A DNA stretch of 64,000 nt from Lepisosteus oculatus (Eukaryota; Chordata; Actinopteri; Semionotiformes; Lepisosteidae): the NCBI RefSeq assembly GCF_040954835.1, contig NC_090699.1, forward strand, positions 19,663,817 to 19,727,816, written 5' to 3'. This document shows, in pieces, positions 1 to 64,000 of this stretch. Below the pieces are notes generated by a model. The model saw only the letters and a list, made by a program, of their open reading frames with translations, had not been told where the DNA came from and searched no databases. The position numbers and the translations under genes were made by a program. Positions within the stretch are counted from its first letter, which is position 1. Every line of letters starts with the position of its first letter.

Positions 1-2248
1 TGCAATTGGAACCATAGCATTACCCTTACATTGTCAATTAGCAAGCAGTCAGGCACAAAGCCACTTCCAAACTGGAAATGATTACAGCAATTAAGTACTT
101 TGTTACACAAATGCCTAATGCACATGGCACTGGTAGCATTTAAGCATTAATTATTAATTAAAAAAACATTTCCTGCATTATGGTAACAATGAAATAAAAG
201 TTACTCAAAAACAGCAAACCTTTGTCAATTAAATGTAGCAATTGTATTAATGATCACACTAATGAATGAGCTGCTAATATTACAAAAGTTCCAATGTGTA
301 TTTTATAACAAACCCCTAGGCCTTTTAAAAGAACATCTTTGTCTCATCCGGTTAGATACTTAAATCAGAAGTATCCAAGTGCATTTCACAATCATTACCA
401 CAACATATGAAGATACAGAAACTGTGGAGACTACATTTCTTAAAACCTTCTTACAAAAATGTCAACACTTGTTATGCCAGTTACACAGAAGACATCAGAA
501 ATAAACCACATAACCTGAAAGAAATAAGTAGCCTATGGACCATACACATGGTGTAATTACAGGGACAGAAGCCGAAGAAAAAAGCTTACAACACGGCAGA
601 TAACCTTGGCACGTTCATTTGATTGCTGTCTCTGCTGCAAATAACCCTTAATTCTTAGCGATCTTTTTAAAACAATTCGTATTTCAGAGCTAATTAAAAG
701 TGCCCCTAAACTCCAAAAATGCTAAAGAGCGAAGGTGCTAAAATTCCATCACCATGGCTCAGGAAAAGTGATTGTGATGACTTTCTCCATCACATGGATC
801 AATATTTATATTATTCTTGTGTAATTGCTATTGGTTTTAGTGATAAATCCTAAACGAAGAACGGATCAACACCAGGGAAACACCAAACATAAGCGAAACC
901 TGTTTGTGATAGGATTACAGTAATGTGGCTGCAAAATCTAGTATATACTCCGAGCTCTCCGTTTACACATAATGGAGGGTTCGTTCTACACAACGAATGT
1001 TAGCAGACAGGAATTTATTTTTACTTTGACTCTTGTTTTGCAATAGATGTGTCACGTGGATGAAGTGTTTCTGACTTTCTCCTTCGCGAAATGGAAATAC
1101 TAAACTTCGGGAGCGAAGATGTGTATCTCATCGCGATCATGTAAACAACAGTAAACTGGAATTAAATCCCATACAGAAGGGTAAATGCGGCAAAAGCCTA
1201 ACTCTTTTGAATGTACCTTCCGACAATTCGGCCTGTTTCAGACGCGAAGTAACGAAATGAGCTAAAAAAGCAAAGTTTTATGTAGAATCCCCCTAGCTTC
1301 AGAGAACAGAAAATGACAATCGGGTTGAAGCCAAGACGTTGAATCATTTAGCGAATCACAGGGCACACAAGTTTTTTGTTACATATTCAGATTCCCAAAT
1401 CACTCCCGCAATCCAATGTTATCTAATGTAGATAATTAACGTGAAATAACAGCAGATTATTAAACTAGGCCCGAGTGGGGTGTGCTCGGTCGAGTACACG
1501 GATGGTTATTTTAGGAATACCACTGTAAACAAAAAGCATATTTTTAACCATGTGAGAACATGAAAACACGCCCAAACCATAATATCAACCATACAATGAA
1601 ATATTGTGCAAGTTTAGGAATGATATTTTCCTACCCCAGTCATTTTACAGACTTTAGTCCTGGACATGGGGAATGTAGTTCACGCGAGGTGTTTTTCGTC
1701 GCCTACAAAGGCAGTAACGCATTAAAGACAGATTGTAAAACATAAAGCCACAAAGATATGGGAAAAAAGCAGAACTCGGGTATATGCGAGATGCTTCTAA
1801 CACACCAAAGCAAACACTTTCTTTGTGAACCAGTGAACAATATATAACTTCAAGAAACACAAACTACCAGAACACCTACCGAGATTTGCTAGCCGCTGAA
1901 TCAGCACTGTTGGACGCTGGGAAACGAAGTCCATGAGCAAACGATCTGGTCTAAATTAGGGGCAGCTGTATATAACATTAAGTTCAAACTTGGACGGGGA
2001 ACCGGATCCCTTTTTTCTTAAACCGTTCTTTTTGCGGCAATACAAAATAGATGTAATCCGCGCCGGACAACGGAGTCATACTCCTAAAAAAACTACATCT
2101 ACCAGCAGAGTCCTGTCTGCCTCAGCCCCTTGCGCCTGCGCTGTTTGGTGCCTCTGTCCCTCAGGGCCTCAGTCTCTCGGGCAGGATTAAAGCCCCGGCC
2201 AAGGGATTTGTGGCTTGCCAGCTGTAGTTCTTGAGTGCCCCCTCTTAC
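1..2248 (-). other. dnajb12: dnajb12 first intron (3' part of gene lies off the left edge)
   Basis: Everything left of the dnajb12 exon 1 donor is read as its first intron on the minus strand. The next expected exon (linker ahead of the J domain) was not recognised on the minus strand, so it probably lies beyond position 1. The stretch is AT-rich, and the short open frames in it resemble no known protein. I see no repeat family in it that I can name. Confidence 0.5.
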
Positions 2249-2381
2249 CTTTTGTACTGTCTGTTGGAAACAGCTTCTGTGCCTTCTCTAGAAACCGAAG
2301 AGCTTTATCTGTCTGGTTATTCTTTATGGCCGCCGCGGCTATTTCGATGCAGCGCTCTGCTTCATCCCTGTTTGATTCCAT
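2249..2381 (-). CDS. dnajb12: DnaJ homolog subfamily B member 12, first coding exon
   Basis: This exon encodes the first 44 residues, beginning MESNRDEAERC and containing ALRFLEKAQKLFPT. That is the conserved N-terminus of DNAJB12, an ER-membrane Hsp40 that recruits cytosolic Hsp70 for membrane-protein quality control. The exon ends at a good donor (AG|GTAAGA, boundary at 2249) in phase 1. An in-frame ATG 13 codons upstream (2418-2420) has poor context (C at -3). The chosen ATG has G at -3 and G at +4 and matches the usual family start. The J domain, the transmembrane segment and the rest lie to the left of the window. The paralogue DNAJB14 is less likely, because it starts MEGNRDEAEKC and has a different helix sequence. 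Confidence 0.85.
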
Positions 2382-2675
2382 CGCGGAAATAGCGAGATCT
2401 CCGCTGGCCGGTTCCTTCATATGACGTCACACAGCCACTGAGTTCGGGCACACTATTTAGACGTCAAACGACAAGAGCAGCCCAGCACATGACCGAGAGG
2501 TTAGTCTTCCTATCGCAGGTATTAGTATCGATGTAGATCGCTTTATATCAGACGTGTATACCGCAGGTAAAATGTAAAAGTTTATGCGAGCATATCTGTT
2601 AATATGTGAAACGTCTAAGGAAGACCTGTAAGACCTGAGTTTAATTGGTTAAACCCATGGCAGATTGCCTTCTGA
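2382..2675. promoter_or_regulatory. Divergent promoter shared by dnajb12 (-) and trmt2b (+), with CRE
   Basis: About 300 bp separate the two divergent start codons. A full palindromic cAMP-response element, TGACGTCA, lies at 2422-2429, just upstream of dnajb12. GC and CpG content rise around 2300-2500 against an AT-rich surround. No TATA box was recognised. A bidirectional housekeeping-type promoter is inferred. A 5' UTR exon of trmt2b may lie here, but no convincing donor/acceptor pair was settled. Confidence 0.55.
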
Positions 2676-4157
2676 ATGATGGCATGGCTGTATCTAAGAT
2701 CCCCATGGTCACATTTGTTCCTGAAGCTGAAAAGACCAGGAGCTCTGTGTCCGTCTCCACGGTGCTCTGGCGGCTGTGTGGTGACGGATGGCAACCCAGA
2801 CCGCGGTGTTGACCAAACACGGCCTCAACAGAAGAGAAGGAAGAAGAAACGCCCGTCAGCCCTCAGTAATGAACATCTGTCCTGGGAGGAGAGGCTGGCC
2901 GATGCCGTGACCCCTCTCTGGAGGCTGAGCTACGAGGACCAGCTGCGGGTGAAGTATGAGGCACAGAGGACAGTCCTGCTTCGGCTGTCTGCCCAGCTGG
3001 CGCAGGGAGCCGACCCGCTGTCCCCTCTGCCCTGGACCAGCGGCCAGCTGGGCTTCCCCCTGCTGCCCATCCTGCCCTCGCCTGTCACAGACGGGTACAG
3101 GAACAAGTCCACCTTCTCGGTCAACAGAGGGCCGGACGGCAACCCGAAGACCGTGGGCTTCTACGTGGGGACTGGGAAGGCCCGGGATATCGTCTGTGTC
3201 CGCGGAGACCATCTCCAGAACATGCCGGCCAAGCACAAGCTGGTGGCGAGGTGCTATGAAGAGTTCATCCGGCTCTCCCCGTTGGAGCCCTGCCTCTTGT
3301 TCCACGAGGGAGGCCACTGGCGAGAGATAACCGTGAGGACCAACGCAGCGGGCAGCACCATGGCCATTGTGTACTTCCACCCTCAGCGCCTCACGCAGGA
3401 GGAGGTCTGCGCCCACAAAGCGGCCCTGGCGGACTATTTCGCTCGCGGCCCCGGGAAGGTCTGCCAGCTCGATTCGCTCTACTTCCAGGAGAGCTCCGGG
3501 ACCCGCTGCAGCCACGAGGACTCGCCATACCAGCTCCTGCGCGGGGAGCCCCACATCTACGAGGAGCTCCTGGGGCTGAGCTTCCGGATCTCGGCCGACG
3601 CGTTCTTCCAGGTGAACACGGGAGGCGCGGAGGTCCTGTACCGCGCCGTCGGGGAGCGGGGCTTCGCCGAGGGGGCGGGCACCCTGCTGGACGTATGCTG
3701 CGGCACGGGCGCCCTGGGCCTCTCCCTGTCCCGGAGGGCGCGGAAGGTCGTCGGCATCGAGGTGGTGGAGCAGGCAGTGCGGGACGCCCGGCACAACGCC
3801 GCGCTCAACGGCGTCCCCAACTGCCGGTTCCTGCCGGGCAAGGCTGAAGAGGTCCTGCCGGGACTGGTGCCCTCTCTGGGGTCGGAGCCGGACCTGCTGG
3901 CTGTGGTGAACCCCTCCCGCGCCGGGCTGCATTACCGCGTTACCCGGGCGCTGCGAAACTGCACTGCCCTCCGCCGGCTGGTCTACGTCTCCTGCAAGCC
4001 CGAAGGGGAGGCCATGAGGAACTTCCGGGACCTCTGTTGTCCCCCTGACGGGCAGAAGAAGCTCACTGGGCATCCCTTCGTCCCAACGTCCGCCACACCG
4101 GTGGACATGTTTCCTCACACCGCTCACTGTGAGCTGCTGCTGGTGTTCGAGAGATAG
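2676..4157 (+). CDS. trmt2b: tRNA (uracil-5-)-methyltransferase homolog B, apparently intronless
   Basis: A single open frame of 493 residues covers the whole protein. The family is the TrmA/RumA class of SAM-dependent RNA m5U methyltransferases. Human TRMT2B acts in mitochondria on U54 of tRNAs and on 12S rRNA. Visible landmarks are a basic, Arg/Lys-rich N-terminus that could serve as a mitochondrial presequence, WRLSYEDQL near residue 82, and RNKSTFSVN at 142-150. DAFFQVN is at 308-314 and the SAM-binding loop LLDVCCGTGALG at 337-348. The catalytic cysteine is Cys440 in VYVSCKP, and the likely general base is Glu486 in PHTAHCE. The motif that is DPPR in bacterial relatives reads NPSR here (412-415). 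Length fits the roughly 500-residue vertebrate protein. The start is the first ATG of the frame; an adjacent second Met is equally possible. The frame is very GC-rich. The lack of introns is unexpected, since I recall mammalian TRMT2B as multi-exon, so an intact retrogene is possible. Confidence 0.9.
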   Translation: MMAWLYLRSPWSHLFLKLKRPGALCPSPRCSGGCVVTDGNPDRGVDQTRPQQKRRKKKRPSALSNEHLSWEERLADAVTPLWRLSYEDQLRVKYEAQRTVLLRLSAQLAQGADPLSPLPWTSGQLGFPLLPILPSPVTDGYRNKSTFSVNRGPDGNPKTVGFYVGTGKARDIVCVRGDHLQNMPAKHKLVARCYEEFIRLSPLEPCLLFHEGGHWREITVRTNAAGSTMAIVYFHPQRLTQEEVCAHKAALADYFARGPGKVCQLDSLYFQESSGTRCSHEDSPYQLLRGEPHIYEELLGLSFRISADAFFQVNTGGAEVLYRAVGERGFAEGAGTLLDVCCGTGALGLSLSRRARKVVGIEVVEQAVRDARHNAALNGVPNCRFLPGKAEEVLPGLVPSLGSEPDLLAVVNPSRAGLHYRVTRALRNCTALRRLVYVSCKPEGEAMRNFRDLCCPPDGQKKLTGHPFVPTSATPVDMFPHTAHCELLLVFER

Positions 4158-4522
4158 CGGACACATCATTCGGCAGGGGAACAGGGGGACTTGTTCTCCG
4201 TAGAGAGAGCGAGAACAATTGTCAAGGCCGGCATCAGCTTCTAAATTCTTCTTATATAAATTATTGTTGAGTGTAATTTCTGTTTGTGATGTCTTCATTT
4301 TTACGCCTGCACCAATCAGCTCATTCGTTGAAGCTTTATTGCAAAGGCGTTTGCCCGTTTTTCAGAACTCGAATTGGGGAATGATATTGTATTGTCAGTG
4401 ACTTCTGCCCAAGTACCTCTTGGTTGAACATGGAATAACAGTCAATATTAAAATTAGAAATCTAACAATTTCCACATATATTCCACTAAATATTTGGTGT
4501 CATTGATAAATATGAATTGTTT

Positions 4523-4528
4523 AATAAA
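4523..4528 (+). terminator. trmt2b: Probable polyadenylation signal of trmt2b
   Basis: AATAAA lies 366 bp after the trmt2b stop codon, in AT-rich sequence. It is the first canonical hexamer in that direction. Use in vivo is inferred. Confidence 0.45.
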
Positions 4529-7500
4529 AAATATAGCAAACCTATAAGGAAAAACTCTAATCTGATTCTTTTGTATACTCTGAAATGCCTAAGCATCAGA
4601 TATTTTGGAGCCAGTGTCTTGGGAGGATGAAACCTCTACCAATGTCTCTTGGATATTGAGACAGTTCAGGTAGAATTTCTGGATCTAAATGAGGTACAAT
4701 CCAGGTTTATTCCAATATCTCATCACAAATATTGACTGTGTATAAAAAAATTAACATAATTATCATCATATAGAGTCCTTAAAGATGAATTTAATACTAC
4801 TAATAATAAATACTTTGCTACTTAATAGTTGATAATTTCCCTAATGTACTCCATTGATTTGTACTTAACCCCTGTTAAATTCATGGTAAGCAAGGTATTT
4901 GCACACTAGGGGGCGTTAGCCTACTAAGTGTTGATTTTAATTTGTTGAATGGTGCTTAGTACTGTAATAATTGCATATTTTTCCTTTATAGCCCTTTATC
5001 AGCAGATGTTCTACATAATCATGCAGTCTACTATCTACTATCTACTACTATCTTTTGTGTTTATGGCCTCTTCTTCCAGGAAAACATAATGGCTCTGTAA
5101 AACAGCTCAATTTCAGCCTTGTGTACATTTTAAAACTCTCAATTGGGAAAGACTGTATTGGCTAGGACAACTGAAATTTACTTTCAATTGAAATCATTAT
5201 CTCAAGAATGTATTTCCTTGTTTCTAGACACTGAGTACCTTCTACGCAGCACAAGGATGCATGGATGATACATTCATACCCGAGACAAAAATGTCTTCTT
5301 AGTGTCCAGAAGAAACATATATCAGCTGATTTCGCAGCTCTTACTCTGCATACATTACACTCTGCTAAGTCAACTGGAGAAGAGCCAACATACATTGAAA
5401 AGCATGGAAATGTTATAAAGCCAAGTTAATGTGAAGGATGCAAGTCACCATAATAGAAATTGTGCTTTATGTGTGCTTATTGAACGTCAGGGGTTCCCAT
5501 GTTGCTTTCAGCATGGCATGACAAACAGAGGTGACTGCAGTTCAACTTCTGTAACAGTTTGTACTTAGTTGCATAATAGGAGGTGCTGTTGAAGGTTATT
5601 GGCATCGCCAGCCACAGCTCTGCTGGCTCCCTCATCAGCTGACACACGCTTGTCTAGAAAAAAAACATAATTACAAAATTATTTGTTCTGCAAGGGCAAG
5701 ACAGTTATGTGTACAGGCACACATACAGTCACATAGAGGCATGCATTTATCATCTGAAATTGAGAATTTGGTCTACTTGTTAGCTCTTTGAAATGTCGTG
5801 CTCGCGTTGGAAGTATCAGAGAGAGAAAGTTTCTGTATCTTTTCGTGCTCATTGCTAAAGATGTCTTGTAATTCTATTTATGGTCTCCAAAGATATCTTC
5901 AGTTTAAAAAGCTCTATGGATTCTCTCCAGATACTTAATCAGCCACCTGGTGGGACACTGACTAGAAACTGGTGAAGTTTGTCCGCTCACTTTAACATGT
6001 TTTTGTAAAATTAAACACAAGCTGGCAACTTTGGCAGGAAGCGCTAGAGTACACTGTCACACGAAGTCTATTTCTGGAGCTGACAAAGCACAGGTGGCTC
6101 TGTTTGTTTTCTGAGTAATCTGAGATCAGGGGTGAGGAGAGAGTGGAGAATAGAAAAAGTGTTCACTTTTGTTTTTTTCCTTTTGTAAGGTTGCCACCTT
6201 TGCCTTCACATTGGATCTAACTGGTCTGATCTGTATAATACATCATGTAATTGCATTTGCTGTTGTGTGTTGTGTTACAGTATTGATTAGTGCGTTATTT
6301 TATATGCTCATAAAACATACACATGTGTTGAGCAGAAGGGCATAGGCTCCCAAACTCTAATTAGCTAAGGGCTCACTGATCTGCTTTGTCAGCTGAATCG
6401 CTAATGGAAAACTTTTTAAAACCGATTTAAATATTCATCATATCATTAAAGAACCTCCCCAAATTGGTAGAAAAACAACCCAAGGACAGTGCAGTATTAT
6501 TAAAGTTATATTGTGTTATTGTATCTCCCTATATGTCACAGTATTATTCAACTGTGGTGGATTAAAATTTCACTGATATTATGATAAACTGTGATACACA
6601 CTGTTGGTACTGCTGGTAAGGTACATGAAAGAAAAGAACACAAGTGTACAAATACAATAAATGCAAACTTATTGTAGTAAACTATCATAAGTTATGTCAT
6701 GTTCTAATACACGATGATCTGGGTGGTGAGAGTATGGAACAGGCTGTTGTGTAACTGTATTTCACACTTTCTGGTGCTTGAATGGCAAAATTGCATCTCA
6801 TGCATATATATTTCATTTATAGAAAAATACAACATTGCAAATCCAATCTGTCAGCCTTGTTCTGCACTTTGGACTGGAGATTACTAACAGGCCTCATCAA
6901 AAGATCGGGGAGAGATGATTGCTCAGTGAGATTCCTCTGTGAGGGGATGTCTCCAAGTGCCACAGGGCAGTTAGGACTCATAAATGTTATATGAAGGCTG
7001 TACAAATTATGAGCTTGAACTTTTTTTGTGTGTTTTTTTGTGTTTGGAAACAGCCGCGTTTTTTATTTACAACAGAAGTTGATTATCCTCATTAACATTT
7101 TATAGGAGCCCCATATCATAACAACCCTCTATGGACACTGGACTGCACTGAAGTGCACTCCTGCTACAAAATTGTCAACAAGCTGGCTCATTTGTAACTT
7201 GTAGACTTCAGACTCTGACATTACACAATACCACTAAAAGTTTCCTGTACTATTGTGCTGCCCATTATTCGGACTGGAATGAAATATGATCAAATAAATT
7301 CCATACATTCAAAATGAAACCTTCCTGCCAAATCATGTTGTGGTGGTTAGAAAATAATGCAAGAATTTTTTTGCCTGAGCTAGTAATGAAGAACAGGAAA
7401 TCTCAAAAGGGAGCATAATACTATTTCATTTTCTCAAAATGAAAATGCTGTGAATTAAAATGTTTCCAGGCTTACAGAATAGGAATAGAATCTTAGAATA

Positions 7501-7995
7501 TTGTTCTTGCATGTATTGTTTTACTGTTGTAAATAATTTAGGTGTTTGATTAAATAATGTTTATATCTTTGCACATTATGATTTGGCTTGATGAATATTT
7601 TAAACCCCCTTTCATGGCAAAGAATAGGGTCAGAGCTCATAATGCCTGGAATATGAAAGGCCGAATTGCCTGATATGACTGGAAAAAATAAAATACATAG
7701 TTCACAGTCCTGAATTATGACACAATTCACAGTGCAGTGAAACATAAGTATATTACACAATTTCCACCAGCCAGTAACGATGAGCAAAACAAGAACTGTA
7801 CTCTTTGACCAGCAAAGTTTGGTAACAGGGTATTAAGATAACTGATACTCCCTGACTTCGTGTTACAAGTTTCATTAAATTGTTTAAAAATAAGAGTGCA
7901 GTAATCAGTATACTGGGCCTCATATTTTACGTGTGTTTGTCTGTTTTTATTATTATTTCTCCAGTAATTTCTACATGACTGTCCAATACAGTATA
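4529..7995. other. Intergenic, no gene recognised
   Basis: This AT-rich stretch between trmt2b and the Tc1 element holds no open frame with recognisable homology. A CTCF-like motif (12 of 14 positions) lies at 4903-4916 on the plus strand. A short imperfect repeat of the unit tctac/tatctac lies near 5025-5055. T-rich simple sequence is at about 7020-7045. I could not name a repeat family here. Confidence 0.5.
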
Positions 7996-8170
7996 CAGTG
8001 CAGTCCATAAGTATTTGGACAGTGACACAGTTTTTGCTGTTTTGGCTCTGTACTCCAGCACATTGGATTTGAAATAAAACAATGACTATGAGGTTACAGT
8101 GCAGAATGTCAGCTTTAATTTGAGGATATTTACCTCTTTATTGGGTGAATCATATAGGAGTCACAGACCT

Positions 8171-8173
8171 TTT

Positions 8174-8216
<43 letters not shown>

Positions 8217-8741
8217 GCTTACACTTATATAGCGTTTTTCTGGACACTCCACTCAAAGCGCTTTACAGGTAATGGGGACTCCCCTCCACCACCACCAATG
8301 CGCAGCCCCACCTGGATGATGCGACAGCAGCCATAGTGCGCCAGAAGGCTCACTGCACATCAGCTATTAGTGGGGAGGAGAGCAGAGTAATGAAGCCAAT
8401 TCATAGATGGGGATTATTAGGAGGCCATGATTGGTAAGGGCCAATGGGAAATTTGGCCAGGATGCCGGGGTTACACCCATACTCTTTTTGAGAAACGCCC
8501 TGGGATTTTTAATGACCACAAAGAGACAGGACCTCGGTTTTACGTCTCATCCAAAGGACGGTGCCTGTATACAGTATAGTGTCCCCGTCACTATACTGGG
8601 GCATTAGGACCCACATAGACCGCAGGGTGAGCGCCCCCTGCTGGCCCTACTAACACCTCTTCCAGCAGCACCTCCCAGGAGCTGCTTAGCTTCAGTGGGT
8701 TGCCAGTTGTGAGTTGCAGGGTGATATGGCTGCTGGCGTTT
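8171..8741 (-). mobile_element. 5S rRNA-derived SINE (copy 1), inserted inside the Tc1 element
   Basis: Read on the minus strand, the element starts near 8740 with a head resembling 5S rRNA: GCCAGCAGCCATATCACCCTG, then CTGAAGCTAAGCAG and CTCCTGGGAGG. These correspond to the 5' end and to the internal promoter region of 5S rRNA. A body of about 400 bp follows. It ends in the words gcgctatataagtgtaagc and an (ATT)n tail, seen on the plus strand as (aat)n at 8176-8214. A short direct repeat (tttat) flanks the insertion. SINEs with 5S heads belong to the SINE3 class; transcription by RNA polymerase III is inferred. Confidence 0.85.
8631..8644 (-). promoter_or_regulatory. CTCF-type motif inside SINE copy 1
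   Basis: On the minus strand the bases match the CTCF core consensus CCASYAGRKGGCRS at all 14 positions. The motif sits just downstream of the 5S-like head. Binding is not shown by sequence. Confidence 0.55.
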
Positions 8742-8921
8742 ATGCATAGTTCTCCCATTTTAGGGGACCAAAAGTAATTGGACAATTGGCTGCTCAGTTG
8801 TTTCTTGGCCAGTTGTGTGTCGTTGCATCGTTAGTTCATGCACAAGAGAGCTAACAAAAGGTCTAGAGTTGATTCTAGATGTGGCATTTACATCTGGAGT
8901 CTGTTGCTGTTGTCTCTCAAC

Positions 8922-9972
8922 ATGTGGACCAAAGAAGTGTTAATGCCATTAAAGTGGGCCATCAGGAGGCTGAAAAATCAGAATAAATCTATCAGAGACA
9001 TAGCCAAAATATTAGGTGTGTCAAATCAACAGTTTGGTACACTGTTAAGAAGCACGAATGCACTGGTGAGCTTAGCAATAGCAAACGACCTGGTAGACAA
9101 CAGGAGACCACAGTAGTGGATGACCGAAGAATACTATTGTAAAGAAAAACCCCTTTTCAACTGTTGAACAGATCAGGAACTCTCTTCAGGATGTAGGCAT
9201 AGATGTGTCAAAGACTACCACAAAGAGAAGAATACACCACCATAATCTCAGAGGGTTCACCACAAGATGCAAACCACTGGTAAGAAAGGCCAGGTTACAG
9301 TTTGCTGAAAAGTACATAAAAAGCCTCTAGAGTTCTGGGACAATGTACAGAATGTACATCTGCCTTATGTACAGATGAGATGAAGATTAACCTGTACCAG
9401 AGTGATGGAAAGAGAAAAGTATGGAGAAAAAATGGAACTGCTCGTGATCCGAAGCAAACCACCTCATCTGTGAAACATGGTGAAGGTAGTGAAGGTAGTG
9501 TCATGGTTTGGGCATGTATGGCTGCCAGTGGAACTGGCTCACTTGTCTTCACTGATGATGTGACTCCAGACGGCAGCAGCAGGATGAATTCTGAAGTGTA
9601 CAGAAGCATCTTATCTGCTCAGATCCAACCAAATGCCTCAAAAATCATTGGACGGCACTTCACCTTGTAGCAGGACACTGATCCCAAACATACTGCTAAA
9701 GCAACTATGAAGTTTTTCAGGGCCATAAAGTGGAATGTTTTTAACTGGCCAAGTTAATCACCTGACCTGAGTCCCATTGAGCATGTATTTCACTTACTGA
9801 AGACAAGACTGAAAGCAAAAAGCCCCCCAAAACAAGCAGGAACTGAAAATGGCTGAATTACAGGCCTGGCAGAGCATCACCAGGAAAAATACCCAACATC
9901 TAGTGATGTCTATGGGTCGCAGACTTCAGGCAGTCATCAATTGCAAAGGATTTGCAAACATGCCAAATTTTA
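8922..9972 (+). pseudogene. Tc1 transposase, inactivated
   Basis: The plus strand shows the N-terminal helix-turn-helix (KSIRDIAKILGVS) and then the DDE domain. The first catalytic Asp is seen in MKINLYQSDGKRKVW context just after TDEM. The second lies in the QDTDPKH motif and the Glu in SPDLSPIEH. At least two nonsense codons interrupt the domain: TAG at 9668-9670 just before QDTDPKH, and TAA at 9755-9757 just before SPDLSPIEH. Both look like C-to-T changes of Gln codons. Frameshifts occur near 9110-9140, 9320 and 9840. A 9-bp tandem duplication lies at about 9482-9500. The start is placed at ATG 8922, matching the usual Tc1 start region. Confidence 0.85.
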
Positions 9973-10160
9973 TTAATGATTATGTTAATGTCAATTACAT
10001 TTGGTCCCATGAAATGAGGGGACTATGTATAAAAAGGATTGTGATTCCTATATGGTTCACCCAATATAGACGTAAATACCCTCGTAAATACCCTATTTCA
10101 AATCCAATGTGCTGGAGTACAGAACTAAAACAGCAAAAATTGTGTCACCTGTATGTGTGT

Positions 10161-13100
10161 AACCGAGAGCATGAGGCCCCACACTCATAGGCCTAAGTCA
10201 GGAGACTCTAGTCATCTTTAGAAAAGATTAGTCACATAGTGAATGGGTAAATAATCTTAGAAGTTTTTGCTGAAGTAAGGTATTTCATATACTTTCACCT
10301 TTCTTCCAGCCTGCTATGCGCCACCCTGCCCTCCACTCCTCGCTTGGCTGACACAAACTGGCAAGAGCCCAGTCCAAACTGATGTTGTGACAGAACATAG
10401 TCTGTCTGGACTTCGATGTTACATCTGACCAGATTTCCAAAGCACAGTTATGGGGTGGTGTAAACTCATCTCACTGCCATCCAGTGCTGAAATATCACCA
10501 GCCTATCCGAGAACAAGTTATGCTGGAGCCCGTCTGCATAAGCATAAGGTCACTGCAGTGATTAAAGGTAAAAGGTAAAAAAAAATTCCACCCACAGTTG
10601 CCTAATAGAGTCGAAGATTGAATAATCAGAGATCCCTCATGATACTTAATACTTGTCATGTCACAGCAGATGAAAAAACAAGACAGCTGTCTTCTTTAAT
10701 ACTGAATACAGAAGTGCAGTCTTGAAGATCTGCAACAACACAATACAATTAAAGAAAACACACTGACTTTTTTTAAACTTAAATATAAACTAAGTATACA
10801 GAATAAAAAAATAGTCACTCAATTTCACTGAAATGATTGTTTTAGGATGTTGTATTATTTGTTATATTTGGATATTCTATAAAAAAATAGACATGAGAGC
10901 CTGACATGATCAGGATGTAAAAAAAAGGGGCTGCTGTTGTCACAGAATGCAAACTGTTGAAGGAGGAATAGGCTATGAAATTGGGTCAGTGGCCAGGATT
11001 GTGTCGGTGTATGTCACCTCCCAAAGTATTCAGCTTCACGTATTCTAATGAGGAGCAGGGAACAATTAGCAACAATTAAGGAACACACAGTTCTTCCAGC
11101 TAGGAAGCAATTACCACACCTTAGGTATTGATGCATGGACGTGTGCGGGTTTGCTGAGCCGGTTAGACCCAGACCTTGGGCGTGGGGGGGCTGAAAAGCA
11201 GACAATGAAGCGATAGGACTTATGACAGCTGAAGGGCTGCACAGCTCACAGATGACCTGAACTTCCTCCTGATAATCTACTGGGCACACTTCCCCCTGAC
11301 AGAGCCAGTAGAAACCCTCCTGAGGGGGGATTGGCTAACGGTAGGGATAAAAAGATCTGAGCCTGAGCAGAGGGCTCTCTCTCCACTTCCCACGAGCCCC
11401 TCGACACAACACAGACAGCGCAAGGGAAGCCGCAGCCTGTGAGACCACAGCAAAGAGGAGCTATTGGCCCACAGACCAAGAGAGACATTGACAGCGGAAC
11501 AGAGGTACTGTGCAGAGACTTTAAATACCTTGAGGCAAGGAGCACAGAAACAGTGAGCTGATACTGAAGCTGGGGGAATGGAGTGGAGCCTGCTGAGGAA
11601 CTCCCAACATAGCCCTAGCAGACTGGGGAAATTGGACGGGGTGATATCTTAATATGTCTCAAATTAATATCATAGTAATAGTAATAGGATTTCCCCAAAT
11701 CCTCAGTATCAACATCTAGTCTGCTTACATTGCACATTCACATCATCTATATTTACCAAATTCCTTCTTGCAGGACTGTGTAGGGTCCAAATCATGTATA
11801 ATCATGCAGGATTCAGCACAGAGGAAAGTCAGTCACCAGCTGTCCTCTGTGCTTGGCATGACTCTAGTGATCACAGGGAAAGTATAATGTATTGTTTAAA
11901 GGGTTTTCATCATACACGCTTTGTAATTTCAAGATTCAGCGATAGTAAAGTTTAAAATCGTAACTTTTTGATTTTAGTTATATCCCTTTTTAATGCAAAA
12001 AATTGGAAGCTAAAATTAAAATCAAATGCACACACAATAAACCATTTTCAAGGATTTGTATATGTGATAACAATATACATATTATGTGTATACACATATG
12101 ATTGCAGTCATACCACACCATTTTCAAAACAGAAATATGGAATATGGGACTCACGTTTCTTTGCTTCTGAGAAAAAAAAATATCACTATCAAAACACCAA
12201 TAACACTATGAACTGGATTTCTTTTGTGCTTATGCATTTCACAATACCGGGCTTATTTTGCATCTCAAATTTGTCTATGATGCAAAACATTAAAATCTGT
12301 AATTATATAATAGGACTGCAATATGTACTTTTAAAACAGACACACATACATATCTCAGAACTTTCTACAAAGGGGAGCTCTGACATTTTACCAGTGTGTG
12401 CAAAAGCACCAGTTCTGAACAATTCTAGATTTTAACTTCCCGTCACACTCATAAACACACTCATTCAAACTGGTAAAAAGTGTGATTATATATTATCGGG
12501 CTTATCTTCACTGGATAACCATTTGGTTTTGAATCATATTTAAAACTCTTCTGAGTAACTGAGCCTCCCAGGGCAGATGTTTCTGTTTTCAATCCTGCAC
12601 CTGAGGAGCTACACCTCTCTCACATAGTGTGTCACATTGGACCTCTGGGGTGTCAGAGCCTGTTCCAGCTAATGAAACCCCTAAAAAGGAATTGTATTGT
12701 CTGTTGTCTAATTTTAGACCTTTGGTACACATTGGAGGCCTGTGCAATATCCTGTTATTGCAGAGGCGCCTGATGATATTCTTTGTTATAAGATACCAAG
12801 GAAAGTGTTATATGTTGAAGTCTAGTCAAGTCTAGTGTCTGAAATTGAGTTTTGATTTTCAATAAATATTTTTAACCAAGTGTGCCTGAGAATAAAGAAA
12901 TCATGTGCCATAATTATACCAACCACTCGAGTACGGTATATTCTTGGTCTAAGTTTATTTTACTTATTGATTTATGCGCTCAGCTTATTTCTGATTTCCT
13001 CCATTTTTATAATCTCCATTTTGTAGCCATACTTTTCATAAAGAAGCTACTCTACATTGAAATATACCAAAATACCAATCTATGATCACAAACAGAACAA

Positions 13101-14479
13101 ATAAATGTACATATTACCCACTAGTCAGTGTTATTAAGAAACATACATTGTCTAGCAATCAGTAAAATGTTTTTACACTGAAAAAAACAATGTGAAATTC
13201 CAAAGCCTCCTGTTAAATTCACCATGTATCTGCAAACATTATTTACTAAATAGCTGTCGATTCTTTGTGCTGACTGTGGATTTCCTCATATGTCACTAGT
13301 GGTTTTATATATGTCATTTTGGAGGCATTTTTAATAACAAATATTAGGTACAGCTGTAACATTCTGGATACTGACATATAAAACACTGATTACAGGGATT
13401 GTGTTCTCCCTGTTTAATCAATGGGTAATACTGTATATTCAAAAGCACTCAGACATTCTAACATCTCTGAGAGAACTGTAAAAGCAGCTTATAGTTGAAA
13501 CAATATGTATATTATCTTCTGTAAGTATTTTATATATAGACAATTCAAATCTGGAAAAATACATTTTTTCCACCCTGCAAATGCTAAAGATATAGTGGAA
13601 TAAAAATTATCCTTAGAACTAGACTCCAGGATTTTGCTTGTATCCCTTGCACACTATACTTCTACAGTAACAGCTGTTTGTACTGGTGCCTCAGGGGTCT
13701 CTATTGGGGCCTTCATCTATGCGTTACTCATAGGTTGCATGCTTCATGAAACATGGTGTCTAGCCTGACAAAACTCTAATTTATTTTACTTCCAGCTCAG
13801 ACACTCAAACAGCTGGGTACACTGGTTACCTGGAATTTAAGGGACTACTCTGAATTTCTCCCCTGTATGCATGTGCTTGTGTCCTGTGATACCCAGTGAC
13901 ACAGTGAGTACCCAGAATAGTGCCCATTGTCTGCTATTTTAAATAGTGTCTCACCACAAATCCGTTTTGGACCAAGCAGTTATTGAAAATCAATGGCGAT
14001 GGATTTTATCGACTTTCAAGCTTACCATATAAAGCTTGCTAGCAGCAAGCAGCGCAGCAAAAGTGTATGAAAACAATGTACTTCTGTGAGTAAGCTAGAA
14101 GACGTTGTGGACTCTTTACGAATTTATCACATCATAAACACTAACATTCCTGTAATATTACATTTAAACATCCCTGTAACATTCCTGGATAACAGATACA
14201 TTGGTTATTCAGAAAATAAACAACAAATAAAACTTTTATTCGTAGCGCACATCTCTAGACTTTTTCGAATCTTTTCTCCTCAGATTGAAATTTGCCGACT
14301 GCAACTAATAACTGATAATAATAGGCATGTAAACAATGAGACGTTAAGGTACAGGGAGTTAAAACTTACTATTCACGTATATGTGACACACTACCATATT
14401 ATACACTACTATAAAATATATATAACGTTATGTTTCCATTAATCTGTCGAACCTTTCCTTAGCAAAATTGACTGATCTG
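10161..14479. other. Intergenic, no gene recognised; possible old repeat at 11.0-11.6 kb
   Basis: No coding sequence was recognised. The segment at about 11010-11640 differs from its surround in being less AT-rich. It contains a TATA-like gataaaaag after a GC-richer stretch and could be part of an old LTR or another dispersed repeat; I cannot name it. The 155-codon open frame at 11968-12435 is AT-rich and has no recognisable domain, so it is not called. The rest is unremarkable AT-rich sequence. Confidence 0.4.
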
Positions 14480-14493
14480 TCAGCAGGGGGCAC
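14480..14493 (+). promoter_or_regulatory. CTCF-type motif upstream of scd
   Basis: The bases TCAGCAGGGGGCAC match the CTCF core at 13 of 14 positions (first C replaced by T). The motif lies about 1.7 kb upstream of the scd promoter, in sequence that is not obviously a repeat. Occupancy is inferred only. Confidence 0.4.
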
Positions 14494-15479
14494 GAGCGAC
14501 GCTTCTTGACTTCCGAAGCATGGAGGCGGTCAGATGCCGTCCTGTGGCGCTGTAAAGCAGCTCGAATGAAATCCGTCTTTGTATATTTACACGTAAAGCT
14601 ACAGACCTGGAGTAATTCGTAATGTCTGAATACATCAGAATTACCCTGGGTTAGTTCTTTCAGTTTATACTTTGATTACAAACCGAGCTTCTGTCAGCAT
14701 GTGAAAACGAAGGGTTATCGAAGAATATCCATAAACCCATTTTCTAACCGCTTCATCCAGTTCAGCGTTGGGAAGGAATCGTCTTTATTTACTTGTCAAG
14801 TCTCCAATAAACTATAATTTAAGGAAGATTATACAGTTATACAGTGTTAATACGTTGCATTTGGTGTTGTGAATTAAGATTTATTAAAAAATACTTTTAT
14901 TTTAGGAAGCAACTAGGTCTAGATTCCATGGAGGGTATTGATATCGTATTCACTCGATTTAGTCGGCAAGTTCGGTGATTATTGTTACTTTACATGATTT
15001 CACTGAGTGTAATGCTAAGAAGTAGCATTTTATTTTGAAGTAGTGAAAACTAATTAATGTTATTGGCGAAATGACATTTATAGTTATTCACGGGAGAATA
15101 ATAGCAATATTATTCTGGTGATTTTCTGTAGGATTTATGATGTAATATTTATTGCTTTCAAAAGCGTGAGAATCAGTTAGGAAAAAAAAGATTTTAAAAG
15201 GGTAAACGCCGTCTTGTGATGAGGTGAAACAGCTCGAATAAAGTAAATCTTAATATATTTACTTAATTGTGTTACACTAGGATGAATATACCTATTCATT
15301 TGCATGTGTAATATTTTTGTCGTTTTGCTTTTATTCCGAGTAACTTAAAAACTGATCAGCAGTGCTATCCAAATGTTCACAATATCTTAAAACTCCGCGG
15401 CATCTTCAATTTATTTTGTATCCCCTTATTGCTTCGCTGCTAGCTTGCCTACCCGATTCAACTCCATTATTTTTCAATA

Positions 15480-15786
15480 ATCGATGAGTCCAGTCCAGGG
15501 TCGTGGCGAGCCGGAGCCTAACCGGCCAGACCATGAGTGCAGGGCAGGAAATAGTGCAGACATCACGCCAGTCAGCCGCAGGACACGAACACACACGAAC
15601 ACGGGAGACATTATACAGACGCCAGCTGACCTAGACTGCGTGTCTTTGGACTGGTGAGACCGGAGCGCCTGGCACCCACCCACATGCAAACTCCTCACAG
15701 ATGGACAGCAAGCCCGATATCGGACCCGCAGTCCAGGAAGCTGCGAGAGAGGCAGCAGCAATAATCGCCACACCGCCGTGCCGCAG
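15480..15786 (-). repeat. Dispersed fish repeat, family of the 49.1-kb copy
   Basis: On the minus strand this reads as a diverged copy of a common fish repeat, with a ggcggtgtggcgat-like head, gagtttgcatg, agtccaaagacac and gttaggctccggctc. The same family appears on the plus strand at 49120-49415. A separate fragment of its 3' end (ccgcttcatccag, minus strand) lies at about 14735-14762. The head resembles tRNA-derived SINEs, but the class is not certain. Confidence 0.6.
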
Positions 15787-16119
15787 TATTTAAATGAATA
15801 ATTCAGCCGCCCAGGCACCGCTTGAAGGCTTTAGATCTGGGAGGAACGAGTTTGGAGTTTTTAAATTCTATTTCCCCCAGAGAGGCGCTGTGAGACGTCA
15901 GGATGACCTACTTTTAGTGCGGGTTACTGTCGGACGTTGACTCGCAGCGTCTGAACGAAAACAAATGACACCAACCAGGAAGCAGACAATACCAGAATCG
16001 GGCGTCGTTTTTTCTTTGAAACTTTAATTGTGAAACTACCGAGTACAGTTACGCGATTTATTTACCCACACATTCGTTGCGAAAAAAAAACCCACCGGCC
16101 ATGAATGAATAAAATTTAA

Positions 16120-16330
16120 GGTTTAACAGCAGATACCAAAGGACCAATGAAACTGGCTGAATAAGATGGCACCAAACTGTCGACCAATTACTTTCTTCAG
16201 TACCTCCTCCCTAAAACGACATCAGAAGCTTAGGTAGAGAGCATCATCGTGAGTACCTCAACAGTACAGCACAGGAACAAGCGCTTATTGTGTGGTCTGT
16301 AGCACTTGATCCACACTGCATAATTTTCAT
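16120..16330 (+). promoter_or_regulatory. scd: scd promoter with two CCAAT boxes
   Basis: Two CCAAT boxes on the plus strand, at 16144-16148 and 16184-16188, are exactly 40 bp apart. They lie a little upstream of the first scd 5' UTR exon, whose donor is CAAG|GTAAGT at 16364/16365. Mammalian SCD promoters depend on NF-Y (CCAAT) and SREBP for sterol, insulin and fatty-acid control, so similar regulation is inferred. I did not find a canonical SRE with confidence. The transcription start is not fixed by the sequence. Confidence 0.55.
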
Positions 16331-16583
16331 TTTCAGTGTGTTTAAAGCAGCTGCTTCTCTCAAGGTAAGTGCTAATCAAACATTGTTTTCATTTACTGGT
16401 ATTCCTATTTTTCTAAAACCATATTTAAATCTAAAAACCTAAGGGAGAAAGCAAAACATATTTAGCAAATGCAGCAATCGAAAAGGTACGGTTTTTCTCG
16501 TTTCTTGAAATGTACACTCAAACGAAGAAAATGTCTGTCTTTTAGATTTTAGTAGCTGGCAAGAAGCGCAGAATTAGCTCACG

Positions 16584-19500
16584 ATGACTACAGCGGAGAC
16601 ACGCAGAAACGGGGAGGTTGCGACAGAGTCCACGGTGGAAGACGTGTTTGATGAGACTTACAGGGAAAAAGAGGGTCCGAAACCTCCCAGGAAAATTGTA
16701 TGGAGAAACGTTATCTTGATGTCCTTACTGCACGCAGGAGCTTTGTATGGGCTGACCCTGGTTTCCTCTGCTTCTGTCTTGACCTTGATGTGGGGTGAGT
16801 GTTGTTGCCACAGTTCATGATTTCCACGATCTGTGATACTTCTTTCATTCAAAATGGCCTACACATTTTTTGTGGCGTAGTTGAATTTAAAATGTGATGC
16901 GTGCGGCACCGAGTCGCTTTAGTGCTGTTGAGAGCCTCTGAGGCGAAAAGAGATCCTTTCGCAGCTCAGCACCTACTGGAGACACGCTGTAGTGAGAAGC
17001 GAAACCGCTTGAATTGTTGCTCATTGTAACCAGCAGGAGCTCGCAGTGTTGGATCTCGCCGAAACCCGCTGAAATATTAAACTTTTAGAGGTATAAAAAG
17101 AAATTCTACAACTTGTTTTTCCAATCCAGCGTCCTGGTGTCAAATGTTTGCTGTTTCATGTTCCACAGTGGTATACAATTCAACACCCCCCGGCAATCCT
17201 GATTATTTTAATTGAACTCCAGATTCACCTAATAATTACCAACTAAATCGGGAACAGGCAGTTCACGTCCCGTTCCAAAATCAGCTTTATTTGAATGGGT
17301 CAAGACACCCATTTATTTATTTTATGTGTTAATTGGGAGTAAAAATAAAGTATTGCTGAAACCTGCAGGAATGCAGCCACAGAGCAGTGAAGTTACCTAT
17401 ACTTGAACTAGACCTTTTTGAATCGTTTTAAGTCCCAGAACTAAAGTGGCTTGAAAACTTTTCAGTGGTGGGAAAGCAAAAAGGTTCATTTCAGTTAGGG
17501 GTTCAATTAAGCGATTGAATGTAGAATGTAGAAATTGAAAACTTGAAGGCCAGGAATCTGAACACCTACAAACGTGACAAGCGCAGAACACACCATGGAC
17601 CTGGGGGGGCTGGATTTCTAGACTTTTTAAAGCAGCAGCACCTGAAGAGCTGGGAGAAGTTGGTAAAGTGGTTGAATTAAGATAATACAGATCTGAGCTG
17701 GAATGAAAGCCTGCAGACGCTCCTTTACTGAGACCAAGCTGAAACAGTTTGCCTGCACAGTTCAGCTTCACTACTTACAAACGCAACTGATTAAACTGTG
17801 TGAAAATCCTAATCCTAATATTTTAGTGAAGTATTTCTTCATTAAGGGAATTCCATTTGTTTTATGGGGTAGAGGCAAAGACTAACTGAATGCATATTGT
17901 TTAGTGAGGAAATCATTTTCTTAGCTGCTGATAAAAATGAAAAGTACAGTACAGAAATGACACTTGTTGAGTCTGATTCAGAGTTGTTAGCATAGTCCAG
18001 CATTTTATTTCAGCAGAACGTACTGTATCAGTTTCCTGTGCTTGTCTTAATTTACCAGATAATCCTTAATGTACATATTTCAGGTGAAAGCCTGCCAGTG
18101 CAGAACTTTCCAGGTTATACAGTATGTGATGCTGTTGTCATATGTAACCTTATAAAACTTAGTGGTTTTCCCCTATTCTCACACTGAATATTTTTTTGTA
18201 TTGCATCAGATGAGGAATAAGTACCTGCATCTGCAGTCAATATAGTATAGTAGTCTGTGTAGTTACAACATCCTTCCTTCCAAAGGATAAAATCTAAGAT
18301 TCAATATCTGAGGAAAACTCTGTGTTTGGCTTTTTATAGGAACTATGTACTAGCCCTTTGATAGCATTAAATGTTCATTTATTACTGAATAGCTAAACAT
18401 GAACTAGAGGGCACAAGTGGGAACTACATCCACTTTAAACAGAGCATAGGAGGCAAAGGGTTCTTTACCCATAAGTTTGTGTGAGTGACAAGCTACGCAG
18501 TCGTTGAAGCCGATACCCTGGCATTTTTCAAGAAAGGGCTGAATGAGATTGGATCAATTACCTAACTTCCAAATGAGCCAGGTGGGTCTAGTACGTCCTG
18601 CTCAGCCAGATGTTTTTTGAAAGAAGTTATGATATTGGTTTTATGTATCACAGTGACCAAAGCTGAACCACAGTATTCTTAAATGAAATTATAGTTATAA
18701 TAACCCTTTTTTTCTAGTTTTAACTGTTTATTGCAACATATGTTTGCCTTGTTGTTTATGTACATTGTCTGGAGCAGAGGTTCTTTTTCCTAGTCCTGAG
18801 GGGATTGTTGTGTGCTGCTTTTCATTCCAGCTGTGCCCCTTAATCACCAGTGCTAATTGGTGCCAGTAATTGATCTACTTGCTTCATTACTCAGGCCTTG
18901 GTTTCAAAACTTCCCCATTTAAAGTGCATTACATACAACAACAAACACAGAAGAATTTGCTTGTTTATTTGTGACTAAATGCTCTTAATAGGTGGCCAGT
19001 GATCAATAGACGGGTGGGAATGACACAGTGTCAGACGCACACACATTGTGTCAGCGTTTTTCCTTCGGTTTATGTCCTGTTTGTCACATTTCAGCTGACA
19101 CACTTGAGTGATGGGAGCTCTGAAGCTCACGAATAAGCACAGGGTTGATACCGATGATACATCCCATTCAACACCTTAAGAGATAAAGACATTTTTCAAA
19201 TAGGCTTAAAATGGAAAATAGAAATCAATTAGTCTGTGATTAAGAATACCATCTCCCTGGACCAGGAGTGTGAAACATCTGGCTAGAAGATGGTAATGAT
19301 GTTAGTCCAAACACCTATAATATATGTTGTTCATAATTACATGTCTTCTTCAAGTTGTTTTTTTCTATTCTTTTTTTAGTCTGTTTCTGCTTCCTGCATA
19401 TAACACTCTGCACTTAATCTACATTAAACATCACCGTCTTCTACCAGGTGTTCGCCCAGTCCTGACTTTTGTCTGATTCTTCTTAAAATCTCCTTTGCAG

Positions 19501-22500
19501 CTTCTACAATGCCAGCTGATTCTATAATTTAACTCTGGAATGAATCTTTTGTTTTGAGGGAATTTATCAAAAACCTAAGAAATTCTTACTACACAATATC
19601 ATACAGTCTCTTTATATCCATTAGTACTGTTACTTGTTCAACAGATACTGACAAATTATTTAAGTAAGGCCTTGCCTTTTAATTCCATGTTTACTATCCC
19701 ATAAGGACTTAAGAAAGATTGAAAATGAAGGAAGGTCATTAGACCCATCTTGCTCATTTGGTAAAATATGTTCCAGCTGTCTCTTTAAAAGTGCCCAGAG
19801 TCTGGGCTTTAACCACCTGGCTGGCAAGTCCCGTCCCAGAAACTCACAGCTCGTTTGGGTTACTGGATCATTGTGGCCTCTCCTCACATCTGCACAAGTA
19901 CGAGTCATGCCCCTTAAGAAGACATGCTGTCTCCTGAATCCGTTGAATGCTGTTGCCATGCAGATGATCCCCTGGTTGAATTTGGACTGTTGCAGCGGTT
20001 TTGTTTCTCTTTTTATAAGTGCTAATTAATAGGTTATGGAAAAACATTTCTTAATTGAACATATTCACTTATTAAACTGAAAAAAAAATCATGTGTGCTT
20101 ATAATCTTTACAGATTGATGTTTTAAGGGGGGGCTGGTGAGATCTGCTGGACTGTAGCTCTATAGGACCAGAGTTGCCCACCCCTGCTCTGAAGTGAAGT
20201 AGTGGTCACTTGGACCCCTGTATCTGCTGATTATTTTGTGCCTGTAGGGCCCTTAATCACTTCTGCCCAGCTGATGCCTTTGATTGATCTGTTTGTTTAA
20301 TTAGCCTTTTTCTGCACTCTGTCCTTGGATTCAAAATACCTATTTATAGTATAATATTCCCAACACTGTAAGCATACAGAAGAACCTGCTCCCTCATTTA
20401 TGACTGAAAACATGTCAATAGGTGACAGGAGGTTGGATGTTGAATGGATGCAGGTGTGAAAGCATACTGTATGTCAAACACTTCCACGGTGTTTATTGTT
20501 GATTTTTTTTTTCCCCCTTTTGCTTTAGCCCAGGTGGTTACATTTCGGCTAACACACCTGAATAAGGGGAATTCCGAAACTGAGGAATTGAGACAAATTC
20601 CACAAACCCCAACATCCAGTGTTTTAAAGAGTTTAAAGAAAATTCAGGATTGAATTTAGACAACACGCCTAAAACAGAAAATCAGAATGAATTTCATCAT
20701 GATTATGGCCTTGGCTGGAGCAGAACCCAGAAGGTGCACTGGTCCTCCAGGATCAGGAGTGAGAACCAGTATCTTCACCCATGTAATTCCATAACAGGCT
20801 GCACACATTCCAAATTTCCATATGAACTCCTAGCTGGGTTCTAAACAGTGCTGTGTCCCTCCCTACACATATAAGTGCTGATATAAATCAAAAGGTTAAT
20901 CTACGTGCATTTACTGACATTCTAAAGGACAGATTACCAGACGGAGCCCTCATCCTAACATTGCACTAAGCTTGGCAGTGCTGAGGCGGCGTAATATTAT
21001 ATTAGAAGAACAATAAACAATGGCAGTTGCAATAGACTTCCCATTGTTAGCTGGGTCAGCCGATAACTGTGTCCTTCTGAGCCAATTTTCAGGCCTGCCT
21101 CATGGTCACAGAGCCCACAGGTCCTCGGCAGTCTGCACTAATGGTACATACAGCTACCTTTAGTCTTAGTAGCAGGTACAGTTAATGCTGGTTTAGGAAA
21201 GGACTGTACCTAGTTAGTCTGAACAGAGTTAAAAAGGCATGTAACTGGAATAATTGTGACTGTTCGCATTGGGACATGTTTTAACGCTTCCTTTCTTCCT
21301 TGTCCCTGGGCAGCTGTCTTGTGTTTCCTGCTGAGCGCCTTAGGAGTGACAGCTGGGGCACATCGACTCTGGAGTCACAGGTCCTATAAGGCCAAACTGC
21401 CCCTGCGGATCTTCCTCGCTTTTGCCAATTCAATGGCTTTTCAGGTACAGTACAATAATCTCCCAGTACTACGTGAATGACGCTCTTTGAAGAGATGAGA
21501 AAAGCCAGAGACTGTGAAGGAAATCTTTTTAACTGGCATATAATCACATCAGTGCCCCCTTCACTGAGGCTCATGGGTAGATAATTATTAGTAATAATAA
21601 CTGACTGGATGCCTGCCAAGCTTATTAGCTTAAGAAACAGGATGATGATCTCCAGTCATGTTCTCTGTATTAATTGTTGTTACTTAAAAATGGCAGGTCA
21701 TAGGTGAGCAGAATCTTTGCTAATTATATTGTGCGTAATCTGCAGAATGACATCTACGAGTGGGCTCGGGACCACAGAGCTCACCACAAGTACTCTGAAA
21801 CAGATGCCGATCCCCACAATTCCGGAAGAGGATTTTTCTTTGCTCACATTGGTTGGCTCCTGGTACGCAAACACCCTGATGTCATTGAAAAGGGAAGCAA
21901 GCTGGAGCTCACTGATCTGAAGGCAGATCCCGTCGTCATGTTTCAAAGAAAGTAGGTGGTGCAGCTTTCTCTCCACACGCTGGTCATTGACTCGTTTTGC
22001 TTTGTAAATGAACCAGCGTTCAAGTCTGCTCGTTGCTGTAAATGATTCTTTCTTTTTTTGTGTAGGATTATTTCATCCATCTTAGATTTTATGGTATTAG
22101 ATTTTAAAATCTCCATTTCCCCAGAATATATATGTTCGTTCACTGTGCTTTGATGCTTCCAAAACTTTATACAGTATCTACTGTAATGTAATTGTGAGCG
22201 TGGTCTTTCCAAGTATGAATGCTTGACAGTTTTAATAATTATTATTTTCTTGCATTTCGACATATAAGAGGGGACCCTACAGCCTTCACCGGGATGATGT
22301 GCAGCAGCCATTCTGCACCAGTAGCTCCACTTCAATAAAATACGTGAACAAAATGAATGTCAGATTTAAAGATTTGATATTCCCCATTTTGGCATGTTAA
22401 AATAATGCTATGATCTGTAGACTATTGGTTTATATCCTGCATATTTTTTCACCTGAACTTGAATAATGGAGATGACTGTCTGCTTCAATAAGAACCTGCT

Positions 22501-25500
22501 TTTTTGCCAGAGTTCTGTTCTGTCTTGTGAATTATAAGGAATTATAATGGTTGGGCAAAAAAACACCTATTAGGAAATGCACATAATTGAAGAACATAAA
22601 TAATTTCCATTTACCTCTGTGTTTACTATTAAAGGAATCCATTAGTAGAGTTGCATGTGTAAGACATTTGAAGGAAGTATTGAACAACATTAAACTGCAG
22701 AGTGATGAATCCGAAGTAAATTGTTTAGCATTTCCAGCGTTATCTGTGCTAATTGGCCATGATCTCTTGTGGGGCATTTGGTTTGAGGTTTTTACCAGCA
22801 TCAGAAGAATAAAGAACTTTCTAAACCCCAGATGTGGCTATAATATTAAGGAATTAAGGAGGCTAGAATGCATACTTTGACTCTCTTGCTTGAGAACGTG
22901 ATGCAGTGACTCGGCTGGTAAAGGATGGGTCTTGTCATCAGCTGTGATTGGGATTCTCCAAGCTGTGGCAAACAACTGGCTGAGCGTTCCTGAGGGTGGG
23001 GTGGAGTTAGCTGGCCTCTCAGCGACACAGCGACCCCTGTGGCTTTCCAACAGTACTGTAGGTCAGGGACACATCTCTCCTCCAATTAGCACTGATCCTC
23101 CAATACAGAAGTCTGTTACTGTTAGTAATTGTGATGCTAAAAAATAAAGACCTGTGCAGGGTGATTTCCCCATGCTATTGCAGGAAGTCCTTATAAAAAA
23201 AAGTTACAAATACGCAAGTCCAAATAATCAAAAACCCATGGGCAGGCGAAATCAAAACTGGGCTGGGACAGTTCAGTCGAGACAACAAATCCAAATTGCA
23301 AAAGGCAGAAACGAGGTCAGAAACTAGCGAGAGTCCGGGAAGCAACGAAGAGATCAAACCGAAAGAAAAAGGGTACGCACACATCCGAAATAGTGAGCGA
23401 CGGTAAAGGAAAGAGGAGGGTTCAAGTAGTGATTGGAGTGAAAGGCGATAGGAAGAGGGTCTGTTTAAGTGGGTGCGTATGGGAATGTGAAGGCGTTTGT
23501 TAGAGCGCGCAGGATGCGTAACAGTTACCTGTGTCATGTTCAGAGATTAGCTCAAAGGAGGGCAGGCTGGAGGAGTCTGCCTACACTTGCTCATTTTTCT
23601 CTTGTGCAGGCACAAGGATGATTGCTGCAAGATGGGACATGAAAAGCACAGCTGGCTATTTCAAACTGAAAATCTAGCAAACAATCATTGGCCATTTTTA
23701 ATTTTTTCAAAAACTCACAATTGGCCTAATGAAAAATCCAAATCGAATGCGTACATAACAAAAAATAATTGCTTATTCCAAATAAAAAAAAATCCCAAGA
23801 GTATACTACACAGTCTTAGATATTTTCACAAAATGCTCCTTAGCCTTCCTGGATTAATGAAATAGCACAGAAGACATTTTAAGCATTGCAGCATTGTTTG
23901 GCAGGAGTTTGTTGCACCTGTCAGAAGCCATTAACATTCCCTGGATTTGAAATCCGTAGAGGATTATTGTGTTAAATTTTAATCATAATCTGTACCAATT
24001 CAATGGGAAAAAACTAACCATTTTAACAGTACTTTCAGTGCTTTTTGAAATCAAAAGAAGTGTAAGGGTTAATTGAGATAACCGGGCCCGTCTTTTGTGT
24101 GATGTTTTTCAGGAATTATAAGATGTCTGTGGTTCTGATGTGCTTCGTCTTTCCCACGGTTGTGCCCTGGTACCTGTGGGGAGAGTCTTTGTGGGTGGGG
24201 TACTTCATTCCTGGAATCCTGAGATACACTCTGGTGCTGAATGCCACCTGGTTGGTGAACAGTGCTGCCCACCTGTGGGGAAACAGGCCATATGATGTGC
24301 ATATCAGCCCCAGGGAGAACAGATTTGTCACCTTCAGTGCGATAGGTAAGTTTTACATGATTAGTCACCAGAGCAGGGGAAGCTGCCCTATGGCAATTGC
24401 AAATTTTTTTTATCTTCCTACTTTTAAAACTGTACATGTTTGAAGACCAGACACTCTAGCAGCTAGGCAAGTGTACTGGAGCAAGTTAAATATGTGACAA
24501 TAATTGAGGTCAAGAAGGAAATCTGATCAACACACTTGACTCAGAAATGGTTTGTTAACCACAACACTGAACGGAAACTTTGCAGATTCCATCAACTAGC
24601 AAACTTAAAAATTTACTACGATTGTAACTTGTATGTATGAAATAGGTCTTCCTGAGTAATCCAAGATGGCAGCTATACCAACATTTTTTACTTGGTTGTT
24701 GATAAGCGGCCCATAACTATTTATGCAATTTTAAAAGTGTGGCCGGCTAGCTCAAAACATGTCTGTTAGCATTCTAGTGAGTATACTACTAGCATGTGAC
24801 TCAGTGTCATTCTTGCTTATACCAAAATGATCGCCATTTTGTTCACAAGCAAACTGCCATATCAAACTGCTCTCATTCCATACTACCAATTGATTTTGAT
24901 TTGACAGATTTCACAAACAGCCATTACAGTTCCCGATTCTCCCCTACCAAGCTGCTTAATCATTTTTCCTGCCACAGTGGATCCTTGGCTGCCTAGCAAA
25001 TCATTATTACAAAACCCAGTTTGGTCCTGTTCAAGGACTTCTTCACCAGTTATCTCCAGACTTAGTAGTTTGAATGGGATTTGCTGGTAATGACATGTTC
25101 TGAAATATTTTCTCAGTTCTTTAGCTGGTTCAGGCCTCACCTCTCTATGTATGCTTATCTTTCATTTCCTCACTACACTTTCACTCCTTCTCCCTGATGC
25201 CCTACATCAGGGAGAACAGCCAACCTATTCCACACACCACCACTCTTCGCAAAAAAGTGCTTCCTTTGCTCCTTGTGTTCTCTGAAGACCCCCTTCATCT
25301 CTATATAAAGCACGAAATGCAAATGCAGTACGTGCCCTTGTGCTTTGGCTTGCTTTGAAAACAATGTCTGAGCCTTGCAATGAAGTCTTTACTGTAACAA
25401 AAGCACAGAATTTTCCAAATATAAAAACAGTCCAATTTTGTAATTCACTGTTGTTTTCTGATGTTTAGTTTTCATTGCTTTAAGCACAATAACTCCCTTT

Positions 25501-26473
25501 GTTTGGTGGGCGAGTCCAGTTGGAAAACTTTCTGTTTTATAAATTTGATCCCTTAATTGCTAGCAGTTTTCTTGTATAACAGTTATTTCTTTCAAGTGTA
25601 ATAACATTTCTGATTCCAGATTCAACTGGAGTGTGTTTTAATGTTTTGAGCTCAGTTCGGGAATTGTATATTAAGTGCATTTAAAAAAAAAAGTGCACTT
25701 CGTGAATAACAGTACTGTACTTATGATTGTGAGAATTTTGTGAATTTTTTATTTCTTCTAAATTCTTCAGTTCATTATGTTGTGTGTAAATGCAGAGGGA
25801 ATAAGGTATAACTGTAGCTACACATAATGCATAATTAGTGACATAAAGTTAAATAAAATCTTCACTTCAAAACTGCTTAACATTATAACCATACAATACT
25901 TAAGAAAATAATTTCACTTGCATTAGTACATGGAATGTTTTGACTACAAAGGCTCAAGCAAAGAATGAACATTGTTTTTGAAGTCGGTCTTTATATTTGA
26001 GAAGCTTTTTTGTGATCTTCAGTTCTGCCGAACACAATGTAACCATTCAATTATGCTAGCTTTTATTTTGCTTAAATTAGGCCTAGTGTTTGTTAGGCAA
26101 TGAAGGAAAAATACATAGCATTGTCTGCCTTGCTTCATTGCTGTTGCTGTCAAGTTTAAACTGTCGGATACTGCTATGTGGAGGAAAATATTTGCAGTGT
26201 GGTAAATATTAATCAGGGATAGTGCTACTATGTGATTAACCTGAGATAACTCTTCTGTTTGCTTTTGTTTCAGGAGAAGGGTTCCACAACTACCACCACA
26301 CTTTCCCATACGACTATGCAACAAGTGAATTTGGTTGCAAATTAAACCTCACCACCTGCTTCATTGATTTCATGTGCTTTGTGGGCCTGGCTACGGACTG
26401 CAAGAAAGTGCCACAGGAATTGGTCATGGCCCGTGCTCAGCGCACAGGGGATGGCAGTCACAGAAGTGGCTAG
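16584..26473 (+). CDS. scd: Stearoyl-CoA desaturase (acyl-CoA delta-9 desaturase), complete
   Basis: Five coding exons join in frame to 326 residues: 16584-16794, 21314-21444, 21746-21951, 24113-24345 and 26274-26473. All borders are GT/AG. A 5' UTR intron (16365-16545) precedes the start. The enzyme sits in the ER membrane and inserts the delta-9 double bond into stearoyl- and palmitoyl-CoA, using electrons from cytochrome b5. The di-iron ligands are visible: HRLWSH at residues 87-92, HRAHH at 124-128, NSAAH in exon 4, and HNYHH at 265-269. Hydrophobic segments surround them (for example 43-65 and 71-83). Spacing of the three boxes is identical to human SCD with a 33-residue shorter N-terminus, as usual in fish. 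ATG 16584 is the first Met of the frame after the 5' UTR acceptor. Introns 1 and 3 hold several repeats. No defect is seen. Confidence 0.97.
18449..18600 (+). repeat. Dispersed repeat fragment, family of the 39.4-kb copy
   Basis: This scd intron 1 segment shares ordered words with 39364-39570, including ctttaccc, gacaa.ctac.cag, taccc..gc, agaaag.gct and atgag. Both are diverged copies of a common fish dispersed repeat. The family could not be named from memory with confidence. Confidence 0.5.
18775..19281 (+). mobile_element. Non-autonomous hAT-like element (copy A) in scd intron 1
   Basis: The left end CAGAGGTTCTTTTTCCTAG and the right end, read in reverse complement as CAGATGTTTCACACTCCTGG, form imperfect terminal inverted repeats beginning CAGA, as in many fish hAT elements. 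The interior shares ordered words with copy B at 20190-20790 (ccttaatcac, attgatct, cagaagaa, ttaataggtg, cagctgacacac). No transposase frame is present. An exact 8-bp target duplication is not obvious. Confidence 0.55.
19690..19960 (+). repeat. Dispersed repeat fragment in scd intron 1
   Basis: The segment begins with words like ggtcattagacccatcttgctc and continues agctgtctctttaaaagtgcccagag. A shorter relative with the same opening (ggtcattcagacctat) lies at about 37805-37990. It belongs to a common fish interspersed repeat whose class I cannot fix. The 99-codon minus-strand frame inside it is not called as a gene. Confidence 0.4.
20190..20790 (+). mobile_element. Non-autonomous hAT-like element (copy B), next to another hAT terminus
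   Basis: The right end, read in reverse complement as CTGGTTCTCACTCCTGATCC, resembles the copy A terminus, and the interior is collinear with copy A. Immediately to the left, at about 20145-20186, lies a different hAT-type terminus (minus strand CAGGGGTGGGCAACTCTGG). Two elements therefore appear to abut here, and the left end of copy B is unclear. Confidence 0.5.
21952..24112 (+). other. scd: scd intron 3 with repeat fragments
   Basis: The intron holds a fragment at about 22262-22335 with the words gatgatgtgcagcagccattctg, related to the repeat at 34690-35040. A GC-richer block at about 23175-23540 ends in gtaacagttacctgtgtcatg and looks like part of a retroelement, perhaps an LTR. No gene is recognised in the intron, and the open frames there lack known domains. 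Confidence 0.4.
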
Positions 26474-28370
26474 GAGGCTCCGGGATTCAGGAACGCCAAG
26501 AAGAAAAAGAGCACACAAGAAAAATAATGAAAAAAAAAACGGAAAAATAAGTGCAGAGTATTTTTTTTCGGGGGGTTGCTTCTCTGTTGTGTGAATGGCT
26601 CCACAACCCTTTAGAAGTAAACGTTTTCCTAGTTCGTAAGGATTAATATTAGCTTTAAAGGGAACAGGCCTTTTTGTAACTGATTTTTTTGTTGTTTTCT
26701 TTGTTCCTAACTGAAGCGGTAGAACCCGTGTGGGCTGGAGAAAAACAAAGCCATTCTTAGCTGTGAAATTTGGGCTCATATTGCAGCCCTGTGCTAGAAT
26801 TCTCTATGCCCAGTGGCTGTAATGGGCTCACTCTCATTCACAAGAGAGAGCTGGCAGAGACTGCTGAACAAAGCTATGGTGAAGCTGCTGGATGTTTGAT
26901 TGACAATAGACCAAATTTAATGAGCTGCAGCTAAGCATATCCACAGTAAGGGAATGAATGAAACTGAATGGAACCTGTTTCTTATATACAGTGATAACAT
27001 TTGTTGTCCCCACTTGAAAATACATTGTCCAAACAAGTTGTATTTTAGAACAGGTTGTCCAAAAATCTTTTGACATTTTGGGCCACACAAAAAAGTGGAA
27101 TGTCTGAGTTTTGTAAAACATAATTTTCGAATTGGAAGCCAAATCAGGGTTTTTAATAATACTGCACTTTCATCCGCTTAGGAAGTAGAGGATAGCATCC
27201 AAAACGGAAGATGTATCATTACAAATTATTCCTGCATTTAATGTTTTGTATGCAGCTGCATTCAGTCTCTTACTCAGTGTTGCTGTAACTTACAGCACGT
27301 GTGTTTACAGTAAATAGTAGCTACCAGTATTATATTGTAGAGGGCCGCAGGAAGAACATGCAGTCCAACACTGGATAATGTGCAGCATTCAGAGAGATGT
27401 GACAGAATTGTTATTGAAGAGGTACGCTTTGAGTCTTCATTTCACATAAAGAAGAGCATCATTCAGTTACCTTAGGATTCAAGCTCTTCTTAGATCAGAT
27501 GCTGATGTTTATGGTTTAGGTTGCTCTTAATCACACCCTATTGTTGGGTTTGTATTCGTCTTTTGGAAAGTCCTGTTCTGAAGTCCACCTGTTTCTCCAA
27601 ATCCTGTTGGAGAAACTGTGCCCAAAGCCTTAGTACATAACACCATTCACAGTCTTTGCTCAGCTCCGTTGCTGTTGTGAGCCAGCTTCCCATGGAAATG
27701 TAAAGCAGCTTACAAGACACTTACCAAAGTGCAGAACTAGACAAAGCAGTGTGCTATTTAATTGAAAGCAGAGTGGAGTATTGACTTTGATGGAGCAGGG
27801 CTTTTGTTGAATTCAGACAGATGATTTAGCCTTAGGAGTACCGGAAAGTGTGGTATCTCAGCTTGAAACTTTGAAACAAAACAGGTGCTACATTGGTGGC
27901 TGTCTTAATACCTGCAGGTGAACATTAACCTTAGCACTTATTAACCCTGAAGTGACCACATCATTCCACTTGCATGACCCTTCTAGAGTTATTGATCCAA
28001 AAGAAATGTTTGTCATGTTGTTCATTAATATTGAGGAAAGTAAAACTAAGTTGTACGGTACAATATGTGCACTTTCAGTTCTGAAATTAAATTCAGAAAT
28101 TTTGAACTAAACAATAAAATGTAATTTTAATTAATTACTGTTGCTCTATCTTTTGCAGTGCAATTATTTTCCAGTATTGACTGATGAATTATAAATGCCT
28201 TAAATAACTTATCAGGCACATTTGAGGAGAATGTTTAATGCACTGTATGTGTTGTAAATTAAGTATATTTTCTAAGGGGGAGAAATACTGTGTTTGTATT
28301 TGTTATAATGCCACGGTAATTTATGTTTTTTTTTCTTAATTCAAATAAAAAAACTGCATTATATTTTGTC
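26474..28370 (+). other. scd: scd 3' untranslated region
   Basis: From the stop codon the sequence runs about 1.9 kb, without recognisable repeats, to a clear AATAAA at 28344-28349 in an A-rich setting. Vertebrate SCD mRNAs have unusually long 3' UTRs, so a single long terminal exon is plausible. No other gene is recognised in it. Confidence 0.6.
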
Positions 28371-29327
28371 TGCTATTTTATGCAACCTACAGAATGTTTG
28401 AACCAAGAGGAAATGGGACTACAAAAAAACAATACTTTATTTCTTGGACTTGGACTTTTTTTAGTGTTTGTTGCTTACTGAGCAAGGAACGTTTTTAGGA
28501 AACCAAAGACTTTCTGGTCTGCTATTCCAGGAACAATTGTTGCTTGTTGGCATAAAATAATTTAATTGAACATTTGTAATGCTTAAGATCAGTTAAGAAC
28601 AGGGTTTGATTAGCATATTTACATCTCACGTACAGTATATCACTGTAGTTATAAACTTCAAAATATTGTTTGTATGTATTCCATACAGTATGTCTAAGAT
28701 TTCTTTTCTGATGAAAATGATTTCCAATTGAATAGCCAATGAAAACGAGAGCTGTAGAGCATACTCTAGAAAAGGCACTTCAGGTTTCCAACTCAGTAAT
28801 TCTACTGACACCAGATTTACCAGATTTATGCAGTTGTGGGGCAAATATGGTAGGATTATTTTTAATGATGACTTTAAGTAAAGCCTTTTGGATAAGGACT
28901 CAAGGATTGCAGGGATTTTCAAACAAACCAAGAAACTGCCAATTAAGCGTTAAACTGTGTCTGCAACATCTCATTTTGTAATACCAGAGAATTAAATGGC
29001 TGGTGGAGGGCACACAACGATATATTTAGTGCACATTTGCGGATACTGACATGGTGATCTGAAAGCAACATCTCAGCATTGTGTTCAACAGAGAAAAAAA
29101 GCAAAAATAGTCAATTCTGAAGTACAGTTAATGAAAAGTGGAGAACAAAGTCTCAGTCAGTCTTACTGCCTTACAGTGGTGTGCTTGAAATAAAAGAACA
29201 TGCAACGAAAGAAAGAAAATCATAAATATCACATATATACCAAATAAAGTATGATTCTACAGTACAATGAAGATAGGATCCTCAAATGTACTTACCAATC
29301 AATACTTCAATAAATACTTTTAGTTAA
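28371..29327. other. Intergenic, nothing recognised
   Basis: AT-rich sequence after the scd polyadenylation signal, with no gene or named repeat. Confidence 0.4.
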
Positions 29328-29500
29328 TAGGTTTATTCCATGCTGAAAAAAAGAAGAAAGAAAACATAACGTTTCGGCCATGGAGCCTTCTTCAGGTGTG
29401 AAGCCTGAAGGTACCAGTACACCTGAAGAAGGCTCCACAGCCGAAACATTGTGTTTTCTTTCTTCTTTTTTTCAGCATGGAATAAACCTATTACTTGTTC
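29328..29500. repeat. Palindrome of two Penelope-like termini with hammerhead-type cores
   Basis: Two copies of the same 70-bp unit lie head-to-head: one on the minus strand (about 29398 down to 29328), one on the plus strand (about 29418-29500). Each carries CTGAAGA, then a short hairpin closed by GGC/GCC, then GAAAC. On the plus strand these are at 29423-29429, 29431-29442 and 29443-29447. On the minus strand the ends are at 29395-29389 and 29375-29371. The order CUGANGA, stem II, GAAA is the conserved hammerhead ribozyme core, which is known in termini of Penelope-like retroelements. A shared tail follows (cagcatggaataaacc). Stem III and the cleavage site were not established. Confidence 0.55.
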
Positions 29501-29994
29501 CTTTGCAGCCTACACATGCTGACGCAGCTACCTACCTGAACTACTTTTATAAAACTGTTGAGCTAAGAGACTGAATAGACTCAGGATAAGTGCTATTCTG
29601 GAGCTGCTCTGCTCTAAATTTGATATATCTTAACCGTCCTTCCGAGGGAAGGATTTCAAACAAGGGAGAAGGTGACTGGGAGTGCTCACTGGTAGCCTTT
29701 CGGATTTAAACGTGTTGCGTATATGGAAGCAACAGGGTGTCAGTCACAGCCAATAATTTTAGAAGCAGAGTGGACCAATCTCTTCAGCTGTTTCCTCTCC
29801 TGAGTGAGTTCCCCAACCAGACTGTCACAGAGAAAGTTAATATGCTCTCAGCTCTCAATTGTTGTCCTGTTTGTTGCCATGGTTAAGGATGGCAAAATGA
29901 ACAACAAAAACTGCTTAATGAACGTAATTAAATTACTCCCACGTTTTATTTACTTATCTATTATGTACTCTTTTTCTGCTTTAATTATTTAATT

Positions 29995-30565
29995 ACGCCA
30001 GCAGCCATATCACTCTGCAACTCACAAGTGGCAGCCCACTGAAGCTCAGCAGGTGTGAGCCTGGTCAGTATCTGGATGGGAGACCTCCTGGGAAAAACTA
30101 AGGTTGCTGCTGGAAGAGTTGTTAGTGGGGCCAGCAGGGGGCGCTCACCCTGCAGCCCATGTGGGTCCTAATGCCCCAGTATAGTGATGGGAACACTATA
30201 CTGTAAAAAGGCGCTGTCCTTTGGATGAGATGTAAAACTGAGGTCCTGACTCTTTGTGGTCATTAAAAATCCCAGGGCGTTTCTCAAAAAGAGTAGGGGT
30301 GTGACTCCAGTGTCCTGGCCAAATTTCCCATTGGCCTTTACCAATCATGGCCTCCTAATAATCCCCATCTATGAATTGGCTTCACTACTCTGCTCTCCTC
30401 CCCACAGAGCGTTCTGGCGCACTATGGCTGCCGTCACATCATCCAGGTGGATGCTGCACACTGGTGGTGGTGGAGGGGAGTCCCCATTACCTGTAAAGTG
30501 CTTTGAGTGGGGTGTCCAGAAAAGCGCTATATAAGTGTAAGCAATTATAATAATTATTATTAATG
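29995..30565 (+). mobile_element. 5S rRNA-derived SINE (copy 2), near full length
   Basis: The head (cgccagcagccatatcactctgc) and the segment ctgaagctcagcag, gagcctggtcagtatctgg, atgggagacctcctgggaa align with 5S rRNA almost word for word, including the internal control region. The body and the end (gcgctatataagtgtaagc followed by att repeats) match copy 1 in reverse. AT-rich target sequence (aatta) occurs on both sides. This is the least damaged copy in the window. Confidence 0.9.
30131..30144 (+). promoter_or_regulatory. CTCF-type motif inside SINE copy 2
   Basis: CCAGCAGGGGGCGC matches the CTCF core consensus at all 14 positions, at the same place in the SINE as in copy 1. Confidence 0.55.
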
Positions 30566-30759
30566 CACCTGTATGTGATTTTATGTGATTTTTATGTTTT
30601 GCTTTGTGTGTGTCTGTTTGATGTACTGTACGTCTTATGGGCAAAGCCAAAGACACATTTTTACAGTTGTACAAGTTGTACATTGGTCTCACATTTCGAG
30701 ATGGAGATTGTTGTGCCAAGAAACTTAAAGGTCCAGTTCCTACCCCCTCAATATCTGAC

Positions 30760-31830
30760 CAGCAATCATGACAGGTTGTAATTCCTTCCTGTCACATCTG
30801 AAATCAAACATTACCTCTTTGGTTTTACTAACATCAAGCTGGAGATGTTTTGACTGCACCAGCTCACCAAAGCAGTGACCTCCTTCCTGTACAGCGATTT
30901 GTCTTTTTTTGTTATTAGCCCTACCAGATTGGTATCATCTGCAAACTGGATTCATTTCACAGATTTAATAGCAGATACAAAGTCATTAGTTTTCAAAGGG
31001 GTACAGAAGTGGTGACAGAAACCTTGGGGGGCACCTGTATTTAGAACCAGTGGCTGTAAGACCTTCTGATGTACTTTGACCACATGACTACATTGCCTCC
31101 TGCCTGATATAAAATCTAGAAACATATTGATTGATTGATTAACAACCTTGTCAATTAGCTTATGAAAACGTCTCTGGGGGACTACTGTGTTAAAGGCAGA
31201 GCTGTAATCTACGAACAAGATATGTGCTAAGGACCTCAAGGTGCTGAAAGATGGAGTGAAGGCACAGAAAGACTGTGTCCTTAACAAACCTGTTAGCCCT
31301 GTACCTAAATTGGTGTGTATCTTCCTGGATGCTGGACAGATACTTACAAAATAGCTGCTCAAACACTTTCATAATGGCTGATTATGAAACTTCTGGCCTG
31401 TAATCATCTAAATTTGTTACGTTCAATTTCTTTGGCGCTCGGATAATAACAGCAGACCTAAAATAAGCAGGAACCCCAGACTGTTGTAGTGACACATTAT
31501 AAATCTTAGTAAGAGTGGGTGCCAGCTGATCTACACAAGATTTTAAAGTTGCACCTGAAACATGATTTGGGGTCCCAGCTTTCCTGCCATTTTGTTTGCA
31601 AAGCAGATGTCTATCCTCCTGTCCACAGATGATAATGGGAGATGTAGGTGGTTCTAGAGGTGTGTTAACTGTTTGTTGATGGCAGTTCTGTACTCCATAT
31701 CTACCACAGAAATTATTCAGTTTGTCTGGGAGCCCTGGATTATCATCAAGAGCTACTTCTGTTTCCTTATAGTCTGTAACAACGTACATTCTTTGGCTGA
31801 GGGACCAAATATACACCAGATATCTTTCAC
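30760..31830 (-). pseudogene. LINE reverse transcriptase fragment (CR1/L2-like), frameshifted
   Basis: On the minus strand, parts of a non-LTR reverse transcriptase appear in order across several frames. LKSCVDQLAPTLTKIYN and APKKLNVTNLDDYRP fall at 31816-31382, MKVFEQLFCKYLSS at about 31372, and LFVDYSSAFNTVVP and LNTGAPQG at 31362-30952. The catalytic FADDT box lies at 30945-30931, followed by NLVGLI. Frameshifts separate the parts and no ORF1 is seen, so this is a dead 5'-truncated copy. The VDYSSAFNT and FADDT wording is typical of fish CR1/L2-type elements; the exact clade is not certain. Confidence 0.8.
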
Positions 31831-32199
31831 ACAGAGCTCACACATACAGTGCTGTGCATGCCAGAGACTGAGTGCTTCACACCTTCAATTTTGATCTGTC
31901 ATGTACATGATTCATGACAGCCTTTACATCTCAGACACTGTTATAGCAGGTATTTGGTCAGAAAAAAAAAGGTTGAATGCCATTCTCATTTTTTAACTTG
32001 AAATAATTATTTGCATCCATACTTGTCTCCCCAAATGTATTGCCCTCTGACTCCAATACAGAAGTCTGAAAATACCTTTGTAATACAATGGAGGTCTCCT
32101 GTGTCTTGTTCTCTGTTGAAGAGAAGACTGCTGTATAGCAATACTTATTAAAAATCAACAAATCACCTTGTTGTTTCACATGAGACTCCTGTATCTTGG

Positions 32200-32290
32200 C
32201 AACATCTCATTTTTGCTGTGCAATTAAACATTCACTTGTTCCACTGCAGCCAACCCACACTGACATAGCTCCCCACTATAACAACTAGCT
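32200..32290 (+). repeat. Penelope-like terminus tail, without ribozyme core
   Basis: The words cacttgttccactgcagccaa, cacactgacatagct repeat the tail that follows the plus-strand hammerhead-like unit at about 29495-29535 (cttgttcctttgcagcctacacatgctgacgcagct). The core motif itself is absent here. Confidence 0.45.
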
Positions 32291-32519
32291 TTTTCCTTCT
32301 TCTAAACTTAATCCTTAAAGTATACCACCACCCCACCTCTCCTCCCCACAGGAACAGAGAGACTCTACCCAAACAAAAACCCCAAAGAGACGCCCCGCCC
32401 CATGACATCACTGCCCCACTCTTACAATCGTTAAAACATCACAACAAAACATTCCTCATTTGTTTCAGCACAAAAGGCTTAGGACACATACATTGCTGCA
32501 AGATATTAATGCTAAAATA

Positions 32520-33020
32520 GCATTTATTAGGAGGCCATGATTGGTAAAGGCCAGGAGGGAAATTTGGACTAGCCAGGGGGGTTAACATAATAGTGGCAGC
32601 TCAGACAGCAAGGGTGTCTAGCTCCTAACCAGAAGGTCCCAGGTTCGATCCCAGGTAGGGGAAAGCAATGGAACTTGTTCTAATTCCTTCCAGATGGCTC
32701 TCAGGTCCACTCAGCCTGCTTTCCCAATGAGTACCAGGGGTTAATCCTTCCAGGGGTAATAGGCCAGCCAGAGTGTGATGCTGACCACATCACCTCCAAC
32801 TCCAGTGTTGGATGGTCAAAAACAATGATGGCACTTGCCCCATTTAAAAATCTAATCTAAAAAACACCCTGGGATTGAAGAATAGCCCCCTTTTTACAGT
32901 ATGGTGTACCATACTAGGGCATTAGGACCCACAAGACGAGTGCTCCCTACTGGTCCCACTAACACATCTTCCAGCAGCAACCTTAGCTTTCCCAGGAGGT
33001 CTGGCCAGGCATTCAAAGTG
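32520..33020 (-). mobile_element. 5S rRNA-derived SINE (copy 4), interrupted by a tRNA-derived SINE
   Basis: Two separated pieces of the 5S SINE lie on the minus strand at about 32520-32588 (aggaggccatgattggtaaaggcc) and 32864-33020 (accctgggatt, actagggcattaggaccc, cttccagcagcaacctta). The 5S-like head is degraded. A CTCF-type motif matching 13 of 14 positions persists at 32940-32953. Confidence 0.65.
32590..32863 (+). mobile_element. tRNA-derived SINE nested in 5S SINE copy 4
   Basis: The start (gtggcagctcagacagcaaggg) and a perfect RNA polymerase III B box, GGTTCGATCCC at 32642-32652, look like a degenerate tRNA gene. A tRNA-unrelated body and an A-rich end (near 32850-32863) follow. The position between two pieces of the 5S SINE shows it inserted later. 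The anticodon arm is not well preserved, so it is not a working tRNA gene. Confidence 0.65.
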
Positions 33021-33174
33021 TAAGTGAGCCAAAGGAAAAAAAAGGACTTTTAGATCAGGACTTGCATTCACTTCCTTAACTGAAATGTAGTTCATCGTAC
33101 ATTTGAAAAGAGACATGAGTGACATTTCATAAACTAAAAATCTGAATGGCACCTAATAGGCTGAATAGATGTGT

Positions 33175-33270
33175 CAACACCCCTGAAGAAGGCTCCACAG
33201 CCGAAACGTTGCTTTTCTTCTCTTTTGAGCACGGAATAAATCTTTATTTGTTCCATGTCACCTAATATCC
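33175..33270 (+). repeat. Third Penelope-like terminus with hammerhead-type core
   Basis: CTGAAGA at 33183-33189, a hairpin closed by GGC/GCC, and GAAAC at 33203-33207 repeat the unit of the 29.4-kb palindrome, here as a single plus-strand copy. The tail gcacggaataaatctttatttgttcc follows. Confidence 0.55.
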
Positions 33271-34680
33271 TCGCAGCTGCTGTGAGTGCAGTACCATGAG
33301 TGACATGGTGAGAGGGCAGGCAAGGACTGAGAGCAGACAAGATGGAATGAAGGCCTGGGCTGACATGACTGCCAGCTGGAGAAGGGCAAGGACAGGCTCT
33401 GGCAGTGCAGTAAGTGTTGCAAGTGCTAAGTGATAGATTTCACCACTGTGTAAACATGGGGATTGTGGCAATATTTTGTGCAAAGTCAGCAATAAAAGAA
33501 AAAAACACTGCTTCTAACAGATTCTTGAAACTAGTGACTCCAACATGCTCACATTAAGACAGAATTCATTTTTTCCAATTGTTTACCTCAGTATCAGCAA
33601 GGGCAGTACAACAGCAATGGAGGAAGATTTAAAGACCTTTTGAAAATACTGTAATGTTAGCAATAATATGATAATATTTCATAGATGGGAAGCATCCAGG
33701 TGATAAGGGTAGTGCCTGGTTAACGGACACCAATGACCACAAGTCATCAAACACTGCAACTTAAGAAAGAGAAACACTGACAGAGACCAGTGCAAAAGGA
33801 TGAGAGTAATAAGGGGGAAAAATGCTTCTAAGGGTTAAGTAAAGCTTTCATGTTGCAGAGGACTAACCCTTCCTACTGTTATAGGACTTTAACAGAAGCG
33901 TATATAATATGTTTTTTACTAATTGTATCTTGTAAACTCCTATATATATAAACACACACCACATATATAGTATTCCTGCACAGAACACATCCTGTATAGT
34001 CTAAATATTAAGGCTCTCTCAGTTCACAATTCAATAGTGTCTTATGCTTTTAATTACAGCCTCCTTTTTCACCTCAGGACCTTGGTTAACAGCTCAGGGT
34101 TACTGCACTTCCAACCACACAGAATTTGTTCTCATTGAAGGTAATTTATTTGGCGATTGGGAACAGAGGCTGTGCTACTGTCTGCAGGAGAAATCCAGAC
34201 GTTTTGCCAATGTATGTCTCTGAGGAAATGCTTTTGAGAAATAAAACATTGTGCAAGATTCTTTACAAAGAGCCCCCTTTTAAATAAAACTATAGGATGG
34301 GGACCAGGATGGGGTTTTAAACATTGTATAAAATTAAAGTTCATAGTCATTTTCTGTTAATTAAAAATAACCTTTTAGACAAATGTATGTATTATAAGTA
34401 TTTTCTGTGTTCCTTGCTCCAATATCATTGCTACATTTTCAGCTGAATGTCTTCTCCTTAAAGGGCAGACTTAAAAACCAATTCTCTTTCAAAATGCCTC
34501 AGTTTCTGAGTGTAGTTTTAGGACCACTGTGTGTGAGGAGAAGAGCAACACCAAACCCACGTGTCATGTTGTTTGGTGACATTTTGCTCACACTGGGGAA
34601 AAAATAATTGTGGCATGGGTGAAAATGTGGCATTTCTTCATATGTAAATACTTAATAATACTACATAATTATGAGGGACT
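33271..34680. other. Intergenic, nothing recognised
   Basis: There is no gene and no named repeat. A short TA/CA-rich tract lies at about 33940-33970. Confidence 0.35.
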
Positions 34681-34689
34681 TTTCATCCC

Positions 34690-35040
34690 ATGGGATCCCT
34701 ACACACTTTTAACACAGGGGGGGATCGACCTCTTCCACTACTTAAGTGCAGCCTCACCTGGGTGACACGCAGCAGCCGTTCTGAGCCAGCGGGCCAGGCA
34801 GAGCAGTGGGAAGGTGCTTCTTCACTCAGAGAGAACTTTAGGACAGACTAGATAAGCCCAGAGTGAAGATCAGCCAGGACACAGTGGCTTATCCTGCTCT
34901 GAGGAACAGCACCATGGGAATGCTGATGACAGAGTAGTCAGGATTTAACCTCTCATCTGAAGGAGTGCACTCCCTACAGCACACAGTCCCACCAACTACT
35001 GGTCCACCAACATCCTTTACAGTGTCCAACAATACCCCTT
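34690..35040 (-). repeat. Diverged SINE-like repeat related to the 5S SINE body
   Basis: Words such as gcctcacctgggtgacacgcagcagccgttctg and cctctcatctgaaggagtgcactcc parallel the body of the 5S SINE in minus orientation (ccacctggatgatgcgacagcagccatagtg, acgtctcatccaaaggacggtgcc). No 5S head is visible. A further fragment lies at about 22262-22335. Confidence 0.5.
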
Positions 35041-35329
35041 ATATGTACAACAATATACAGTATATGTACCTGTAACTTGCCTTTCTGTGTATTGTTTTTT
35101 TCCCTTTAAATTACAGTTAAGTACAAAACCAGACACAACATAACATTCAGACCAATACAGATCTGTACATATGTAATGCATTTTGTTTTAGAAATAATGT
35201 AGTAATAGACCCCCCCCCCTTTATATGCAGCATGGTGCATACGCAGTACTAGGAACAGAATAGCTCGCTGTCTGCATTGTGAAGGATAACAAATGAACTG
35301 CTGATGGGGCAGACACAAACAAAACGCTC

Positions 35330-36340
35330 GCGCTGTGCCATTGTGGAGGAGCCAGGACTAGAATTCCAGGGGCTGTCAGCGCGCCGCTGAAACGTCAGTT
35401 CTGCACATCCCCTAGAAAAGGTAACCACAGCACTTGCTGCACATACTGTTTAACAACATGCAGAGCAAACCAGCTGTGTAATATTTAAATGTGTATTTAA
35501 ACGACGAAATATATGTGTTGTAAGCTAAGCCTACGTGTAACAGTGCATGCTTGGTATGCTTGGTATGACGTAACCTTAAATAGGAAATGAATATCCTTTC
35601 TCTTATTGGGTGATATTTACGCCTTTTGCATTGCTTTTTTACAGGAACATCATGGGATATTTGCCGCCGTGCACGTTACGCACCAAGACCTTTGCAAACA
35701 TTTTTTTGTCATCATCATTTATCTGTGCACCGTGGAAGAGGTCTACTTTGCTAGACTCCCACACCTCTGTGCTAAAGAAAGTCGGAGCCTAACGAACACA
35801 CCCACCTGGCGAGGCGACAGCGGGAAATTGTTATTGGCTTTTGAGCTGTCCTGCCCCCTCTTCTCTTCCTCTAGCTCTCCCACTGCTGGTCTGACGTCAC
35901 CTGCGACTGTTAAGAGGTTACTGTAAGTCACAACTCCCCTTGGAAGTTCACCAGCCGCACAACAGCCTATAACTTCTGATCACAACAGAACCAATCAGTT
36001 ACTGGGCTAGTACTTGTGTGATTCACTCTCGACCAATCCGGTGCTCGGTAATTTTAGAGAGACAGATGCGAATACCACTATGTAAATGACTCTCTTCACA
36101 CTTCGTCGCTTTTGTGACAAGCATCCTTTCATAATACACAGACGCGTCGTGAAACGGCGCTGGCAGTCCGGCAGGAATCATTAGTTTTAATTCAGGTGCA
36201 AGCAGTTCTGGGAAAACTCGTCAGGGCGTTTGAGGTGCCCAGACTGAAAACAGCTGCCAGTGCAGCTTCATACCCGCTGCTAAGTAACAGTAACAGTAAA
36301 ATACAAACTGGAGATTCACTGCATCTCTTGACCATTTAAA
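35330..36340. promoter_or_regulatory. Promoter-like, CpG-richer segment between scd and wnt8b; no protein gene seen
   Basis: This segment is richer in G, C and CpG than its flanks. It contains a full CRE TGACGTCA at 35892-35899 and CCAAT boxes at 35991-35995 and 36033-36037 (42 bp apart), with GTAAGT at 35923-35928 as a possible splice donor. No recognisable protein is encoded nearby on either strand. It could be the promoter of a noncoding RNA; human has a lncRNA (OLMALINC) between SCD and WNT8B. Homology to that RNA is not shown. Confidence 0.4.
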
Positions 36341-36910
36341 CGTTAGTTAAACAATTATAGGTATTAAGCCTTGCTTTGGAGACACTTTCCAGGCAACATG
36401 GAAAAACACTCTCTATTAAACTATTCACGGACAGTTTCGTTCTTATGAAGTTTTCAAGTTTGGAATAAATGAAAAGGCAAGGGAATATTTTGTGTGTGTG
36501 TGTGCCAGATCTTTAATTTTCATTAAATGTCAAATGAAGTTCGGATTTAGTTCTTCTTGAAGCATGTGAAATAAGTAACGCGTTTTTCCACACCAAAACA
36601 CTTAACAGAACATTGCAGGAGTATTAAGACCCTTGAACTGTTTTGACACCTTGTTGCTGTAAAGATGCTAATATTAAAACCTGTTACATACACAACCTAC
36701 TACACACATTCAGACCAAAAATAAGTAAACTGATTAATGATAATGGGGTATGCAAAAGTGTACCTTGAATTGTTGTTACTAGAGTTGCTTTCTTTAGTGG
36801 GATTATTTTAATCTTAGAGGAGTAACAGAGTGAGCGCAAATCTGTCTCCCAGGTATTCTAGGTAAACCTGCAATTCTGTAAAATGGCATTCATAAAGTCT
36901 AAAAAGCAAA

Positions 36911-36953
36911 TAACAACAACAATATTAACAACAACAACAACAACAACAACAAC

Positions 36954-37000
<47 letters not shown>
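36911..37000 (+). repeat. Compound microsatellite (AAC)n(AAT)n
   Basis: About 90 bp of aac repeats (36911-36954) passes directly into aat repeats (36954-37000). Confidence 0.9.
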
Positions 37001-37001
<1 letters not shown>

Positions 37002-39363
37002 CTGCCATGAACTGTATAAAACATTATTATGAAAGGTCTTAATTCTCTGAAAAGCCAGTGCTCACGTTTTATCTAGAATCTTGTATATCTTTTCCAAACG
37101 AAAAGGTATGCAGGGTCATACCTGGTCAAGACTTTGTTTACATTAAACACTCTTGCAGCAATGAACATTATGTTCTACATATCAGATTATTTCTTTATTA
37201 AAAGTCCAATGTACTCAGTTTGGAGCACTAATACTTTTCAGAAAAGCCTTTTAATTTCGGAGACCCACGGGTTTCTCGTTTCCTCAACATTTAAATGTTT
37301 CAGCATGTTACAATTTCCTTCTGACCTAGGAAAGGCTTTACACCACTCCTCTGGTGCAGTTTAAGGTGGACCGCTCCACATCATGAGAGGGTGCACTTCC
37401 CTTTAATTTAGGCTGTATGGTAAAGGCAGCTGAAGACACACCCTGTAATTTCTGCTGCTGCAGATTAAAAAATATCAGTGGGTAGAGCGAAGTGTTGATT
37501 CCTGACTGATTAAATGTGCAATACCGCGCTGTAGGGAGCCTCAAGATAAATAAGCTCTTATCCCGGATAGTCTGATTGCAAACCAGAGGTCTTTTAGTAC
37601 CGTGAAAGATGAAACAATTTAATTGCTGTTTGATGTTTTCTGGAGGCATACATTCATTTTAATGTGACTTGTGTGAATACAAGAATGGGTGAAAAAAAAG
37701 GTCCTTTTATGTATTACAGAGAAGGTGAAAACTATCCTGAGAAGGAAACAACTACAAATTGCCAAATGCAATAAGACTCTCAAGAACTTCAGAAAGGTTG
37801 CTAATAGGTCATTCAGACCTATTTGTTTGCTAGGACCTACTTCATCTGAGAATCTTTTTCAGCCACTTCTTGAAAGACGTCAAGACATCAGCCTAAACCA
37901 GCATGGCTGGGTAGTTTCGTACAAACTCCTACCATTTCTGTGCAGAGTAGTGTCCCCTTTAAAGCCACTTCGCATTATTTTCCACTCATAACTGGTTCAT
38001 GCTTCACTGTTCTTGTTCAGCTTCATGTGAGAAAGCAGATATACAAAACTATTTAAAGAAATATGAAAATGCGAAAAAATAAAGTTACAAAAACTGAGCT
38101 ATGGACTACATGCATGTCATAAATTCATTGCTGCTTTGCGATAAACATATTGACATTGATCGAATTCTGGGAGATTATACAGCCACTCAACTAATCTACA
38201 CTGTTATCAAGTGTGCAGAGAACCAGGAAGAGTGACGGTTTTGAAAGCGGAAAGATAAATCAGTTGCACACAGTTCAAAAAGTCAGATGGAAATTAGTGG
38301 AAAGCTCTTTCTTCAGACAAAAGCTTCCTGAATTAAAAAAAGAAACAAAAGCTTACGTATTGACTCTCATCAGTGAGACAAACAGTACAATATCTTGCCT
38401 CTTCCTTGATACTCACAAAATCAGAATTGACTGATTTGCTTGTTTTTTGTTGACCTTCAAATTAAATGATATTCCCCCTGGTTTACAGAATCAGAAAATT
38501 TTTAGTGCTTTTGAGCAACGGTACCTTTTGTTATGGTTTTGCTATTGATTTTGCTTTGGCTCAGTATTTGTGCTTAAAACGATGAAAAAGAATCAATGCA
38601 GAAAAGACGGTCTGCATGTAATTATAATAAAGTTTTAATAGTTTCTTTACCTTTTACTTATTTTGCTTTCACAACATAGTTTTCTCCTTTAAATAATTGA
38701 TTAAGAACTTGAGAAACATATAAGTGAACAACAGAACATTTTCCTCTGATTGCTGCATTTAATCTTTCACCTCTGTTCCTTATCGCTTTGATTATGAACA
38801 AATTATTGGTATCATCTTATGGAAGTGTAAATTGAATTGTGATGATTATATTCCAGGGAGGTACACAATTCTGGTTTTAATTATAAAAAACACTATGCCT
38901 GCACCAGCACATTGTTTACATATATACGGATGCAGTGGTCTGTGTCTCCACCTCCTGTTCGTCTTTTAGTACAGCAGGATCAGGCGATGCGTCAACCTTC
39001 AATCGAACCACGAGCCTAACGAGCATACGGATAAATGGTGATTATCACCACTAGTCTGATGCCTTCTTACCAGATTCTTTTTATTTACTTTATTGTATCT
39101 ATTATTTACTATTTCTGATCCTATTTTTTGTATATTAAAATTCTGGAAATGTTCGTCTGCAGTACTACCTTCTAAGGTATGATTGACTTATAGATTGCAT
39201 TTATATATTGCTTTTATGAAAGACTTAGCCATGCCTTGTTACCCCTTTCCAGGGCCACTTTACTTTGACAACCAACCATAAACTGGGCCTGCTTCTACGG
39301 CGATGGACCAGGACCTACGAGGGTTCTGATACAAGTATTCCAGATCCTAGGTGAGTCACTCCA
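37001..39363. other. Intergenic, with one dispersed repeat fragment
   Basis: The segment at about 37790-37990 is a relative of the scd intron 1 repeat at 19.7 kb. Nothing else was recognised in this AT-rich sequence. Confidence 0.35.
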
Positions 39364-39570
39364 GTGAAAACACGGGACACATGTGGAAATAACGTGGTAT
39401 TGTATTTAAAGGAAAGAACAGGAAATACTTTACCCCAAGGGGTGTGGGACAATCTACCCAGCATTTCGTTAAAACTGTTACCCCAGCTTCCTTCGAGAAA
39501 GAGCTAGATGAGCTCTTGGGAGCAATAGGCAACTCACTACCAAATGGCGCGGGACGAATGGTCGTTTGTC
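39364..39570 (+). repeat. Dispersed repeat, fuller copy of the 18.4-kb family
   Basis: The words gacacatgtggaaa, ctttacccc, tgtgggac, cttccttcgagaaagagct and gggagcaatagg are a well-kept version of the fragment in scd intron 1. The class is not determined. Confidence 0.5.
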
Positions 39571-40579
39571 GCCGGTCTTCTATTATTACACGGTGGGTTT
39601 TATTAGTAAAGTTTTGTTGGTGTTGCCTGAATGACAGGAAATTGACCCTCCAACTACATACAGTATGTTGAAGTCGGCGACTATTGTGATTTCATGACGC
39701 AGAGCTTGTTCTTTTGCCAAGGGTAGTGAGGCGCAAATGAATCTTATTTCGGTCTGTCTATTACCTACTATTTTTGGTCATTTTCATTGCGTTTTCATAT
39801 TTACCCTTTCCAGGAGATTTGGAACTGTCCAATTCTAATTCCCAGGTAGTATGTTTTAGAACAGTTCAATTCAGCTGGTGGTACCAGTTTTCCGCGAGCT
39901 CGCTAGAGTGTTCGCCATGTAGCTTTTGCTATCTTTACCGTTTTGAGTGGAAGAACCTCAACAAATTTGTGCGTTCGAGTGTGCGTTCTTTTCCTAATGC
40001 TAGGTTATGTTGTCCGATGACTCCTCCTGGTGGTGAGTTTGTCGAGTCAGTGCCGCGAGTTATCCACCCTTGCTATAGAAATTGAGAATAAGGAGAGTAG
40101 CCTGAACTTCGCTGGGGGTGCTGTTAATTACAAGGAGCTCTCTGCGTAGGAGCGGAATGACAAAATGCAAAGGAAAAGGAACAGCCAACAGCGGGAGGAT
40201 GGAAAGACTCACGGTAGGTGTCTAGAGCTGGGATCTTGGTCCTGGGGAGCCGCAAACCAGTTTTATAGATCACACCGAATCACCTGCGTGTTAAAGGTTA
40301 GGTCATCTGCACAGTTAATGGGATTCTGGTTCTGTAGGACTGAAGTGGCTTCAGATTTGTTCCAAATGATGCCTAATTTATGTAATTAGATAAAAGGAAT
40401 GCCCGTTTAACTGATCCCAGTCGAAGTTTCCCAGGTCCTTAACAGCTGAGCTATTGGTTTATAGTGAAACTTGCTGGAAAAGGAGCTCTCCGGCATCAGG
40501 ATGGAGAGTCCCAGTCTATTTCATCGCCTCTTTGCCTGACATATTACCTTAAAGCACTCATTATTCTCATTATCAATGG
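39571..40579. other. Intergenic, nothing recognised
   Basis: Moderately GC sequence with no recognisable gene. It may include further 5' parts of the LINE that follows, but I found no protein similarity to support that. Confidence 0.3.
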
Positions 40580-41345
40580 CTTGTATAATAAAGGATCCAC
40601 GAGAGCACAGAGATAAAGAAAAGTGTGACTAGGAGGAGGTGTGAGGCCACAAAACAGCCAGAGCACTGCACCAACCACAGAGCCCTGTACAAGGAGGTGA
40701 GGGGACAACTGGTCTCCGACAAAAGGCTGCGGGTTCCCAGACAAGTCTGGGAAAGGACACAACCGAAGGAATTGGACAACAAGCTGAAGGTCCTCACCAG
40801 GAACCCGCATTGCCCCCAGGGCACATGTTTCGTCAAGGAGACTCAGGAGCACCTGTTCTTGAGCTGCCCCTTTGCCAAAGCGGCGTGGGGCAGAATGGAC
40901 CAAATTACTGTATGCAGCTCCTGGGATCGGGAGCGGTGCTCAGTTACCAGTGTATCCTGCTGGGGCTGGCACCAACCGGATTGGACAAGGGCACACAGTT
41001 CCTGCTGTGGCTGCTGTTGTCCCTAACAAAACAAGGTCTGTGGGAGCGAGGAACACTCTCATCCCGCACAACACAGAGTGGGGAGGGAGCGGTGGGGGAG
41101 CGCTGGAAAGGACTTTAGGCCCTGTACGGGGACTAATGGACAAAAGCAAGTGGTAGGGCTTGGAGGGACTCTTAAATTGCGCAAATCTGGCCCCATCATC
41201 CACTTGCATGGATTGAAAATGGACAATCCACGTTCTGAAAGTTTTTATTGCATGTTAGATTCATACCATGCTGGAATGTTTTACTGATTGTGAGAATGTT
41301 TCTATTGTGAGATGTTCTTTTGGAAATAAAGTATATTTTGTTAGA
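40580..41345 (+). pseudogene. 3' end of a non-LTR retrotransposon (LINE) with zinc-knuckle-like C-terminus
   Basis: The plus-strand frame at 40625-41026 contains CFVKETQEHLFLSCPFAKAAWGRM. This is the Cys/His pattern with a following Trp found at the C-terminus of many L1/Tx1-type LINE ORF2 proteins. The frame breaks downstream. A 3' tail ends with aaataaagtatattttg at about 41322-41340. No reverse-transcriptase core is present, so the copy is 5'-truncated and dead. Confidence 0.6.
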
Positions 41346-41361
41346 AATTGAAAATAGTATC

Positions 41362-41577
41362 CTCATCCCTATACTGGGGCATTAGGACCCACACAGGCCA
41401 CAGGGTGAGCACTCCTTACTGGCTCCACTAACACCTCTTCCAGCAGCAACCTTAGTTTTTCCCAGAAGATCTCTCTTCCAGGTACTGACCAGGCTCACGC
41501 CTGCTGAGCTTCAGTGGGATGTCAGTGATTAACTGCAGGGTGACATGCCTGCTGGCATATGCAACCCCCAAAACCTT
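41362..41577 (-). mobile_element. 5S rRNA-derived SINE (copy 3), head half only
   Basis: Read on the minus strand from about 41577: ccagcaggcatgtcaccctgcag, ctgaagctcagcagg, gagcctggtcagtacctgg, aaactaaggttgctgctgg. That is the 5S head and the first part of the body. The element stops after the actatactgggg-like words at about 41362, directly beside the LINE 3' end. Its CTCF-type motif (41409-41422) is degraded, with AAGGAG in place of AGGGGG. Confidence 0.8.
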
Positions 41578-41599
41578 CCAGGATACAGTACTCAGTGAT

Positions 41600-44500
41600 A
41601 CAGCCAGCTTCTGCGTGTATGACTCTGCCTTTGCTTATTACGATCTGCATGGAAAAGGAGTTGTTTGTATCAGATTTTCGGTGTAATTAACGCGTTTTCC
41701 ATGGATTAAAGTAATATAAAAAAATTGCCGCCGCCATATGACTGAAAACTTAAATCACCGTTACACACGACAGGGAACCCGAAAGAAATAATACACAGGC
41801 TATGTGCAACTTTCATCCTGTTGTCTTACGTATAAACCTTTTTATATGTGGAGGATGAGAAAAATAATATGAGATAAACGCGCATGCGTGTTTCAGAGGG
41901 GGATACAGATTTCCAGGAGATACCGAGTTGGATGAGACGCCGCGCTTCAGGGGAATGAAATCACCTTCTTAAAGCTAAATGATAAAGAAGTTTCGAACTT
42001 GACTTAACAGACAGAACATTTGTACAGTATGGAGCAAAAAAGGTAGAAGAAACAGAAAGTCAACTTTTTTGATTTTATAAAGTCGATTTCATACCTTTCC
42101 GCTTTGAGTCCTTTTCACCTTGGGAACCAAGGGAGATTTTAAAACTCTTTAAACTGTCTTTCTTACAGCAAAAAACAAGATTGTCCTGGATAAATTATCT
42201 GTTAGTTACTTAATTATTTAAGAAACCGAATGTCAAGCCGGATAGAAAACCAGCAGACGAGGTTACCGACAAAAGAAAGGATTGTATTGGTTCTCAGTAC
42301 AGTTACAGGTACTGAGCTCTAACCCTGTTTCATATTAGCCCAACTTTACTCTAAGATCGTTGGCAAAAACCGTAATCAGCTCATTGATTAGGTTATTTTT
42401 AGCGTTTAAGTACTAAACATCTATGCTCGCTTCATACATGAAAGAAGAACATAAACAGAAATCGATCCTTACAGACATCTAAAAATGGAACAGTGTTACA
42501 AAGCGTTTTGGCCTATGACTATACGAGTAAACACATTTAAAGGTAAATCATATGTATTGTGCTGCTGCTATTGCATCTAAAATAATAATTAAAAAACGTT
42601 TTCCCAAATATTGGTCTCCCTTTGCTCAAAAGCTTAGTCATATACAGGTACAGTATATTTAAAAAGTGGGCACGTCTTGTAGTTTTTCAAAATCGTCTCC
42701 TGCGTGACTACTTTTCACCACTAGAGGTCCATCTATTTCCATGTGTGGAACCTGAGGAAATGGACCGGGCGTGGCAGAAGTTGTAAATGAGCACATCAAA
42801 GAAGAGCAGTCTGCACGTGAGTTATTGATCGGCTGTCTTTCCGCAGCCGATTCCGCGAGCTTGCTTTGCGGGTCTTTCTGATCGTTTTAAAGGTTCATCT
42901 TTCAGAAACCGTCAAACGGCTTGGGGTAGCTTCAAAGTTTATATTGGTAATTGAATTTCTGGGCTATACTCGATCTGTGCTTTCATTTGTCAATGTATCT
43001 GTTCTCAATATTGTGTTTAGGAGGAACATATAATTCCACATCAGTGTCTGGCCTCCCTTTCTATACAATTACCTGTATGGTGTCTATACACACTGTACAC
43101 TTTCAACAGTGGGCAGATCTGTTACAACACTCACTGTTTTTGTAGTTTTTATTAGCTGTGCCACCAGTTTGTTAAAGAAAACCCCAGGAGAAATATCATA
43201 AAAGGAAAACATCGAATGGGCGTTTTATGGTTTATCATAACATAAAACACGTATAAACAATAAGAAAATACAAGAAATAAAATAACACTGAGCCAAGAAT
43301 CCTCAAATGAAGGCTAACATCAAATAATATAGGGCCAACGCGGGGTGAAGACGGAAAGAACAGTTTTGGATTTCATAAGAGATGCCAGACTTCGTTTTTC
43401 ATTTAGCAAGATGCATTTAGGGAAAACAACCTTGAATTATAGAAATAATCTTTTTTTTTTCCCCCTTCTTGCCGGGCTCAATAAAAGACAATCTTTACAA
43501 TAGTATACTAATGAATTTGCACCCTACGGTATAATGGGCGCTCAAATGACTTTGTGTTAATCCTTATTTGCACACAACAAGGCTCGGCGATATCAAAGCG
43601 AATGGAGCCTTTAGCTGCTTAAAAGGTCACCCGAGGGTCTCACGAGAAAGGAGCCCGGGTAACAGTGAGTTAAAGAAGCGCGGTAAGACTTCAGGTGGGA
43701 CTGAACCTTGAAACACGACCGATCTCACCTTTTTAACACATAGAAGGTTTTATAATAACTTTGTAAATATTTTTTAAAAAAACTCATAATAATACCCATC
43801 CCCTCCTTTGCTATTTATAGAAGTCTTTCGACGCTACAATCGTCTATCTGATAAACAGAAAACAGGCTCACAATTCGCCGGCCGACACACATTGAGTCCA
43901 TTACTAGTCTATTGATATGATTATCTAACTGGATCAGCGCCAAAAACAAACAGCTGGCTCTGTTTGATTTTGACATTGCTTTTTCAGTTTGTTCACATTT
44001 AGGGTCTATTTTTGTTTTCATTCGCGCGTTGCCATCACCGTACATATTCAATTAAAACATATCCTAGACACGTACGTTATTTCCCCTTAGAAGCATACTT
44101 TCCACAAAGTAGCGTTCATGTAGTTCTCAGGTCTAAATCAATTGCCCTAACGAATTAATAACCCTTAATTAATCACGTTTGTTTAAAATAATCTCAAGAG
44201 CTTTTTAGTCATAAAATGTTAAAGATTCATCGACGTGTTTCGCACTTCACAAAAACTTCCTTTCTTTCTTTCTTATTCTCACTGACTGATTCTCCAAAGA
44301 CTAGTGGACGTGAGTAACTTAATGCTACCTTCAGCAAGACGAGAAATGTGTACCTTGTATTTAAATACGAGTCTGTTCTTTCAGTCATCGCCTTTCCCAG
44401 CTGCTTTAATAGTCGATCTTAGCTAACCGATAGTTAATTGTGTAATTGTTTCAATTACAGAAAAAATATATCCATCGAGATAGAAGCAAAATATTGCTGG

Positions 44501-46016
44501 AAGAAATACAAGAATTATGCTATTTATATACGAATTAATTACAAGCATACAGTTAATCACGGTTAAACAAAAAATATTTTTCTCATTATGAGACCCATAT
44601 ATAAAATGTGATTTATTCGGAGAAACCACAATTATTTTTTGATAGAATATTTAATTGAATGGAAGAAAAGCCGCTGATATATTACTTACTGGAAAGAAAG
44701 AGAAAAGCAAAACGCAGGAGAATGTTACTTTAGCTATAGACTAAAACACCTTACTGCTTAAATCAATTTTATATTTTCTGACCCCATATAGCTTAGTGAG
44801 ATATTTCGCTGTGGTTTACGACGTTTTGTCCGATATGACATAACTCTTTACGTCTTGCTGTCTGTAATTATTGGTACAGCACTGAAAATATGTTAGTTAT
44901 TTTCCATGAAAAGAAGAATTCCTAATATATTCCTACAATATATTGTTTTTTATTGTTTTTTTCAATGAGACAAAGATTCAGGCCACAAAAAGCAATCTCT
45001 CTAAAAGAAAGCCAGCCAAAAAGGTATCGACATGAACTCTTCTCGATCAGCTTAAAAGAGATAAGCCACCCCATGGATGACTGAGCGTCATGGGAGAGAT
45101 TTGACAGCTTAAAGTCATACTGCTGCGCTACTCTCACCATATTTTCTACTTGCTCCATTTATTATTCCCCTTTGAAGGTTTTCCCTGCCTTGATCGATCC
45201 ATTTGGACTTTTAAGTCGTTTGGAGACTAAAATGAAAAGTACAGGTCTGTTAGTTCTTTAGGTGTCGGATGTTCAAAAGTTTCTTATAATCTGTTGTTTA
45301 TGTCAATGGTGAGGGAAGACCCAGAAATATAGGCTTTATAGTGGCTCAACACTGCCTCAACTGCCTCATCCTTTTCGATGTTGAGCCTGGTGAGGGAGTT
45401 ACACCCAAACACCTCGATATCCAAACAAACAGCGATGAGCTGTTTTGCATTCAAGATTTTTGTTGACGGTCAACTATCAGTTGTAAAGTCGATCCTATTC
45501 CCTCTATCCTGAAAACTACAACCGCTGATCCAAAATGACATTGGTGCATCTAAATCAAAAATCGTTTGTGTATTCTCTCATCGATATCTGCTAGAACCAT
45601 ACACAACCCTTTGGGACTTTGTGTATTGAGTAAACGAACTTTTAAACCAGGGCTCGGGGAGACCAGTTATCCTGTTTTGATTTCTTAGTAGTTTACTTTG
45701 GCTGTTAGGGGCTGCCATGCGGAGAGGCTCTTCTCGGGGTTTGGTGTTTTTTGCCTCCAAGGAGCCCAGGGTGCCCTTCTGATCAATTCAATCTCTCTTT
45801 GGTAGTTTAGCCCTGATTGGCTGGAAGACTTAGAAGGAGAAAATCTTTAATTAAGCAGATAATCTCTTGTTGGGATAAGAGGAGCTCCATTTCATAACCC
45901 CCCTCGGCTCTCACATAAACCCTTCAACCTCCTAAGTAGTGAATGTAGGTAGACATCCCCTCAGCGAGACAGCCACCGGGTTTCCACATAGACTCCTGGG
46001 ATACTCTCTCTTCAGG
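41600..46016 (+). other. Upstream region of wnt8b, largely free of recognised repeats
   Basis: No transposon family was recognised across about 4.4 kb, unlike the preceding 13 kb. Many TAAT/ATTA homeodomain-type words occur (for example around 44150-44175). A TCF/LEF-type ATCAAAG lies at 42795-42801. Short open frames have no known domains. The wnt8b promoter and 5' UTR must end at 46016, but no TATA box or start site is certain. A regulatory role is inferred from gene type and repeat scarcity only. Confidence 0.4.
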
Positions 46017-49000
46017 ATGTTTCTACATTTGGATTTGTATTATTACATTTTTATTTTGATGGCCCACATGAAGACATGTTGCAGTTGGTAAGAATGTTTT
46101 GTTTTCTCACCCTTCCGGGGATTTTGGATTCAGACATAATGGAAATGAAATGAACACACCCAAATGTTCAAATTGGCTTTAAACAGTACTGCGCATCAAA
46201 ATATCGAATTGATTTTAATACTTTATATAGAGGTTCCCTTCTTTAACTCCCCCTCCAATTGCGTTTGCACATAAAGGTTCATATATATAATATTTTCACC
46301 TGAAGGACATGCCACAGACGTGTTAAATGTAAGATACTTATTAATGCTGCGTTAAACGACTGTACAGTAAGTAGCCTGCTTCAGAAACAACTGGGTAGAA
46401 GAACGATGGATAAGAAAAACGAGTCACAATATTTCATTTTCCTGAAAGTCTTCTTCACGCCAGTAACTTCGCCTTTCACTTTGGTTGATTCGTTTTTTGA
46501 TTTATTTAATCATGAGAGGCCCACGCACAGATGATATTCTTTCTTAGTTGAATCAAACCCTGTTAGACTTTCAAAATAATTTTACTTACATCAACACCTC
46601 TCAGTTTAACGATTAAGGAGAAACTCGATTTGTGAGCGAGATTCGGAAACACGAACCATTCCTTTAAGCTGTGATTCGGATTGCTTTTAATCTTATTAAA
46701 TAATTTCCGTTTTTTGGACCCTCAGAAAGCTGTTATTTGGGTTTCATTGCTAAAACGAAAAGAGAAAAACATTTTTAAAACAGGGGATCAGTAAACGTAT
46801 TTATAATTGTGGAATGAAAAATAACCTTCAGTCCACCAGTAATAGAGTTACATAAATTTCTTATATATAATATAGAAAAATATATATACTTTTATATAAA
46901 GCTTATAAATACGAAATTTTACATTTCGATGAGAACATCTTAGGAGTCACATGCTGCTAAAATATAAAATGGTAACTTTTGGTTATCTGGTATTGTTTTG
47001 CTTTCACATCCCAGATGGTGCTACTAGAATAATTATATTAAAACAGTGTAGTCAACGAAGCTGTGAAATTCAAACCTATACCTTATACCTATTTAAATTA
47101 AATATAATGAGAGGCATCAAAAACGCAACAAGTGTTAGGACCGGCAGCGCTTGACTCGCTGTCTGGCTGATGACGGTTTAGCCTGGAGTTTATTTATGGG
47201 ATGCTCTTCCATTGAAGTACAAATCTAGGAGGAAATTTCCAAAGGTAATGGAAATCTGTAACTTCCGCGATTCTGATAGATGTATTCGATAGAGATTGTC
47301 ATCTTTGCTTAGCCTATTTTTTAAAAACACTGACTTTTTCAAATTGTTCAAAAAATCCCCGAAATCAGAAAATGTTAAAATGTAGTTATGCTACTTTCCT
47401 TGCAAAGAATATTTGCACGGCAAGTAGCACATAGTGGTTACATTTTGGAATTTTCTACTTTCATGCCCTCCACGAAATATGCCTTTTAACCTAAATTAAC
47501 TAATTAGTGAATATGTATTACATTGTGTTAGCTTTTATAAAGTTGACAAAATCTTATGTTCTTAAATTCCAGTGCTCCTATTAAATAACAGTGAGACCAC
47601 AGAACACCAACTACATAGAAGCAACATCAGACTTAGTGCTTTCCGTTTTTGTCTGTTTTATATTGGCTGTTGCACATACCACTACAAAAATCTGTTCATG
47701 CAAAAAATAAATACATTTCAAATAGATCAATTATTATTCCTTGAAACTCCAAATGCATTTCGATTTTAATATTTTTATTGAAAATTGTGTAGGTAAGAAT
47801 CCATTCATATCTTCACATTTTTTTTTGTCCTAATAATCTCACAGATAACAGAATTATCCAGAGTTTTTCAAGTGCAGATATACTGGGGTTACATTGACAA
47901 AAAAAAGAGTAAAGGTGAAATTGCACAGGACTGGTGAAGGGCAAATTTAGCTTCTGCAAAATAATCAGTTGTTCCTTGTCTTCCAGGTCAGTGAATAATT
48001 TTCTGATGACGGGCCCAAAGGTGAGCCATTATTCTTTTGATCTTTTGTTTTCTAATTAATCAAAAAACAGAAGATAGTTCACAGAGAATGGAAAACGTTA
48101 ATGTCTGCATATTCTATACTCTTTCTAAAGGGAACAGTAATGTTTAAGGTGGTCCATCTCGATTTTAAGACCTTAAGATATACTCCTATTCTGGGCTGTA
48201 CTGAAGAAGAGACTGATGGGATGGTTTGGCATTATTTTAATCCTGGTCTTTGTTCCAGATTGTTAAACGTAATGCCAAGTGACTTCTTCTTGGGAACTTA
48301 ACATACATCACTTGAAGAACCTACATCTACTTGGGATTAGTGATCGTTTTGAAGTGACGCCTTTAATTGCATGCTTGGTTAGAGCTCTCCCAGCAATGTA
48401 AAACAGTGAGGGCTTTACACATTTTCCAGTTGAAAAGCGAAATTTCTAGTGCCTAGGAAAATCTTTCTAATTGTACACATCCAAGATAGGAATGGACATG
48501 GTGGTTTTGGTGGGTGGTCATCATTAGCACGCGGATTCCTGTGAGAGGAGGAGCTGCTCTGTCTCGCTGGGGCTACTTGAGACTTATTAGCACGTATCGC
48601 TTGCTCTCTCATTGTCAAAGGCGAGGTTCAACCGGCAAGGGAGAGCCAAGTCAAAAAGCAACAGGTTTAATCAGTAACACAGCACCAGCTACTGCCTACA
48701 GCACCAGTTACTTAATAAAATTCAACTGGCAAAATTTAACCAAGCTCTCAATGGAGATACTGACGACTTACAGGCTTATCTTTTCTGTTCCTGAGTCATT
48801 CAACACAAAACACATGGTTATTTTAGGTGGCTCGCTCATTGTTTGCACTTACTGTTCACAGCTTTATTAGCCTTTCTTTTTCTCATGTACTTTTGTTTCC
48901 AAAATTAAATTTTGCTTACCCATCAGTACTGAATAATAGGGGCGTCAGGCTCAATCCCGGAGAGTCCAGTGCTTTCTGGGTTTTGTTCCACCCACATTCT

Positions 49001-52000
49001 GAGTTACATAGTTGTTATTAATGAGTGCTTAATTAGTTATATCATTGAAATACTTATAATTAGGCTCTGAGGTGATATATAGGTAACTGTCTTATTGAAT
49101 TAGGGTGTCTTACTGAATTAGGGTGGCACAGTGGCACCATGCAACACAGGGGTCCTCCTGAGATCAGTGCTATCTCTGTGGATGTCCTTCAAGTGTTTAT
49201 GTGGGCATCCTCCAGGTGCTCTGGTTTCTTCCCACAATCCAAAAACATATTGGTGGCTCAATTGAACTCTGGGAAAATTGGCCCTGGTGTTTGTGTATGC
49301 CAACATGTGTCTGGGTCTCTGTGTGCGCTGCGATGGACTGGCATCCCGTCCAGGATGTAGCCTGGCTTGTGCCTGTTGCTTGCCGGGTTAGGCTCTAGGT
49401 GCCCTGTGAGCCAGTGTTGGAATTCAGTTCAGTTTAGAGCAGAAGTCTCAAATTCTACTTAAGACATATATAGGATTTTTTAAGGTCTTTTATAGTTGAT
49501 TATACTAGAGCCTGTTAGAAAATAATGGATAGATGTACTGAAATAATGAAGCAAATGCCTTGTATAATCAACTATAAAAGGCCTTAAAAAATCCTATATA
49601 TGTCTTAATTAGAAAATAATTAGGTTCATTACTTAATTGAAACATAAAGGTTGCAAAAAAAAGATGCTAGGCCCTCCAGGAACTGAGTTTGAGACTTCTG
49701 CTCTAAACTGAACATAGCTAAACATAGCTAAAAGCCTGGAATTAATAATACAGTCAAAGGGTATTCAGAAAAAGATTATTTTATTTTTTTTAAATAAAAA
49801 GTTACTTATAATTTACAAATCCTGCAGTTAGGGGTAAAATGCTGGCCTCAGATACCTGAGAAATTATTTTGTAGAGGCACACCTAATATTCTACAACTGA
49901 AGAACTGAATTCACATGGATTTAAAGTGATTTCATTATTAAGGCTAATGTGAAATATCGGTTCCAACATCAAGGAAGCTTCTGGGAACGGGTCTTTGTCC
50001 GTGCATGTATCATTGACCTGGACTGGCCTCTTCCTCTTCGCGTTTTGTCTGTTCTCGCTGTTCAAGATGGGCTTAGTTCAAAGCTGAATCACTGCCACAC
50101 TGCCAGAGCAGGAAGGACTTTGTGATTCACAAAGTCTGGCATGCATGCTGGTCTTCTTGTGAAGAAACTTGATCAGGTCTGTGCCCTGTGACTCAGGTGT
50201 TGGAAGCACAGAGGCTGTGACTGTGGAAGTGGCTCGTTGTCTGATAGAAAGTGTGATTGACTCCACCTGCTGCTCCCTCTCAATCTCCCCTCAAGCACCT
50301 GCAACAACTGTGACCACCAATTCACTTCCTCCAACCGGCTTCGTTCAGTTTTTAGGATGTATGGATCACAGCAGAATCTCAAGGTTAACGTCTGTGTTTC
50401 TTTCGGCTTCCAGGCTTATCTGATCTACTCGAGCAGCGTGGCAGCCGGAGCTCAGAGTGGCATCGAGGAGTGCAAGTATCAGTTTGCCTGGGACCGCTGG
50501 AACTGTCCGGAGAGGGCCTTGCAGCTGTCCACACACAGTGGCCTCAGGAGTGGTAAGAGGAGAGAGGGCTGTGCTGGGAAAAAGACCACATGTGTTCAAA
50601 ACACCAAGGATAATTAGTTCAGGCTTACAAATGACATATCTTGCTGAGTTTTGCATGGTGAGCACCTAAACATCAACAGGCAACTCATTTATACGATTAC
50701 ATTGAGATTTTTGTTCAATCCAAATTTTTAAGTACAGTTTCTATTGACTTCTGCTTCTATTGAGACCTGGAAGGCTTCTTAGGCTACGATATAACTGTAC
50801 TAGAGCAACGCACCAGCCAGACACACATCAGCATTAAACTGCTCACATTCACAGTCTGCTGTGTTTGACAAGCACAACAAGCTGAAAGTGTATTTACAGC
50901 CTACACATGGTCCTTTTCAGAGTAGGTACTGTACACACATTTATCTTGTTCAGTTAAGATACTCTATTTCTGTTTAAGAAAAGAAAGGAAAGGACAGGTC
51001 GTCCTCAGACTGATTTTATTATTTTGAACTTTTATTCGTCCTGAAAGAATGAACCATTACTGGATGTTTTCTCAAATTAAGGGTATCTATTGCTTATGTG
51101 AGTATGCAGAGCACTGGAATAAACATTTGTTTGATTTCCTGTGCAAATGTCTGAAATTCTGACCAGGTAATACAATATAGAGACACAAAGAAGCACTATG
51201 CTTTGTATCTGTTGAATGTAGTGAGCCCAAAACCACTATGAATGATTTGGACATTCTGACCCTTGCTTGCTTGTATTCATGAGTATCCACATACTGTAAA
51301 GAATGAACTGATCTAACAGGAATAAGAGTCGGTAACTCATCCCTTTTCTTGTCTTGAAAAAAGATTTATGTAAAGGGGAAAATATGCCATTTTTTCACTT
51401 TATTACCATCACCCACGACTGTCAAATCAGTCAATAAAATGTAAGATAACCTTGAAGCCAGAAGCAGCTTAAGGTGGATATTCACTCTGTGAATGGTCAC
51501 GTTTGAAAAAGTAAAAGACTTTTTTAAGGTTAAACTATGAAAGTGCTCTATTGTCGGATTCTCTGTTAACTGCACTGCAGCTCATTGTCCTGGTCCGGCT
51601 TGCCCCTACTTACACATTGACTTTGCTCCCAGCCAACAGAGAAACAGCTTTTGTCCACGCAATCAGCTCTGCTGGAGTCATGTACACCTTGACCAGGAAC
51701 TGCAGTTTAGGAGACTTCGACAACTGTGGGTGTGACGACACGAGGAATGGCCAGCTTGGTGAGAGACACGCCTGTCCTGTCAATGATTAAGAACACCGTG
51801 CCACGATATTAATAAATCATCAGCTTAAAGCAAAAACTACAAATGTGACAAGGGGCATGTGAAGAGTCTTGAATCTTGGCAACCGATATCCTTGTAAACT
51901 TCTCAAAGGATGTGTTCGCTGAAATCTGTAGTGTAGGCAAGTCCTGACAGCCGACAACTTGGGGAAGACAGACACTGACACGTGTGCTTTTCAAGTGAAA

Positions 52001-54438
52001 TGAGCATAAGTATAGATGGAATGAATAAGAGATAGCGATGTAAAGGCCACACATAAAAGGTTGCAGCAGTACAGCACAGATCAGCGTAGTAAAAAGCACA
52101 GTGACATGGTGAAATCGTCCATGGAAGGTTAGGACATACTATTATGTACATCGTGGGGAACAACGACCAGGTACTGTAAGTGCAAAGCACAGGCATAGTA
52201 AAACCATAGGAAAACTGGACATTTACCATGCGTGAAACATGGTGAATTTCTGTACGGGCAATACAAAAACACCAAGTGTTTTAAAACGTGTAACAGTTCC
52301 AGTGCTGTCGTGTGACCCGGTGATCGGGCCTTTTCCTGGAAAGAAGGTGTGTTTTTTCCTGTCCTCTGCAGGGGGCCAGGGATGGCTGTGGGGGGGATGC
52401 AGTGACAACGTTGGCTTTGGGGAGGCTATCTCAAAGCAGTTTGTCGATGCCCTGGAAACGGGACAAGACGCCAGGGCTGCCATGAACCTGCACAACAATG
52501 AAGCCGGGCGCAAGGTAGATTCCAGTTTCTTGGCCGCAAAAGAGGTGGTTGTCCAACAGCATGGGGGGGGGGAGACCGCAGATAGGCAGGTCTTCTGGGT
52601 GTGTGCTACAGCAATTTCCCTTGCCCGGAGAAGCCCTTCAAACGTTCCAAGGAACTGAACTGTGCACATTCTGTTGCAATGTCATTAAGATTTCAAAATA
52701 AGAGATAAAAATTCACAAGGCCACCTACACATCATTGAAGAGAAAGTTCCTTTTATTGTTTTCTTCCCTCAACAAACACTATGTACCACCCAAGAATCCT
52801 ATTCAGACTCTTATTAGTAAGGTGCCACTCTTACCCACAACACTGTGTGCGCTGTACCAGAAGGGCCTATTACTAGTATTGAATGTCTTTTATGACAAGA
52901 TTTCAACTCAAGATTCTTGGGCCCAGTGGTGCAAGTCTTAATTAGGAGACCCAGGGAGCCATACATTAGAAAGCTTCTTTATTATCTGGGGTTTAAATAA
53001 GTGTTTATTTTCACTCTTGCAATAAGGATCTTACATTTTATATTGGTCTTTGTGACACTTAAGAAAGCCATGGTGATCACTGCCATGGTACTTAAGTGCT
53101 CTTTGTTTTTACTGCCAGTGCTCTCCCCTCCAGTCCTGTATGATTCCCATGGCACCTGGGGCATCATTGGAGGAGAAAATGTACCAAAGAAACCCTTTTT
53201 AACTTCCTCCTCAAAAGAGCTTCTATTTAGTCTTCTCATAGCAGAAACATATTGACAATGGCCATGCTAAATAAATTCTCCTTTTTTCACAAGCAGAACA
53301 ATCTTTCTCAATGTGAAATTCAGATCCCCTCCACCCGACCCCCCCCCAACTCTTCTCCTTAGAAAGCACTGTGACAAAAAGAGAACGTCTCCTTTTCAAG
53401 AGACCAGCTGTTTGTTTCGGCTGAAGTCAAGAAATATCCAGGAAGTGTAAAGAGTGAGACGGACCTCAGACTGAACCCTGACTCTGCTCTGCTTTCTTTT
53501 ATTTCATTCACTTCTCTTTTTTTTTTTTAAAAAAGCACAGAACAATTCCCCACCTGACTGAAGAATGTGCAAATTCAAGAACCAGTGTTGCCATCATGAA
53601 ATAACAGGCTGAAAAGCTTTGCTTCCCAGGGACAGTTTCTTTCAAGTTCACAATTAAACACAAGCACCACATCTATTAATTCCCTATCCTGGATTTCCAC
53701 TTCTAGATTCACGAAAAATGGGTGACAGAAAAAGCACCTCTGGGGCTCAGCTGTCGTTAAATAGCATGTTTTTCTATGGGCGACAGTGGGGTCTATGCTG
53801 TCCGTGATTGTGGCTGAGGCTGTGTTAATCAGAGACGTCCCCCCCACCTCCATCCCATCCCGTTCCTCCTGCAGGCGGTGAAAGGGACGATGAAGAGGAC
53901 CTGCAAATGTCATGGCGTCTCCGGGAGCTGTACCACCCAGACCTGCTGGCTGCAGCTGCCGGAGTTCAGAGAGGTGGGCAACTACCTGAAGGAGAAATAC
54001 CACAAGGGCCTGAAAGTGGACCTCCTCAAGGGGGCGGGGAACAGCGCCGCCAGCCGGGGGGCCATCGCCGAGACCTTCAGCTCCATCTCCAAGAAGGAGC
54101 TGGTCCACCTGGAGGACTCCCCCGACTACTGCCTGGAGAACCGGACGCTGGGCCTGCCGGGCACGGAGGGCCGGGAGTGTCTCCGCAAGGGCAAGGGCCT
54201 GAGCAAGTGGGAGAAGCGCAGCTGCAAGCGGCTGTGCGGCCAGTGCGGGCTGGCCGTGGAGGAGCGGGAGGCCGAGACGGTGTCCAGCTGCAACTGCAAG
54301 TTCCACTGGTGCTGCGCGGTGCGGTGCGAGCAGTGCCGCAAGACCGTCACCAAGTACTTCTGCGTCAAGAGGGAGAGGAGGGGTCGCAACGAGAGCGCCG
54401 GCCGGAGGAAGGGTGCGAGGCCCGGGAAGAAGCACTAG
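46017..54438 (+). CDS. wnt8b: Wnt8b secreted signalling protein, complete
   Basis: Six coding exons join in frame to 358 residues (human WNT8B has about 351): 46017-46087, 47987-48020, 50414-50552, 51633-51758, 52372-52514 and 53875-54438. Borders are GT/AG with consistent phases. The protein is a secreted ligand for Frizzled/LRP receptors; WNT8B acts in forebrain patterning. The N-terminus [15 protein letters not shown] is a signal peptide. [13 protein letters not shown] spans the 34-bp second exon. Landmarks include [29 protein letters not shown] with an N-glycosylation site, and [20 protein letters not shown] follows, whose Ser187 is the Porcupine acylation site, and the C-terminal finger includes [11 protein letters not shown] and TKYFC. 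Wnt8b rather than Wnt8a is supported by the sequence and by the sec31b neighbour. The last exon is much more GC-rich than the others. The start is the first Met of the signal peptide frame. Confidence 0.97.
49100..49415 (+). repeat. Dispersed fish repeat in wnt8b intron 2 (same family as 15.5 kb)
   Basis: The words agggtggcacagtggc, gtgctctggtttcttccc, gcgatggactggcatcc, ccgtccaggatgtagcc and gccgggttaggctct mark a common fish interspersed repeat with a degenerate tRNA-like head. A hAT-type end (caggctcaatcccggagagtcc) lies just upstream at about 48948-48970. Confidence 0.65.
49427..49713. mobile_element. Foldback (long inverted repeat) element in wnt8b intron 2
   Basis: The outer arms of 26 bp (49427-49452 and 49688-49713) are perfect inverted repeats ending in a gttcagtttagag-type sequence. 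A second inverted pair of 44 bp (49460-49503 and 49562-49605) has a single mismatch. The arms enclose a 58-bp centre. No coding sequence is present. The CAGAAG start inside the outer arm suggests a hAT-related MITE. Confidence 0.75.
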
Positions 54439-55780
54439 GCCCCGGCCGCTGCGGCGCTCCTACGGCGACGCCCAGGGGGGGGGAACCACGGCGACGACCC
54501 GCGGGGGGCTGCAGGGGGGCAGCGCTGCCCGCTGTGCCCCCGGGCCTCTGGCTGAAGGCAGCAGCAGGGCGGCTGTGTGACGGCAGTGTGGGGCAAAGGT
54601 GGGGAAGGAGGCTCCCTACTCCCCCGTTTGTGTGGCGTCCGGGACTCAGGGAGGTCACGCAAACGACAGCGGTGTAGAAATAAAGGCCCCATGTGTACAT
54701 TTTTGTTTTTGCGAATGTAATTGCTCTGCGAAACTGATGGAAGTCAACTAAGTTACAAAAGTGGGTAAAGCCGATATTAAATGCATTTTTTGCATGCGTT
54801 ACACAGAACTGGCTTTGCTTTGCTTAGCGATCTACGGTCTGTCAGCTTCCTTTCTGTTAGTAGTGAGAAAAGTAGTGAGGAGTATCGGACTGTCTGATAA
54901 TTATGCTAAGACGTCTAGGAAGCAGGTACTCTAACAAGGACCTGAATGCACTGTGTAGAGTAGTAACTAGCAGTAGACAAGCTCAATTCTGAAAGCCAGC
55001 AGGAGGCCAAGAAAGGAAACCTTAGAGTGAACACTAACATCTGTTGTTTTTTAACTGTTTGTGTTTCCCTTAAAGCGCACATACATATATATATGCATAC
55101 AGAATTCCCATTATAACTGCCCATCTCAAGTAGTTATCAGAACGCAGCCTCTTTCTTATTCTGAACATCACCTTATCATTTAGCTTCATGTTACTTGATG
55201 TATCTTCCGCCACAAGTTAAATCTCTTTCACGTGTCTGCTGCTCAGCTATAAATTCAGATGTACAGTAACCTGAAAATAATGCATTTTCTTAACCATCAG
55301 ACATGTTATGCAAACATGGATATGCTGTAAAGAATCAAAAAGCTTCCTGGTTTTACACACTTCAACCTTTCAACAAAGAGGAGAGCAGGTCTGCAGATGC
55401 AAGCTAGCGTATCACTCTGACACCTACAGTAGAAAGGGGTTTAGGAGCAGTTTAACAAGATTTCACAATGACAAGTTGCAAACAGTGCACCCTCCTCTTT
55501 CCCATCAGAGTATTTAATTGTACATAAATTTAAGCACTTTGTACATTGTTAATTTATTGCAGTTATTCTGAAGTTTGTTTGTTTTATTTTTGTATTTTTT
55601 TTTGTAGTTGAACTTTTTCATTTGCTTGTAAGGGACACATATAATGGAATATCACCTCTTAAATGTCTGTTTCTTAGTAGCACGTTGTATTTCCAGATGC
55701 GTATACTTTACCTGTAACAATTAGAGGTCTATAAGACTAAAAGGTTGCCTGTTCTTCAATAAACAATTGTAAGGGATTGA
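54439..55780 (+). other. wnt8b: wnt8b 3' untranslated region
   Basis: Two canonical AATAAA hexamers lie downstream of the stop, at 54679-54684 and 55758-55763. Short and long mRNA ends about 1.1 kb apart are therefore possible. Positions 54439-54660 are GC-rich and the rest AT-rich. The 256-codon frame that runs through exon 6 into this region is an overlapping shadow. Confidence 0.55.
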
Positions 55781-58640
55781 ATGTAATCTGGATGTGCATT
55801 TGTGTGGCGAGACAGACAGACAGGCACTACAGCCAGTTAGAGGGGAGGTGAAGATCCTGACTTGTGTTCCATATCGCAACATGTTCCATCCTTAAAAAGT
55901 ATAGTCCAGAATAACATTTTTTTGTTGTTGTTTTAGGTTGGAAACTCTACAGAATATTTACAATTGCCAATATTGTGGAACCCAGTTAGTACATAATATA
56001 ATTAAAGGATCAAGAAGAGGATAATGCCACATAGAAAAGTATAGAGAGAGTAAAAACCTGTGGAGGTGCCTCAATACTAAGGCCTTGTGCATTTCACTCA
56101 CACAGATCCCTGCTCATCTGTGATGATACATTATAGTAGCACAAGAATGAAGACATAACACTCCTTCCATTCTCTAAAGTCCAAATCCTCTAGTTACAAC
56201 AAAATTGTTTTGTGTTCTGTAGGAACATTCTGAGTTATGTGCCTTTTCACCTATAGTTTGCAGGAACTATATTTTCACCTATAGTTAGCAAGAACAGGGT
56301 GTATCTTTACTATCAACAATTATTTCTTCTGGTAGAACATTTACATTTCGACAAAATACTTAATTGGGAATGAGTCTAAAATTTGTCAGTTTATGCAAAA
56401 TGCTTCAATAAAGGCATATAAAATAAAGAATAAGGACTCAAAACTTAACTCATAAAATCTGATGAATTACTGAAGAACTTACTTGGCAAACTTCAATGCA
56501 CCAGAATTTGTACAATGAAAGTGCAAACATTTTTTTCCAAACTCTTACATTCTCACCAAAACTAATCTAAAACCTCATTTCAGTACTTATGGACAAATCA
56601 GTTCCTTAATAGTAACTGTGATCTCACAGGATAGCTGCAGTTTTATAATCAGGGTGAAAAGACTAACATTTTTATACCTATCCACCTTAAGTTACTACTG
56701 TTTAATATGAAAGTAAAACAACCATCTTATATCCTATCCAAGGATATTTTTATTTATAGAATTTCTTTTTTGCTTTATGTAAAGAATTTAAATTTCAGGT
56801 AGTGGTCACTTTGGTATCAGATAACCCCGGGGCAAAGCAACAAGAAGAAGAAAAAAAAAAAGCTTTAATAATGATCTTCCTTCCTTAGTGCCTTTCTCAA
56901 TTTCGCCTATACAAATTCCTTCTCTTTGTCCCGTCGTGGTAATCCTCAAAGAAGCCCTGACGCTTTGCTGATTGGAAGTTTCTTTACTGTTTAATACTGG
57001 TTTAATTAACTTTGTCGGGATAGAGAAGGGATCTGAAGGAAAACTTTAAACAAGTTACCCTTGAATCCTCCTGCCTCTTCATTTTGTATGCTAATCTCCT
57101 TTTTCACGCCACCGTCTAAAAAAAAAAAATGTTGGGAAAACTTCTTCTTGCCTGCCTTGGGCTTCCTGTGGATTTCTTATTCCTGGCCCACCTAACTGGC
57201 TCTTGTCACTCCTCCAGGGCCTTCCTTTGCTCGATTTAACAATGAATGGCGAGCTAATCAGCCTCTCCGAAACCCACAGCCACCGAACAAGCTAATCCTC
57301 TCTCCTCTTCTTTCAATGGGCCGTCGCCTTCAAAAGGACTTTGGGAAAAGACTTTGCACGGATTCACACTGTTTTGTGAATAGAAGTTAGTTCAAGTATT
57401 GTACCCAAACAAGTGGGTTTTATAAACAAATACTTGCCAACAACCGCCCCACCTGCAAAAGCGCCAACCCCACAGCAACACACCGAGACAAAACCCGGGC
57501 CCTTCAAACGTGATGTGATCTGAAAAGGAGATTAAAGTTCCATTGACTGAGGGCAGTGCATTTCAGCAAAGGCCTTGTGAAGTGACAAGGAAGTACCTTA
57601 TTGACATCTTACTTAAAAAAATACATTCAAAATCAAAACTTCCCTTCACAACAGCTCTTAACGACCGGGGCGAGGAATGTTTTTTTCCCTCCAAACTTGA
57701 AGTTGACCCTTGATGGCTCAGTGGGGGGGGGGTTGGTGCTTTTTCCAGGTGGGCTCAAAAGAACAAATGACATCAGAGCAAAAGTCTGGAATGTCAGCTA
57801 AAACTGCAGGTTCTGACCTGAAACGTTCAGTAGAACCTGACCTAAAAGAGCTCAAAACTGAAGAAGGAACCCGTGCTTAAGTACTAACGATCACTGTCGC
57901 ATCTGTACCAGAACCCTTACGGCTGGGTCTCTTCTCAACACTAAAAAACTTCACGCCCGCTCATTTCAACACATTACGTACAAGGTGAACAATTAAATAA
58001 AAAAAATAACATTTTTATTTTCATTTGCTCTAGCACCCCACTACAAAGACATTTGAATGCAACAATCTTCACGCATGCTTTCAAATACTGTTTCTTGTTA
58101 GAGGATTCATAGGCTCCTGAATTATAATTATTAGTTTTGAAAAGAGCTCTTTCCAAGAAGTGGTTCACCACCAGCTCTGCTAGTGACAGTGAAAAGAACC
58201 CCTAGTTGTACATCACACAGACTGGGAAAAAAAATAATAATACGCCCTTATTTACGCCCTGTGAATGCTGACATTCATAATGTTGACATTACAGGGGACT
58301 TGTCCCTGTCTAGTAAATGCGAACCTTATAATCAATTCATTAACACTCACTTTGTAATTGACCATATTTTGCAGTAAACACATCCAAACCTGCCCTTTGG
58401 GGAAAAAAACCCCTAACGTAGATGACTGCAGTGAATATTTTCCTTTGTATATGAAAGCATTTTTTTTTTTTTGTCATGAACAGCACTTAAGAGGCTCAAG
58501 TGAGAGATCAGTTCCTCAGAATGACAGCCTGGGTTCAGTTCAGAGATACAAAAAAAATCCCCGAACAACCTAGACTTAACCTCATACCACCTAAAAGCAG
58601 CAAAGTCAAAAACGACTCGTTCACATAGCAGTCTGAGACA
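55781..58640. other. Intergenic between the 3' ends of wnt8b and sec31b
   Basis: The tail-to-tail genes are about 2.9 kb apart between polyadenylation signals. No gene or named repeat was recognised. At about 56880-57380 the sequence is less AT-biased. It contains an octamer-like atgctaat at 57088-57095, an aacaatga SOX-type word near 57240, and ctttg words, and could be a conserved element. That is a guess from composition. Confidence 0.35.
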
Positions 58641-58644
58641 ATGC

Positions 58645-60871
58645 TTTATTTGAAAAAAAAAAAAAGTTCCATTACATCACTGAATGACAATATTGGTGGA
58701 AATCTGGTTGTACAAATAACGGCGCAGAAGAGGGAGCATGGAGGCACTTGTTTGCCTTCAATAACTGTAACTGTACCCTCCAACAAGTGACTGCCCAGCT
58801 AACACTGACCTCACAGCTGGACTGCATCTGTTTTTTAACTCAGTGCCAGATTTCTGAAGAGCAGAAGAATCTGAAAAAAAGCAAAAGCTCTTCCACTGCA
58901 TTTTAAAGGGGCAAGGAGTGAAATACTCCTCCTAGGAGGAAAGCAATACCGTTGTTACAAAACCAACAATTCTGTTACAGACAGAAGTTACCTCTTATTT
59001 TATCAAGCACTGACAAACTGCTTGGGATAACTGCTCTGGCTCCTGAAACAAAGATGCTCAACACCATTGTAATTTTCCTCGAATTCTACATGGAACCAGA
59101 GCCAACCACCTGACCAGGAGGAAGGGCTTGTGGTCACACCGTGGGCCATTCCGACAGCTCCTCGGTTTTTAGGTTAAATACGGGAACTTCACCAGCTGGG
59201 CAAAAGCCTGATGTGAGGATTTTGTGCAACAGCTGCCTTTAACATTAATAAGTAAACTGTTGAATGCATTACAACATTCATTTGTAACACGTTGTAACGC
59301 ACATTTCAGATGGGGAAAAGAATTAAACCCTAAAATTAATTTCATAAATATTTACTGCAGTTGATGCACAAAAATTCCTAGGGCACATTTAAATAAATAT
59401 GTTCTTAAATGGTGGTTGATATCTTCTTAAACAAGGCCCAAATCTCACTGAAAAATTATTTTCATTCTAACTTCAACTGGAATTTCAGCATTGTAAAGCA
59501 TAGCCTTGGAAACAGGTGTGAAATCCACAATGCATCAATACTTTTAAATTTCCTCAAATAATCTATACGTAGGAATGCACAAACAACATCTCAAGGTGCC
59601 CACTGCTGTTTCAGTGCTGCAGAGTGTCTCAAGGAGAAAAGATGTGACTGTACAGAAAGTATATAAGAGACCCCACAATAATAAACAGCTAATCAGGTCT
59701 CAGTGAAGCAACTTACTTTCACGTTTGTATCAAAACTAATTGAAAACAAAGGGGTTCACCTAACAGTTCTGATAATTGAAAACTGCAGAATCAAAAACTG
59801 GCAACATCTCTAAAGTTACTCTCCGAGTACATTAAGCATATTATGAGAAACCCAGTTCTTAGACTGCGAATGCCTGTATACAGAATGTAATCTTTCAGGT
59901 TTTGCATTTCTGCTCTTTTTTAATATATGTGGAGAAGCTTAATTGCAAGTAAGGTCATTAACTGTCAAGACCCTCAGTTAAAAAAATAAGTAAGCTTTTG
60001 TGATCTCTAGAGTACCAGGCCACCTCCCACAACAGTAAGCAAAAAATTCACCTAAGAAAAGATGTCTACTATCTGGGTATACCACTGTGCACATTCATAC
60101 ACGATCGTTTTGTATTCCATTAATGTTATCTAGATTGTTTAGATTTGAGCAGCAAATCTCAATAAAGCTCCCGGCAGGAAATGGCACATTTGTTTTTTCT
60201 TTAAAAAGCTTTTAAAAGATTTTTTAATGCTATAAATCAATAACAATCAACTGGTCTTGTGCATGTAGGTATTCTTTGTATATTTTCAATAAGCAAATTC
60301 TGTATACCTTAATATCCCTCTCAGTTCGGAAATCTATTCTGCCACAAAATTGAACTCTTTGCCACAGCCCAGGCTCGGCTGGGGGGAAAGAAGACTAACA
60401 TGGATCCTCTAGGATGAGCATCTCCATACCCTCCATCCTTCCATTCCCATGGATTGGAGGACCAAGGGCAGATGAAGTGGTGCTCAGTCTTGTCCGGATT
60501 CATCCTACACTGCCTGATCCTTTTCCTTCTTTTATCAAATTCATTAACCGACATCTGATTGCACTTCACTGATACGCACGAGTCAAAAACCCAAAGGGTA
60601 GCTGGCAAACGACATGGAAGGATAAAGGCGGGGAACAGAATGGGTGCCCTCCTTCCCCCCACAAAAAACACACAAACTGGTAAACGCCACACACGTTTTT
60701 TTGCGTGAGACAACACTGCGGAAAACAGGAGTGGATATAATGAAGAGTCGGCACGGCATTGTTCAAAGCACATTTGTATAGGTCAAAAATATAGATAATT
60801 TAAGTATCTCTAACACTGGACTACTGTGAAGACGTCAGTGGCTTGCACTGGCTCGACCTGCTTCTCCGCGG
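58645..60871 (-). other. sec31b: sec31b 3' untranslated region
   Basis: On the minus strand a clear AATAAA (plus-strand TTTATT at 58645-58650) lies 2.2 kb after the sec31b stop. No intervening gene is recognised. Earlier hexamers may also be used. The 150-codon minus-strand frame at 60321-60773 has no known domain. Confidence 0.5.
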
Positions 60872-62817
60872 TCAGACGCCGAGCTTGTTCGCGATGGTCA
60901 TCACCACCTTGAGGACCGGCATGAAGGCGGAGATCTCGCTGAAGTTGCTGCTGCTGACGATCTGGGTGTGGACCGCCAGGGCCTGCTGATAGTTGCGGCC
61001 CTCGATGCAGCGGCCCACCTCGTGCAGCCCCGCCAGGATGCTGGGGGAGAGCTGGAGGAGGAGAAGGCAAGCGAGAAGTGAGGATTTCCAGGGCGGCGCT
61101 TCTCCCGGGGGACTACCAGTGGCGCACCAGCTGGGCTCAGTATAGGACTCGGCAGCGATATTATTAAGTACTTTGGTGGGGGGGGGGGGGGAGATAAAAA
61201 AAAAGACACCACTCACGGCGTGCTCTCTCAGCTTGTCATACAGGTACTCCAGGCGCTTTGAAGCATCGTCAAGTTTCCGTTTGGTTTGCTGCAACGCAAA
61301 GAAGGTTTCAAGTCAAAGTAACGTGATATCTCTGTTCATTATGCGAGTCTTGGGCCTTCAGTTCTGATCAGTTGCCTGTTCCGACATGAGCACCTCGGAT
61401 TATTTCTGTTATTCCATCCCCAGCTGTTTGTTTGTACTCCCTGGTTACTTTCGTTTCCACTTAGTTCAATGGGGAAAAAATCCCCAAACTGATGGCACGG
61501 TCTACTTTTCTCAGAAGAAACCTGTTTTAATAGGGAGCCACTTCTGGCACGCTCACCAAAAAACAATGAGATTTAAACACAAATTGGGTTTGGAAAAAAA
61601 CACATCTTATAACCTAAAATAGCCCACTAGCTTCTTTACATTTGCATTATCCACGTTTCTCGAAACCTTCCTGGATTTGGAACGTGTCTCAGTGTCAAGT
61701 AGGTAGCTACGACAGCTGCAAAGGAAAAAGTAAAGGTTTATTCCCTGCTGAAAAGACAAGAGACGCAAGGTTTCTTTTCATTTCAGTATGGAATGAACCT
61801 TCACCTGCTCCACTGCTCAGTGTCCGCCTGCTCTCAAGGTGGATGTGTGCTCATTCAAGTGGCCAGGGGGGCTGCAGGGGCTCCTGGTCACCCCGAAGCC
61901 GACTGAGCCGCAGGGTGAAGGACATACCGGGTCTCCTGCCGCCAGCAGGCAGCGCTGGACCAGGCTGTCGAAGGTGGTCTTCAGCACCAGGTGTTCTGGG
62001 GGGATCTCTCGTTTCTCAATCTTTTCCGCAGGCAGTTGATGGAGACTCTAGAGGGGGAGGCAACAGCAAAATGGAATCAGCCTTGGGTCTCCACTCCACA
62101 CCTTACCGACAGGTGTGTCGTGTTAATTCAGCGGTTTGACATTTCAACTGATATCCAGAAGTTTCATGTTGTAACCATTGAAGGTTGATTACAACCAATG
62201 CTTGTGGAGATTCTATCTGCTTTGGACTGTGGTACAGTCTTAAATGATCTATCGGGGGGTTTTCTGACATGAATATACATGCTTGCCCGAAAAGTCTGAA
62301 TTCTTAAACAATCTGCTCAAAAGCATCACGGACACCATTTCTCTCCACCTTGCTTCCTGGGGAGGCTTTTGAAATTTTGTTCAATTGGCTTGTTCAGTTG
62401 GCACTCTGCTCATAACATCGCCAAAGTCAGTTGGCATACACACTGAAGAGTGAAGTTCGTGGACACAATAAAATATTCCCTTCTTATAGTTACCCTCCAC
62501 ATAACAGGAAAAAAAAAAAAAAATTAAATGAACAAAATGAACCGTGCAAATCACAACAGCAAAAAAAGTTCGGGACAATCCACCCATTGTGTCCTCATAA
62601 TGAGGAACTCCTGAATATGGAACTCCTGTTGATCCGCATTGTTCCCACAGGGGGAATTCTATGGCTGCACCTGGATGCTGGGCTCCTGCGGAGCTCCTGG
62701 AGGGGCCTGCACGCGCTCGTGAGGCGGAGAGACCTGGGGCTGCAGGGCGTGCTGCTCCACAGGGAATCCCATTACCGGAGCCGTGATCGGAGCAGGAGGA
62801 GTGTAGTTCTCTGGAAG
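60872..62817 (-). CDS. sec31b: Protein transport protein Sec31B, last four coding exons
   Basis: On the minus strand the exons are 62817-62671, 62047-61928, 61288-61217 and 61051-60872, all in phase 0. They give 172 C-terminal residues and the stop TGA. Sec31 with Sec13 forms the outer cage of COPII vesicles that bud from the ER. The first exon is Pro/Gln-rich (PPAPITAPVMGFP, part of the disordered Pro-rich linker). Then come LPAEKIEKREIPPEHLVLKT, QTKRKLDDASKRLEYLYDKL and GLHEVGRCIEGRNYQQALAVH, with ANKLGV at the end. These are the C-terminal helical domain of the family. SEC31B rather than SEC31A is preferred from GLHEV.RC and from the neighbouring wnt8b. The donor after the first of these exons is GTGCAG, weaker than the rest. 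The N-terminal WD40 and solenoid exons lie beyond 64000. Confidence 0.92.
61715..61810. repeat. Remnant of the Penelope-like palindrome in a sec31b intron
   Basis: Left words (cagctgcaaaggaaaaagtaaaggtttattccctgctgaaaag) and right words (cttttcatttcagtatggaatgaacct) are inverted copies of the tail seen at 29.3-29.5 kb. The central ribozyme-like cores are missing, so the copy has lost its middle. Confidence 0.55.
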
Positions 62818-64000
62818 CTACGAGACACAGGCAACGGAAAAAAATAAAGCAGGCCAAATTCCAGGGAGACTTCAGCCTGCTACTTGTTTTGAGCACCTCA
62901 ACCGCCACACCGAAACACAGGGCCCCGGCACTGTTACTTTGACTTTCTTGATACAGCTTGAGAAGAAGCCACATCTGTACGGAAATTCATGATAAGTATT
63001 AGTTTACACAGCTGATTAAAGAATATCATCACAATGAAATGTTTTCTGCTTTGATTACGCATTCTTTGCAACAGCTTCATTCCCACTAGTCTAACACTGA
63101 CTTCAAAATGTTATGTTCATTTTTTCAAGTTGCTCAATAAGACTCAGCTAGACACACAGTAAAGTAAAACTGGGCAGCACTGTGCATATCCAGTAGATGA
63201 ACTTCTGCACACATACAGTACATCTACTTGTGCATACTGTTGAGTACATTTAGGAAGGACTATTGCACAAAATGGCATTTTAAATGAGTCTGCGTGGAAA
63301 ATCGAAAATACAATTTCAAATACTTCCAAAACAATACTCTCCAAAGTACCATTATTTAAATTTTAATTAAAGCTGGTCTTGATGTAGTTGATCATAAATC
63401 CAATCACATGAATAGATGACAGAAAAGTATGGAACCCTTCAAAAAATAAGATTTAAAATATATTTTTAAAGTCTTGTTTTTAACGATCCACACTTTTCCT
63501 TTTAGTCTTTGACTTTTCAGAAGCTAATTTGGCAAACACAGACTTTGATTAGTTCTGGGCCTCAGCCCATCTGCACATGCTGCTGCAAAGCGTACTGCTG
63601 TGACACCATTAACCCGTTCGGTCAAGACCAATTCCTTTAGGGATGAAGAGATGAAAGAAAACGACTTTAATGATGAACTAATCCGGCTCTAGTGAGCAGG
63701 ATCTTTAGCTAATACCAAGCTTAACTCAAAATCTGAGGAGCTGTTTTCACGTTTTGATCTTTGGGTTTGTACAATGATGATACGTGCAGTGTGCTACAAA
63801 TGGCAACTACTCTCACAATTAACTACACCCTGGTATCGACACAATCCCAAGAGGTTTGAGGTTACTCTGGGACCTTTAACAGTGGGGAAAAAGTTGGATA
63901 CAACAATTTTGAAGAGGAGGATTCACACATTTGATAAAAACAGTACTTTTACTATTAACTCCTTAACAAACTAAACCTTCTCTTTGCATTTGTGATGTTA
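62818..64000 (-). other. sec31b: sec31b intron, continues off the right edge
   Basis: There is no further minus-strand exon of sec31b that I can recognise before the window ends, and no repeat I can name. Confidence 0.45.

Follow-up and report, generated by a model that had tools for sequence, protein, structure and literature searches.

The window, by which we refer to the whole stretch of 64,000 bases analysed, contains a gene that we have assigned to stearoyl-CoA desaturase (scd), together with a set of homologous short interspersed elements (SINEs), some of which carry a sequence resembling the binding site of CTCF. The coordinates of these features are collected in Table 1. Among the five open frames of scd, that at 24066-24443 matches Acyl-CoA desaturase 1 (4ymk_A, E 3.1e-30), and that at 21704-21955 yields an FA_desaturase match in Pfam of 24.6 bits, below the cut-off of 29.7, the other four frames being without a Pfam match; the assignment of the frames at 16578, 21223 and 26240 as scd exons is solely our own reading. 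Elsewhere in the window, 53818-54438 (+) holds a wnt exon (PF00110 with E 1e-47, positions 151-304 of the 305 of the profile), the gene being probably wnt8b, and a long open frame at 2676-4157 (+) matches tRNA (uracil-5-)-methyltransferase (PF05958, E 3.6e-9). Remnants of other mobile elements seem to be present as well. Just downstream of SINE copy 1, two open frames lie within 30952-31837 (-): the frame at 30952-31368 (-) resembles the reverse transcriptase of a LINE in disrupted form (RVT_1 at 15.8 bits and E 0.012, under the cut-off of 29.6), and the second has a chance-level match only. Beside SINE copy 2, the segment 8835-9670 (+) is presumably a Tc1/mariner transposase remnant; Pfam matches there are all below cut-off, being at best UBA_ARI1 (E 1.1e-4) and HTH_38 (E 2.3e-4) in 8835-9116 (+), and DUF7837 (E 0.046) in 9320-9670 (+).

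Table 1. Position, strand and basis of assignment of the scd gene, the SINE copies and their CTCF-like sites.
Feature	Position	Strand	Basis
scd (stearoyl-CoA desaturase), span of the five open frames assigned as exons	16578-26473	+	Open frames; Pfam and 4ymk_A matches
SINE copy 1, apparently full length	29996-30575	+	nhmmer 739.2 bits (copy within profile); sequence
5S rRNA-derived head, copy 1	29997-30115	+	Rfam RF00001, 51.1 bits, model 1-120 of 120
CTCF-like 19-mer, copy 1	30128-30146	+	25.57 of 29.15 bits, p 6.4e-10, hand-entered matrix; core 30131-30144
SINE copy 2, with internal deletions that shortened the 5S head	8189-8738	-	nhmmer 655.8 bits (copy within profile); alignment
CTCF-like 19-mer, copy 2	8629-8647	-	25.57 bits, p 6.4e-10; core 8631-8644; identical to copy 1
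SINE copy 3, 5' part only	41352-41556	-	nhmmer 242.1 bits (copy within profile)
CTCF-like site, degraded, copy 3	41407-41425	-	4.15 bits; core 11/14
SINE copy 4, 5' piece	32888-33004	-	nhmmer 88.1 bits (copy outside profile)
CTCF-like site, weakened, copy 4	32938-32956	-	15.74 bits, p 1.7e-6; core 13/14
SINE fragment, probably 3' piece of copy 4, counted with copy 4	32515-32583	-	nhmmer 26.3 bits
SINE copy 5, short fragment lacking the motif region, located between two exons of scd	22279-22324	-	nhmmer 11.9 bits, E 5.3e-4
SINE copy 6, old 3' fragment starting downstream of motif	34653-34989	-	nhmmer 55.5 bits, profile 196-555

The SINE copies were searched for with an nhmmer profile built from copies 1 to 3, so that three of the six copies are contained in the profile and their scores are not independent of it. 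Across the window, the search evidences six dispersed homologous copies or fragments, with copy 4 split in two pieces and the profile match of copy 1 spanning 29996-30574 (+); one of the six is on the plus and five are on the minus strand. Beyond these, the next match has E 0.82, and five shuffled windows gave nothing better than E 1.2. A tail match at 36956-37031 was rejected as SINE, as it is essentially an ATT run. Copy 1 presents a 5S head, a body and a tail with CTATATAA and an ATT-type end, and the tail, which resembles CR1-type tails, may be shared with a LINE of the CR1 clade. Within the window, Rfam recognises the 5S sequence in copies 1 and 3 only (in copy 3 with 39.5 bits, at 41438-41556 (-)) and in none of the remaining copies; in the head of copy 2 there is no 5S match even at E up to 1, because internal deletions took out part of it. 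A 5' head derived from 5S rRNA (RF00001, copies 1 and 3) and dispersed homologous copies are thus both found in this element, in keeping with SINE3, which PMC7245038 gives as the name for SINEs with 5S-derived heads. We have also looked for the element outside the window: one scan of a genome-contig collection returned 0 loci of the same SINE, and blastn gave no match in plasmids. Five exact SINE patterns gave 0, 1, 3, 0 and 1 loci in viral contigs, and four such loci were discarded as relatives of the SINE and taken as chance, since the match spans only pieces of 12-26 bases, with a best E of 1.5e-4 around the pattern itself.

The sequence-only reading had claimed that a CTCF core motif is perfectly preserved at the same place in two copies, and our pattern search and alignment bear this out. 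Indeed, CCASYAGRKGGCRS has exactly two matches in 64,000 bases, each reading CCAGCAGGGGGCGC, and these fall at the same alignment point of the homologous copies 1 and 2. Allowing one mismatch adds three matches in the 64,000 bases, at 32940-32953 (-), 14480-14493 (+) and 5940-5953 (-), and with up to two mismatches the window contains 21 matches, compared with 7.43 expected (sd 2.50), a number reached in 0 of 100 shuffles. Four copies span the motif, with core matches of 14/14 in copies 1 and 2, of 13/14 in copy 4, which reads CCAGTAGGGAGCAC at 32940-32953, and of 11/14 in copy 3, which reads CCAGTAAGGAGTGC as counted from the alignment; a recognisable version is therefore found at a fixed place on the SINE sense strand in 4/4 copies covering the region. 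The further claims that copy 4 retains 13 of the 14 positions and that copy 3 is degraded are equally correct. The motif had also been placed just after the 5S-like head, and this stands for copy 1, where 15 bases separate the core from the end of the 5S match and the motif lies in the SINE body, outside the 5S-derived part; in copy 2, Rfam fails to recognise the head as 5S. A two-mismatch motif at 34989-35002, at the edge of copy 6, was considered as the motif of that copy and is read as chance, because the profile match of copy 6 starts about 47 positions past the motif by our own count. These results support the view that the SINE is 5S-derived and has, at a constant offset, a strong CTCF-like site: the copies are homologous, the offset is shared, and the motif is strong in two copies and weak in the two others.

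The strength of the motif was evaluated with a hand-entered version of the CTCF matrix MA0139.1, which has a maximum of 29.15 bits. By this measure the two exact sites are the top two of the window, at 25.57 bits each, and are followed by sites of 18.58 and 17.66 bits. The third-best CTCF-like site by the hand-entered matrix, with 18.58 bits, is located at 14477-14495 (+), which is upstream of scd and within none of the SINE copies. At the shared offset the scores of the four copies are 25.57, 25.57, 15.74 and 4.15 bits, and by the last of these values copy 3 no longer has a credible CTCF site. One may ask if such scores arise from chance resemblance in a GC-richer repeat, as the four copies that cover the motif have 50-52% GC as compared to 41% in the window. 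Moreover, the two exact sites descend from one ancestor and therefore represent one event rather than two independent matches, which brings the effective number of independent matches to one, and single dinucleotide shuffles attain up to 25.0 bits for copy 1 and 22.5 bits for copy 2. However, the 25.57 bits are reached in 0/5000 shuffles of copy 1 and in 0/5000 of copy 2, with 25 and 28 shuffles, respectively, of the 5000 each at 18 bits or above, and the same SINE class is reported with CTCF footprints in zebrafish (PMC9341505). The motif match thus holds as a sequence observation, and chance is an unlikely account of it; indeed, we regard a chance resemblance due to base composition as highly improbable.

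A different issue is whether the motif has been under constraint, and what its state was in the family. Copies 1 and 2 have 92.4% identity over 525 aligned positions, and 31% of all 14-column windows are perfect between them, so that a perfect motif says little on constraint and we have dropped its identity in these two copies as an indication of selection. Conservation of CpG is likewise unremarkable, 5 of the 17 positions present in either of copies 1 and 2 being kept in both, the motif CpG included. The comparison of the four copies comprised 89 ungapped columns from CTCCTGGGA onward, gapped and earlier columns being left out, and copies 1 and 2 agree in 85 of these. Copy 3 differs from them at 8/85 columns, four of which are in the motif (4/14 against 4/71 elsewhere, Fisher p 0.023), and copy 4 at 11/85 columns, three of which are in the motif (3/14 against 8/71, Fisher p 0.38). 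For both copies the tendency is towards more divergence within the motif than outside it, and neither the windows of copies 1 and 2 nor the four-copy comparison indicates that selection has acted on the motif.

Core positions 5 and 10 split 2:2 among the four copies, as copies 3 and 4 have in common a T at position 5 and an A at position 10, where G is almost invariant in the hand-entered CTCF matrix. Of the 89 columns, no others set copies 3 and 4 apart from copies 1 and 2, and both of these are inside the motif. Set within the flanking sequence of copies 1 and 2, the four combinations at the two tied positions score from 17.91 to 25.57 bits. The family state is tied at these positions because the older copies share the two differences, and with only four copies covering the motif the perfect site is one of the candidate states of the family consensus; we infer that the motif as such belongs to the family ancestor. 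The chance probability of at least two positions at which copies 3 and 4 both differ is 0.28, hence the two may form a subfamily. It is conceivable, albeit rather unlikely, that the CTCF site evolved within the family, an older CCAGTAGGGAGCGC (17.9 bits) having been replaced by CCAGCAGGGGGCGC (25.6 bits) in younger copies, in which case the SINE would have acquired a stronger CTCF target while it was expanding. The window also suggests that site strength may differ between older and younger copies.

Taken together, we consider it quite probable that the motif belongs to the body of a SINE3-type retrotransposon and was copied by retrotransposition, its insertions being candidate CTCF sites, a statement which concerns origin and candidate status and not binding. 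In such a scenario, the motif would sit in the body of the SINE3-type (5S rRNA-derived) element just after the 5S head, retrotransposition would have carried it to each locus, and copies 1 and 2 would have kept a near-optimal CTCF target, the two more diverged copies having weaker or degraded versions. This near-optimal target is what makes these insertions candidate CTCF sites, with a direction that would be set by the strand of insertion. Binding of CTCF in this fish, by at least one copy in some tissue, may well occur, and we regard its prospects as evenly balanced. An account which shares the same origin, and differs only in respect to binding, holds the motif to be neutral sequence of the SINE body, similar to a CTCF site yet unbound, for example if the copies are methylated or closed. 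This is a serious possibility, to which we give somewhat less than even credence: the excess of differences of copy 3 falls inside the motif, with no sign of constraint, and a sampled SINE3-1a region of zebrafish is described as highly methylated in embryos of 13 hpf (PMC4275248). The very high score by the hand-entered matrix argues against it, as do the footprints reported over the same SINE class in zebrafish (PMC9341505).

In respect to scd, the last frame ends about 3.5 kb ahead of the start of copy 1 and the first frame begins about 7.8 kb after copy 2, and from their strands and positions relative to the scd frames the two exact sites flank the gene and point away from each other, just as had been noted from the sequence. 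A divergent CTCF pair is not expected to loop to itself under the usual convergent rule, and each site would face the neighbouring domain. The arrangement, with a site on either side of scd pointing outward, would fit a divergent insulator pair kept around the gene by selection. We find this very improbable, as divergent sites would not anchor a mutual loop under that rule, the likeness of copies 1 and 2 at the motif is nothing out of the ordinary, and another predicted site, at 14477-14495 (+) with 18.58 bits, intervenes between them; besides, a gene is often found between any two sites 21 kb apart. A function of these SINE insertions at scd is not supported by anything in our analysis.

The candidate sites described here can be compared with several known systems. 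Mouse B2 has a tRNA-derived head and would therefore share no origin with the SINE of the window. It is likewise a SINE that spreads CTCF sites, with CTCF reported as bound to more than 10,000 non-polymorphic B2 insertions (PMC8136502). Closer in origin is AmnSINE1, which a table in PMC3747384 puts together with SINE3 as 5S-derived DeuSINEs with CR1-type tails; PMC3368268 (Cell 2012), citing the AmnSINE1 paper, describes a CTCF site that is deeply shared and lies in an ancient SINE of amniotes. The likeness to the window SINE resides in the 5S-derived origin and in a CTCF-type site within a SINE, the difference being that this CTCF case is one example locus in mammals. Pointing partly in the opposite direction, Hi-C of 12 vertebrates reports SINE enrichment at TAD boundaries, except in cow, sheep and non-mammals, exceptions which its authors state may stem from poor assemblies (PMC9077971).

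The closest parallel is found in zebrafish, where SINE3-1a is reported among the subfamilies in which CTCF-bound sites are enriched, footprints having led to 1016 such sites (PMC9341505, Genome Res. 2022). In that study, which cites PMC7182764 as a zebrafish CTCF study, sites were inferred from ATAC footprints with motif and conservation scores, ChIP-seq serving as a check. SINE3-1 and SINE3-1a are further described as enriched in proximal open chromatin, and SINEs as making up 7.0% of TE fragments versus 11% of those in CTCF sites within TAD boundaries (PMC9341505). Judging from their name, as defined in PMC7245038, SINE3-1a and SINE3-1 are, like the window SINE, fish SINEs with a 5S-derived head, the likeness of SINE3-1a being one of name and description and not of sequence alignment or motif offset. 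The scd protein encoded in the window would differ from that of zebrafish. The earlier view of a 5S-derived fish SINE spreading CTCF sites as a separate case fails as a claim of novelty, zebrafish SINE3-1a having already been reported with CTCF sites (PMC9341505). For fish other than zebrafish, none of the titles and abstract beginnings among the matches listed in our literature searches naming CTCF ties a 5S SINE to CTCF. SINE-borne CTCF sites are a known route for genome folding to change between species, and the SINE of the window, with its candidate sites, is likely a further member of the kind reported in zebrafish and a plausible example in another fish.
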